From a virus, in the IMG/VR virus record IMGVR_UViG_3300048110_000184, positions 1 through 43,771 of that record: a stretch of DNA of 43,771 nt; one strand, given 5' to 3'. Of the stretch, positions 1-43,771 are shown in pieces (within the stretch, counting starts at the first letter, position 1; the number at the start of each line of letters is the position of its first letter). The notes beneath the pieces are model-generated. The model made no database searches. It saw nothing but the letters and a program-made list of their open reading frames with translations, and was not told the origin of the DNA. A program made the position numbers and the translations under genes.

Positions 1-2
1 AC

Positions 3-2612
3 TCTACTGAGGGTTATCTAACTTCTTTTACAGAAACAGACCCTACAGTACCTAGCCATGTTAAGTCTATTACTACGACTAACATCTCAAACTGGAACAC
101 AGCTTATGGTTGGGGTGACCACTCTACTGAGGGTTATCTTACTAGTATACCTTCAGAGTATCTTACTCAAACAGAGGGCGATGCTAGATACCTAAGTATT
201 AACGCAACTACCTTACCAGACCAGACAGGTCACTCAGGTCAGTTCTTAACAACTAATGGTACTGATGCCGATTGGGCTACTGTAGATACTTCGTTAGGTG
301 ATACAGCTTACGGATGGGGTGACCATGCGAGTGTAGGTTATCTAACAAGTATTCCAAGCAGCTACTTAACAACCAGTACAGGCGTTCAGCAATTAGGCCT
401 AACCGGATCACCTAACTACACAACACCTTCTAGTAGACGAGTAGACCCGAACGCATCGAACCCTACTAATGAGCATTACGCTGTAATGACTTATGGTAAT
501 GATGGTAATGTTACTGGGCAGTTAGCTACACATTTTGTAAATGGGCAAGCTTATACTCGTGGACATAACGCTTCATGGTCATCTTGGCGTAAGCAGTGGG
601 ATAGTTTAAATGACGGTTCTGGTAGTGGCCTAGACGCTGACTTATTAGACGGGCAACAAGGTTCTTATTACGCTCCTGCTTCAAGTATTGGCAACGGTAC
701 TGTTACGATAACAACTTCAGGAAGCGCATCTGGAGGGGGGTCTTTTACTCTTAATCAGTCCGGAAACACTACTATTAATATAAGTGCAACCGATACTAAT
801 ACTACTTACAATTTCTCAGGGTCTGCTTTCCAATCTAGAGACACAGGGAATGCTATAGCTATAGATTCAGCCACTACTAACATGTCTGGCTACGTTAACA
901 ATAGTTCTGCGGCGGGTTTCTCTGATGGCGGTGCTTGGGTAGCTGCATATAGTACCTCTTGGGTTGCTCAAATATTTCAGAATTTCCGTAATGGCGAAAT
1001 AACAACTCGTGGCAAAAATAACGGTACTTGGCAGAGCTGGCGTAAGCAGTGGGATGCAAGCAACGATGGCTCTGGTAGTGGCCTTGATGCTGATTTACTT
1101 GATGGTAATCATGCTAGCGCTTTTGCTCTATCACACGGACATCCTTACTTGTCTAATGCTACCGACTCAGAGCAAACCGCGCATTTCGGTCTAGTTTATT
1201 GGAATCAATCAGCCGCCAGAGTAAACTCAGATCCTCGTATAAATGAACCTGGATATGATGGTGATAATGTAAACATTCACTGGTGGACAACCACAGCGGC
1301 AGGGGCTAATTATGGTCGGGTTGGTCACGCTTTATATAATGGTAGTGCGTACCAATACTTCCATACAAAAGCTAATCAGGGGCACTTATATCACAACAAC
1401 AATAAAATGTGGACAGCAGGTAACGACGGTTCAGGCTCAGGACTAGATGCGGATTTACTAGACGGCGTCCAAGCAAGTCAATTTCTACGCAAAGATGTTA
1501 GTAGCACTCTTAATGGGGGGCTTGTAATAGAGGGCTCTATCGACTCGGGGGGTACTGATTATGGGTACTACCAAAGTGCAGGGACAAATCTTATATTAAA
1601 AGGTGACGCCTCAGGTCGTAGTGGGGTATTTTTCCAGTCTGAAAAAAATGGCACTAACATTAACCACACATCAGACTATGGCTTTATACAGTTCCACAGC
1701 TATGGATATGGTGGTAGTAGCGGTGAAGCTATTGATATGGTCATTGGTACTGCTAATGATTCTACAGACCACCTTATACTTACTACCCCTTACACAACAG
1801 GGTTAAAGTTTGGGTATAGAAACGCTACAAGCGGTACGGGGCTTACTACAACTAATATATGGCATGGAGCTAACGATGGCTCAGGTTCAGGTTTAGACGC
1901 AGATACAGTTGATGGTGTACAAGCTAGTTCATTCCTTCGGTCAGATGCAACAGACTATATTAACGGTGTTTTGTATGTACGCGCTGACATTCGTAATGAG
2001 ACTGGTTACAGGGACCACGGTGTTTACGGGCACTACGATTCATACAAAACAAACCATATTTGGTCGATGGGTAGTAGTTATCGTAACAACGCCGCAGGAA
2101 CTAACTTTGGTAACTTATATGGATTAGCTTATAAACACACTAATAATACTACTGGTGGTACTATGGGTGGTGGGCATCAGATGGTGTGGTGTTGGAATGG
2201 TACTCCTAAATCTGCTATGGGTGATAGGGTATGGTCTGCCACACAAGGTAATATGTGGGGTGCTAGTAACGACGGTTCAGGCTCTGGCCTAGATGCGGAT
2301 TTACTAGACGGGCAACATGCTAGTGCGTTTATTAACACCGCTAGTAAAAACTCGTCAGGTTGGCACAAGTGCACTACGACTGGTGTTATTATTCAGTGGG
2401 CTAATATTTATGTAAATGCTAATAACCGTGCTACTTGGACATTTCCTATAGCTTTTCCTACTGCCTGTAGAAGTGTTTCTTATAATGCATTATTAAATTC
2501 TACAGGAGCTAAAGATAATACTTCTTTTTATAGTATATCAAGAACTTCTGCTAGTTTTGTTAACGGTCACGGCGGCAGTATTCCTTTTTATGTTATGGCA
2601 ATAGGATATTAA
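3..2612 (+). CDS. Tail fibre protein, 5'-truncated by the window edge
   Basis: The reading frame is open from the first bases of the window, so the first in-window ATG (486) is not the true start and the N-terminus is missing. The product is a fibrous, Gly/Ser/Thr/Asn-rich protein. The N-terminal part carries two copies of a WNTAYGWGDH-like repeat. The middle holds five copies of an NDGSGSGLDADLLDG repeat (near 609, 1062, 1420, 1873 and 2268), each closing a different fibre module. The last 90 or so residues (GWHKCTTTGVIIQW, FPIAFPTACRSV, ending AIGY) match the C-terminal domain of gp53-like tail fibre proteins, which forms the receptor-facing tip. It is followed two bases later by a small assembly-type gene. 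Role inferred: host receptor binding by the trimeric fibre. Fibre identity is secure; host range cannot be read. Confidence 0.9.
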   Translation, partial: STEGYLTSFTETDPTVPSHVKSITTTNISNWNTAYGWGDHSTEGYLTSIPSEYLTQTEGDARYLSINATTLPDQTGHSGQFLTTNGTDADWATVDTSLGDTAYGWGDHASVGYLTSIPSSYLTTSTGVQQLGLTGSPNYTTPSSRRVDPNASNPTNEHYAVMTYGNDGNVTGQLATHFVNGQAYTRGHNASWSSWRKQWDSLNDGSGSGLDADLLDGQQGSYYAPASSIGNGTVTITTSGSASGGGSFTLNQSGNTTINISATDTNTTYNFSGSAFQSRDTGNAIAIDSATTNMSGYVNNSSAAGFSDGGAWVAAYSTSWVAQIFQNFRNGEITTRGKNNGTWQSWRKQWDASNDGSGSGLDADLLDGNHASAFALSHGHPYLSNATDSEQTAHFGLVYWNQSAARVNSDPRINEPGYDGDNVNIHWWTTTAAGANYGRVGHALYNGSAYQYFHTKANQGHLYHNNNKMWTAGNDGSGSGLDADLLDGVQASQFLRKDVSSTLNGGLVIEGSIDSGGTDYGYYQSAGTNLILKGDASGRSGVFFQSEKNGTNINHTSDYGFIQFHSYGYGGSSGEAIDMVIGTANDSTDHLILTTPYTTGLKFGYRNATSGTGLTTTNIWHGANDGSGSGLDADTVDGVQASSFLRSDATDYINGVLYVRADIRNETGYRDHGVYGHYDSYKTNHIWSMGSSYRNNAAGTNFGNLYGLAYKHTNNTTGGTMGGGHQMVWCWNGTPKSAMGDRVWSATQGNMWGASNDGSGSGLDADLLDGQHASAFINTASKNSSGWHKCTTTGVIIQWANIYVNANNRATWTFPIAFPTACRSVSYNALLNSTGAKDNTSFYSISRTSASFVNGHGGSIPFYVMAIGY

Positions 2613-2613
2613 T

Positions 2614-2967
2614 ATGACTCAAATATTCGCACATATAGATGATAATGGTTTTTTGCAAGGTTGGTATAATACTGATGTTTTTACATTAGAAGAAATACCT
2701 ACACCTCGCATTGAAGTTACAAAAACTCAATGGCAAAACGCTCTTGACCAAAACCATAATAAAATAGCTAGTGATGGGACTAGTTCTTATGAAGACCCAC
2801 GTTCAACTGAAGAAATAGCAGAGCATGAACTTGAGGTTAATAATAAACTAGCCCGTAGGTATCTAGCAGAAACAGATTGGTATGTGATCCGTTTCCAAGA
2901 AACTGGTGAAGCTATACCACAAGAAATACTCGATGAACGTGCAGCAGCACGAGATAGAGTAATTTAA
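2614..2967 (+). CDS. Tail fibre assembly-type small protein
   Basis: A 117-residue protein beginning two bases after the fibre stop, with an AGGAT ribosome-binding site inside the end of the fibre gene. It has a short N-terminal beta-rich part (MTQIFAHIDDNGFLQGWY) and a C-terminal helical segment with LAETDWYVIRFQETG, followed by IPQEILDERAAARD. This layout, a variable head plus an R-x-x-L-x-x-(S/T)DW-type tail, is typical of phage tail-fibre assembly chaperones and related small proteins that sit directly behind fibre genes. Position and layout support a fibre folding or attachment role; the exact family is not certain. A related tail motif occurs in the 126-residue protein at 11177. Confidence 0.55.
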   Translation: MTQIFAHIDDNGFLQGWYNTDVFTLEEIPTPRIEVTKTQWQNALDQNHNKIASDGTSSYEDPRSTEEIAEHELEVNNKLARRYLAETDWYVIRFQETGEAIPQEILDERAAARDRVI

Positions 2968-3018
2968 ACTAACTGGGGGTATCTCTTGGTACCCCTTAAC
3001 TCTCTGAAGGAGAAACTT

Positions 3019-3306
3019 ATGTCAGTGACATATGAACTTTTAGAAACATTTACAGGCACTCGTGTTAACGAAATGCCTGACCCTGATAACGAAGGACAGG
3101 CAACTGAGGTAACTCAGGAAAATGTTCGTGATATTAAAGTACGCTTTACTTGCACCGACTCAGGTTGTGTACATGAAAGAAGTGTAAACGTAGTCTTCGA
3201 TTCAGAAGGTAACTACGATAATGATGCTACATTAGAAAGATGTGGTGAAGTTGCTAGAGGTGTTAAAGCTAAGATGGAATGTGGTGCTATAGTTGCACCT
3301 GAATAA
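3019..3306 (+). CDS. Small hypothetical protein
   Basis: A 95-residue acidic protein. I chose the ATG at 3019 because a strong GAAGGAG site lies just upstream; an upstream TTG in frame would run into the hairpin-like sequence at 2976-2995. It is beta-rich with two cysteines close together (TCTDSGC) and a third and fourth further on (LERCGEV, KMECGAI), so a metal- or disulfide-stabilised fold is possible. It sits between fibre assembly and lysis genes. I do not recognise a family. Similar small proteins in this position are often minor structural or decoration proteins, but nothing here proves that. Confidence 0.7.
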   Translation: MSVTYELLETFTGTRVNEMPDPDNEGQATEVTQENVRDIKVRFTCTDSGCVHERSVNVVFDSEGNYDNDATLERCGEVARGVKAKMECGAIVAPE

Positions 3307-3328
3307 ACTTTTATAAGAGGATAATACA

Positions 3329-3508
3329 ATGGAAAACAACCAACAACAAATTCACATTAACGCAATGATTAAGTCTTTAACTTCACAAGTCACTAACCTA
3401 TCAGCACAACTAGCTGATGCCCAAGGTGTAATTGCTGTGTTGGAGAATGAACTTAAACCTGATGAAGATAAACCTGAAGGTGAGTTGCAAGATAAAGTTG
3501 TCAACTAA
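3329..3508 (+). CDS. Small coiled-coil hypothetical protein
   Basis: A 59-residue frame with ATG at 3329 and an AAGAGG site upstream. After a Gln/Asn-rich head (MENNQQQIHINAM) the sequence IKSLTSQVTNLSAQLADAQGVIAVLENEL shows hydrophobic residues at heptad spacing, so a short coiled coil is likely; the tail is acidic (PDEDKPEGE). It lies in line with genes on either side. Small coiled-coil proteins next to lysis genes are sometimes spanin- or holin-partner-like, but this one has no membrane segment. Function unknown. Confidence 0.65.
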   Translation: MENNQQQIHINAMIKSLTSQVTNLSAQLADAQGVIAVLENELKPDEDKPEGELQDKVVN

Positions 3509-3520
3509 AGGTATAATAAT

Positions 3521-3805
3521 ATGTCTGATGATGCACGTTTTGACAGGCTTGAAGCCAAGATAGATAAGTTAACAGACGCAGTAACTGCGATTGCCAGGGT
3601 TGAAGAAAAGATCCTGGCATCCAATGCTCGTCTAGATAGGGCTGAATACAGACTAGACCTAAACGAAACAGAACTAGATAGTTTATCTGAAACAGTTAGA
3701 GCTAATGCAGGTACTGCTAAGTTTGCTGATAAGTTCTTCTGGTTAGTTATAGGTGGGCTAGTTAGTTTAACAGTTTGGATATTTAAAACAGGATTAACAG
3801 GCTAA
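3521..3805 (+). CDS. XhlA/holin-like membrane protein with coiled coil
   Basis: A 94-residue protein with a coiled-coil N-terminal two thirds (residues 5-62, FDRLEAKIDKLTDAV and LDLNETELDSL) and one C-terminal membrane segment (about 71-88, FFWLVIGGLVSLTVWIF). This architecture resembles the XhlA family, small proteins that work with holins in phage-associated lysis. Its stop overlaps the ATG of the next membrane gene (TAATG), which suggests translational coupling within a lysis cassette. Function is inferred from topology and neighbours. Confidence 0.6.
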   Translation: MSDDARFDRLEAKIDKLTDAVTAIARVEEKILASNARLDRAEYRLDLNETELDSLSETVRANAGTAKFADKFFWLVIGGLVSLTVWIFKTGLTG

Positions 3806-4209
3806 TGAGTAGTAATGAAAAGAATGAAGAGCTTAGGCTCAAAGCGGAAATTGAACTCGCTAAACTTGAAGCCCAAGCGACAGCTAAAGAGGTGGCTTCC
3901 AAACGTATCGGTACAACAGCTATCCCTTGGATTGTCCTATTGGTTATTGTTGGAGTTACTGCTAGTGCCTTCCTTCCTTTGGATGCTCTACCTGCTGTTA
4001 TCGGTCTTGTCTCAACAGCTGCTATGGCTCTAATCTCTATGCTGTCAGGTATCACTGGTACTAATGACAAAGAAGAGAAACCTGAGTATGCGTTACTACA
4101 TGAGTTAGTACAGCGTATGGATAAGAATGAAGAACCTATGTCTGTAACTATTAACGATGATGGTGTTGTAGTCAAGAAAGGTGAAGATGTTATAACAACG
4201 GAGAAATAA
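3805..4209 (+). CDS. Putative holin, two membrane segments
   Basis: A 134-residue protein with a charged, helical N-terminus (NEELRLKAEIELAKLEAQ), two hydrophobic segments at about residues 38-58 and 62-84 separated by a short turn, and a charged cytoplasmic-type C-terminus. This fits a class II holin-like arrangement, which would form membrane lesions to time the release of the endolysin. It overlaps the previous coiled-coil membrane gene and is followed one base later by a second membrane gene. Which of the three membrane proteins is the true holin cannot be decided from sequence alone. Confidence 0.55.
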   Translation: MSSNEKNEELRLKAEIELAKLEAQATAKEVASKRIGTTAIPWIVLLVIVGVTASAFLPLDALPAVIGLVSTAAMALISMLSGITGTNDKEEKPEYALLHELVQRMDKNEEPMSVTINDDGVVVKKGEDVITTEK

Positions 4210-4210
4210 T

Positions 4211-4576
4211 ATGGGAATACTAAGTACAATCTTTGGTAGCGGTGAAGTTATCTCTAAGGGTTTAGACCTTATTGATAGTTTTCATACATCGGAAACAGAA
4301 GCTATTGAAGCTAAAACAAAAGCAAAGACAGACCTTCTAACAGCCTATGCTCCCTTTAAAATAGCTCAGAGATACTTAGCCCTCATGTTTACTTTTACGT
4401 TCTTAGCGAGCTTTGTAGGAGTTCTCATAGGGTCTCTTACAGGCTACGCTAACGTAGATATTATTCGTGAAGTATTATCCGAGTTTTACATAGGTGAGAT
4501 AATGCTTTCTATAGTACTCTTCTACTTCGGTGGTGGTGCATTTGAAGGTGTTGCATCTAAAGTCAAAGGTAAATAA
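4211..4576 (+). CDS. Holin-like membrane protein (GTA/3TM-holin type)
   Basis: A 121-residue protein with an N-terminal amphipathic part, a helix (SETEAIEAKTKAKTDLL), and hydrophobic segments at about 56-78 and 92-112, ending in GGGAFEGVASKVKGK. The layout, including a Gly-rich last segment followed by a basic tail, resembles the three-membrane-segment holins found in marine phages and gene transfer agents. A clear AACGGAG site precedes it. It lies directly before the peptidase, where a holin is expected. It could also be a second holin or antiholin. Confidence 0.6.
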   Translation: MGILSTIFGSGEVISKGLDLIDSFHTSETEAIEAKTKAKTDLLTAYAPFKIAQRYLALMFTFTFLASFVGVLIGSLTGYANVDIIREVLSEFYIGEIMLSIVLFYFGGGAFEGVASKVKGK

Positions 4577-4578
4577 AT

Positions 4579-4947
4579 ATGTCTAATACAAACAAACCAG
4601 CAAGCTCTAAGAACTTCTCAGCAGATGAGCTTAAGTGTTCTTGTTGTGGTAGTTATGGTGTAGATCAAGATGCCTTAGATAAACTACAAGAAGTCCGAGA
4701 GAGTGTCGGTAGACCTCTTAGGGTTACAAGTTCTTATCGCTGTAGCAACCATCCAGTAGAGTCTAAGAAAAGTAAACCAGGTACACACAATCAAGGTATT
4801 GCTTTCGATATAGCTGTAAGCAATGGTGTAGAACGCCTTGAGATTATCTCTAAGGGATTATCTCATGGTGCTACTGGTGTTGGTGTAGCTAAGACTTTTG
4901 TACACTTAGATTGGCGTAAATCTACTCCTGTATCTTGGGTGTATTAA
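4579..4947 (+). CDS. Peptidase M15 family endolysin
   Basis: A 122-residue zinc peptidase of the M15 (D-Ala-D-Ala carboxypeptidase-like, Peptidase_M15_3) family, predicted to cut peptidoglycan cross-bridges during lysis. The key residues are visible: H70 and D77 in GTHNQGIAFDI, and H109 in FVHLDW, the usual zinc ligands. The family's N-terminal F..DEL.C..CG signature is present (C20, C22, C23), and so is the SSYRC segment. There is no signal peptide, so it would need a holin, which agrees with the three membrane genes before it. It ends a lysis cassette and is followed by a phage-type promoter. Confidence 0.88.
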   Translation: MSNTNKPASSKNFSADELKCSCCGSYGVDQDALDKLQEVRESVGRPLRVTSSYRCSNHPVESKKSKPGTHNQGIAFDIAVSNGVERLEIISKGLSHGATGVGVAKTFVHLDWRKSTPVSWVY

Positions 4948-4965
4948 TTGAGAATAGTTCTTAAT

Positions 4966-4988
4966 CTCGGTAGTCTCTATTAGAAGAG
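4966..4988 (+). promoter_or_regulatory. Phage-RNAP-type promoter element, copy a (late region)
   Basis: The + strand carries CTCGGTAGTCTCTATTAG at 4966-4983, in the gap between the endolysin and the next tail gene, 44 bases before its ATG. The same 15-base core, CTCGGTAGTCTCTAT, occurs at two other intergenic places (38360-38382 and 43521-43543), both times on the strand of the gene that follows. The core resembles the T7 promoter around the start site (CTCACTATAG). Inferred role: a promoter for a phage-encoded single-subunit RNA polymerase driving the tail and ejection genes. Confidence 0.7.
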
Positions 4989-5031
4989 AACCGAAAGTAT
5001 ATATCCTATAAGTATTCTATGGAGGTAATTT

Positions 5032-7179
5032 ATGGCAGAACAAGTATTGCCAATATCACAAATACATACAATGGGTCTTATTAAAGATACTCCATCTATC
5101 GCATTACCTCCTAATGCATTTAGTGATGTTCTTAATGTAAGGTTTAATAATGGTGGTGTTAATAAGATTGAAGGTGAGAGGAAGTTATTCCCAACACTAA
5201 CAGGTCTTACAGGAGACATCGTACATATAGCTTGGTGGGCTAACCCAAACTTAACACCAACTAATGGCTACTATATTGTAGTCACTGATGATGGAACATT
5301 AGATCGTATATATGTAATACGTGCTACTGATGGTGCTATTAGAGATTTAGGTATAGAGTTACCTAGAGGTGGTACATGGCAGCATACGGTATACCAAGGG
5401 GGTTATGCAATAATCCTAAACAATGGTATTACTAGACCTATGTATATACTAGATTCCACTGGTAATACAGATATGTCTGAACTAGATGCATTTGAATTAC
5501 CAGGATGGGATAGCTACTACACTAACGAAGTAGCGTTCAACGATATCTTTGACCCTGCTATCCACATAACAGAGTTTGACTTAGGTAGGTATGTAGACTT
5601 TACCTTAGAAGAAGTTATCGTTACAGTTTATGATGGTGATGATAAGTCTAAGAAGTTCTCAAAGACACTAACTTCTGAAACAACTATTGACCAGTGTACA
5701 CTTTCATTTGATGAGAGAACTAATACACATATCGTCACTATAGCTACAGCTCCAGGTGGAAACCCACCATTTACAGAGTTCTTAGAATCAAGTGACCAAG
5801 TATATGTCACTATACGTTCTATAGGAACTGTACAGGTTCGCTGTGGTGTTATACGTGCATGGGGTGATACTTTAGTTGCAGGTAATCTTAAAGAGATTAA
5901 TGCACCTCTAGTAAGCTCAGTAAATGCTACAAACAATACAATTACATTCTCTTCTGAGCATGGTCTTTCTATAGGTGATGTGCTTTATATAAAAGAACCT
6001 GCAGCAGCAGAAGGTCTGTACACAGTATCTGATACACCTAGTAGTACTACAGTAGAGGTTAATGATTTACCTGATGGTGCTTCATACTCAACAACTAGAT
6101 ACACTATAGTCTCTAGTGGTACGGCTATCCGTAACCAACCTGGTGTTGTACGTATTTCAGATGTTGCTGCCCCTGGGGGTATTCCTCACAACTGGAATCC
6201 ATACTCAGTAGGTGTGTCTACAGCAGAAGAATTCACACTGGCTACTACAGGTGTTGTTCAGGACCTTGTACAGATGCAAGGTAACTTGTACGTCTATACA
6301 AACAACTCTATACACGCTTTACAGAAAACAGGAAGTACATCTATACCTTATACTTCTGGAATCATTACAGATACCCATGGTGTCTTATGTACTGGTGCTG
6401 TCCATGAGTTTAAGGGTAGACATATAGTTGTAGGTTCTAATGATATCTATGAGTTCTCAGGGCACCCTGCAAGTATTCAATCATTATCTGATGGTAGAGT
6501 TAGGGATTACTTCTTTGATAATGTAAACCCCTCAGCTGTAACATCAACAAGACTATTACTAAACCCTGCTCATGATGAAGTTTGGTTATGTTACTCTACA
6601 AAAGGTAGTGGTAATAATAGACTAAATGAAGTGTTGATGTGGAACTACAATTCTAACGTGTGGTCACGTAGGGTTGTATCTGATGGTAGTACAGTAGTTA
6701 TTGCTAACACTAAGAAAGTTATTGATGGTGCTTTACAGAATGATGTAGATGCAAGTGTACTACGTCCAGTCTTTGCAGTTAACCAAGAGATATATGGTGT
6801 AGATATTAAAGGTCACTATAAGACTATAGCTGATACTAATTATGAATCATACATTGAACGTAAAGAAGCTCCTCAGTCTCCTGAGTTTGATACAGAGTAT
6901 CTTACTTCTGTTTCACTATGGGCATTTAAAGATATTGAAGATTCAATTAATTTAGATTTAAGATTTAGAAATACAGATAACCCTGGAGATTCTATAGATT
7001 TAACAACAAACTTAACAGCATCTAAGGATGTTGGGTTTGTAATTGGTGAAGATTATAAAGCTGATGTACGATTAAGTGGTCGCTTTATGTCCTTTAGGAT
7101 TACAGACAATGATGAAGTTGGTGAACTATGGGGTATCACAGGTATGCAGTTTACGATTAATAAAGGAGGTCGTAGGTAA
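5032..7179 (+). CDS. Tail structural protein, probable nozzle/stabilisation protein
   Basis: A 715-residue beta-rich protein. The N-terminus (MGLIKDTPSIALPPNAFSD then LNVRFNNGGVNKIEGE) has the logic of podoviral tail nozzle or head-completion proteins such as T7 gp12 and P22 gp10, which start with a conserved 'all inputs known, positive parameter' type stretch before beta-propeller domains. An inserted small beta domain follows at about residues 300-365 (SEHGLSIGDVLYI). The C-terminal half repeats propeller-like strands (VGSNDIYEFSGHP, DEVWLCY, NEVLMWNYNSNVWSRR). It has a GGAGG site and its own phage-type promoter upstream; its stop overlaps the next start. Tail structural role is likely; the nozzle assignment is inference. 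Confidence 0.6.
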   Translation: MAEQVLPISQIHTMGLIKDTPSIALPPNAFSDVLNVRFNNGGVNKIEGERKLFPTLTGLTGDIVHIAWWANPNLTPTNGYYIVVTDDGTLDRIYVIRATDGAIRDLGIELPRGGTWQHTVYQGGYAIILNNGITRPMYILDSTGNTDMSELDAFELPGWDSYYTNEVAFNDIFDPAIHITEFDLGRYVDFTLEEVIVTVYDGDDKSKKFSKTLTSETTIDQCTLSFDERTNTHIVTIATAPGGNPPFTEFLESSDQVYVTIRSIGTVQVRCGVIRAWGDTLVAGNLKEINAPLVSSVNATNNTITFSSEHGLSIGDVLYIKEPAAAEGLYTVSDTPSSTTVEVNDLPDGASYSTTRYTIVSSGTAIRNQPGVVRISDVAAPGGIPHNWNPYSVGVSTAEEFTLATTGVVQDLVQMQGNLYVYTNNSIHALQKTGSTSIPYTSGIITDTHGVLCTGAVHEFKGRHIVVGSNDIYEFSGHPASIQSLSDGRVRDYFFDNVNPSAVTSTRLLLNPAHDEVWLCYSTKGSGNNRLNEVLMWNYNSNVWSRRVVSDGSTVVIANTKKVIDGALQNDVDASVLRPVFAVNQEIYGVDIKGHYKTIADTNYESYIERKEAPQSPEFDTEYLTSVSLWAFKDIEDSINLDLRFRNTDNPGDSIDLTTNLTASKDVGFVIGEDYKADVRLSGRFMSFRITDNDEVGELWGITGMQFTINKGGRR

Positions 7180-10100
7180 TGGCTATTATTAGACCACCAG
7201 TTACAGGTGATATGTCCTTAGACGCATGGATGGACCAGATTACAAAGCAAGTCTCACTAGCATCTCAAACAGCAGATGCAGTAGCTACATCTCAAGCATT
7301 AGCTTCAGGTCTCAATCCTGTTAATGCAGTAACACTGGTTTTATACAAACGTTATACAACTAATACTCTACCTGTCTCTGAAGAAATAAGTGTAGAGACT
7401 ATCTATGAATACTCTAGTGGTGTTCTTACAAACAGTGATAATCAATCTACTACAAACTTCAGTGGGTGGTCTAGGTCTATACCAGATATCTCTAATGGTG
7501 ATTACTTATATGCATGTCAAGTTAACATTGCAGATGTAGCACCTACGGAGAATATAGCAGCTACAGATTGGTCTACACCAGTCTTAATAGCTACAGCTAA
7601 TACAGAAGGTATTGATGGTTTTAATAATGCTACGGTAACTTTATATCAACGTACAAGTAGTGCTACTTCACCTGATGACCCTTTAGGTACTTTAACTTAT
7701 AACTTTGCTGAAGGTTCTTATACAAGAACAGTAACGAATGATGGTTGGGTTAGTATTGATAACTTAAGTTCTGGTGACTATTTATGGATTGCTACAGCAG
7801 GTGCAACATCTCGTGGAGCTACTTACGATATTGCTACAACAGAGTGGACAGTTTCTGGATTATCTGTAAATGGTATTGATGGTATTGATGGTACTAACGG
7901 TAGGTCTTCTGCTGTATTACTGATATACAAGAGAGCTACTACAGAACCTACAGCACCCACTGGTGGTTCATTTAACTTTGGAACATCAACACTTACTCCT
8001 CCTACTGAATGGTCTATTAGTATACCAACAGGTGATGACCCTGTATATGTATCACAAGCTATTGCATCTGTTATAGGTCAGAGTGGAACAGATAGTTCTA
8101 TTGCTTGGGACCAACCTAAGTTAGCTTTCCAAAACGGTAATGATGGTATTGACGGTGAAGACGGTGCTATAGGTAAATCTTTGTTTGAAGGATTTATATT
8201 TAAACGTAGTGCTACTACACCTACAGCACCGATTGGTGGTCAGTTTGACTTTACTACAAATGTACTGACACCACCTCCAGGTTGGTTTGTAGACATACCA
8301 GATGGGGATGACCCTGCATGGTTATCTACAGGTTTGTTTAGTGTCTTTGGAGATACAGGTATTGATAACACAGTTACTTGGACAGACCCTACTAAGTCTT
8401 TTGATAATGGTTTAGATGGTCAACCGGGCACTGATGGTTTGTCAGTATATCAATTTAATATATTTATAAGAAGTACTACTGTACCGGACACACCTAATGG
8501 TGGGTCTTATGACTTTACAAACAACACTGCAATTACACCTACAGGTTGGTCCGAAACTATACCTGCAGGTTCTGACCCTATTTACGTTTCAACAACTACA
8601 GCTAGTGTAAGTGGACCTACAGGCGTTGATGATAGTCTTACATGGATTGACCCTGTAGAGTTAGTACGTAATGGTATTGATGGTGTAGATGGGACTAACG
8701 GTGTATCTACCGCTTTAGTATCTATATTTAAAAGAAGTGGCACAGTCCCTACCACACCTACTGGTGGTTCATTCAACTTCTCTACATCGTTACTAACACC
8801 ACCCTCAGGTTGGTCCTCTAGTATCCCGACAGGTACAGACCCTGTATATGTAGTTCAAGCTATGGCCTCTGTTGAAGGTAATACTGGTATAGACGCTGTA
8901 CTATCATGGGGTGATGTAGTTGAGTTAGCTCGTAACGGAACTAACGGTGTAGATGGAGATGATGCTAAGTCTTTGTTTGAAGGACTTATCTTTAGACGTA
9001 GTGCTACAGAACCTACAATACCTGTAGGAGGTCAGTTTGACTTTGGTACTAATACACTGACACCACCTACAGATTGGTATGTAGACATCCCCAGTGGTGA
9101 CGAACCTGCTTGGATGTCTCAAGGTCTATTCCAAACCTATGGTGATACAGGTATAGATAATACAGTTACTTGGTCAACACCTACTAAGTCTTTTAGTAAT
9201 GGCCTTGATGGTGGTCCGGGTGCTGACGGTAATTCTGTTTACCAGTTTACAATATACTTACGTAGTGCCACAGCACCTTCAACACCTACTGGTGGTTCAT
9301 ATAACTTCAGTAGTAATACAGCCGTAGTACCTACAGGTTGGTCCGAAACTATACCTGCTACTGATGGAAACCCTTTATATACATCTACAACTACTGCATC
9401 TATTAATGGGGCTACAGGTACTGATGCTTCTCTAACATGGTCCACACCTTCAGAGTCCTTAAAGGATGGAGTGGATGGACCACCGGGACCACCGGGAGAT
9501 CCGGGACCACCGGGAGATCCGGGTAATGATGGAGATCCTGCACCTAGATATACTTCAACTCGTTTGTGGTATGAAGGTGATGGCACACAACCGAGTGCAC
9601 CTACAGCTACTATAACTTGGTCTAATGGTGTTATTAGTAATTTACCGTCAGGTTGGTCTGGAACAGGACCTACTATTGATGCTAATGGATCTACTATTGC
9701 TTGGTTCTCTGATATAACTTTTTCCGAACCTACTGGAGAAGCTGCTACATCTAACGGTACTGGTACTACTCCACAACGAGCTATTAACTTTGATGGTATA
9801 GTTACATTTACTAACAGTAACACTATAAGTGACGGCACTACATCTCAAGCATTTGGATCTTTAGCAGGTGCTAGTAGTGTTGACTTAAGTACTCAAGTGT
9901 CAGGTACCCTTAGTGATACCAATGCAGCAGATACACTAAAGAACTCTAATGTAACTAAAGCAACTGTTGGTGCTAATGCAGTGTATAGACAGAATGCTAT
10001 ACCTACATCAGGAGTTATTGCAGGTGATATCTGGATAGATACTAATGATAATAACAAGGTGTATGTTGCAGCTAGTACTGGTTCTAATCAGATTACATCA

Positions 10101-11180
10101 GGTGAGTGGACATTAACTCAAGACTCTGCAGGTGCAGCTAGTGCAGCTAGTACAGCTCAGGCTACAGCTAATACAGCTAACACTGCAGCAGGTACAGCAC
10201 AGACTACAGCTAACAGTAAGAACTCTATATTTAGACAGATAAGTACACCGTCAGCTAATAAAGCAGGGGATATCTGGATTGATACTGATGATAATAATAA
10301 AGTCTATATATCTACAGGTACAGGTACAGGTAACTGGGTTGTTGAAACTGGTATTAATAATACATCAATATCATTATCTAACAGTGGTGCTTTGACTGTT
10401 GGTAGTATAAGTTTAGGTGGTGTGACTTATAGTGGTTTAGGTAATGTACCTAAAGCTCAACTACCTAATGTAGCTGAAGCTATTAATGAGAATACAACTA
10501 CTATTGATGGTGCTAAGATTACTACAGGTTCTCTTGCAGCTAATCGTATTGATGCAGCTAGTGGTAACTTTAATGTCGCTAACATACCTGATCTGAATGC
10601 TAATAAGATTACAGCAGGGACTATAGCTGCTGCTAGGTTAGACGCTGACACTATTACATCTAAGGTACTTAGTGTTGATTGGGCTAAGATAACTAATGTA
10701 GAGGTTGAAAGTGCAGATATAAAAGACCTTGCTGTATCTACTGCTAAGATAAAAAATGCTGCTATCAGTACACTTAAGATTGGTGAGAATCAAGTCACGC
10801 TACCTAACTCTGTATTTTCATCTGGCTCTACTGCTGCAGGTAACTCATCTGGTACATCTACAGAGTATACAGTACAACAAATAACAGTAACTACAACTGG
10901 TGCTCCTGTTCTTATAACATTCTTTGGTGTTTATGCATTAGCTGCAGGGTTTGGTAACGCCTCTTGGGTTAACCTAAAGTTATATAGAGACACTTCAGAG
11001 TTAAGAAACTATGGTGAGATCGGTAGAAACCCAGTTGAGTTAACTACACAAAGAGGTTCTGTTGCAGTGGCATTTAAAGATACACCTGCTGCAGGTACTT
11101 ACACTTACTATGTAAAATGTAGTGGTAGGACTGGGACAATGACTAGTAGGTCTTTAAACACATTAGAGGTGAAACGATGA
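7179..11180 (+). CDS. Large modular tail protein with collagen-like segment
   Basis: A 1333-residue fibrous protein. After a short N-terminal anchor it has about nine modules of 85-90 residues, each with a start like FKRSATTPTAP, a GG(S/Q)(F/Y)(N/D)F strand and an end like NGIDGVDGTNG. Modules 3-5 are repeated as modules 6-8. Residues of about 763-790 form a collagen-like GPPGPPGDPGPPGDPG stretch. The C-terminal half has two copies of an AGDIWID(T)DDNNKVY unit, an Ala/Thr-rich helical stretch (STAQATANTANTAAG), and a beta-rich tip domain. Fibre or tail-tip function with receptor contact is likely. It starts on the stop of the preceding tail gene (TAATG) and its stop overlaps the chaperone-like gene at 11177. 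Confidence 0.8.
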   Translation: MAIIRPPVTGDMSLDAWMDQITKQVSLASQTADAVATSQALASGLNPVNAVTLVLYKRYTTNTLPVSEEISVETIYEYSSGVLTNSDNQSTTNFSGWSRSIPDISNGDYLYACQVNIADVAPTENIAATDWSTPVLIATANTEGIDGFNNATVTLYQRTSSATSPDDPLGTLTYNFAEGSYTRTVTNDGWVSIDNLSSGDYLWIATAGATSRGATYDIATTEWTVSGLSVNGIDGIDGTNGRSSAVLLIYKRATTEPTAPTGGSFNFGTSTLTPPTEWSISIPTGDDPVYVSQAIASVIGQSGTDSSIAWDQPKLAFQNGNDGIDGEDGAIGKSLFEGFIFKRSATTPTAPIGGQFDFTTNVLTPPPGWFVDIPDGDDPAWLSTGLFSVFGDTGIDNTVTWTDPTKSFDNGLDGQPGTDGLSVYQFNIFIRSTTVPDTPNGGSYDFTNNTAITPTGWSETIPAGSDPIYVSTTTASVSGPTGVDDSLTWIDPVELVRNGIDGVDGTNGVSTALVSIFKRSGTVPTTPTGGSFNFSTSLLTPPSGWSSSIPTGTDPVYVVQAMASVEGNTGIDAVLSWGDVVELARNGTNGVDGDDAKSLFEGLIFRRSATEPTIPVGGQFDFGTNTLTPPTDWYVDIPSGDEPAWMSQGLFQTYGDTGIDNTVTWSTPTKSFSNGLDGGPGADGNSVYQFTIYLRSATAPSTPTGGSYNFSSNTAVVPTGWSETIPATDGNPLYTSTTTASINGATGTDASLTWSTPSESLKDGVDGPPGPPGDPGPPGDPGNDGDPAPRYTSTRLWYEGDGTQPSAPTATITWSNGVISNLPSGWSGTGPTIDANGSTIAWFSDITFSEPTGEAATSNGTGTTPQRAINFDGIVTFTNSNTISDGTTSQAFGSLAGASSVDLSTQVSGTLSDTNAADTLKNSNVTKATVGANAVYRQNAIPTSGVIAGDIWIDTNDNNKVYVAASTGSNQITSGEWTLTQDSAGAASAASTAQATANTANTAAGTAQTTANSKNSIFRQISTPSANKAGDIWIDTDDNNKVYISTGTGTGNWVVETGINNTSISLSNSGALTVGSISLGGVTYSGLGNVPKAQLPNVAEAINENTTTIDGAKITTGSLAANRIDAASGNFNVANIPDLNANKITAGTIAAARLDADTITSKVLSVDWAKITNVEVESADIKDLAVSTAKIKNAAISTLKIGENQVTLPNSVFSSGSTAAGNSSGTSTEYTVQQITVTTTGAPVLITFFGVYALAAGFGNASWVNLKLYRDTSELRNYGEIGRNPVELTTQRGSVAVAFKDTPAAGTYTYYVKCSGRTGTMTSRSLNTLEVKR
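7911..9470 (+). repeat. Tandem duplication of a three-module block inside the tail gene
   Basis: Modules 3-4-5 (7911-8711) and 6-7-8 (8712-9470) correspond one to one. Modules 3 and 6 share TPTGGSFNF and DPVYV; 4 and 7 share KSLFEG, GGQFDF and GDTGIDNTVTW; 5 and 8 share GGSY, PTGWSETIPA and STTTAS. The register between modules 4 and 7 (8175 to 8967) is 792 bases, exactly 264 codons. DNA identity is partial, so the duplication is old. Confidence 0.8.
9468..9542 (+). repeat. Collagen-like GC-rich direct repeat
   Basis: Within the tail gene, a run of Gly-Pro-Pro/Gly-Asp-Pro codons is written with near-identical GC-rich units; CCGGGACCACCGGGAGAT occurs twice in direct succession. It stands out against the AT-rich surroundings. 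It encodes a short collagen-type triple helix in a trimeric fibre and is a likely site of slippage. Confidence 0.85.
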
Positions 11181-11557
11181 AGAACTTTATTGTATATGAT
11201 AATAAAGGTGTAATCTTACGTACAGGTACATGTAGTGATATTGATTTAGAACTACAGTCTAATAACGATGAGTTTGTTATGGAAGGTATTTGTGAAGATT
11301 CTGATAACCATACAGTAGTTAACGGTCAGTTAATCTACACACCTAAAGTACCTACAGTAGATGAGGTTCAGGATGAAATAAGAGAAACTAGAAACTACAG
11401 ATTAAGAGCTAGTGACTGGACTCAAATGCCTGATGCACCTCTAAGTGACTCTAAAAAACTAGAGTGGGCTACATACCGACAACAACTACGGGACTTACCA
11501 AGTCTTTACTTAAATGAAACAGATATAAACAACGTAGTGTTCCCTGAGAAACCTTAG
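11177..11557 (+). CDS. Tail assembly chaperone-like protein
   Basis: A 126-residue protein starting inside the end of the large tail gene (ATGA overlap). The C-terminal half has the sequence RNYRLRASDWTQMPDAPLSD, followed by KKLEWATYRQQLRDLP, the hallmark of the phage tail assembly chaperone (Phage_tail_APC) family found behind tail fibre or tip genes. The N-terminal half is a small beta-rich domain (FIVYDNKGVILRTG). Inferred role: folding or assembly of the preceding fibre. Recognition of the C-terminal motif is confident; the partner is inferred from overlap. Confidence 0.75.
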   Translation: MKNFIVYDNKGVILRTGTCSDIDLELQSNNDEFVMEGICEDSDNHTVVNGQLIYTPKVPTVDEVQDEIRETRNYRLRASDWTQMPDAPLSDSKKLEWATYRQQLRDLPSLYLNETDINNVVFPEKP

Positions 11558-11578
11558 GGGCACTACACGAGGACATTT

Positions 11579-12034
11579 ATGTATACAGGAATACTATTAA
11601 AACCTGATGAGGTTCTATCTCATTGGATAATTCTAGAACCTTATATTAAAAACTTTCTTGATAAAGGTAATGGAGAGAGTACTTCATTTGATATAGGACA
11701 GAAAGCTATTAACAACCTATATCAAGTGTGGGTTGTACAAAACAAAGATAAAGATATTGTTGGTGTTGCTGTCACTAAGGTTGACACATACCCACAGCAT
11801 AAATCTTTACATATCTTAGGACTCTCTGGGGAGTTCTGGGATGAATGGAAACATTTGCACAACACATGCTTTGAACCTTTCGCTAAGTTACATGGGTGTT
11901 CTGAAGTTACTATTTGGGGTCGTAAGGCTTGGACTAGGAAACTAAAAGAACTTCAAGGGTCTAATGGTGAGACCTATACTGAGAAGCATGTAATCATGTC
12001 TATGAAATTAAAACAGGAGAACCATGATGGTTGA
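11579..12034 (+). CDS. GNAT-like phage structural-region protein
   Basis: A 151-residue protein with a GNAT-like pattern: a central strand pair (YQVWVVQNKDKDIVGVAVTKVDTYP), a following strand (KSLHILGLSG) and a helix leading to a strand (GCSEVTIWGRKAW). Similar GNAT-like proteins occur next to ejection genes in many podoviruses. The usual acetyl-CoA pyrophosphate loop (Q/RxxGxG/A) is not obvious, so it may be a fold used structurally instead of an active enzyme. It has a CGAGGAC site upstream, and its stop overlaps the next gene by 11 bases. Confidence 0.55.
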   Translation: MYTGILLKPDEVLSHWIILEPYIKNFLDKGNGESTSFDIGQKAINNLYQVWVVQNKDKDIVGVAVTKVDTYPQHKSLHILGLSGEFWDEWKHLHNTCFEPFAKLHGCSEVTIWGRKAWTRKLKELQGSNGETYTEKHVIMSMKLKQENHDG

Positions 12035-12623
12035 CCAATTTGAAGTTAATAACTTATCAGTAGGTCTAGACTACCTACCTAAAGAAGTGTCTAAACTAGT
12101 AAACAAGAATATATGTAATGGTGGAGGTGGTGGTGGTACAACTACTACAGAATTAGACCCTGATATTAAAAGAGCTATCTTACCTGGTATTCAGAAAGTA
12201 TCTGATATGTATGGTACTGGTGAGTTTGATAAAGTTGCAGATCAAGAAGCTGCTCGTAAAGCATTACAGACACAACAAGACTTAGCAACTAAATCTTTGT
12301 CTGAAGGTTTAGGTACTCAGAATCTATTAAATGAGATGCGTAATACTGAAGGTAGTTTATTAGCAGGTTCTCAAGGAGCCCTAGGTTCTGCTCGTGGAGA
12401 CAGAGCTCGTGAAGCTGCTTTAGTAGATAAGAGTATGCAGTTATCTCAAGCAGACTTAAATGTTAAACAACAAGCTGCTGATGCGTTAGGTAATATTGCA
12501 GGTCAAGAACGTCAGCTTACTCAAGAACAATTAGACGCTCCTTTACGTGGTTCTGAAAGATACTTCGGTATGTTAGCAGGTGCTCCTCAAGGTTCTAAGA
12601 CTACTCAAACTGGAGGTAAGTAA
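12024..12623 (+). CDS. Ejection-type internal virion protein
   Basis: A 199-residue protein with a six-glycine and four-threonine linker at about residues 33-42 followed by a long, Ala/Gln-rich helical region (AARKALQTQQDLATKSL; LGSARGDRAREAALVDK; QAADALGNIAGQERQL). It ends in a LDAPLRGSERYFGMLAGAP segment, a type of ending common in phage DNA-transfer or ejection proteins. It overlaps the GNAT-like gene (AGGAG site, ATGATG start; the second ATG is possible) and its stop overlaps the next start (TAATG). It opens a run of genes that looks like a podoviral ejection module. Confidence 0.55.
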   Translation: MMVDQFEVNNLSVGLDYLPKEVSKLVNKNICNGGGGGGTTTTELDPDIKRAILPGIQKVSDMYGTGEFDKVADQEAARKALQTQQDLATKSLSEGLGTQNLLNEMRNTEGSLLAGSQGALGSARGDRAREAALVDKSMQLSQADLNVKQQAADALGNIAGQERQLTQEQLDAPLRGSERYFGMLAGAPQGSKTTQTGGK

Positions 12624-13495
12624 TGTTACAACCGTATCAACAACGTCAACATAACGCTGTAGAACAAGCTCAAGGTAACCCAATCCTAGGGACCCTTGGG
12701 ACTATCGCAGGTACTGCTGCTGGGGCTGCCATGGGTGGTCCTGCTGGGGCTGCTATTGGTGCTTCTCTTGGTAGTCAACTAGGTAACGTAGCTTCTGGAG
12801 CTCCTATTGACCCAGCTCAGATGGCTGTGTCAGGTGTAACCTCTGGGTTATCTGCAGGTAGTAAAGCTGTTGGTGAGGCTGCTAAGGGTTTAGATGCTGC
12901 TAAACAAAGTGCTGTATCTGCAATGGCTAAATCTGGTGTAGACTCTGCTGCTCACAAGGCAGCTATTGAACAGGTAAAACAAGCAGGTATGAAATCTCTG
13001 GAAGCTCAAGGTTCTATACTTAATGACCCGTTTGGTAAAGCAGCTAGACAAGTTAAGTCTGTCTTTATGGCTGATGGTGGTCAAGTTAAGAGTAAGAAGC
13101 AAGACCTTAAGCGTGATAAAGATGGTAACTATATCCTACCTGCTAACTTTGACTTTAGTAAGTTAGAGCGTATGTCTGAGAATGAAAGACAAGAAAGAGC
13201 TAACCTAGACCAACAACTTAAAAGTAAAGCCCAGTATAAAGCTGATGGTGGTCAAGTCAATTCACCACTCGCTAAGTTTGATATTAATAACTTAAAAGAT
13301 ATGAAATCTGGTGATAGAGATAGATTATTAATGATGGGTTTATTACCGTTATTGACTGGTGGTAATATGTCTATGATGGGTGGCTTAGGTGCTCAAGCTT
13401 TGAACCTAAGTAAAGGTGGTATGGCTGGACCTTTAAACGGCTGTGATGACCCTGCATATAAAGCTTGTGGTGGTATGGCTAAGAAAAGATACTAG
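12623..13495 (+). CDS. Glycine/alanine-rich ejection-type virion protein
   Basis: A 290-residue protein. Residues of about 21-60 are a small-residue hydrophobic stretch (IAGTAAGAAMGGPAGAAIGA) of the kind seen in membrane-inserting phage ejection proteins and glycine-zipper proteins. The middle is helical. Two ADGGQV motifs (about residues 150 and 208) and a late GGMAGP/CGGMAKK tail follow. The ADGG motif recurs in the gene at 14532. The gene starts on the stop of the preceding gene. Role inferred: internal virion protein that enters the host envelope during DNA entry. No enzymatic motif was seen. Confidence 0.55.
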   Translation: MLQPYQQRQHNAVEQAQGNPILGTLGTIAGTAAGAAMGGPAGAAIGASLGSQLGNVASGAPIDPAQMAVSGVTSGLSAGSKAVGEAAKGLDAAKQSAVSAMAKSGVDSAAHKAAIEQVKQAGMKSLEAQGSILNDPFGKAARQVKSVFMADGGQVKSKKQDLKRDKDGNYILPANFDFSKLERMSENERQERANLDQQLKSKAQYKADGGQVNSPLAKFDINNLKDMKSGDRDRLLMMGLLPLLTGGNMSMMGGLGAQALNLSKGGMAGPLNGCDDPAYKACGGMAKKRY

Positions 13496-13504
13496 GAGTA
13501 ATAT

Positions 13505-14530
13505 ATGTCAGTATCTAATGAAGACCTTCAATACCTATTAAGCCTAGGGTTAACCGAGGAACAAGCACTAGCTGCATTAGGTGCTCAACCTATTGACTCA
13601 CAAACTATTGCTTCAGGTGTATCATCTGGTTTAGAGATACAACCTCAAGTACCTACTATAGGGCAAACCATATCAGATCAGATAGTTTCTACAGGTAATG
13701 GTGTTGAAGCACAAGAAGCGCAAGCTAGATTAGATGAGTACGGAAGAGACTCTTCAGACTCTAGTGTAAGGGGCGATGCAAGCACTATACCATTAACAGG
13801 AGACCAGTCTGTTAGTATTACTCAAGATATTCTAAACAGTAATCCAGATGTTTCAAACTACTACGGGTCTAACCCTAATGCTACTTTAGATAATATCTTA
13901 CCAGATGTTATTGCTCCTCCTCTAGATTCTATAGAGATGAGTCATATTCCTACTCAAAGTGATATCTTTGGTACTGACTACGGTGATGGTTCAACTATGA
14001 GTACCTCACCTACTTCAGGTGGTATAGGTGACTTTAGTGATAATGTAACTACCCCTATTGAAGAGCAGTATGGTGAGCAAGTTACATTTGATACATCAGG
14101 TAATGTTGTAACTGGACCTCAATCAGGCACTCCAGGTATTCCAGTAACTTCATTACCAGGTGTAGGTGGTTTAGAGAATTCTCAATACAGCCCAAGGAAA
14201 AAGATAGGGTTTCGTGAAAGAACTAACATCCCACCTGTAGGTAACGATATAGGTTCACCTCCACAAAACAATATACCAAATACACCAACAGTTGAACCTG
14301 ATATAGGAGTACCTCCACCGACTACACCTCCCCCTCAGCCTAACACTGTAGGTGGTGGTTATAGTAATAGTGGTGGTTCTACATTACCAGTGTCAAACGT
14401 AGGATCGTTTCAACAAACAAATGAACCTCCAGTAAGTTTTGGTAACACTCAAAGTACAATAGCATATAGGTCTAGTGGTGGTTTAATACTAGGAGACCCT
14501 ATGCCTGGATATAAGGGTAGAGGAAAATAA
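13505..14530 (+). CDS. Low-complexity structural-region protein
   Basis: A 341-residue protein, mostly Ser/Thr/Gly/Pro/Asn-rich and probably disordered, with a short helical N-terminus (NEDLQYLLSLGLTEEQALAALG, a UBA-like pattern by eye), a proline stretch (PPPTTPPPQP) and a GGLILGDPMPGYKGRGK tail. It has an AGGAG site nine bases after the previous gene, and the next gene follows after one base. No family is recognised. The context suggests a minor virion protein or assembly factor. Confidence 0.6.
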   Translation: MSVSNEDLQYLLSLGLTEEQALAALGAQPIDSQTIASGVSSGLEIQPQVPTIGQTISDQIVSTGNGVEAQEAQARLDEYGRDSSDSSVRGDASTIPLTGDQSVSITQDILNSNPDVSNYYGSNPNATLDNILPDVIAPPLDSIEMSHIPTQSDIFGTDYGDGSTMSTSPTSGGIGDFSDNVTTPIEEQYGEQVTFDTSGNVVTGPQSGTPGIPVTSLPGVGGLENSQYSPRKKIGFRERTNIPPVGNDIGSPPQNNIPNTPTVEPDIGVPPPTTPPPQPNTVGGGYSNSGGSTLPVSNVGSFQQTNEPPVSFGNTQSTIAYRSSGGLILGDPMPGYKGRGK

Positions 14531-14531
14531 T

Positions 14532-16496
14532 ATGAACTTAAAGAAAGTAACACAAAAGAATGCTGATGGTTCATCTATCTCTTATGAGTTTGATGTTCCA
14601 AAGATGCAAGATATACCAGACCACCCAGGGGACCCTAAGGGAACTGATACAGTACCTGCATGGTTAACTCCTGGAGAGTTCGTAATGAACGCTGAGGCTA
14701 CTCGTATGTTTGAGCCACAGATTGAAGCAATGAATAATGCTGGTAGGGCTGTACAGAAAGCCCAAGGTGGTTCTATACCTGAGTATAAAGCTGATGGTGG
14801 GGAGATACCTAATACGCAGAGTGCTGGTGATGTACCTTTAGAGTTATCAGGAGTTAACCCTGCAGAACTATTGTCACAACAACAAGCTGAACGTAAAAGA
14901 GAACTTGAAAGTATTCTTGGTACTCCAGATATTCCAGACAGTTTACCTCTAATTCCTGAGAGAGATCCTAAGTTACAAGCTAAGCTTGATGCAGTTAATC
15001 CTAATTTAAAACCGATTGCAGAAACTCCGAGTCAAGAAGGTCTTGATGTACCTCAGTTAGAACCTGGTGACTTCTTTATTCCTAAAGATATTACTAATGA
15101 TGAAGGTAAAGACTTAATTAAGAAAGCTGAAGCAGATTATGTGAATGGTGATATTTCTAAAGAAGAACTTACCAGAGTTAAAGATGAAGTGTTTGCTGAT
15201 GTTTCTAACACCGCATCTAGAGGTCGTGCTATTGCAGAAGGAGAAAGGGATAAGCTTCTTGAGAAAAGACAACGAGCAATAGATGTTGGTCAAGATACTT
15301 CTGCTATTGATGCTGAGATTGCTGCATTAGATAAGGCAAGTAAAGCACCTCGACCTGATATACTAAGTCGTGAAGATGCACCTCCTTTGCTTAAAATACA
15401 AGCTGCTGTAGCTGCAACAGAAGGTGAGCCTAATCCAGGTAATGATAATAAGACATCTAAAGAAGTAGAAACCGCTGGTAGTGATGTTAAAGATACAGAC
15501 CCAACTATGTGGGAGAAGGCTAAAGGTTTTATCTACGATGCATTCGATGAAGTCTTAGATACCAAAGGTCTCACACAAGCTGCTTTATTATACTTAGGTT
15601 CTCGTGCTTTAGGGTACTCCCACGGAGGTTCTCTTAACTACGTAGGTAAAGCTTATGCACAGCAGATAGGTAACAAACTTAAAGCAGCTGACAAAGCTTC
15701 TTTATCTAATAAGTTTACTAAAGAGTCTGTTGAGAAGTACCGTAAGACTGGTAATGTCTCTGACCTTAAAGCTACATCTAGTTGGTCTGATGATAAGACT
15801 AACATCTACGTTAACAATGCAGGTAAGACCTTTAATGTTGTATCTCAAAAGTCAGCTGATGGTAAGATTAGACATATCGATGTAGACACTGGTAAGCCTA
15901 TAGATATCCGTAAGTTAGAACTTAATGAAGATAGAACTGCTAGGGTAGCTAATAACAGTAAGCGTTCAGCTGGTATTGCAGATGCAGAGTATAGAGCTAG
16001 GATTCCTAAGGATGACCAAGATTCTATCAGATCTCGTCTACCAACCCCTGAAGCTATTGGTAACGCAACATCTACTAAGTTTATAGAGATGGGTTTAAAT
16101 CCAGCTCAAGCTAATAAGATAATAGCGGATATCACTAGAGAGATGATTAAGGATGTTAGTGTTAATGACAAGTTAGAGTTGACTGAAGCATCGTTAATAC
16201 CTTACGTTAATAAACGCATTCTAACTATGTCTTTAGAGCAGCAAGGTTTAGCTAAAGAGTTTGATGGTGTTACTCCTGAAGCTGTTGCTACTACTCTTGG
16301 TTTAAATATTAATCAAGAAGACCCTGTAGCAGTACAAAAGGAAATTAAAGACTTAGCTATGCTATGGAAAAGTTTAAATGCTAAAGGTAAAGAGTATTAC
16401 AATAATCGTAGAACTGAAGGTATGCCACCTATTTTAGTATTACTAGATGAGGTTAACAAAGGTAAGGCTAATAAGGACTTATTTAAAGTCAAGTAA
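14532..16496 (+). CDS. Internal virion/structural protein with DTVPAWLTPGEF motif
   Basis: A 654-residue protein. Near residue 40 it has GTDTVPAWLTPGEFVMN, a motif that recurs in many phage structural proteins, usually as DTVPAMLTPGEFV.N; its function is unknown to me. A YKADGGEIP motif like those in the gene at 12623 follows at about residue 85. The rest is helical and charged, with one moderately hydrophobic stretch (about residues 347-380, LTQAALLYLGSRALGY). The C-terminal third (about 470-654) looks like a compact helical domain. It belongs to the same run as the ejection proteins. Function not known. Confidence 0.6.
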   Translation: MNLKKVTQKNADGSSISYEFDVPKMQDIPDHPGDPKGTDTVPAWLTPGEFVMNAEATRMFEPQIEAMNNAGRAVQKAQGGSIPEYKADGGEIPNTQSAGDVPLELSGVNPAELLSQQQAERKRELESILGTPDIPDSLPLIPERDPKLQAKLDAVNPNLKPIAETPSQEGLDVPQLEPGDFFIPKDITNDEGKDLIKKAEADYVNGDISKEELTRVKDEVFADVSNTASRGRAIAEGERDKLLEKRQRAIDVGQDTSAIDAEIAALDKASKAPRPDILSREDAPPLLKIQAAVAATEGEPNPGNDNKTSKEVETAGSDVKDTDPTMWEKAKGFIYDAFDEVLDTKGLTQAALLYLGSRALGYSHGGSLNYVGKAYAQQIGNKLKAADKASLSNKFTKESVEKYRKTGNVSDLKATSSWSDDKTNIYVNNAGKTFNVVSQKSADGKIRHIDVDTGKPIDIRKLELNEDRTARVANNSKRSAGIADAEYRARIPKDDQDSIRSRLPTPEAIGNATSTKFIEMGLNPAQANKIIADITREMIKDVSVNDKLELTEASLIPYVNKRILTMSLEQQGLAKEFDGVTPEAVATTLGLNINQEDPVAVQKEIKDLAMLWKSLNAKGKEYYNNRRTEGMPPILVLLDEVNKGKANKDLFKVK

Positions 16497-16508
16497 TAGG
16501 AGATACTT

Positions 16509-19500
16509 ATGAGTAATGTAAGTAACTTCCTTAATGAAATTGGTAGGGGCTCTGATGCCCCTTCTGATTCTGTTAAAGAAGTAAACAACACACAACCACT
16601 GTCAGAGTTTAAATGGCTTGACGGTGATACATTAGTAAGCCTGGACGGGGTTAAACACCGTGTACAGGGATTTGACACCCCTGAGATAGGTAAATTTATT
16701 ACTGATGAAGAAGGTAATTACAAATACAAAGCTGGTACAACTGGTGGCTTAGCTGCTGCTGAAACCATTAGGGACTTAGCTACTAAAACTGGATACACTA
16801 ATGTACGTGTGCTAGATGAAGATGCTGCTTATGGACGTAAGACTATAGTGCTTCTTAATGACCGTGGTGAGAACTTCACTGATAGGCTAATTAAAGAAGG
16901 TACCTTAGACCCTGTTGAACAGACAGACCCTAAGCTTATTATGGATAAGGCTTATAATGACCTACTAGGATTCACAGGGACTCGTGAGGACTCCGATGAG
17001 TTCTCTAAAGCTGCACAGGTAATGAAGGATGCTGCTATAGCTGAAGGTTATGACTCATCTAGATTCAAACTTATAGCTGCTAATGAGGCTGCACTACAAC
17101 AAGGTAAGGGTATCGAAGGTCTTTATAATGAAGACACTGTACAGTTTAGAAACCTAGACCGTACACTAGATAACAAATCCCTTAATCCCTTTAGTGACGC
17201 ATGGGACTCTGGTGTTACATCAATGATACAAAGTGCCTATGGTACTGCATCTTTAGTTGGTGATGTGTTTGGATTAGAAGACCTTAAAGAGTTTGGAGAT
17301 GCAGGTACATACCGTCAAGGTGTAGAGCTGTCTAACATGGCTAATATACTATTAGACTATAAAGATGTTGATAGCTTTGGGGATGCTGTGGATTTCCTAG
17401 GTAATAACTTTGCTATGTCTCTACCATACATGGGTATGCTTATAGCTTCTGGTGCAGCTGCTGGTGTGACTGGTGGTGCTTCTCTAGCTGTAATGCCAGG
17501 TATCTACTCTGGTCAAGTCTGGAATGAGCAACCTGAAGATAGTAAGAATGCAGCTCATGCTATTGGTGCAGGTCTTCTGATGAGTGCTCTAGATAGACTA
17601 GGTCTAAAGGGTGCTATCAAGAACACTAGTGCAGCCCCTAAGAAACTCCTTAACGAAGCCATAGAAGCTAACGCTAAGAGACTTGCAGGTACTGATACAG
17701 TTACTGATGCTATTAGAGCTCAAGCTAAAGAACAAGTATTAAACATGACTAAGATGCAGATAGGTAGTTTAGGTAAAGATGTTGTAGATGTAATGTCTAA
17801 CCAACTTAAATCTAAAGATGCTGTCATGGGTATGCTTAAAGGTGTTGGTAAGGGTACTGCGTTTGAGGGTACTACAGAAGCCCTACAGGAATCCATAGGA
17901 TACGTAGGTGCTAACCTAGAGTCAGGTGCTATAGACTTTACTGAGATGGGTGACAGAGCTATTGCTGCTGCTATTGCAGGTGGAGCTATTGGTGGTGGCT
18001 TAGGTGCAGGTGGTGCAGCTATAGACTACGCTAAGTGGGCTGATGTAGCTTGGAGAAAAGCTCCTGCTATGGAGATGGATAAAGCTGAGGCAGATAAGTA
18101 TGCTGATATGGAGATTCAAGAACGTGGTTATATTCGATCTGTACAGGATATTGCAGAGGATACCAATAATGAACTTAAGGAAGAGAACAAAGAAGCTTAT
18201 GTCCAGATAAAGGGTATTAAGAGTAAGATTAGTGACCTTGAGTCTCAGTATGAAGCTGGGTTTATATCGTTTAGTAAATATGAAGAAGAGAAGAAAGCTC
18301 TTGATAAACAAGCAGCTGATATCGATTCTAAGTATAACCTTAATGTTATGAATGAGAGATATGAGAAAGCATATAAAGATAAGACTACTAAAGATAAAGT
18401 CTTTGATGCTCTCAATAGAATCCCTGAGTTATGGAGAAACCAGATTAAGTCTGTTATACCTGCTGACATGCAAGCTAAGGCTGTAGAGTTACGTGAGTTA
18501 GCTGATATGTTTGGTGGTAATCTTAACCGTGTATTCAGTGGTGCATCCTTTGAGAATAGAAAGCATCACATTGTATCTATCTTTAAAGGTATCTCACCAG
18601 ACCCCACGGAAACCTATACAGCACTTAACAATGGTAAGAGAGCTACTCGTAAAGAGAAGCAACAGATTAGCCAACGTGTATACGCTATCTTACAAGCAGC
18701 CACTAATGAGGAGACTGGTAAGTTTGACCCTAGGATGGTACCTAAAGATGTTGAGCATCGTGAAGTTATTACTACGTTAGGTAGGAAACTACAAAAGTTA
18801 GCTGATAAAATGCATGAAGGTCAAGAGCCGTATGCTGATATAGGTAAAGTAAGTAACTACCTAGCTAAGTTTAAAACCTTAGATAAGAATGCTGTTGCTA
18901 GTGATAAAGTAGGGTTCATGAAGTTACTTCAGAAACACTATGATATGTCTGAGGCTGATGCTAAGAAAGTAACAGATGAGATTATCTACAACAATGAGAT
19001 AGCTACAGTTGATGAAGCTATGGATGTTGAAGGTGAGTTCAATGCTGTGTCTGGTGGTTTTAAACCTGGCTCACATAAGAAGCGTACCTTAGGACTCTCT
19101 GAGAACCCTGAGTTCCAACAGTTTATGGAACAGGATATCTTTGCTAACGTATCGTATGCTGCTAAATCTGCTGGTCGTTTCATAGCTAACCAAGAGATGG
19201 TAGGTTTCAATGGTAATGTTATTGCTAAGAAACTTATGGATGCTGTAGATAAAGGTTCTATCACACAAGAGGAAGCTGACCGTATTGCTTATGGTTTAAC
19301 TAACTACCTTAATGCAGAAGCAGGTAACTATAAGAGACCTACTACTGAGACTGGTAAGAAACTACAAGAGATACAACGTAACTTTATCTTCTTCACAACT
19401 ATCGCAGGTCTACCACTAGCTACTATATCTTCTATCGTAGAGATGGCACTAACCTTAACAGCCTTAACCCCTGAGCAAATCTTTGGGTCTAAGGGTAAGG

Positions 19501-20609
19501 AAGGTGGTCTTAAGAAGATGGGTAAAGAGTTTGCTGCTATGTTAATACAAGGGACTCAAGAGGTAGGTAGTGAAGTTGGTTCATTTGGTTTAGGTGCTAA
19601 GGTAGACTTCAATAAGAAACGTACTGCTGCTCAGATTCGTATGCAGGATTTAGGTTTCTATGATTGGGATATTGGTGCAGCTACTAAGACAGGTGTAACT
19701 GAGACCTCTGCATTGAAGCAACGATTCATAGAATTGTTCTTTAAATACAATGGGTTACAGGGTTTCACACAAATGACTCGTGCTGTACGTACATCTATTG
19801 CTGGTGATTACATCTTTGATAAGCTTGATGATATCTTAACTGCTGACCTAGATGGTGGTCCTTTAGATAAGGGTACACTAGAATCCATTAGGCATCTAAG
19901 GGATTTAGGTATGGATGTTAACATGACATCTCTAAAACAGCTTAAGGATATTATGACTAAGCATCAGGTAGGTGTTGAGTTAAGTCCTGAGGAAGATGCT
20001 TTCTTAGATAAGCAGTTACGTGAAGCTACTTACAGTTTTGTAAACCAAGCTATCATGTTACCGTCTGCAGCTAACCGTCCATTGTGGTTACAAGACCCTC
20101 GATTTGCACTGTTCAATCAGTTCCAAGGTTTCATATCTACATTTACATCTACATATATCCCAAGGTTATGGGGTGAGTATGTTAAACGTGGTAGTCCAGC
20201 TATGAAGTATAATGCTTTTGCTACTATGGCTACTATGATACTACTAGGTTTTGTCTCTCAAGAGATTAAGGATCAACTTAAGTACGGAGAAACATCACCA
20301 TATCTAGATGAAGCTGAATGGTTACGTCGTGGTATTAGTTCATCAGGTCTCTTAGGCTCTAGTGAACGTGTAATAAACACACTATACCCAATGTATGAGA
20401 CTCGTTCTGATGGTGTCTTTGAGTGGGCATGGAATGAAGCTAGTGGTCAATCACCTGCTATAGGTTCTATGGCATCTGGTATTGGCGGTGTAGGTAATAT
20501 TATAGAAGGTGAAACAACTAGAGGTATGGATAAGCTATTACGTCTAACACCAGTAGGACCAATCACTTGGTTCCGTAAAGACCTAGCTGAACTTCTAGGA
20601 GGAGAATAA
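16509..20609 (+). CDS. Giant internal virion protein with N-terminal SNase-like nuclease domain
   Basis: A 1366-residue protein with an AGGAG site. Residues of about 34-135 form a staphylococcal-nuclease-type domain with the whole active site visible: DGDT (D38, D40, T41), HRVQGFDTPE (R51, D56, T57, E59) and YGRKTIV (R110), matching R35, E43, R87 and the calcium ligands of the classical enzyme. Then come a Gly/Ala-rich hydrophobic region (about 293-337), a coiled coil (about 550-625), a second hydrophobic segment (about 957-990), and a C-terminal region (NRPLWLQDPRFALFNQF, then a membrane-like segment at about 1231-1254) that resembles large internal/ejection proteins of podoviruses. Inferred role: packaged in the virion and injected, possibly attacking host DNA or aiding entry. 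The nuclease call is firm by motif; activity is unproven. Confidence 0.75.
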   Translation: MSNVSNFLNEIGRGSDAPSDSVKEVNNTQPLSEFKWLDGDTLVSLDGVKHRVQGFDTPEIGKFITDEEGNYKYKAGTTGGLAAAETIRDLATKTGYTNVRVLDEDAAYGRKTIVLLNDRGENFTDRLIKEGTLDPVEQTDPKLIMDKAYNDLLGFTGTREDSDEFSKAAQVMKDAAIAEGYDSSRFKLIAANEAALQQGKGIEGLYNEDTVQFRNLDRTLDNKSLNPFSDAWDSGVTSMIQSAYGTASLVGDVFGLEDLKEFGDAGTYRQGVELSNMANILLDYKDVDSFGDAVDFLGNNFAMSLPYMGMLIASGAAAGVTGGASLAVMPGIYSGQVWNEQPEDSKNAAHAIGAGLLMSALDRLGLKGAIKNTSAAPKKLLNEAIEANAKRLAGTDTVTDAIRAQAKEQVLNMTKMQIGSLGKDVVDVMSNQLKSKDAVMGMLKGVGKGTAFEGTTEALQESIGYVGANLESGAIDFTEMGDRAIAAAIAGGAIGGGLGAGGAAIDYAKWADVAWRKAPAMEMDKAEADKYADMEIQERGYIRSVQDIAEDTNNELKEENKEAYVQIKGIKSKISDLESQYEAGFISFSKYEEEKKALDKQAADIDSKYNLNVMNERYEKAYKDKTTKDKVFDALNRIPELWRNQIKSVIPADMQAKAVELRELADMFGGNLNRVFSGASFENRKHHIVSIFKGISPDPTETYTALNNGKRATRKEKQQISQRVYAILQAATNEETGKFDPRMVPKDVEHREVITTLGRKLQKLADKMHEGQEPYADIGKVSNYLAKFKTLDKNAVASDKVGFMKLLQKHYDMSEADAKKVTDEIIYNNEIATVDEAMDVEGEFNAVSGGFKPGSHKKRTLGLSENPEFQQFMEQDIFANVSYAAKSAGRFIANQEMVGFNGNVIAKKLMDAVDKGSITQEEADRIAYGLTNYLNAEAGNYKRPTTETGKKLQEIQRNFIFFTTIAGLPLATISSIVEMALTLTALTPEQIFGSKGKEGGLKKMGKEFAAMLIQGTQEVGSEVGSFGLGAKVDFNKKRTAAQIRMQDLGFYDWDIGAATKTGVTETSALKQRFIELFFKYNGLQGFTQMTRAVRTSIAGDYIFDKLDDILTADLDGGPLDKGTLESIRHLRDLGMDVNMTSLKQLKDIMTKHQVGVELSPEEDAFLDKQLREATYSFVNQAIMLPSAANRPLWLQDPRFALFNQFQGFISTFTSTYIPRLWGEYVKRGSPAMKYNAFATMATMILLGFVSQEIKDQLKYGETSPYLDEAEWLRRGISSSGLLGSSERVINTLYPMYETRSDGVFEWAWNEASGQSPAIGSMASGIGGVGNIIEGETTRGMDKLLRLTPVGPITWFRKDLAELLGGE

Positions 20610-20612
20610 TTA

Positions 20613-23600
20613 ATGGCTAATAAAATTAGTGGGGTAGCTAAAGGAGCCCCTATGGAAACCCCTGTAGAGAAACTGCAGGAGGTTTTAGGTACTAACCAAC
20701 AGGATACTACCTATGTAGAACAGAGTCCCGTAGAGAGTCCCTCAGGGGCTCCTGTGGATAGTGGTACAGTTGATGCTATATTACCTCCAGACCAAACATT
20801 TGCTGAAGCTACTCCTGAGGATTTGAATAGACCTCAAGAAGCCCAGTCATCTCTTGGTATGAGTAGAGATGATGATGGTCAGTTAGAGTTTGATAGAGTT
20901 GGTGATGATACTAGGTATCAGTATAAAACATTTACACCAGTACAAGTAGGTAATCCTTTAGCTCTAGAGGACCGTATTGATAATGTAGTACAGAACTTTA
21001 AGAACAAGGAGGTGTACTTCGGTACTACTCCAGCTCCTGAAGGTGCTCCTACTCGATACATCCCACAGGCTATGCAACAGATTGGTGTTACTGAACCTGA
21101 GATGGAAAGCTTCTTAACTGTTGGTGCTTTAGTTACAGAGGAAGCTATTGCTGACTCAATGAATACCACATCTAAAGATGCTCAAGACCAACTCAATAGT
21201 TACTTAGGTACTACAGGTAAGATAGAAAACCCCTTCCCTTCAGAGCTTGAAGAAGGTGCTATGTATAAGAAGGCTAATCTTAACTACCGAGTTGGTAGAG
21301 AGATTGCTAACGAGTACCAGAAGTTTAAGACTGGTGGTGCTGAAGCTGAAGTTGCTATTGGTAAGGATGAAGCTACTGCTTTAGGTGATGCATTCCTAGA
21401 GGTATACGCTAGTTCTAATCCTGATATGATTGAGAGAGCTCAAGAGAGTACTGAGGGTGATAGTGTTAGAAGAACAAACATCTTCAAACTTAATGCTCAA
21501 GGTGCTGACATACTTAACCAATCAGCTAAGCGTCGTAAGGAACTGTTCCCTAGTAAACTCCTTAGAGCTCGTAAGACCCCACACAGTAGTGCTGGACCTG
21601 AGACTAAGATAGTTGGTCAGTTAAACCATAAAGGTGGTAGGATATTCCAGGAGGCTATGAAGAACCTAGGTAGTATTGGTAATGTAGTTATACCTCGACG
21701 AGGTAAAATACTTCTTATGAGTTTACTGCCTTCACTTATGGGTAACCAATCTCAAACAGCTAAGTTAGGTGCTGAGATTAACAAAGCTGGCGTAGGTAAG
21801 ATGGTTGAGCTTAGAGCTAGAGCTGCTGCTAATGGTATCACAGACCCTCAAGAGGTACAGAAGTATGTCATAAAGGGTATGTCAGTAATACAGAACACAG
21901 CTGCTAATGCTTTATATGGTATAGCTACTGAACGTCGTGGTGCTAACTACCTTGACTACTACCTTACAGCTTTCAACAACCGTATAGCTCCTATGCAAAC
22001 CTTGTTTGACCCAACATCTTTTAAGCAAACTAGATTTGTAACAGGTAGTGCTACTCCTGCTATGATTACTATAGGTAGTAAGTTTGAACGTAACCTTAGA
22101 CAAATGTATGCTATGCATTTAGTTGAGGGTGCTGATATGAAACTACCTGTAGAACGTGAGAGAATGCTAAGGGAATCTCACTCACAACTCTACAGTGATG
22201 GTAAGTTACTACGTGAGTTAATAGATAAGATGGATAACGATTCTTATGAAGATGTTATGTCTGCTATTGAGAAGAATACCCCTCTAAGTGATCCTGTATT
22301 CCGTAAGGTTACAGGTTTAAACCTTGACCCTGAAAACCAACAACATGCTGACTTAATGTTACGTATCAAAAGCCAGGGTGAAGATGGTATGATGTTTATT
22401 GATGGTCTTATTGATTACGCTAACTACTATGATGCTTTATACAACCCAGCAACTAGGGGTAAGAACCCACAGTTTGCTACGTACTTTAATGCATACATGG
22501 ATGGTAAGACTAACGGCTTAGCAGCTAATGCTTTAGTACTTGGTATCAAGAGACTTGCGTACTCTACAGGGGTTCTAAGGGAAAGTAAGACTGACCTATT
22601 AGATAATGGTGATATCCGTAATGATGTTGAAGCTACATTTAAAAACATGATTATGAACCATGACTTCCAGTTAGATGAAGAATCTAATCAACTCCTTAGG
22701 GAAGTAGCTTTAACTATCAACCCTGATAGTAAACTACATAAAAACTCTACGATGACCTATGGTTATGGTATGGACCCTATAGCGTTTGAGATATACTTAG
22801 ATACTGCTATACAGAATAAGATTGCCGAAGGTGATATGGAGTTACAGACTGCATTTGAACAAGTAGAAGGTACACTAGCTTCAACAGGTAAGGGGACTCT
22901 CATGGGTTCTCTGGTAGCTAACGCTCTTAATACTGTTTACCAACAAGCTGTAGTTAATAGTCTAAGCCCTGAGATGCTTGAAGCCCGTAAGCTTATGAAG
23001 GGTGTAGCTCTTATGCATGGGTTCACTGATGATATGTTTGAGATTGATGGACCACTAGGTCGTGTCATGAAGCTATCATTCGGTGGTAAGATTATGGAAG
23101 ATTATGATGATGCTACTAAGATTAAGTATTCAACATATGAAACTGACCCTGAGACTGGTGAGTCTAAACGTAGCCAAAGTACTGCTGTACGTTACGATGC
23201 AGATAGAGCAACCTCAGCTGCCCCTAAGAGAAACTTTAGAGGTGAGGATGTACCTGGGCTTAGAGGAGCTAACGGTTCTGTTGTTGGTGCAGTACAAGCT
23301 ATTGACTCAGCTACTCTATTCAAACTACATTCTGGTAAGAGTTGGCAGAGACTTATGAGTGCTTCTAAAGGTAACCCATACTTACATACTATCCACGATG
23401 CTATCAAAGTAGATGCTATGAGTTATGATGTTGTACTTGATGAGGTTAATAAGAACTGGCTTGAGACTTCTATGAACTACAACTATGTAAAGGAAGCTCA
23501 CACAGCTCTTGATAATATCTCTGGTAAGTTTAGAGAGTATATGCAGAAGATTCCTAAGGATATCAAGGTATCTATTGGTAAGGGTTCTAAGTATCAGATG

Positions 23601-23963
23601 ATTGGTTATGCTTTACAACCTGAGACTAAGACAAGTCTTAAGGGTAAAACGTATACAGTATATCCTAACTTAGAGAAGTACTTATCTTTAACTGGTGTAC
23701 CCAAGGAGGATGTTAGACAAATGGCATGGACTATTGTTAAGGAAACAGGTATTAAAGAGGGAGAAGAACTTGCATCCCCTATGAATATCCAAAGGTTCCT
23801 TAAATCATTTGCTTCATACACTAACGTCAAAGGTAGATTGAATAACTTAGAGTCTCGTATAGATGCTAATAAGAAATCACTATACCCTATGTTTGCTAAG
23901 CAACTTAAGAACGGTAGATGGGTAGCTACAGCTGATGATGTTTATCAGTACTACTCGCATTAA
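20613..23963 (+). CDS. Putative virion RNA polymerase, diverged T7/N4-type single-subunit
   Basis: A 1116-residue protein, last of the virion-protein run. The region of about 440-945 shows the ordered signatures of single-subunit RNA polymerases. NNRIAPMQTLFDP (R457) corresponds to the D-x-RGR-x-Y region. YMDGKTNGL (D630) is motif A, like DGSxNG. HKNSTMTYGYG (K710 and Y718, eight apart as in T7 K631/Y639 and N4 K670/Y678) is motif B. VQAIDS followed by TIHDAIKVDA (H928-D929) is the pre-motif and motif C with the second catalytic aspartate. The first 330 residues are a separate acidic/helical region, and about 170 residues follow motif C. The arginine four residues before the motif B lysine is not present. 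Gene position recalls the N4 virion polymerase, although that protein is about three times longer. Inferred: injected with the DNA to transcribe early genes. Confidence 0.72.
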   Translation: MANKISGVAKGAPMETPVEKLQEVLGTNQQDTTYVEQSPVESPSGAPVDSGTVDAILPPDQTFAEATPEDLNRPQEAQSSLGMSRDDDGQLEFDRVGDDTRYQYKTFTPVQVGNPLALEDRIDNVVQNFKNKEVYFGTTPAPEGAPTRYIPQAMQQIGVTEPEMESFLTVGALVTEEAIADSMNTTSKDAQDQLNSYLGTTGKIENPFPSELEEGAMYKKANLNYRVGREIANEYQKFKTGGAEAEVAIGKDEATALGDAFLEVYASSNPDMIERAQESTEGDSVRRTNIFKLNAQGADILNQSAKRRKELFPSKLLRARKTPHSSAGPETKIVGQLNHKGGRIFQEAMKNLGSIGNVVIPRRGKILLMSLLPSLMGNQSQTAKLGAEINKAGVGKMVELRARAAANGITDPQEVQKYVIKGMSVIQNTAANALYGIATERRGANYLDYYLTAFNNRIAPMQTLFDPTSFKQTRFVTGSATPAMITIGSKFERNLRQMYAMHLVEGADMKLPVERERMLRESHSQLYSDGKLLRELIDKMDNDSYEDVMSAIEKNTPLSDPVFRKVTGLNLDPENQQHADLMLRIKSQGEDGMMFIDGLIDYANYYDALYNPATRGKNPQFATYFNAYMDGKTNGLAANALVLGIKRLAYSTGVLRESKTDLLDNGDIRNDVEATFKNMIMNHDFQLDEESNQLLREVALTINPDSKLHKNSTMTYGYGMDPIAFEIYLDTAIQNKIAEGDMELQTAFEQVEGTLASTGKGTLMGSLVANALNTVYQQAVVNSLSPEMLEARKLMKGVALMHGFTDDMFEIDGPLGRVMKLSFGGKIMEDYDDATKIKYSTYETDPETGESKRSQSTAVRYDADRATSAAPKRNFRGEDVPGLRGANGSVVGAVQAIDSATLFKLHSGKSWQRLMSASKGNPYLHTIHDAIKVDAMSYDVVLDEVNKNWLETSMNYNYVKEAHTALDNISGKFREYMQKIPKDIKVSIGKGSKYQMIGYALQPETKTSLKGKTYTVYPNLEKYLSLTGVPKEDVRQMAWTIVKETGIKEGEELASPMNIQRFLKSFASYTNVKGRLNNLESRIDANKKSLYPMFAKQLKNGRWVATADDVYQYYSH

Positions 23964-23969
23964 AAAAAT

Positions 23970-24007
23970 AACCCCTCCAGGAATCCTTATGGACTCTTAG
24001 AGGGGTT
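23970..24007. terminator. Bidirectional terminator between convergent regions
   Basis: A long hairpin with outer arms AACCCCTC and GAGGGGTT, a partly paired inner stem (AGGAATCC with GGACTCTT) and a TTAT loop. T-rich sequence (TTCTTTTATTT) follows on the + strand and an A-run precedes it, giving a T-run on the - strand. It lies between the last late gene and the last early-strand gene, so it can stop both. Confidence 0.9.
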
Positions 24008-24014
24008 CTTTTAT

Positions 24015-24266
24015 TTAACGTATTAGTTTCTTAATGTTAGCTCTAGCTACATTACGTTGCTCATCAGCTCTACGTTTAGCTTCTTTCTCATCTTGACCTA
24101 TACGTAGGTAGGTTTCAAAGTTCTTCTTATGTATTACATCTAACATAGCATCATTGATAGCAGGTGTGTTTGCTAGTTTAGGATCTAAGTTAAACTCCTC
24201 AACAAACTCCATGTCAGTTGTAGCAGCACCCCTAAGGGCTAAGTAGTTATAGTCTTTCTTTTCCAT
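24015..24266 (-). CDS. Small charged hypothetical protein
   Basis: An 83-residue protein; I chose the ATG at 24266 because an AAGGA site stands before it and it then starts 10 bases after the RNA polymerase stop. A longer frame to 24311 would overlap the polymerase. It contains FVEEFNLDPKLANTPAINDAML followed by a strongly basic/acidic helix (GQDEKEAKRRADEQRN). It is the last gene of the early strand, before the terminator. No family recognised. Confidence 0.75.
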   Translation of the reverse strand: MEKKDYNYLALRGAATTDMEFVEEFNLDPKLANTPAINDAMLDVIHKKNFETYLRIGQDEKEAKRRADEQRNVARANIKKLIR

Positions 24267-24276
24267 TGTATAATCC

Positions 24277-26361
24277 TTAAGCGAAGAAGTAATCGCTATC
24301 GTTAATATCATTTATTTCTAAGTCACCTAGAGCTGGTTGCTCATGGGTACTTCCAATCTTACCTTCCATCACATCAAAGTAGTTAGGGTTATCATACATC
24401 TCAATGAAGCATCTCTTTGTAATAGACAATAGATTATCTACATCTGATGCATGTGTACTGAAGCTATCATGTACAGCACCGAAGGGTCCATTGAACTCAT
24501 CGATAACTAGACTCATATGACTAGCATCTTGACTATGTATAAAGTTAGGAGAGATACCACACATGTAACCTCGTAAGTCTGGTTTCATAGACTCAGTTTT
24601 AGCTACGTGTTTTATCTGACCTATACCTTGGATACTCCCACGTTGTCTCTCAGAGTACTTATGGTAACAAGTATATACCACAGGGAATCCCGAAGGAGTT
24701 ACCCAGGTAATGTAGTTGTAACCTTGGTTAAGTCTTTCTACTGCTAACTTCTGTAGGAACTTCATAGTCTTCAGTGGTCCTGGACAGACTAACTCAATAG
24801 CCTTCACGAGGTCCCTAGAGAATCCCTTACAGTGTGCTTCAGTAATACCATACTCTTCTACATAACCAGCAGTCTTACAATCTATATACATGTTCTCAGC
24901 AATCTTCTGAGCACCTGCAGAGTAAGCCCTAGTCATACTCCCACGTTTACTAATACCTTTACGTATCTTCTTCATGGGCATCTTAGAGAGTATCTCCTTT
25001 CTCTCAGCATCCTTAGTTATCTCTATCATCTTCTTAGCTGTCTGAACATAGAAGTCATTCTGTATTCCAACAGGTACAAGACCAACCAACTCACCAGTCT
25101 GTACATCTTTACTGATAGCACCAAGATGCTGCCAACCATTGTTACTACCGTCAACAGGGATAGGTAAGTCACTATAGTAATAACCATCGCTGTTATAGTA
25201 GTTATATATCTCAATGGCTGCAGATAGGAATGATACAGGTTTCTCACAGTCATGAAGTTTCTTATTGACAGCTGTCTCATGTATCTTCTCCATGTTGTTA
25301 TCACACCATAACTCCCTATCACGTAGAGTCATCTTATCTACAGAGATATCATCAAGACCTTCAGAGTCTAAGTGAGCCTTGTAGTCAGACGTACACCACT
25401 CAGGTATACTACCCTTTGAGAAGCTCTCATTGAAGCTAGAAGCGCAATGAATCTTAATCCAACGTAACCCCTCAGGGGATACTATTCTCTTCTCAGAGAA
25501 CCTTAGGATGCCCCTGGCGAGGTCACTACCTTGGAAGTTCATATAGCTTTCTACATAGTAGATACGACCACGGTAATCCATATCCAATGCAAAGAAGAAC
25601 TCATTGAGTTCACTGAGACACTTAGCCTTTACCATTGTGTATTTGTAGTCTATCTTCTTAGAGAGGTTCTCAACAGTGTTAGAGGTTTCACTGTAGAACA
25701 AGTTAGGGTTACTAAGTACTGCATCTAGTGTATCCTTATCTACCTTCCAACCTACCTGTTGTAGTTTATTCAAAGCAGATATAGCTTTAGTGTTAACTAT
25801 GTTAGAGAATAAACCATCAAGCTTCTCATCCCATCTTTTAATAATTGGTCTAATAAACTTAGGGTCACTCTTAGTTAACTGTATAATCTGCTCAGCTCTA
25901 TTGATATCCTTAGGTCTTGAACCCCAGATACCATGGAGAGACATCCTCTCGACTTCCTTAGGGAGTCCCATGGGGAACCCCTCTAACACTACAACTTTGA
26001 CTGGCTTACTAGATTTATGTGGAGGAGTAACTACATCTACATAACCTAGTTGATAGAAGGTCTCTATCATTAAGTCACCTATACGTACCTGATCCCTCCA
26101 ATCATGAAACCTTGGGTTAGTTAAAGTAGAAACTATGCGAGACCCTATAGATATACTACAGTTAGTTAACCTACAGTAGGTCTCACCATTAATAGTTTCA
26201 GATTGCTTACTTATAATCTGATGTGTTATCAATGCAAAGACCTTGAACTTCTCTTCAACATCTGGGAATTGACTTAAGAACTTAACACCAAAAGAGTGTC
26301 TTGAGGGATTAGCAGATAGCTTCAGCCTCAAGTACAACTCTACATTTTCTACCCAATCCAT
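24277..26361 (-). CDS. T7-like single-subunit DNA-directed RNA polymerase
   Basis: A 694-residue enzyme with all catalytic elements of the T7 family: DYRGRIYY (R266), PIPVDGSNNGWQHLGA (D404, equivalent to T7 D537), IRKGISKRGSMTRAYS (K472 and Y480, equivalent to K631 and Y639) and AVHDSF (D632, equivalent to D812). The specificity-loop region (WVTPSGFPV ... Q.G..QI) and a C-terminal ...SDYFFA, close to the T7 'FAFA' foot, are present. It is shorter than T7 RNAP (883 residues), mostly in the N-terminal domain. It is the second-last gene of the early strand, far from the early start, so it is not made first. Inferred: transcribes middle/late genes from the promoter-like elements at 4966, 38360 and 43521. 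Confidence 0.96.
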   Translation of the reverse strand: MDWVENVELYLRLKLSANPSRHSFGVKFLSQFPDVEEKFKVFALITHQIISKQSETINGETYCRLTNCSISIGSRIVSTLTNPRFHDWRDQVRIGDLMIETFYQLGYVDVVTPPHKSSKPVKVVVLEGFPMGLPKEVERMSLHGIWGSRPKDINRAEQIIQLTKSDPKFIRPIIKRWDEKLDGLFSNIVNTKAISALNKLQQVGWKVDKDTLDAVLSNPNLFYSETSNTVENLSKKIDYKYTMVKAKCLSELNEFFFALDMDYRGRIYYVESYMNFQGSDLARGILRFSEKRIVSPEGLRWIKIHCASSFNESFSKGSIPEWCTSDYKAHLDSEGLDDISVDKMTLRDRELWCDNNMEKIHETAVNKKLHDCEKPVSFLSAAIEIYNYYNSDGYYYSDLPIPVDGSNNGWQHLGAISKDVQTGELVGLVPVGIQNDFYVQTAKKMIEITKDAERKEILSKMPMKKIRKGISKRGSMTRAYSAGAQKIAENMYIDCKTAGYVEEYGITEAHCKGFSRDLVKAIELVCPGPLKTMKFLQKLAVERLNQGYNYITWVTPSGFPVVYTCYHKYSERQRGSIQGIGQIKHVAKTESMKPDLRGYMCGISPNFIHSQDASHMSLVIDEFNGPFGAVHDSFSTHASDVDNLLSITKRCFIEMYDNPNYFDVMEGKIGSTHEQPALGDLEINDINDSDYFFA

Positions 26362-26369
26362 AATAGTCC

Positions 26370-28013
26370 TTATGCTACTAAGTCGAATCCTTGGACACCC
26401 ATATTTAATCGAGTGGTATTACTATCGTATACAGCTGAACCTGCATCACCAGTCTTACCTGTGAATCTAGACTTGAGTACCCGTAACTTAATAGTGTTAC
26501 GCTCATAGTCCTCATCAGCTACTAGGTTTCTAGCGAATGCAATGATGTCAAAGCTAATCTGTTTGATAGAACCTGAACCCTTGATGTCATCGATAGAAGG
26601 TAGTTGACCTTCCTCAAATGATTTACCTTGGGACTTCCGTAGGTGAGAGATAAGACCTAGCCATACGTTATGTTGCTTAACTAGTTTAAGTAAGTCAGAC
26701 ATAACTTTATCTACAGCTTCATTACCTGAGAGTCCTTCAGCACCTTCAGATACAGCGATAGTAATGTGGTCCAACACTAAGTACTTACAACCCATAAGAG
26801 CCATGTACTCCATCTTATCAAGCAGTGATTCATCTGCTACAGAACCTTGGTGGTCTAATAAGATTAGTCTCTCATCTCCGAATACCTTTTCGTATCCAAC
26901 TCTAAGTTCATCTTCAGACAGTGGCGGATGTCCTGCAACTGGCTTTTGGAGAGCCATCCCGATGAGCTTCTCAGCAGTATCTCCCACACTTTCTTCGAGA
27001 GATATAAGTCCAATCTTCTCATCGGTCTTCTCAAGTAAGTCGAGAATGATTTCCTTAATGACAGTAGACTTACCACTACCAGTACCTGAAGTGAAAAGAG
27101 TAATCTCACCTTGACGAATACCTTCAAGTCTTTCATTTAAACCTCCTAAACAATCTGGATATGGGATAGACTGTACGTTCTTACGTTCCATGAACTTATC
27201 CCAGATAGCTTCACCCGATAAGATACCTGCTGGTGAGTATGACTTAGCATTCCATATAGCTTGAATGATAGCATCAACACCATGCTCTTTAAGCTCATCA
27301 CATGCATCCTTCTCAATGAACTTAGCTATCTTAGCCTTACCTATACCTACCATCTTAGCAGCTTCGTTAGCAGCAGCTTGACCTACTTCATCCATATCAA
27401 ATGCTAGGATTACTTCAGGATAACTACGTACAAAGTCTAGGTTATTCAGTATAGCCTTTACAGAGTTAACCCCATTGGGTAGTGAGACAACTGCATAGTT
27501 TCTCTTATACTTCTGTACGTTAGCTTCTTGAATAGCCATAGCATCTAACTCACCTTCTGTAATGATAAGCTTCTTACCACCTGTACATTGAGCCTGACCG
27601 AACAATTCTAGGTTCTTGAAGTCACCTACTGTACTAAACGCTTTAGGTAATTCACGCTTCTTATATGCAACTATACTACCATTAGATGTAAACGGATAGT
27701 AGTGAGCCTCAGGTCTACCATCTGTATCTACAGACATCTTAACATTATAGAAGTCCACAACGTCCTTAGAGATTCCTCTAGAAGCTAATGGATAACTATT
27801 GTAACTAGCGATATCTTGTAATGTTTCTATTTGGTTTGAGTATTGGTTATAAGTATTCACTTGAATATCCTCAAGGTTTGTTGGTTTAAAGTTTGTATTA
27901 CAGCTAAAGCAAAAGCTAGTACCATCTTCACGATAGCACTTAGCATCTGATGAACCACACTTATCACATGGTTGGTGTTTCAATACTATAGGTGACTCTT
28001 CAAGTTTCTTCAT
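26370..28013 (-). CDS. Primase-helicase (T7 gp4-like)
   Basis: A 547-residue bifunctional replication protein from the ATG at 28013. With this start the zinc-finger cysteines fall at C16, C19, C35 and C38, nearly the T7 gp4 positions (17, 20, 36, 39). An upstream GTG at 28025 overlaps the previous gene and is less likely. A TOPRIM primase core follows (IITEGELDAMA; ILAFDMDEVGQ), then a RecA/DnaB-type helicase with Walker A GTGSGKST (about residue 310) and Walker B YLVLDHI. It primes lagging-strand synthesis and unwinds DNA ahead of the family A polymerase. It starts two bases after a 45-residue gene and is followed eight bases later by the RNA polymerase. Confidence 0.95.
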   Translation of the reverse strand: MKKLEESPIVLKHQPCDKCGSSDAKCYREDGTSFCFSCNTNFKPTNLEDIQVNTYNQYSNQIETLQDIASYNSYPLASRGISKDVVDFYNVKMSVDTDGRPEAHYYPFTSNGSIVAYKKRELPKAFSTVGDFKNLELFGQAQCTGGKKLIITEGELDAMAIQEANVQKYKRNYAVVSLPNGVNSVKAILNNLDFVRSYPEVILAFDMDEVGQAAANEAAKMVGIGKAKIAKFIEKDACDELKEHGVDAIIQAIWNAKSYSPAGILSGEAIWDKFMERKNVQSIPYPDCLGGLNERLEGIRQGEITLFTSGTGSGKSTVIKEIILDLLEKTDEKIGLISLEESVGDTAEKLIGMALQKPVAGHPPLSEDELRVGYEKVFGDERLILLDHQGSVADESLLDKMEYMALMGCKYLVLDHITIAVSEGAEGLSGNEAVDKVMSDLLKLVKQHNVWLGLISHLRKSQGKSFEEGQLPSIDDIKGSGSIKQISFDIIAFARNLVADEDYERNTIKLRVLKSRFTGKTGDAGSAVYDSNTTRLNMGVQGFDLVA

Positions 28014-28015
28014 GG

Positions 28016-28153
28016 CTACTTCCACTTCTGTTCAAATAACTCGTCTTTAGATAATCGTTTGTTTCTACGTTTGGTACTACTCTGTAATCGCTTAGAACGA
28101 TCTTTACGCTTAGTAGTTTCCTCTTCAATCTCAAAAGGAATATAAGGTTTCAT
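28016..28153 (-). CDS. Small basic hypothetical protein
   Basis: A 45-residue, very basic protein (MKPYIPFEIEEETTKRKDRS, then KRLQSSTKRRNKRLSKDELF) with a good GGAGAT site. It begins one base after the endonuclease VII stop and ends two bases before the primase-helicase ATG. The tight fit on both sides argues that it is real. The charge suggests nucleic acid binding. No family recognised. Confidence 0.7.
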   Translation of the reverse strand: MKPYIPFEIEEETTKRKDRSKRLQSSTKRRNKRLSKDELFEQKWK

Positions 28154-28154
28154 T

Positions 28155-28568
28155 TTATATCTCCGATAGATACTTCATTGCTTTCTTCATTCGACTAAGG
28201 TCTTCATTGAAAGACCCTAAGTTCCTATTACATGAGTGACATAACCAGCCCCTAAACTTATCTGTAGTATGGTCGTGGTCTAACACCCATGGTCCACTCT
28301 TCTTACCACCTTCACCTCGTACTTCTTCCTCACCTCTATCACAGATGGGACAAGTATAATCCTCAGGTGGTGGTTCGACTTCAGACCTAAGCCTATCTCT
28401 TACTTTCCTTAGTTTATTAGCACAAGACTTACACTCTTTTCTTAAGTAGTTTCCTCCTGATGCATTACCAAAGTTATGTAAAGGTAGTAACCTGTAACAT
28501 TTAGTACAGGTTTTAATCTCACAGTCTGTATCAAACTCTTCAACTTCCAGTAAGTTTAGTTGCTTCAT
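28155..28568 (-). CDS. Recombination endonuclease VII-like protein
   Basis: A 137-residue His-Me finger nuclease. The C-terminal half has the endonuclease VII signature: WVLDHDHTTDKFRGWLCHSC (D97-H98-D99-H100) and CNRNLG, with zinc cysteines C73/C76 and C110/C113. An N-terminal extra zinc-ribbon (C21/C24, C46/C49) precedes it. T4 gp49 and relatives cut Holliday junctions and other branched DNA before packaging; an HNH-type homing role is less likely, because the gene is embedded in an operon at ordinary spacing. A RusA-type resolvase is also present at 32933. Confidence 0.88.
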   Translation of the reverse strand: MKQLNLLEVEEFDTDCEIKTCTKCYRLLPLHNFGNASGGNYLRKECKSCANKLRKVRDRLRSEVEPPPEDYTCPICDRGEEEVRGEGGKKSGPWVLDHDHTTDKFRGWLCHSCNRNLGSFNEDLSRMKKAMKYLSEI

Positions 28569-28571
28569 AAG

Positions 28572-29240
28572 TTATAACCTATCTTGTAGAGCCTTCCAAG
28601 ATACAGGGAACTCTGGTTCAATAGCTACCTTCAGCATCTCTGCAAACTCTTTAGCTTCTTCTTGAGCACCCTCACCACTACGTAAACTATACACATGGAA
28701 GAATGCTAGTAAGTTACCTGACCATATAAAGTTAACGTACATACTCTGTGGTAATACCATACGTGCCATTTCAGGTGCTACGTTGTTAGCTAACATCTCA
28801 TCATAGATTTCTAAGGACTTTTCTACAAAAGCTTCATAGTGTCCACCAGCTGTGTCTTCAAACCTACCTACGATATCTTTGTATCTAGGGAAGTCTTTAA
28901 CAACACCTGCACTACCTTGCTTAATAGACTTCTCAGGTCTTGCTCTCCACTCCTTAGGTGTATAGAACTCTGGAGTGTGGTCTATGTAGCGTCTACTCTC
29001 TTCATTCCATGTGAGACCTGCTTGGTGTTTCATAAGCTGACGTGCTAGGAATAAAGGTACTTTACATTTAAGCTGTATGAAGTTGTGTCTGAATGGTGTA
29101 TCGTGACGGTGCTTAGCTAGGTAACTAATAAGTCTTTCATCCTTAGACTCCAGTATATCCTTCTCAACACTGAAGCTAACCCTTGCACTATTCACTACAG
29201 ATAAATCACCACCTGCACTATCTACTAATTCTACATTCAT
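28572..29240 (-). CDS. thyX: FAD-dependent thymidylate synthase ThyX
   Basis: A 222-residue ThyX that makes dTMP from dUMP with a folate and reduced flavin. It contains HRHDTPFRHNF and the ThyX motif region LARQLMKHQAGLTWNEESRR then YID (K71 to Y85). Compared with the classical RHRxxSxNExSxRY motif, the first Arg is Lys, the third is Gln, the Ser is Thr-like and there is one extra residue before NE. The dUMP-contacting NE, S and RY are kept. The C-terminal part (LYSLRS-like VYSLRSGEGAQEE) also fits. It lies within a dNTP cluster (MazG, glutaredoxin, NrdA, NrdB). Confidence 0.93.
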   Translation of the reverse strand: MNVELVDSAGGDLSVVNSARVSFSVEKDILESKDERLISYLAKHRHDTPFRHNFIQLKCKVPLFLARQLMKHQAGLTWNEESRRYIDHTPEFYTPKEWRARPEKSIKQGSAGVVKDFPRYKDIVGRFEDTAGGHYEAFVEKSLEIYDEMLANNVAPEMARMVLPQSMYVNFIWSGNLLAFFHVYSLRSGEGAQEEAKEFAEMLKVAIEPEFPVSWKALQDRL

Positions 29241-29242
29241 GT

Positions 29243-29542
29243 TTAGTCCTTAACGAATACACCATCAACCATCTTACCAGTACGTTGACTGATAGTATCA
29301 TATGCTTGTTGTAAGCATTCCTCTAAGGTTAAATCCCAAGCATGAGTCTGCATGATTAGAGTTACCATGATATCTCCAATGGCATCCTTAACTTCATACA
29401 AGTCCTCATCTAAGATAGCCTCGAAGAGTTCTATTACTTCTTCCTTAGTCTTACCGTACTGTGCCATAGGGTCAGGGTTAGGTAGGATACCTTTCTGGAA
29501 ACCCCACTCACTTACTTTCATTTCTAAGATATCTAAACTCAT
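29243..29542 (-). CDS. mazG: MazG-like nucleotide pyrophosphohydrolase
   Basis: A 99-residue all-helical MazG-type protein. The metal-binding pattern is visible: KTKEEVIELFEAI in the first helix pair and VKDAIGDIMVTL in the second, with the C-terminal QRTGKMVDGVFV that is usual for phage MazG. Members hydrolyse nucleoside triphosphates to monophosphates; in phages they have been linked to dNTP balance or (p)ppGpp levels. It overlaps the glutaredoxin gene (ATGA) and precedes thyX by two bases. Confidence 0.88.
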   Translation of the reverse strand: MSLDILEMKVSEWGFQKGILPNPDPMAQYGKTKEEVIELFEAILDEDLYEVKDAIGDIMVTLIMQTHAWDLTLEECLQQAYDTISQRTGKMVDGVFVKD

Positions 29543-29793
29543 TCGTTGTCCTCCAGGTATCCCATCAAGTTTGTATAACCACCAATGTACTTATGTACAA
29601 CTCCATCTTCAACTAAGAAGATTTGTGGTACAGTCTTAAACTTGATACCTGCGATATCTTGTAGTTCCTTTTGTTCATCAGGAGTAGTATCCATTAGATC
29701 AATATAGACCCAATCCTTTTCTTTATTAGTTAATACATTCTTAGCTTGGATGCAATATCCACATGCTTGTGTTCCGTATATATGATATTCCAT
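29539..29793 (-). CDS. Glutaredoxin
   Basis: An 84-residue glutaredoxin. The start at 29793 is preferred because AGGATT precedes it; the longer frame just adds repeated Met codons. The redox pair is C11-G-Y-C14, and the cis-proline motif TVPQIF and the GGYTNLMGY glutathione-side loop are present. It is the expected electron donor to the class I ribonucleotide reductase encoded upstream, whose large subunit keeps the C-terminal CxxC. It overlaps mazG by four bases. Confidence 0.93.
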   Translation of the reverse strand: MEYHIYGTQACGYCIQAKNVLTNKEKDWVYIDLMDTTPDEQKELQDIAGIKFKTVPQIFLVEDGVVHKYIGGYTNLMGYLEDNE

Positions 29794-29794
29794 A

Positions 29795-29890
29795 TTAATC
29801 CTCATCATCATCTAGTATAAGTAGTGTCATTATAAATAAAGCAAGAAGGATGGTTATAGTCCACCCTACATTGCTTGGCAGATGTAACAT
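29795..29890 (-). CDS. 31-residue single-span membrane peptide
   Basis: MLHLPSNVGWTITILLALF and then IMTLLIL followed by an acidic tail (DDDED). One membrane segment occupies nearly the whole peptide. Its ATG overlaps the stop of the zinc-ribbon gene (ATGA), a GGAGG site stands before it, and its stop is one base before the glutaredoxin ATG. The exact fit between neighbours supports a real gene. Function unknown. Confidence 0.65.
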   Translation of the reverse strand: MLHLPSNVGWTITILLALFIMTLLILDDDED

Positions 29891-30096
29891 CATCTACCAC
29901 CTCCAGCTATATTACTGCCTGTCCAACCTCCACCTGATAGGTTAAAGTTAGAAGGTTGTATAACAGTAACTAAGGTATCTTCATTACACAATTCACAGGT
30001 GACTAACTTATCTGCAGTGATTCGTTGCTTGACATCAAAGGTCTCATCGAACTTCTCACAGTCTTCATTAGTACATTTATAGACTCTAGTTACCAT
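29890..30096 (-). CDS. FmdB-like zinc-ribbon protein
   Basis: A 68-residue protein with paired cysteines C8/C13 and C34/C37 and a C-terminal FNLSGGGWTGSN, the same ending logic as the FmdB family of putative regulatory zinc-ribbon proteins (F.L.G.GW). Role unknown; a small nucleic-acid or protein-binding regulator is plausible. It overlaps both neighbours. Confidence 0.7.
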   Translation of the reverse strand: MVTRVYKCTNEDCEKFDETFDVKQRITADKLVTCELCNEDTLVTVIQPSNFNLSGGGWTGSNIAGGGR

Positions 30097-30289
30097 CTAG
30101 TTCCTCCACTGATATAACATGGTGATAACTATAAGTAATAACTACCTTATCTTTAGACTCACCTGTGAATATCATACCTGCTTTCTCTTCTTCCTTAACT
30201 CTAAACTGTATAACTGTTTGAAGCCACATTACATCATCAGCTTGTACAGTATCTACATCTTTAGTAGTCTTTACTTTATACGTCTTCAT
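30086..30289 (-). CDS. Small hypothetical protein
   Basis: A 67-residue protein with a mostly beta pattern (YKVKTTKDVDTVQADDVMWL; KVVITYSYHHVISVEE). A strong AAGGAGG site lies seven bases before the ATG, just after the hairpin element at 30301-30322. The stop overlaps the zinc-ribbon start by 11 bases. No family recognised. Confidence 0.75.
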   Translation of the reverse strand: MKTYKVKTTKDVDTVQADDVMWLQTVIQFRVKEEEKAGMIFTGESKDKVVITYSYHHVISVEELDGN

Positions 30290-30300
30290 CTATCCTCCTT

Positions 30301-30322
30301 AGCGAGTCGCTTGCGACGAGCC
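30301..30322 (-). promoter_or_regulatory. Early-strand hairpin element, copy 1
   Basis: Between the nrdA stop and the next ribosome-binding site, the - strand reads GGCTC, stem GTCGC, AA, stem GCGAC, TCGCT. The core CGCAAGCG and the flanks GCTC and TCGCT are shared with the elements at 38326 and 42489, while the outer stem bases change in pairs. It could be an RNA processing or stability hairpin or a hairpin promoter; no T-run follows, so it is not a normal terminator. Confidence 0.6.
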
Positions 30323-32007
30323 TATTGACAGGCAACACACTCATCTTTAGAAGCTTGAACACCAGCCTTAGAGTATACATAGTATAATGCTAAGATATTA
30401 GGGTCCTTAAAGGCTTCCTTATGTACTTCATTAATATACTCTTCGTCACCATCAGCAGCAAAGAATAAGTTTAGAGATTGCCATTGGTCAATATGTTGTG
30501 AACGTTGTGATGCTAGTTGTATTACAGCCATCTGAGGTATCTCAAAAGCTGTACGGAATACTGCTTTATCCTCATCATCTAACCAGTCAACATTCTGTAC
30601 TGAACCCATAGCCTCTCGTACTTCTTCGATATACTTCTTAGAGTATACACCTTTCTCTTTCATCAACTCAAGTAGCTCAGGGTTGATACGTTCAATCTCA
30701 CCTGCTGCTGTACGTTGTGTATAGACATAAGCTGTGTCGGGGTTGATACCTTCAGATACACCACCCATAATTAGAGCAGTAGACTTAGTAGGAGCTACAG
30801 CGATACGGTGTGTATTAGCCATACCATAACCTTTCATCCACTCTGGCTCACCCCAGGTTTCCGCTATCCACTCAGAGGCTCTACGGGATTCTGAATCTAA
30901 CAGGCGGAATACTTCCATGTTAAGTAACATAGATTGTAAGTCACCAAACACAAAGCGTTTCTTCTGGAACAACGTATGTAAACCACATACACCTAGACCT
31001 AATGCACGAGACTTCTTAGTGAATGCAATAGCTTTCTCTAATCCTGGTACATTCTTACCACGTTCAATGAACTCTTGGCATACTGCATCTAAGAATACTG
31101 TAGCTACAAATACTGCATCAGTGTCCTTCCAGTCCTCATAGAACGCTAGGTTCATAGAAGATAGTACACATGTATACGTGTAGTCTTTAGAGCTGTGTAA
31201 CATAATCTCAGCGCATAACTGAGGGGCTTTGATATCTAACCCTTGGTCAACATACCACTGTGGACGTTTAGCATTAGCCTTATCAGGGAAGAAGAAGTAA
31301 CCTTTACCAGTTATCATCTTAGTCTTCATAGCCATACGGTAACGCTCAATAGCATCCTCATCACCTGCACTTAGCTTCTCAATGAAACTATCAGGGATAC
31401 ACCAACCAATGTTATTACCATCAGGGTTATGTAATAGGTCATCACATATCTCTGGGAAATCCCCATGGTCAATAGGTAGATAACCTGCCCATGAACCACG
31501 TCGAGATGTACCTTGTGCTACATACTGCATAGCTTGACGGTATGACTCAAGTACTGGTAGGACTCCTGAAGACTTACCACCAACACTAATCTCACTACCA
31601 CGAGGTCTGATATCACCTAAGTAACTAGCTGTACCGAACCCTGCTTTAGTTAAGGCTGCTGTCTCATGTAACCCACTGTAGATAGCATCAATAGAGTCTT
31701 CTATGTATGAACCACCACAACTTACAGGTAACCCACGAGTAGTACCAATGTTAGCTAGTACTGGTGTCGATGGGGACAACCAACCTTTCCATAGTAGGTT
31801 AAAGAACTTATCCTTCCACTCATTAGGGTTAGGGGTATGTGTTGCTAGTGTAGATGCAATACGTTCATACTGTTCTTTAGGGTTGTTAGCTTGGTATAGG
31901 TACTTCTCTTTAAACAACTGCCAACCTGGAGTTGTGTACCAATCAGGTGCTAGACCTTCCTCTTGTAGTTTCTTACGTTCTTCTGATAGCTTGTTATAAA
32001 TACTCAT
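30322..32007 (-). CDS. nrdA: Class I ribonucleotide reductase large subunit, compact, no ATP cone
   Basis: A 561-residue NrdA that reduces ribonucleotides with NrdB. Active-site elements line up with E. coli NrdA: C97 (LPVSCGG, C225), C265 and E267 (QLCAEIML, C439 and E441), C280 (TCVLSSMNLA, C462), Y542-Y543 (LYYVYSKAG, Y730-Y731) and the C-terminal C557/C560 pair in ECVACQ. Position 263 is Gln where Asn437 is expected. The N-terminus begins directly at the catalytic barrel region, so the allosteric ATP cone is missing and dATP feedback should be lost. It is preceded nine bases upstream by nrdB; glutaredoxin lies downstream. Confidence 0.95.
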   Translation of the reverse strand: MSIYNKLSEERKKLQEEGLAPDWYTTPGWQLFKEKYLYQANNPKEQYERIASTLATHTPNPNEWKDKFFNLLWKGWLSPSTPVLANIGTTRGLPVSCGGSYIEDSIDAIYSGLHETAALTKAGFGTASYLGDIRPRGSEISVGGKSSGVLPVLESYRQAMQYVAQGTSRRGSWAGYLPIDHGDFPEICDDLLHNPDGNNIGWCIPDSFIEKLSAGDEDAIERYRMAMKTKMITGKGYFFFPDKANAKRPQWYVDQGLDIKAPQLCAEIMLHSSKDYTYTCVLSSMNLAFYEDWKDTDAVFVATVFLDAVCQEFIERGKNVPGLEKAIAFTKKSRALGLGVCGLHTLFQKKRFVFGDLQSMLLNMEVFRLLDSESRRASEWIAETWGEPEWMKGYGMANTHRIAVAPTKSTALIMGGVSEGINPDTAYVYTQRTAAGEIERINPELLELMKEKGVYSKKYIEEVREAMGSVQNVDWLDDEDKAVFRTAFEIPQMAVIQLASQRSQHIDQWQSLNLFFAADGDEEYINEVHKEAFKDPNILALYYVYSKAGVQASKDECVACQ

Positions 32008-32016
32008 GTTGTTCCT

Positions 32017-32973
32017 CTAAAATGTAAAGCCTTGACCTGTCCAGTTACGTTGGTATTGATTACCTACAGATACAAAGAAGTCATTCATAGCGTACCCATT
32101 GATACCCTTATAGAACCACTCAGATACTGGATTGTAATCTACCTTGTGGATGTTATTGAATCCCATGTTACGCATACATACGTTGATACGAGACTTAACA
32201 AAAGACATCATCTGTGTCTTAGTAATACCTTCGATATCACCCTTCTCAAATAGCTTATTAACAATAGCTTCTTCATGGTCTAACACTTTATCTGCAATAC
32301 CTTTGAAGTATTCTTCATACTCTTCTAGGTCTAGTCCAGCTTCATGTGCATACTGTTGGAACAACCAACCTGCAGCTTCACTATGTAACGCTTCATCACG
32401 AGCAGAGAAGTTAATACCAGCTACTACATTCAACAGTTTGTTCTTACCTTGAGACTGAAAGTGCTTAAGGAATGCGAATGAACTATATAGGATAGCACCT
32501 TCACCAAATGTAAATGCACCTAGAGCCTTAGCGATATCATCATGACCTAAGATATTATCGAGGAACTTAATACGGTCAGACAATACAGGGTCTGAGGTAT
32601 AGCTTGTGTAGAACTCATCGGTTGCTAGGTTTAACTCTTCATTAATCTTACGGTAGAATGGAGCGTGTACTGATAGTTCCACAGCACCAAAGAGAGAAGC
32701 CATAGCTTGAATCTCTGGGCGTGGGAACCACTGCATTACTTTCTCAATCCAGAACTCTTCACCAATAATCATTTCATATTTAGTAAACAGTTTAAGGGTT
32801 GTAATTACTGCATGACGTTCTGATTCTGTCATGTTCACAAGGATATCTTGTTTATCCTTCTCTACTTTAATCTCTTCTGGAGGCCAAAAGACGTTTGCTT
32901 GTTTGTTTGTGTACTCAACGGCTGCTGGGTAGTCAATCGTCGGTGTCATCTTTCTTGTTGTTATCTTTAACAT
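32017..32973 (-). CDS. nrdB: Class I ribonucleotide reductase small subunit
   Basis: A 318-residue ferritin-like NrdB that makes the radical for NrdA. Metal ligands by alignment to E. coli are E67 (D84), E99 and H103 (VELSVH), E158 (FGEGA), and E194/H197 (RDEALH). Y107 (HAPFY) sits four residues after the histidine, like Y122. The first Glu-His pair is four apart (ExxxH) instead of the usual three. The first ATG overlaps RusA by 41 bases with a weak site; ATG 32949 is an alternative. It forms one operon with nrdA. Confidence 0.93.
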   Translation of the reverse strand: MLKITTRKMTPTIDYPAAVEYTNKQANVFWPPEEIKVEKDKQDILVNMTESERHAVITTLKLFTKYEMIIGEEFWIEKVMQWFPRPEIQAMASLFGAVELSVHAPFYRKINEELNLATDEFYTSYTSDPVLSDRIKFLDNILGHDDIAKALGAFTFGEGAILYSSFAFLKHFQSQGKNKLLNVVAGINFSARDEALHSEAAGWLFQQYAHEAGLDLEEYEEYFKGIADKVLDHEEAIVNKLFEKGDIEGITKTQMMSFVKSRINVCMRNMGFNNIHKVDYNPVSEWFYKGINGYAMNDFFVSVGNQYQRNWTGQGFTF

Positions 32974-33331
32974 CTTCTACATATTCCTTAACGGTTACGT
33001 CTATAAACTCCTCACCCTTCTTGACTATAGTTTTAGTCACATCCAGGTGATACACCTTATTATCATTGAACTCCTCAAAGATACCCTGATAGGTATCTAA
33101 GAGAGGTTTTATTATGTTATCAACGTCAGCCCCTCGGTTAGAGAGACCAACAGTTATTTCAAAAGCTACTAAGGAGTTTCCGAAGATCCATTCTGTACCC
33201 ATCATATCATCACGTACCTCATTCTGGTACGCTACATAGTCAGCAGTCTTGAAGGTCGTCCTGCCCTTCCTCCCGAACATCCTGTTCGCACTCACTGGTT
33301 TCACCTTCACTAGGTTCTTCAGTACTTTCAT
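32933..33331 (-). CDS. RusA-like Holliday junction resolvase
   Basis: A 132-residue protein matching RusA. The catalytic residues D69, D71, K75 and D90 (GADVDNIIKPLLD; FEEFND) fall one position from E. coli RusA D70, D72, K76 and D91. An unusually good AGGAGG site precedes the ATG although it lies inside the end of the exonuclease gene, giving a 92-base overlap. It ends inside nrdB. It resolves recombination and replication branches. The C-terminal tail is very acidic/basic (KDNNKKDDTDD). Confidence 0.88.
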   Translation of the reverse strand: MKVLKNLVKVKPVSANRMFGRKGRTTFKTADYVAYQNEVRDDMMGTEWIFGNSLVAFEITVGLSNRGADVDNIIKPLLDTYQGIFEEFNDNKVYHLDVTKTIVKKGEEFIDVTVKEYVEDVKDNNKKDDTDD

Positions 33332-34094
33332 CTTCTTCCTCCTGTTTGCCTAACCAGAACTCATCTAACGTCTTAGCATCTAACCGTTCTAGCATCTTCT
33401 CGTTAGCTGATTCTACTTCCTCAAAAGTAGTAGCCATCCATAACAGTCGAGCAGAGATAAGCATTTGTTTCTTATCAGTCCATTGCTCTTGTACTACCTT
33501 CCATCTACGGTCAAACGGAATGCCCTTCAGAAGCCCCTCAGACTTCTTAGGACCTATACCCTTTACCCCAGGTATATTATCAGCAGTATCTCCTGTTAGG
33601 AGCTGTCTCATGAAGTTGTAGTGTGCTTGGTCATAGTCAACCATGTAGTGTTCATCTTTAACAAAGTTATAATGAGCACCTGGAATCATATCTAGGTCCT
33701 TATCGATATGTACTATGACATAAGGTATACCCTCTCGGATACACTCCCATGCCCATATAGCAACCATATCATCAGCTTCCATACCATCACACCTAACAGC
33801 ATCGTATTGGTCACATAAGTGTTGGTGTGCATAAGCTAGACACTCTTTGATTTTATCTTCAAGCTCTCTCTTACGGTTACCTTTGTAGTCATCATAGATA
33901 TCATGACGAAAGTTACCTGCACCTTTAACAGCTATGCGTTGTGTTATATTATCTACGAATAACCCACAAGCACTCTCAACGGTACGTAGTTGTCTACTAA
34001 GACCCTTACGTACCTCATGTTGCTTTTGAGTTACCATACATGTTCTAAAGTAGACACTATCAGCATCTACTAAGATATGTAATTGTTCTTCCAT
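33240..34094 (-). CDS. 5'-3' exonuclease / flap-type nuclease
   Basis: A 284-residue FEN-like nuclease. It has an N-terminal metal site (LVDADS, D10/D12), a helical arch with basic residues (DDYKGNRKRELED), further acidic ligands (DGMEADDMVA; HIDKDLDMIPG) and a helix-three-turn-helix (TGDTADNIPGVKGIGPKKSE). T7 gp6-like enzymes remove RNA primers and degrade host DNA. The last 45 or so residues are an acidic tail (EEEDESTEEPSEGE) encoded where the RusA gene overlaps. It follows DNA polymerase by 12 bases. Confidence 0.92.
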   Translation of the reverse strand: MEEQLHILVDADSVYFRTCMVTQKQHEVRKGLSRQLRTVESACGLFVDNITQRIAVKGAGNFRHDIYDDYKGNRKRELEDKIKECLAYAHQHLCDQYDAVRCDGMEADDMVAIWAWECIREGIPYVIVHIDKDLDMIPGAHYNFVKDEHYMVDYDQAHYNFMRQLLTGDTADNIPGVKGIGPKKSEGLLKGIPFDRRWKVVQEQWTDKKQMLISARLLWMATTFEEVESANEKMLERLDAKTLDEFWLGKQEEEDESTEEPSEGETSECEQDVREEGQDDLQDC

Positions 34095-34106
34095 CAGTCC
34101 TCTCCT

Positions 34107-35942
34107 TTAGTGTACGTCAGCGTAAGATGTACCAACGATGTAATCACCACCATCCATACACTCAACACCAAACCACTTAGGTGCTTCAGCGAATGACTCT
34201 TTAAGTATCTCACCAACTCTATCAGCATCATCAGGGTGTACAGTCCATGCAGTCTCATCGTGATAGAAGATACGAGGTTTAGCTCTTAAACCTTCCTCTT
34301 TAATCTTCTGCATCTGATATACAGTAGCTGCTTTACAAGTGATACCTTCGGCAGATTGTAGTAAGTAGTTAAGACATTGGTGTTCAGAGCTAATGAATAC
34401 AGGTCTACCATCTAAACCATGTATCCAACCATTACCCTGAGTAGACTCACGCTTTCTCCACTCTCTTTCAGTCTTATCCTTTATCTCTTGTAACCCTTGG
34501 ATAGCACTAGCAAAGTCAGCACGAGCTTGTTTACCACGCTTAGCATCCTTCTTACCACTCAAGGTTTCACCTAACTTAGCATCCTTTGCACCAAACAAGT
34601 AGGCATACAGGAAAGTCTTAGCGGTACTACGAGAGCACCCTAGAGCATCAGCATTACGTTGATGTTGGTCACCATAGATTACTTCCTTAGTGAACTCAGC
34701 GTTATCTACGTAGTGACATAGACCTCTTAACTGGTTACCACTAGAGTCAGCACCTACAATCTTCCAACCATCATCAGCTTCAAACAACTCACGTAGTTCT
34801 CTACCGTATGGAGAATGTACACCTGGTAGGTTTACAATCACCTCATGACGACAACGGAAGCTAGGTGTACCGATAGTCCACATGTTCCCATGTAATCTAC
34901 CATCATCCCCTAGTTTCTCTAACCAACCCTCTAGTACACTAATACGATTACGTAGTGTGTAGTATGAACCTATATCTTTACCTAACTGACCTAACTTAGA
35001 TAGACTAGTCTCTGTTAGTTTAGGAGATATGTTAACCCATCTACCGTTAATCATCTTACGGGTGTAGTCATCTGGTTTCCAACCTTGAGTCTTGAGCCAA
35101 TCTTTAACGTAGTCTATCTGACCCATTGTAATCTTCTCTTGACTTGTACGGTGGAACTCTTTACCAGGTGGCATTAGGTGTGTATCTTCAGGTTTAACTT
35201 CCTTACCAAAGTACTCTGATAGTAACCTACAAGTAACAGATGTATACGTACCATCCTTCTTGAACTTAGCAGTTTTAGGTTTCTTATCAATGTAGTAAGT
35301 GTAGTAACCTAGTTTTGGTTCGATCTCATCTTCGATATCCTTCGAGATGCCCTTAAGTTTCTTGAGATTCTCTTTTGCTTTCTTGACATTAAAGTTCCAC
35401 CCTTGTTCACGTACCATTGTATTAAACTTGCCAATCTCATGCTCAACCATCAACCCTGTCTTCATAAGTGGGTTAACACTGAGGATTCTTTTGAACTCAT
35501 CTACTAGTTTGTAATAAACTTGTGTATTCAATTCAACATCCTGAATACAATAGGTTAACATCTCTTTGGTATACTTAGTCCAATCACTATATTCTAGTTT
35601 ATTATTACCTAAGTATTGTCCCCAACCTGCTAGACCATGCTTATGGCTACGTCTAAATCTTAATGTTTGGGACATTAGTAGAGTGTCATAGCACTTCTTA
35701 TCTATCAAATCTAAACCAGTTATAATCTTGATAGCTGGTATATCATAACCAATGATGTTGTGACCTATTAGTACATCAGCATCTTGTAGCATTTGTAAAC
35801 CTTCTTTAAGACTAGGTAGACTGTCGTCATAGTCAGAGAAGCTATATACTTTCTTAGTATCCACATCTTGTGCTACTAGACACCATATAGTACTACAGGT
35901 ATCTAACAAGCCATTACTTTCTATATCAAATGTAAGTTTCAT
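34107..35942 (-). CDS. Family A (T7-like) DNA polymerase
   Basis: A 611-residue replicative polymerase. The 3'-5' exonuclease motifs are present: FDIESNG (D6, E8), GHNIIGYD and YCIQDV. In the polymerase domain, motif A is ADSSGNQLR (D399, with Q404 at the position of the usual steric-gate Glu), motif B is RSTAKTFLYAYLFGA (R438, K442, Y446, with F450 where Tyr is usual), and motif C is YHDET. Tyr446 corresponds to T7 Tyr526 / E. coli Phe762, a residue type associated with virulent phages. It lies between phoH and the exonuclease. Confidence 0.96.
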   Translation of the reverse strand: MKLTFDIESNGLLDTCSTIWCLVAQDVDTKKVYSFSDYDDSLPSLKEGLQMLQDADVLIGHNIIGYDIPAIKIITGLDLIDKKCYDTLLMSQTLRFRRSHKHGLAGWGQYLGNNKLEYSDWTKYTKEMLTYCIQDVELNTQVYYKLVDEFKRILSVNPLMKTGLMVEHEIGKFNTMVREQGWNFNVKKAKENLKKLKGISKDIEDEIEPKLGYYTYYIDKKPKTAKFKKDGTYTSVTCRLLSEYFGKEVKPEDTHLMPPGKEFHRTSQEKITMGQIDYVKDWLKTQGWKPDDYTRKMINGRWVNISPKLTETSLSKLGQLGKDIGSYYTLRNRISVLEGWLEKLGDDGRLHGNMWTIGTPSFRCRHEVIVNLPGVHSPYGRELRELFEADDGWKIVGADSSGNQLRGLCHYVDNAEFTKEVIYGDQHQRNADALGCSRSTAKTFLYAYLFGAKDAKLGETLSGKKDAKRGKQARADFASAIQGLQEIKDKTEREWRKRESTQGNGWIHGLDGRPVFISSEHQCLNYLLQSAEGITCKAATVYQMQKIKEEGLRAKPRIFYHDETAWTVHPDDADRVGEILKESFAEAPKWFGVECMDGGDYIVGTSYADVH

Positions 35943-35989
35943 AATAATCCTCAGTGCCGCCCTTAATGGGTTAGGCTAAATAGTTGCTG

Positions 35990-36694
35990 TTACTCAAAGC
36001 CCTTAGGGAACTTCTTGTGTTTAGCTTTAATGTAATCTCCGACAAGTCCACTACGGACAATATCATCTTCATCGAAGTAGTTAAAATCAAACCTATCAGG
36101 CATACCTTCAATGACCTGTAGGAACTTCTCAATGTTCTTCTCAGAGCTTTTAGTGAAGTCACGCTGTAGTATGTCACCACAGATAACAACCTTACTGTTA
36201 CGTCCTATACGAGTTAAGACTGAGTCAGCTTCATGAGCTGTCATGTTCTGGAACTCATCAACAATAACGATACTGTTATCGATAGTAAGACCACGAATGA
36301 ATGATGTTAACATGAATCGAATACCATCATGCTTAGTTAAGATACCATAGGCATCATCACGACCAAACAATTCACTACATACTTTCTTGTACGGTAACTC
36401 ATAGACAGCACCCTTCTCATCTTCAGAACCCTTTAGGAAACCAATGTCCCTTGTAGGTACTGCAGAACGTACTATACATACACGTCTATACTCGTTGTTA
36501 GTAGCCTCAACCTCTTTAAATGCATTGTACATAGCCATGAAAGTCTTACCAGTACCTGAGTAACCTAGTAGTAGCTGACTCTTATCACTTTTGTAGTTAT
36601 TAAAGAATACCTCTTGATTAGGTGTTAACGGTGATACATCTGAAATCTTAAAGTTATTATCGTTAATAACGTTTTTAACTTTCTTCCTGGCCAT
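35990..36694 (-). CDS. phoH: PhoH-like ATPase
   Basis: A 234-residue PhoH-family P-loop protein with Walker A GYSGTGKT (residues 44-51), Walker B IVIVDEFQNM (D146/E147), a RSAVPTRDIGFLKG loop and an ICGDILQRD sensor segment. PhoH is common in marine phages; an RNA-related ATPase/helicase-like role is suspected, but its function in phages is not settled. It lies just upstream of the DNA polymerase, with a 47-base gap containing no clear signal. Confidence 0.93.
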   Translation of the reverse strand: MARKKVKNVINDNNFKISDVSPLTPNQEVFFNNYKSDKSQLLLGYSGTGKTFMAMYNAFKEVEATNNEYRRVCIVRSAVPTRDIGFLKGSEDEKGAVYELPYKKVCSELFGRDDAYGILTKHDGIRFMLTSFIRGLTIDNSIVIVDEFQNMTAHEADSVLTRIGRNSKVVICGDILQRDFTKSSEKNIEKFLQVIEGMPDRFDFNYFDEDDIVRSGLVGDYIKAKHKKFPKGFE

Positions 36695-36708
36695 TGTTAG
36701 TCCTCTTA

Positions 36709-37260
36709 TTAGTTTTGGGAATTACTTTCTTTAATAGCAATCATCTTATTAAGATACCATTGAGCTTTCTTTAGGTCTTGTATACCATTCTTTTGTTTCC
36801 AGCGATGTAGGTATTTAGTTACATTACCTTGGCAGAACGCTACAGTACCATCAGTACCTAGTGCTTCAGTGATGTAGTCAATACACTCGATGTTACCTTT
36901 AGTGTAGTGGTTAGGGTTTACTGCAGGGTCCTCGTAGTGCAATCCATTATTACCGTTCTGACCTATGATATCCATACGATCTTCGTCTGGCCAATCTTCA
37001 CCAGTCTCATGGTCATGTCGTTTGTTACGACTATGATATTCTTTACAAACATCCTCAAAATCAAAGATACACTTCTGGAACTTTATTTGGTACATTTCTT
37101 TCATACCCAACAACAAGTTACATATTTTGTCTCGATGCTTTGCGTCCATATCTTTGAAGAACGGGTCATCACCAAAATAATAATACAAGTCATCTAAATC
37201 ATCAACTACATTCCAGCATTTCATGATACGTTGTTCTAAATCAAAAATCTTACCAGTCAT
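36709..37260 (-). CDS. DUF3310 (SaV-like / T7 gp1.7-related) protein
   Basis: A 183-residue protein. The C-terminal domain (about 110-178) has the DUF3310 pattern: VNPNHYTKGNIECIDYI, FCQGNVTKYLHRWKQKNG, then LKKAQWYLNKMI. This family includes T7 gp1.7, described as a nucleotide kinase. The N-terminal part (DLEQRIMKCWNVVDDLDDLY) is a helical domain often fused to it in phages. Its ATG overlaps the stop of the 31-residue membrane peptide (TAATG). A nucleotide-metabolism role is suggested by family only. Confidence 0.82.
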   Translation of the reverse strand: MTGKIFDLEQRIMKCWNVVDDLDDLYYYFGDDPFFKDMDAKHRDKICNLLLGMKEMYQIKFQKCIFDFEDVCKEYHSRNKRHDHETGEDWPDEDRMDIIGQNGNNGLHYEDPAVNPNHYTKGNIECIDYITEALGTDGTVAFCQGNVTKYLHRWKQKNGIQDLKKAQWYLNKMIAIKESNSQN

Positions 37261-37355
37261 TATATTAATCCTATTAAAAAATCAAGTAATACTACGGTAA
37301 GTATTATTGGTAATGTCAACAAATAGTTTAATAAAAGTATGTCTAATATATTCAT
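37260..37355 (-). CDS. 31-residue single-span membrane peptide
   Basis: The peptide begins MNILDILLLNYLLTLPIIL and continues TVVLLDFLIGLI, almost entirely hydrophobic. An AGGAG site lies upstream, and the stop overlaps the ATG of the DUF3310 gene. It is one of several tiny membrane peptides on the early strand. Function unknown. Confidence 0.6.
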   Translation of the reverse strand: MNILDILLLNYLLTLPIILTVVLLDFLIGLI

Positions 37356-37365
37356 AACTATTCTC

Positions 37366-37593
37366 CTACAAATGATTCTCTACAATACAGGCTGAAGTGC
37401 CGTAAGTTTCTTGTATATACTCATAAGCTTTTCTAGGTGTATCAAAGTATTTAATCTCTTTAATACTGTAACCTATGTTAGAACCTCGTGTGATATACAG
37501 TTTTCTCCAGAGAAGAAACCTTTGCACTTCGATATAATACTGCAGCTCTCCGTATCTTGAAACCGCTGGACTTATTCTAAAATCATTATTCAT
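37366..37593 (-). CDS. Small hypothetical protein
   Basis: A 75-residue protein from the ATG at 37593; an in-frame TTG further up is unlikely. It has a pattern of aromatic residues (GELQYYIEVQRFLLWRKLY) and a final helix (TPRKAYEYIQETYG). The start overlaps the previous stop by eight bases. No family recognised. Confidence 0.65.
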   Translation of the reverse strand: MNNDFRISPAVSRYGELQYYIEVQRFLLWRKLYITRGSNIGYSIKEIKYFDTPRKAYEYIQETYGTSACIVENHL

Positions 37594-37855
37594 AATATTG
37601 GTCAACTCTTTTTTGTACTTCTAAGTTAAACTCTTCAACGTCCCATTTGTCAAACAGAGTTTTTTTCTGCTCTTGAATTTCAATATTCATTTCATTGCAA
37701 TCATTAATGAAGCATTCATACTTACCGTCACGCCACATCTCTTCCACAACACATGCTTCACACGCATCATGTAGGTTATCAAACACACCCACAACATAGG
37801 TGTGATCTTCTCTATCACCCCAACGTAATGCTTCTACTACAAAAAGGTTATTCAT
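37586..37855 (-). CDS. Small hypothetical protein
   Basis: An 89-residue protein (MNNLFVVEALRWGDREDHTY start). Two starts have good sites: ATG 37855 after GAGGAG and ATG 37879 after AAGAGG. I prefer 37855 because the domain begins there. A beta-beta-alpha core (YVVGVFDNLHDACEACVVEE) with four cysteines in total is followed by an acidic/aromatic C-terminus. Function unknown. Confidence 0.65.
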   Translation of the reverse strand: MNNLFVVEALRWGDREDHTYVVGVFDNLHDACEACVVEEMWRDGKYECFINDCNEMNIEIQEQKKTLFDKWDVEEFNLEVQKRVDQYYE

Positions 37856-37898
37856 AGTTTCAACTCCTCGAGTACTCATATAGTTATCCTCTTGGTTA

Positions 37899-38294
37899 TT
37901 ATTTGTTACCCATAAGTTGCTTGAGCTTAGCATCTAATTCCTCATCAGTTAAATCATCAGTCTTAACTTCAATATTTGTTTGTTCTACACGACCTAGCTT
38001 AGGTGTTTCAAACTCTGCAATTGCCTTAGCGATATCAATTGCTTGGTCCATATCATCATTAGCTACAGCCTTAATCATAGATAACCTAAGGACATCTAAG
38101 GCGGATACATTGTTCTCTTCCATTAACTCTTTTACATCTAACTTAAGTTCAGCAGCAGTTAATCGTAGTCTTTCTCTAGCTTCTTTGTTAGCTTTTCTAG
38201 AAGCCACTGATTTCCGTTGAGCTTCTCTAGCTTTCTCAGAGTCGAATACTGGAGCTAGATTAGCCAAGCTATTTGGGTGCATTTGTTTAGCCAT
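37899..38294 (-). CDS. Helical protein, terminase-small-subunit-like pattern
   Basis: A 131-residue helical protein. MHPNSLANLAPVFDSEKARE then QRKSVASRKANKEARERLR is a pattern I associate with small terminase subunits and similar phage DNA-binding proteins (N-P-N-S-L-A-N-L-type heads). The rest is helical with an acidic TDDLTDEELDAKLKQL end. It is the first gene after the promoter-like element at 38360 and the hairpin element at 38326. If it is a small terminase, its position far from the structural genes on the opposite strand is unusual. Tentative. Confidence 0.45.
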   Translation of the reverse strand: MAKQMHPNSLANLAPVFDSEKAREAQRKSVASRKANKEARERLRLTAAELKLDVKELMEENNVSALDVLRLSMIKAVANDDMDQAIDIAKAIAEFETPKLGRVEQTNIEVKTDDLTDEELDAKLKQLMGNK

Positions 38295-38325
38295 GTTATT
38301 GATTTCCTTACATAAATTCTTGTTT

Positions 38326-38347
38326 AGCGACTCGCTTGCGAGGAGCA
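38326..38347 (-). promoter_or_regulatory. Early-strand hairpin element, copy 2
   Basis: The - strand has GCTC, CTCCGC, AA, GCGAG, TCGCT, in the leader of the gene starting at 38294, just downstream of the promoter-like element. The stem is CT/AG plus CGC/GCG with one bulged C. Core and flanks are as in the copies at 30301 and 42489. Confidence 0.55.
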
Positions 38348-38359
38348 GAAGTGAGAGGT

Positions 38360-38382
38360 TTCTCTAATAGAGACTACCGAGG
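38360..38382 (-). promoter_or_regulatory. Phage-RNAP-type promoter element, copy b
   Basis: The - strand carries CTCGGTAGTCTCTATTAGAG, identical to copy a (4966) over 18 bases and pointing at the 131-residue gene at 37899-38294. It lies in a 205-base non-coding region. Confidence 0.7.
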
Positions 38383-38403
38383 TCGCTTTGGGCTGCATGT
38401 CGA

Positions 38404-38468
38404 GTCTTGTCGGTTAGAGGAATCCTAAGGGATTTCCTGGGGCAAGCTCAATCTGTCTTGTCGGTTAG
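38404..38468. repeat. Two 14-base direct repeats (GTCTTGTCGGTTAG)
   Basis: Identical copies lie at 38404-38417 and 38455-38468, 51 bases apart, in the non-coding region upstream of promoter copy b. A third near-copy with one change (GTCTTCTCGGTTAG) lies at 41888-41901, upstream of the gene at 41692. Candidate binding sites for a regulator. Confidence 0.6.
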
Positions 38469-38471
38469 GAT

Positions 38472-38509
38472 AAAAAGGGGGATGGGAGAACCCTCGTAGT
38501 TACACGAGG
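38472..38509 (-). terminator. Likely terminator of the upstream early block
   Basis: On the - strand, CCTCGT and ACGAGG pair around a six-base loop (38492-38509). A C/T-rich stretch ending in TTTTT follows about 15 bases later (38472-38476). It overlaps the stop of the 43-residue peptide. Separation of the T-run makes this weaker than the classical form. Confidence 0.5.
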
Positions 38510-38631
38510 ACTATCCCAAATATAAATAAAGCTAAACCCATAAGCATCCATAGGCTTAGCGATTTATCACTACCTGTTATGATGAAATGAAAGATAACAC
38601 CTAACAAGATTAATACAAATAGTATACCCAT
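38500..38631 (-). CDS. 43-residue membrane peptide
   Basis: It has two hydrophobic stretches, MGILFVLILLGVIFHFII and LWMLMGLALFIFGIVLV, joined by TGSDKSLS. The ATG follows the previous stop after two bases. The stop lies within the terminator hairpin. Function unknown; small membrane proteins like this recur on this strand. Confidence 0.6.
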   Translation of the reverse strand: MGILFVLILLGVIFHFIITGSDKSLSLWMLMGLALFIFGIVLV

Positions 38632-38633
38632 AA

Positions 38634-38822
38634 TTAACTCTTTAATGTATAGTAAGCTTCAAGTTCATCAAGGATTACTTCAGCAGTAACCCCTTCTATT
38701 ACATCAATAATGAATTGTGCAATAACCTCTTTACTAGTATCAGAGTCTGAATTGAACTCTAATATTTCGTCGATGAGACCTTCATCTACTAAACGCTTTA
38801 TGACTACATCACTACGTTGCAT
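38634..38822 (-). CDS. Small acidic hypothetical protein
   Basis: A 62-residue, helical, acidic protein (VIKRLVDEGLIDEILEFNSD; VIAQFIIDVIEGVTAEVI; LDELEAYYTLKS). AAGGAG precedes the ATG. It sits between two tiny membrane peptides. No family recognised. Confidence 0.65.
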   Translation of the reverse strand: MQRSDVVIKRLVDEGLIDEILEFNSDSDTSKEVIAQFIIDVIEGVTAEVILDELEAYYTLKS

Positions 38823-38823
38823 G

Positions 38824-38895
38824 TTAACTCCTTAGGAATACTAAGCTGATTAAGAATATGATTGTAAACTGTATAGCTACACCAAGAAGCATCAT
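38824..38895 (-). CDS. 23-residue membrane peptide
   Basis: MMLLGVAIQFTIIFLISLVF followed by LRS: a single hydrophobic segment. Its ATGATG start follows the TAG of the larger upstream gene directly, with a GGAGG site nearby. Its end supplies the AAGGAG site of the next gene. It could be a translated leader instead of a functional peptide. Confidence 0.45.
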   Translation of the reverse strand: MMLLGVAIQFTIIFLISLVFLRS

Positions 38896-39600
38896 CTACG
38901 CTACCTCCGTAATAGGAATAGAGGAAGTGAAGCGAGACTTCTTAGCACCATGAACTTCGATTACGATGTTGCTAGTTTTACCATCACACATCATGCATTC
39001 AGCACATGTAGTACCATGGGTATCTGCAGGACATTGGACTTCATCAGCCTGTATGTCTGAGATATCATCAGTTACACGGAAGTATGTATTGTTAGGATAC
39101 ATCTTCTTGAACTCTTTAGCTTCTGATAGAGAATCTACAGAACCTTGACAGAAGTTCATACCCTTAGACAGACGTTTAATCTTCCACTGATGCGAGTAAC
39201 CAGTGATACCATTTGATGACTCTTGGATACTTTCTAAGTCTTCAGAAGGAACCATAAGAGGGTCACCATAAGCACCTAGTCTAACCTTGTACTTAGATAA
39301 GATACTATAGTCAGTCAATACAGGGTAGTTACCACGCTTGTATGAACGATAGACTGATAGTGGACCTTGGAATGGAAGAACATAACAAGCACCACCAGAG
39401 TTATGTCTGTGTTTACAACCACCACAAACAGACTGGTCATTACCAAACTTAACAGCTAGATGTGGTTCTATATCCTTACGAAGTATCCATAGCTGAGCCA
39501 TGTTACCAGTCTTACCATTACTAGACTTAAGAGTTAAGATAGCTACGATAGGTTTCTTGTCGAACATTGAAGGTCCGTCATATACTACATATCCAGTCAT
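38896..39600 (-). CDS. Cysteine-rich conserved phage protein of unknown function
   Basis: A 234-residue protein with its start at 39600 (ATGA overlap with the preceding gene). An N-terminal C59-G-G-C62 with C72 (VCGGCKHRHNSGGACYV) and a C-terminal cluster C-x7-C-x2-C-x2-C (CPADTHGTTCAECMMC) could bind zinc or an iron-sulfur cluster. Between them is VRLGAYGDPLMVPSEDLESI and then GITGYSHQW. I recall this combination (G.YGDP..VP, TGY.HQW) from uncharacterised proteins of several phage groups, with no known function. It may be a metal-binding enzyme of an unnamed family. Confidence 0.7.
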   Translation of the reverse strand: MTGYVVYDGPSMFDKKPIVAILTLKSSNGKTGNMAQLWILRKDIEPHLAVKFGNDQSVCGGCKHRHNSGGACYVLPFQGPLSVYRSYKRGNYPVLTDYSILSKYKVRLGAYGDPLMVPSEDLESIQESSNGITGYSHQWKIKRLSKGMNFCQGSVDSLSEAKEFKKMYPNNTYFRVTDDISDIQADEVQCPADTHGTTCAECMMCDGKTSNIVIEVHGAKKSRFTSSIPITEVA

Positions 39601-39791
39601 TTGTCTTCTCCACATTCTATTAATATATCTAGTAGGTGACTAGCGAATACATCAGGAGCTTCACCACCATCTTGGTCAGTAAAGCAAGCACATATTATAT
39701 CGATATTACAAGTTGTACCTAGCGGTAATTCACCGTACAGACCATACTCATCAGCAAGTCTGTATATATAATTGATTGTACTACTTTTCAT
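39597..39791 (-). CDS. Small hypothetical protein
   Basis: A 64-residue protein from the ATG at 39791 (AGGTG site; an upstream GTG is less likely). Sequence YIYRLADEYGLYGELPLGTT, three cysteines and a C-terminal helix (FASHLLDILIECGED). The stop overlaps the next start. No family recognised. Confidence 0.65.
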   Translation of the reverse strand: MKSSTINYIYRLADEYGLYGELPLGTTCNIDIICACFTDQDGGEAPDVFASHLLDILIECGEDK

Positions 39792-39802
39792 AATTAACAC
39801 CT

Positions 39803-39979
39803 TTACTCTAAATTTACAGTTAAGTCTTCAATCCAACAGTCTTTGATTGTTTCTTGGTTATCTTCCCAAACTTTATCGCACATCTCACTAGCTTTTATTG
39901 CGTCAAGGTATGCACCATGGTATTCAGTCAGACCATCAACATCTTCACTTACGATTAAGTATGTATCTATGTAACTCAT
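39803..39979 (-). CDS. Small acidic hypothetical protein
   Basis: A 58-residue protein (MSYIDTYLIVSEDVDGLTEY; AYLDAIKASEMCDKVWED) with a strong GGGAGG site. The pattern is strand-helix-strand, acidic. It begins two bases after the previous stop. Function unknown. Confidence 0.65.
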   Translation of the reverse strand: MSYIDTYLIVSEDVDGLTEYHGAYLDAIKASEMCDKVWEDNQETIKDCWIEDLTVNLE

Positions 39980-39981
39980 TA

Positions 39982-40446
39982 CTATACCTCCCTAGCTTCT
40001 ACAGAACCATGTATTACATTGTCTAATTCATACTCTAGATACTTTATACCAGTATTACCTAACACACTATCTAAGTATTCTTGAGCTTCTTCTACACTAC
40101 TAGCTACTATAGTTGCTGAACCGTATGTGGTATACCAGAATGGTACTTTGTATCTCTTAGGTTCTTCTACAACATCAACAAGAGCATCTTTCATTACTGC
40201 GAATACTACTAAATCATCTTCATGGTCAGTGACGAACTCACCGTTGATTTCAGGAACAGCATATACAGCTACTCTGAACTCATCAGTAGGTATTTCAGCA
40301 TACTCATCGCCATATACATTTACATCATACACACGACCTTTTGGGTCTGTAAATGAAGTCCACCAGTCTTGCTCATTAATCTTTAAACTACCATCATCTT
40401 TGATAGCTTTGATTACCATGTTTTGGAATGTTGTTGTTAGTTTCAT
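39982..40446 (-). CDS. Hypothetical protein, two small domains
   Basis: A 154-residue acidic protein. The N-terminal part is beta-rich (WWTSFTDPKGRVYDVNVYGD; FRVAVYAVPEINGEF). The C-terminal part (about residues 96-150) has a strand-helix-strand pattern (YKVPFWYTTYGSATIVASSV then EEAQEYLD) typical of many small phage proteins of unknown role. AAAGGTG lies before the ATG. Not recognised. Confidence 0.7.
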   Translation of the reverse strand: MKLTTTFQNMVIKAIKDDGSLKINEQDWWTSFTDPKGRVYDVNVYGDEYAEIPTDEFRVAVYAVPEINGEFVTDHEDDLVVFAVMKDALVDVVEEPKRYKVPFWYTTYGSATIVASSVEEAQEYLDSVLGNTGIKYLEYELDNVIHGSVEAREV

Positions 40447-40448
40447 AA

Positions 40449-40625
40449 CTACACCTTTTTACTTTTATTGAACACGTTCTTATATTCTTTCTGAACTAAG
40501 AACTTGAATAGTTGTGGAGGAACTGGATGTTTGATACCCATGGATACCATACTAATCTTATGGACACTGTGGTTGTTTAGTTCCCACAGCATCCCAAGAT
40601 GTTCTACAGTGTTACACTTTTGCAT
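40449..40625 (-). CDS. Small basic hypothetical protein
   Basis: A 58-residue protein (MQKCNTVEHLGMLWELNNHS; PQLFKFLVQKEYKNVFNKSK) that fills the gap between two neighbours: its ATG overlaps the previous stop by 14 bases and its stop lies just before the next ATG. Basic C-terminus. Unknown function; a later in-frame ATG at 40592 is possible. Confidence 0.6.
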   Translation of the reverse strand: MQKCNTVEHLGMLWELNNHSVHKISMVSMGIKHPVPPQLFKFLVQKEYKNVFNKSKKV

Positions 40626-41001
40626 ACACCTTATTACCTATTAACTTACACATAGTACTACCTGAGAACTCCTTGTAACTACCATCCCATACAAACGTAT
40701 CAAACTTATATGGATTGTAAGTTACTTTAGCAAAGTCTGTATCATCTTGAATACATTCTAGCTCATCACCAAGGAACTCATCGTTTCTAGAGAGTACCCT
40801 GAGAGTCCCTACGAGCCCTGCATGGACGTTCTTACGTTTCTCCCTACGTACCCTAGCCTGACCAGCTTTGGAGACCTTAGGATTGGATTCAGTGAGTTCT
40901 ATGTAGTCAGCATGAGCTATTACACGGTTCTTCTTGTCACCCTCTAGGGCTTTTACAGACCAACAGTGTCTATGTAAGTTGTAGTAAACAAATACTTTCA
41001 T
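40612..41001 (-). CDS. Conserved phage hypothetical protein
   Basis: A 129-residue protein starting MKVFVYYNLHRHCWSVKALE and containing VSKAGQARVRREKRKNVHAG and then LVGTLRV. This pattern (K.FVY.NLH..CWSVKA ... KVS.AG..RV...KRKNVHAG) is one I recognise from phage genomes without assigned function. A beta-sandwich-like small domain with a basic patch. It overlaps the upstream gene by four bases. Confidence 0.75.
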   Translation of the reverse strand: MKVFVYYNLHRHCWSVKALEGDKKNRVIAHADYIELTESNPKVSKAGQARVRREKRKNVHAGLVGTLRVLSRNDEFLGDELECIQDDTDFAKVTYNPYKFDTFVWDGSYKEFSGSTMCKLIGNKVYAKV

Positions 41002-41225
41002 AATTGAAACCTTTCTACTATATCAGTTATCTTAGACTCTAACTCATCCATATATGCATCCAGAACATACATCTCACCAGCAGATGATAGTCTAGTATAT
41101 GAATCCTCAATACCTATAAAGTAAACACCAATAGAGACAATATCTACATACTGACAATCATGGTTTATATTAAGTATTGTGGAGAACTTAAAGTCGTGTA
41201 TTACAATATCCTCAACGATATCCAT
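40998..41225 (-). CDS. Small hypothetical protein
   Basis: A 75-residue protein with beta-rich sequence (VIHDFKFSTILNINHDCQYV; IVSIGVYFIGIEDSYTRLSS) followed by a helix (EMYVLDAYMDELESKITDIV). It overlaps both neighbours. No family recognised. Confidence 0.65.
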   Translation of the reverse strand: MDIVEDIVIHDFKFSTILNINHDCQYVDIVSIGVYFIGIEDSYTRLSSAGEMYVLDAYMDELESKITDIVERFQL

Positions 41226-41692
41226 TATATAAACCTCATCTTATAACTAGCAGCTTTAGCTACAGGAGATTCTAGTTCATATGCAATGGACTCCCAAGGT
41301 CTATCAGAGATAGATGGGTTGATGTAATCCTTACCTAAGTAAGAGTACTTGAAGTGTAGACCTAGCTCGGTTTCAACTAGACCATGTTGTATTAAGTCAC
41401 CAGATAGATACTGTTCAGCATGTATCATTTCGTGAGCAATAGTAGTTTCAATCTGAGTAACAGGAATACCATTACCTTCTGAATCAAACATAGCTATCTC
41501 AATCTCAATACAATCATTAGAGTTATGAGTGGAGCCATAGAGACCTCCAGGTAAATCACCTACAAAGGAAACATAGACTTCACCCATAAGTTTATCTAGA
41601 GCTACTTCTTGGTACACTAGTTTTGTGAAGGTACTCCAGTAGGAGAGGTAAGGTTCTTCTACAGTTAATCCTTCGTAAGTGAATATATGCAT
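41225..41692 (-). CDS. Zinc metallopeptidase-like protein (HEMIH)
   Basis: A 155-residue protein with a zincin motif H87-E88-M-I-H91 in TTIAHEMIHAEQYLSG, preceded by a strand (CIEIEIAMFD) as expected for the active-site cleft of SprT/gluzincin-type peptidases. A later RPWESIAYELE may supply the third ligand (E134 or E139). Likely an intracellular phage protease-like protein; the substrate is unknown. It is translationally linked to both neighbours in the early block, so a host-takeover role is conceivable but unproven. Confidence 0.7.
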   Translation of the reverse strand: MHIFTYEGLTVEEPYLSYWSTFTKLVYQEVALDKLMGEVYVSFVGDLPGGLYGSTHNSNDCIEIEIAMFDSEGNGIPVTQIETTIAHEMIHAEQYLSGDLIQHGLVETELGLHFKYSYLGKDYINPSISDRPWESIAYELESPVAKAASYKMRFI

Positions 41693-41883
41693 TACATAAT
41701 ATCCTTGTCATTATCCTCGAAATCAAAGTCACCCTCTACGACTTCTAAAGTACAGAAGTCTAGTAGTAGAATTGGATGACCAGCTATAAAAGTACTGATT
41801 GCAGCAAACAACTTAGCAATCAAAATAAATGGTGTAGCAATGAAATATCTTATGGGGTTAGCCATGAAGTCTGGATCAGTCAT
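41692..41883 (-). CDS. Small membrane protein with acidic tail
   Basis: A 63-residue protein with a hydrophobic stretch (about residues 12-41, IRYFIATPFILIAKLFAAIS) and an acidic tail (EVVEGDFDFEDNDKD). It follows the strong terminator at 41907-41932, so it may start a new transcript. The start could also be Met7. Function unknown. Confidence 0.6.
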   Translation of the reverse strand: MTDPDFMANPIRYFIATPFILIAKLFAAISTFIAGHPILLLDFCTLEVVEGDFDFEDNDKDIM

Positions 41884-41906
41884 ATGCGTCTTCTCGGTTA
41901 GTCGCT

Positions 41907-41932
41907 AAAAGAAAGGGATGCCGAAGCACCCC
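41907..41932 (-). terminator. Intrinsic terminator after the SSB gene
   Basis: On the - strand, arms GGGGTGC and GCATCCC pair around a TTCG tetraloop and are followed by TTTCTTTT. This is a textbook stem with an extra-stable C(UUCG)G loop. It lies six bases after the SSB stop. Confidence 0.92.
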
Positions 41933-41938
41933 TATGGA

Positions 41939-42430
41939 TTAGAACAAGTCTGCTGAACTAGCAGTATCTTCACTCTCGTCTGGAGCCGTAGTAGGACCAT
42001 CGATGATATCAAAGTCTGTACCAGTATATTGCTTCAATTCAGCAACTTGGACAGCAGACAATGAGCTACCAACACCCTTACGACCAGCCATATCATAGTT
42101 GTACTGGTATACAATAACACTACCAATACTACCATTACCAATCATAACATTCTCCATATCCAACTCTTGACGTTTACCATCAACAACACGAGGAGGATTA
42201 TTAGGAGTACCATCAGACTTCATAGCTTTACGCTTAAGAGAGACAATATACTTGCCATCTTTCTCTTTGACATTAAGGAAGTTTTGAGATAACTCTTTAG
42301 CTTTCTTCTTGTCAGTAGTAGCAACTTGAAGTTCCCACTGTTCAGTACCAAATGGATTTACAGGCTTGTTAAGTTTAGCCCAATTAAGTTCAACATCAGA
42401 GATTAAGTAGTTACGAGATTTATCTAACAT
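41939..42430 (-). CDS. Single-stranded DNA-binding protein, gp2.5-like
   Basis: A 163-residue protein. The N-terminal 120 residues are beta-rich with basic and aromatic residues (VELNWAKLNKPVNPFGTEQW; KYIVSLKRKAM; NGSIGSVIVYQYNYDMAGRK), consistent with an OB-fold SSB of the phage type. The C-terminus is acidic and ends in aromatic Phe (DESEDTASSADLF), like T7 gp2.5, whose tail contacts polymerase and helicase. It is followed by a strong terminator and preceded by the hairpin element at 42489. Family assignment is by layout; I am fairly sure of function. Confidence 0.78.
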   Translation of the reverse strand: MLDKSRNYLISDVELNWAKLNKPVNPFGTEQWELQVATTDKKKAKELSQNFLNVKEKDGKYIVSLKRKAMKSDGTPNNPPRVVDGKRQELDMENVMIGNGSIGSVIVYQYNYDMAGRKGVGSSLSAVQVAELKQYTGTDFDIIDGPTTAPDESEDTASSADLF

Positions 42431-42459
42431 AAGTTTTTACCTTTATATTTAAGTTAAAG

Positions 42460-42484
42460 AAGGATACACCCAATGTATATCCTT
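42460..42484 (-). terminator. Possible hairpin/attenuator in the SSB leader
   Basis: Arms AAGGATACA and TGTATATCCTT (with a two-base bulge) pair around CCCAA, followed on the - strand by CTTTAACTT. The T-run is poor, so this may be a leader structure that protects or pauses the transcript instead of ending it. Confidence 0.4.
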
Positions 42485-42488
42485 TCAA

Positions 42489-42510
42489 AGCGAACCGCTT
42501 GCGGTGAGCC
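42489..42510 (-). promoter_or_regulatory. Early-strand hairpin element, copy 3
   Basis: The - strand reads GGCTC, ACCGC, AA, GCGGT, TCGCT, upstream of the SSB gene. The stem pairs AC/GT where copy 1 has GT/AC and copy 2 has CT/AG. The core CGCAAGCG is unchanged. Confidence 0.6.
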
Positions 42511-42516
42511 ATTATA

Positions 42517-42774
42517 CTATAACAGCTCATCAATTTCTTCTATTACATCCTGTTTATGTAAAGACCAAAGCTTTTCAGAGATATCTTCAGGGAACTCTTT
42601 GTAACCTTGGTCATACATAATAGCTACTAGTCTTACTTCGAGAATCTCTGCAGGTTCTGGAGGATAACAGGCTTCCACAGGTGCATTAATAACACCAGGA
42701 TCTGCATCAACATAATCTACTTCTAAATCCCAAGTTAAGTCAAATAGCTCTATGAAACACGATTGAGTGTTCAT
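42517..42774 (-). CDS. Small acidic hypothetical protein
   Basis: An 85-residue acidic protein (FIELFDLTWDLEVDYVDADP; VEACYPPEPAEILEVRLVAI). The Pro-Pro-Glu-Pro-Ala-Glu segment separates two halves. Its ATG overlaps the previous stop (ATGA). No family recognised. Confidence 0.65.
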   Translation of the reverse strand: MNTQSCFIELFDLTWDLEVDYVDADPGVINAPVEACYPPEPAEILEVRLVAIMYDQGYKEFPEDISEKLWSLHKQDVIEEIDELL

Positions 42775-42914
42775 AAGATAACCTCACTATCACAACACTC
42801 TAAAGCTTTATCATAATCCCTAGTAATCATAAGACGACCATGGAAACCAATAACAACATACAGACTACCATTTGATTCAATGTAGCTGTGTTTACTTTCA
42901 TATATAATACTCAT
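42771..42914 (-). CDS. 47-residue hypothetical protein
   Basis: MSIIYESKHSYIESNGSLYV followed by VIGFHGRLMITRDYDKALEC: a beta-rich small protein. Both ends overlap the neighbours by four bases (ATGA), which is strong support for translation. Function unknown. Confidence 0.65.
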   Translation of the reverse strand: MSIIYESKHSYIESNGSLYVVIGFHGRLMITRDYDKALECCDSEVIL

Positions 42915-43105
42915 AACAAACATTCCTCATCTTTCTCAATACTAATCATTTCAATAGACTCAAACTCACTTAATCTAGCGGTTTGATGGTTTTTAACTAT
43001 AAAGTCTTGACCTTCATAACAAGCCATAACCATACAGTCTGCGTCAACAGATATAGTCTCATACTCTACGAATGACTTCTTAAGCCTTATATAATACTTA
43101 CTCAT
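42911..43105 (-). CDS. Small hypothetical protein
   Basis: A 64-residue protein; the ATG at 43105 has a GAGGT site, while an in-frame GTG at 43117 is less likely. Beta-rich (YYIRLKKSFVEYETISVDAD; CMVMACYEGQDFIVK) with an acidic tail. The start overlaps the previous stop by eight bases. No family recognised. Confidence 0.65.
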   Translation of the reverse strand: MSKYYIRLKKSFVEYETISVDADCMVMACYEGQDFIVKNHQTARLSEFESIEMISIEKDEECLL

Positions 43106-43244
43106 CACTAACCTCACCTAACACAAGTTTACGGAACTCATCATAGTGTTCCAAATCAATCATCATATCACGTAATGTACGCTTATCACGTACACCATAA
43201 TGCTCCACAAGGAACTCTATATACATACTTTCTACATCACACAT
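43098..43244 (-). CDS. 48-residue hypothetical protein
   Basis: MCDVESMYIEFLVEHYGVRD followed by KRTLRDMMIDLEHYDEFRKL: acidic, helical, with a helix-turn-helix-like feel but too short to call. It is placed three bases after the preceding membrane peptide and overlaps the next gene. Confidence 0.6.
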   Translation of the reverse strand: MCDVESMYIEFLVEHYGVRDKRTLRDMMIDLEHYDEFRKLVLGEVSDE

Positions 43245-43247
43245 ACA

Positions 43248-43397
43248 CTACTCCACAATTACAGACATCATAAGGATAACACACCCTACAATCATAACAG
43301 ATACTTCAGTACTCATAGGTCTATCACCAACATACATGTTAATAACGATACCTACAAGGATACAACACATACACAACAAGAATACTAACGAGGTCAT
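43248..43397 (-). CDS. 49-residue two-span membrane peptide
   Basis: Two hydrophobic segments (MTSLVFLLCMCCILVGIVIN and VMIVGCVILMMSVIV) are joined by MYVGDRPMSTEVS. AAGGAG precedes the ATG. It is the first gene after the tandem-repeat leader and promoter copy c. Function unknown. Confidence 0.65.
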   Translation of the reverse strand: MTSLVFLLCMCCILVGIVINMYVGDRPMSTEVSVMIVGCVILMMSVIVE

Positions 43398-43416
43398 ACA
43401 GACTCCTTAAGATAGT

Positions 43417-43460
43417 TAAGAGATATCTAAGAGATATCTAAGAGAACTCTAAGGGAACCC
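43417..43460. repeat. 11-base tandem repeat in an operon leader
   Basis: Four head-to-tail units: TAAGAGATATC twice, then TAAGAGAACTC and TAAGGGAACCC. They lie between promoter copy c (43521) and the first small gene (start 43397). The rest of the 176-base gap is AT-rich with several ATATAC/ATACAT runs. Confidence 0.75.
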
Positions 43461-43520
43461 TTAAGGTACACATATACATACATACACAATAGATACATAT
43501 ATAGATGTATACTCAGGGGT

Positions 43521-43543
43521 CCCCTCCTATAGAGACTACCGAG
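43521..43543 (-). promoter_or_regulatory. Phage-RNAP-type promoter element, copy c
   Basis: The - strand carries CTCGGTAGTCTCTATAGGAG. It shares CTCGGTAGTCTCTAT with copies a and b, and its CTATAGG equals the T7 promoter sequence around +1, which would put the start near 43527. It points at the block of small early genes. A looser relative (CTCGGTAAGTCCCTTAG) sits upstream at about 43566-43582. Confidence 0.72.
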
Positions 43544-43573
43544 AAAGTAGTACTAAGAGAAGTTCTAAGGGAC

Positions 43574-43771
43574 TTACCGAGAAAGCTCACGGTATATCTC
43601 AAGAGAAGCATTCATATAATACAACAACGCAATACAACCCATGAAGGTTATTAGGAAGATTACGAGGAACATAAGGCACTCGTTAGTAGACCATCTTGTG
43701 GACTCCTTGATGAATGCCATGAGGAAGATTAATGGTGTTACTACGAATGTAATGAACACGATGGTTTGTAA
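43574..43771 (-). CDS. Membrane protein, 5' end outside window
   Basis: At least 61 residues with two hydrophobic segments (MFITFVVTPLIFLMAFI with GTG as first codon, and CLMFLVIFLITFMGCIALLY). The frame is open to the window edge with no ribosome site before the GTG at 43759, so the true start may be outside. Its last codons (CTTTCTCGGTAA) lie in promoter-like sequence. Function unknown. Confidence 0.55.
   Translation of the reverse strand, partial: LQTIVFITFVVTPLIFLMAFIKESTRWSTNECLMFLVIFLITFMGCIALLYYMNASLEIYRELSR

Follow-up and report, generated by a model that had tools for sequence, protein, structure and literature searches.

The locus at 20613-23963 raises the question of whether a phage that already encodes a T7-like RNA polymerase carries a second RNA polymerase among its virion proteins, as a first-pass annotation of the DNA had claimed. 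The gene was examined within the window, defined here as the whole 43,771-base IMG/VR record, where it forms an intact open reading frame on the plus strand with an ATG start and a product of exactly 1116 aa. Invariant catalytic residues, the predicted fold, and profile matches bear out the claim of a second single-subunit RNA polymerase (ssRNAP) besides the T7-like one, and we consider it almost certain that the gene encodes such an enzyme. Coordinates of the gene, its motifs, its neighbours, and the candidate promoters are collected in Table 1.

Table 1. Features of the window, in order of position.
Feature	Position	Strand	Basis and remarks
Candidate T7-like RNAP promoter (CTCGGTAGTCTCTATTAGA)	4966..4984	+	Before late gene at 5032
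Probable third ejection protein	13505..14530	+	341 aa, no Cys; putative role
Probable second ejection protein	14532..16496	+	654 aa, no Cys; putative role, from position and composition
Large ejection-type virion protein, adjoins vRNAP gene upstream	16509..20609	+	1366 aa, no Cys; PHROG 6958
Probable N4-type virion RNA polymerase (vRNAP) gene, compact	20613..23963	+	1116 aa, no Cys; conservation, fold, profile matches
R457, GR motif, aligned with N4 mini-vRNAP R424	21981..21983	+	Invariant 45/45; hhalign
Motif A, DGKTNG, catalytic D630 (N4 D559: DGVTNG)	22500..22517	+	D invariant 46/46; aligned with N4
Motif B, K710 to Y718-G719 (N4 K670/Y678)	22740..22769	+	K, Y, G invariant 46/46
QAID element, D898	23295..23306	+	D invariant 50/50
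Motif C, HDA, catalytic D929 (YDA in relatives, FDG in N4)	23394..23402	+	D 50/50
Ordinary T7-like RNA polymerase, convergent with vRNAP gene	24277..26361	-	694 aa; PF00940 E 1.1e-55
Candidate vRNAP hairpin promoter 3: GTCGC-AA-GCGAC then TCGCTAAGGAGG	30306..30317	-	15 nt before ATG 30289
Candidate vRNAP hairpin promoter 2: CTCGC-AA-GCGAG then TCGCTAA	38331..38342	-	~35 nt before ATG 38294
Candidate T7-like RNAP promoter, same 19-mer CTCGGTAGTCTCTATTAGA	38363..38381	-	Sequence element
Candidate vRNAP hairpin promoter 1: ACCGC-AA-GCGGT then TCGCTTT	42494..42505	-	~60 nt before ATG 42430
Candidate T7-like RNAP promoter (CTCGGTAGTCTCTATAGGA)	43525..43543	-	Sequence element

Motifs and family of the 1116-aa protein

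All of the motif strings named in the first-pass annotation were located in the protein, in the order stated: R457 (NNRIAPMQTLFDP), D630 (YMDGKTNG), K710 to Y718-G719 (KNSTMTYGYG), VQAIDS (D898), and H928-D929 (TIHDAIK). The spacings given for them were likewise correct (8 residues from K710 to Y718, 80 from D630 to K710, and 211 from Y718 to D929), and the values quoted for phage N4, 111 and 273, agree with N4 gp50 (D559, K670, Y678, and D951 in mini-vRNAP numbering). The use of H928 as a signature of motif C did not hold. This position is Tyr in 49 of 50 relatives, while motif C reads FDG in N4 and FDG, HDA, or YDA elsewhere in the Schitoviridae; therefore only the Asp of motif C is diagnostic, YDA is the signature of the family, and the window protein with its HD is an exception.

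When searched alone, the protein yielded no Pfam, NCBIfam, or PDB sequence match (the last by phmmer), no tblastn match among 50,697 phage records, and almost nothing as a single query against IMG/VR peptides. PF00940 did not match it, and one relative gave E 0.0038 with this model, below the cut-off. PHROG 414 ('RNA polymerase') matched residues 593-779 with an E-value of 3.4e-4 and one relative with 3e-7. The family was reached via the neighbouring T7-like RNAP gene, which led to related contigs where the gene facing the T7-like RNAP encodes a full-length homologue with approximately 30% identity. A profile scan of IMG/VR yielded 56 loci and, after extraction, about 50 distinct proteins, all from uncultured phages; protein length is 1116 aa in the window and up to ~1385 aa among relatives. 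The family had matches in only two metagenome-assembled contigs among the 84,980 bacterial and archaeal species genomes scanned, and thus there is no sign of prophages in that set.

Homologues keep the catalytic residues without exception, H928 apart, in line with what a genuine polymerase had been expected to display. Counted over alignable members (45 for R457, 46 for D630 to G719, and 50 for D898 and D929), the residues invariant among relatives covering the region were R457, Q462, K471, R474, D630, G631, K632, T633, G635, K710, M714, Y718, G719, D898, D929, and the C-terminal H1116.

Predicted fold and affinity to known RNA polymerases

The AlphaFold2 model of the 1116-aa protein, built with the family alignment, had a pLDDT of 78.3 and a pTM of 0.77, with very low confidence over the first 116 residues. 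The predicted polymerase fold was upheld by structure comparison: the best 50 PDB matches listed were all ssRNAPs (T7, mitochondrial, and N4 RNAPs), with T7 RNAP the best of them (E 1.8e-16). Among the PDB matches listed, N4 mini-vRNAP (3c3l) had the top query TM-score, 0.46. Among the BFVD matches listed, the top query TM-score (0.48) belonged to a fragment, 1122 residues long, of a 'coil containing protein' from a Vibrio phage; scores for several annotated vRNAPs were 0.37-0.42. Because TM-scores were moderate (mostly 0.36-0.48 across PDB and BFVD) and rmsd was high, these matches indicate the fold class rather than a close structure. In the predicted secondary structure, D630 falls at the end of the strand 627-631, K710 is within a helix (706-716) that Y718 closely follows, and a beta hairpin (924-927 / 930-933) carries D929 in its turn, modelled positions that agree with those in the palm and fingers of ssRNAPs.

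Profile comparison separated the two possible affinities of the enzyme. According to hhalign, the family aligned with 21 Schitoviridae-type vRNAP domains at E 3.4e-10 (probability 96.7), pairing R457 with N4 R424 and D630 with N4 D559, whereas the alignment with the T7-like RNAP family was not significant (E 0.13-0.27). Controls gave 0.04 for the CRP-7 gp33 family, 0.2-0.6 for reversed profiles (reversed N4, 0.2), and 0.26-0.43 for four other phage families. The best alignment with N4 ends after motif A, with about 15% identity over the aligned stretch, and for motifs B and C the comparison with N4 was visual (AK....YG; Asp preceded by an aromatic residue or His). Furthermore, an N4-family HMM picked up two family members (1.3e-5 and 1.3e-4), and a tblastn search with one family member against the 50,697 phage records gave 10 weak matches, seven of which fell at the vRNAP genes of N4-like phages (three of them, plus a near relative); the annotation in some of these records reads hypothetical protein only, and several records duplicate a single phage. 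As far as sequence comparison can tell, the window enzyme very probably belongs with N4 vRNAP, nearest its catalytic third, and not with T7 RNAP.

The catalytic domain of N4 gp50 (mini-vRNAP, residues 998-2103) and its Schitoviridae homologues are ~1100 aa long, the same as the window enzyme, and have in common with it the motif set GR..NPxSxKxxR, DGxTNG, R..AK....YG, and aromatic/His-Asp. Compared with the ~3500 residues of N4 gp50, the window enzyme is without the 1000-residue N-terminal and 1400-residue C-terminal domains, and ejection would therefore need a mechanism other than that of N4. The companion polymerases also differ, the window phage encoding one T7-like chain and N4 encoding gp15/gp16. 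T7 RNAP and Autographiviridae RNAPs (PF00940) share the ssRNAP fold and catalytic residues with the window enzyme; however, the window family has nearly no cysteine, compared to 15 per 1000 aa in T7-like RNAPs. The multisubunit vRNAP of phiKZ-type phages and the tape-measure-fused vRNAP of P23-45 are likewise carried in the virion and transcribe early genes, but are related to cellular multisubunit RNAPs, while the window enzyme is related to ssRNAPs (PMC10770324).

Gene neighbourhood and phage group

A standard T7-like polymerase is present in the same genome, as previously noted, and a separate T7-like RNAP was found in 33 of the 33 contigs tested. The position assigned to the 1116-aa gene was also accurate: it is the last of the rightward virion block, directly after an ejection-type protein and facing the T7-like RNAP. 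N4 gp50 is likewise the final gene of its virion block, facing the early and middle region. No cysteine is encoded anywhere in the four genes between 13505 and 23963 (3477 aa). Within the vRNAP family, 33 of 38 members have none and the other five have one, and 19 of the 21 N4-family vRNAP domains are also cysteine-free. Such composition has been taken by others as a mark of ejected proteins, and a vRNAP was guessed earlier in podophage StenR_269 from size and absent cysteine (PMC10747016). The absence of cysteine is read in the same way here, as an argument from composition. Gene position, the convergent arrangement with the T7-like RNAP gene, and composition agree, suggesting that the product is probably packaged and injected.

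The literature consulted describes vRNAP as a hallmark of the Schitoviridae that no other group shares (PMC12633501). An N4-type portal (PHROG 1216) is present in a related 58.7-kb contig, G005 (E 4e-86), and in Roseobacter phage CRP-7 (E 2.4e-83). The major capsid protein of both belongs to PHROG 1328, versus PHROG 1357 in N4, and the ejection genes of the window match PHROGs 25241, 6958, or none, versus PHROGs 6126, 2646/16623, and 2220 for N4 gp51-53. On the tested features the group does not fall within the Schitoviridae, given the other capsid family (G005 and CRP-7) and ejection genes (window) unlike N4 gp51-53. The longest contigs of window relatives are ~58-60 kb, compared to ~70-75 kb for the genomes of N4 and the Schitoviridae.

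In CRP-7, the same slot between an ejection protein and a T7-like RNAP is occupied by gp33 (QBQ72826.1, 'hypothetical protein', 1235 aa). BLAST of the 1116-aa protein against gp33 found no similarity, and an AlphaFold model of a CRP-7-type protein had a pLDDT of 46, too low for use. CRP-7-type phages hold a protein of 1200-1260 aa in this slot, cysteine-free in 18 of 18 cases. Sorted into four groups, these proteins connect to the window family through a chain of profile matches (E 5e-8 between that family and group C, across almost the full length; 3e-8 between C and D; 4e-24 between B and D). The YG of motif B is invariant in them, as in the window family, and K(8)YG is kept in three of the four groups. 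The CRP-7 subgroup, which matches the window family weakly (E 0.0055), has Arg in place of the motif B Lys (RGLVVAGLYG), making its activity doubtful.

Candidate promoters and the proposed order of transcription

The sequence CGCAAGCG occurs three times in the window, compared to 0.09 expected, and all copies are intergenic and on the strand of the early genes (42505, 38342, and 30317). Each copy centres a 5-bp stem whose outer pairs vary yet stay complementary, with TCGCT next. In related genomes the hairpins, two to four per genome, read CACGC-AA-GCGTG, CACGC-TAT-GCGTG, or CACAC-TNN-GTGTG, then TCKCTTT or TCGT, and mostly lie 20-170 nt ahead of an ATG; G001 and G004, both among the loci scanned, are almost duplicates of each other. 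Across 12 distinct hairpin sequences (alignment without G007), the stem was 100% paired with compensatory changes at three of five pairs, versus at most 68% in slid controls. An alternative DNA hairpin in the window elements, AGCG-NNN-CGCT, was rejected because only the CGC-AA-GCG stem accommodates the compensatory changes. Neither CRP-7 nor the majority of the more distant contigs yielded matching hairpins.

A scan of phage N4 for 5-bp stems with 3-nt loops returned 22 hairpins in 8.1 kb, including GTTGC-TTC-GCAAC, GAAGC-TCC-GCTTC, and GCTGC-TCC-GCAGC before gp1, gp2, and gp15, which we take to be the N4 promoters P1-P3. The window hairpins, with CGC-AA-GCG cores and spread over 12 kb, are alike in geometry and stand before early genes, with a loop of 2 nt versus 3 nt in N4. 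The published description of N4 vRNAP promoters is of hairpins that combine a core rich in GC with complementary bases that vary and a loop of three bases (PMC4496689).

We lean toward the view that the window hairpins serve as promoters of the 1116-aa enzyme. A less probable, though still substantial, possibility is that they are RNA elements acting in processing or stability at transcript 5' ends, or protein operators, since they lie near ribosome-binding sites, since a T7-like promoter sequence stands upstream of three of them, and since compensatory changes alone fit DNA and RNA hairpins equally. This reading is opposed by the agreement in geometry, orientation, and distance to the ATG with the three N4 elements from a similar scan, by the many hairpin copies (most of them) without a T7-like promoter upstream, and by the variability of the loops (AA, TTC, TTT, TGC, and TAT).

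The explanation we judge likely for the locus as a whole is that of a compact N4-type vRNAP, packaged as the final member of the ejection-protein set and injected along with the DNA. The injected enzyme would transcribe the leftward early genes from the short DNA-hairpin promoters, ahead of any phage protein synthesis. One early product would be the phage's own T7-like RNAP, which would then take over the middle and late genes from a different promoter (CTCGGTAGTCTCTATWRGA). We infer the packaging, ejection, catalytic activity, hairpin promoter use, and cascade order of the window enzyme.

Loss of catalysis, leaving an ssRNAP-derived ejection protein with a structural or pilot role only (gp16-like), is improbable. 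The gene does lie within the ejection module and is cysteine-free like its neighbours, and the Arg of the CRP-7 subgroup suggests that loss may have occurred there; however, every catalytic residue is invariant in the window family at ~30% overall identity, a pattern difficult to account for unless catalysis is under selection. Slightly less probable again is a second active RNAP made late and left unpackaged, e.g. for late genes. A second promoter class in the window would suit such an enzyme, and packaging of the 1116-aa protein is itself deduced, but the cysteine-free trait is common to ejection proteins and N4 vRNAPs and not to T7-like RNAPs, in the loci read the gene comes after the ejection protein and closes the virion block, the closest homologue is the packaged N4 enzyme, and related hairpins precede early genes. 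A fortuitous set of motifs in some unrelated structural protein, for which the fruitless Pfam, NCBIfam, and PDB sequence searches with the single protein might speak, has a negligible probability, being refuted by the fold and profile matches and by a family-wide invariance that, in the aligned proteins, makes a chance occurrence of the motifs untenable.

A compact vRNAP with the proposed role would be of a known kind; what appears new, relative to the databases and literature searched, is that it is compact, that it occurs in this phage group, and that its partner is a single-chain T7-like RNAP. About as likely as not is the wider claim that injected, compact, hairpin-promoter ssRNAPs coupled to a T7-like RNAP occur throughout a group of marine podoviruses outside the Schitoviridae, including, in a diverged form, the cultured CRP-7 lineage. 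If true, such ssRNAPs would be no invention of the giant N4 enzyme, the compact version would function in the absence of N4's two giant flanking domains, and the first transcripts of these phages would be made without host RNA polymerase. A natural vRNAP reduced to the catalytic core in phages with a different capsid would make two questions testable: what role the giant flanking domains of N4 play, and whether the use of hairpin promoters predates N4 or extends beyond it. The assignment also gives a name to an unannotated marine phage protein (no NCBIfam match; Pfam not above cut-off), and singles out cultured CRP-7 gp33 as an experimental handle.

Two further classes of sequence element were considered in the window. 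Perfect hairpins with a stem of at least 7 bp and a 3-nt loop were not in excess in a scan of the window, and the AGATATCT-AAG-AGATATCT hairpin at 43421 was dropped as unsupported, its hairpin class not being in excess. Three copies of the sequence CTCGGTAGTCTCTATWRGA lie in the window, one of them ahead of a late gene; this element is probably the promoter that the T7-like RNAP uses.

Positional equivalents of the putative virion RNA polymerase

Very fast divergence was observed among the positional equivalents of the putative virion RNA polymerase (vRNAP), including gp33 of Roseobacter phage CRP-7 and its relatives. The motif B lysine is replaced by arginine in the CRP-7 subgroup, and activity may have been lost in this subgroup. 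Two vRNAP homologues in the family alignment (A3) yielded a weak match to Pfam NADAR (best E 1e-4), which could represent an additional domain or noise.

Structural and metabolic genes

In the related contig G005, an ejection-position protein located two genes ahead of the vRNAP bears a lytic domain. In this group of phages, a portal of the N4 type occurs together with a major capsid protein of a non-N4 type. The window carries several host-metabolism genes.

Repeats of the early region

An array of short palindromes, spaced about 11 bp apart, was found where the leftward early region begins. Repeats of CTAACCGACA lie directly upstream of the candidate T7-like promoter and hairpin, and other genomes of the group (L153, L157, L161, and L162) contain repeats of the AACCGACAAA/ACCGACAT type; a replication origin or operator is perhaps represented here.

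Coordinates of features in the window and related genomes
Feature	Record	Position	Detail
CRP-7 gp33	L002	7860-11567	vRNAP positional equivalent
Gene two before vRNAP (G005)	L062	2638-5685	Endolysin domain (PHROG 7), residues 156-296
Portal/major capsid protein	L171; also L170	5439-7628 and 9580-10746 (L171)	PHROG 1216 + PHROG 1328
Glutaredoxin-like protein, ribonucleotide reductase (both subunits), PhoH	Window	29539-29811, 30322-32973, 35990-36694	
Palindromes	Window	43404-43470	AGATATCT x2, AGAGAACTCT, AAGGGAACCCTT
CTAACCGACA repeats	Window	about 38408-38477 (-)
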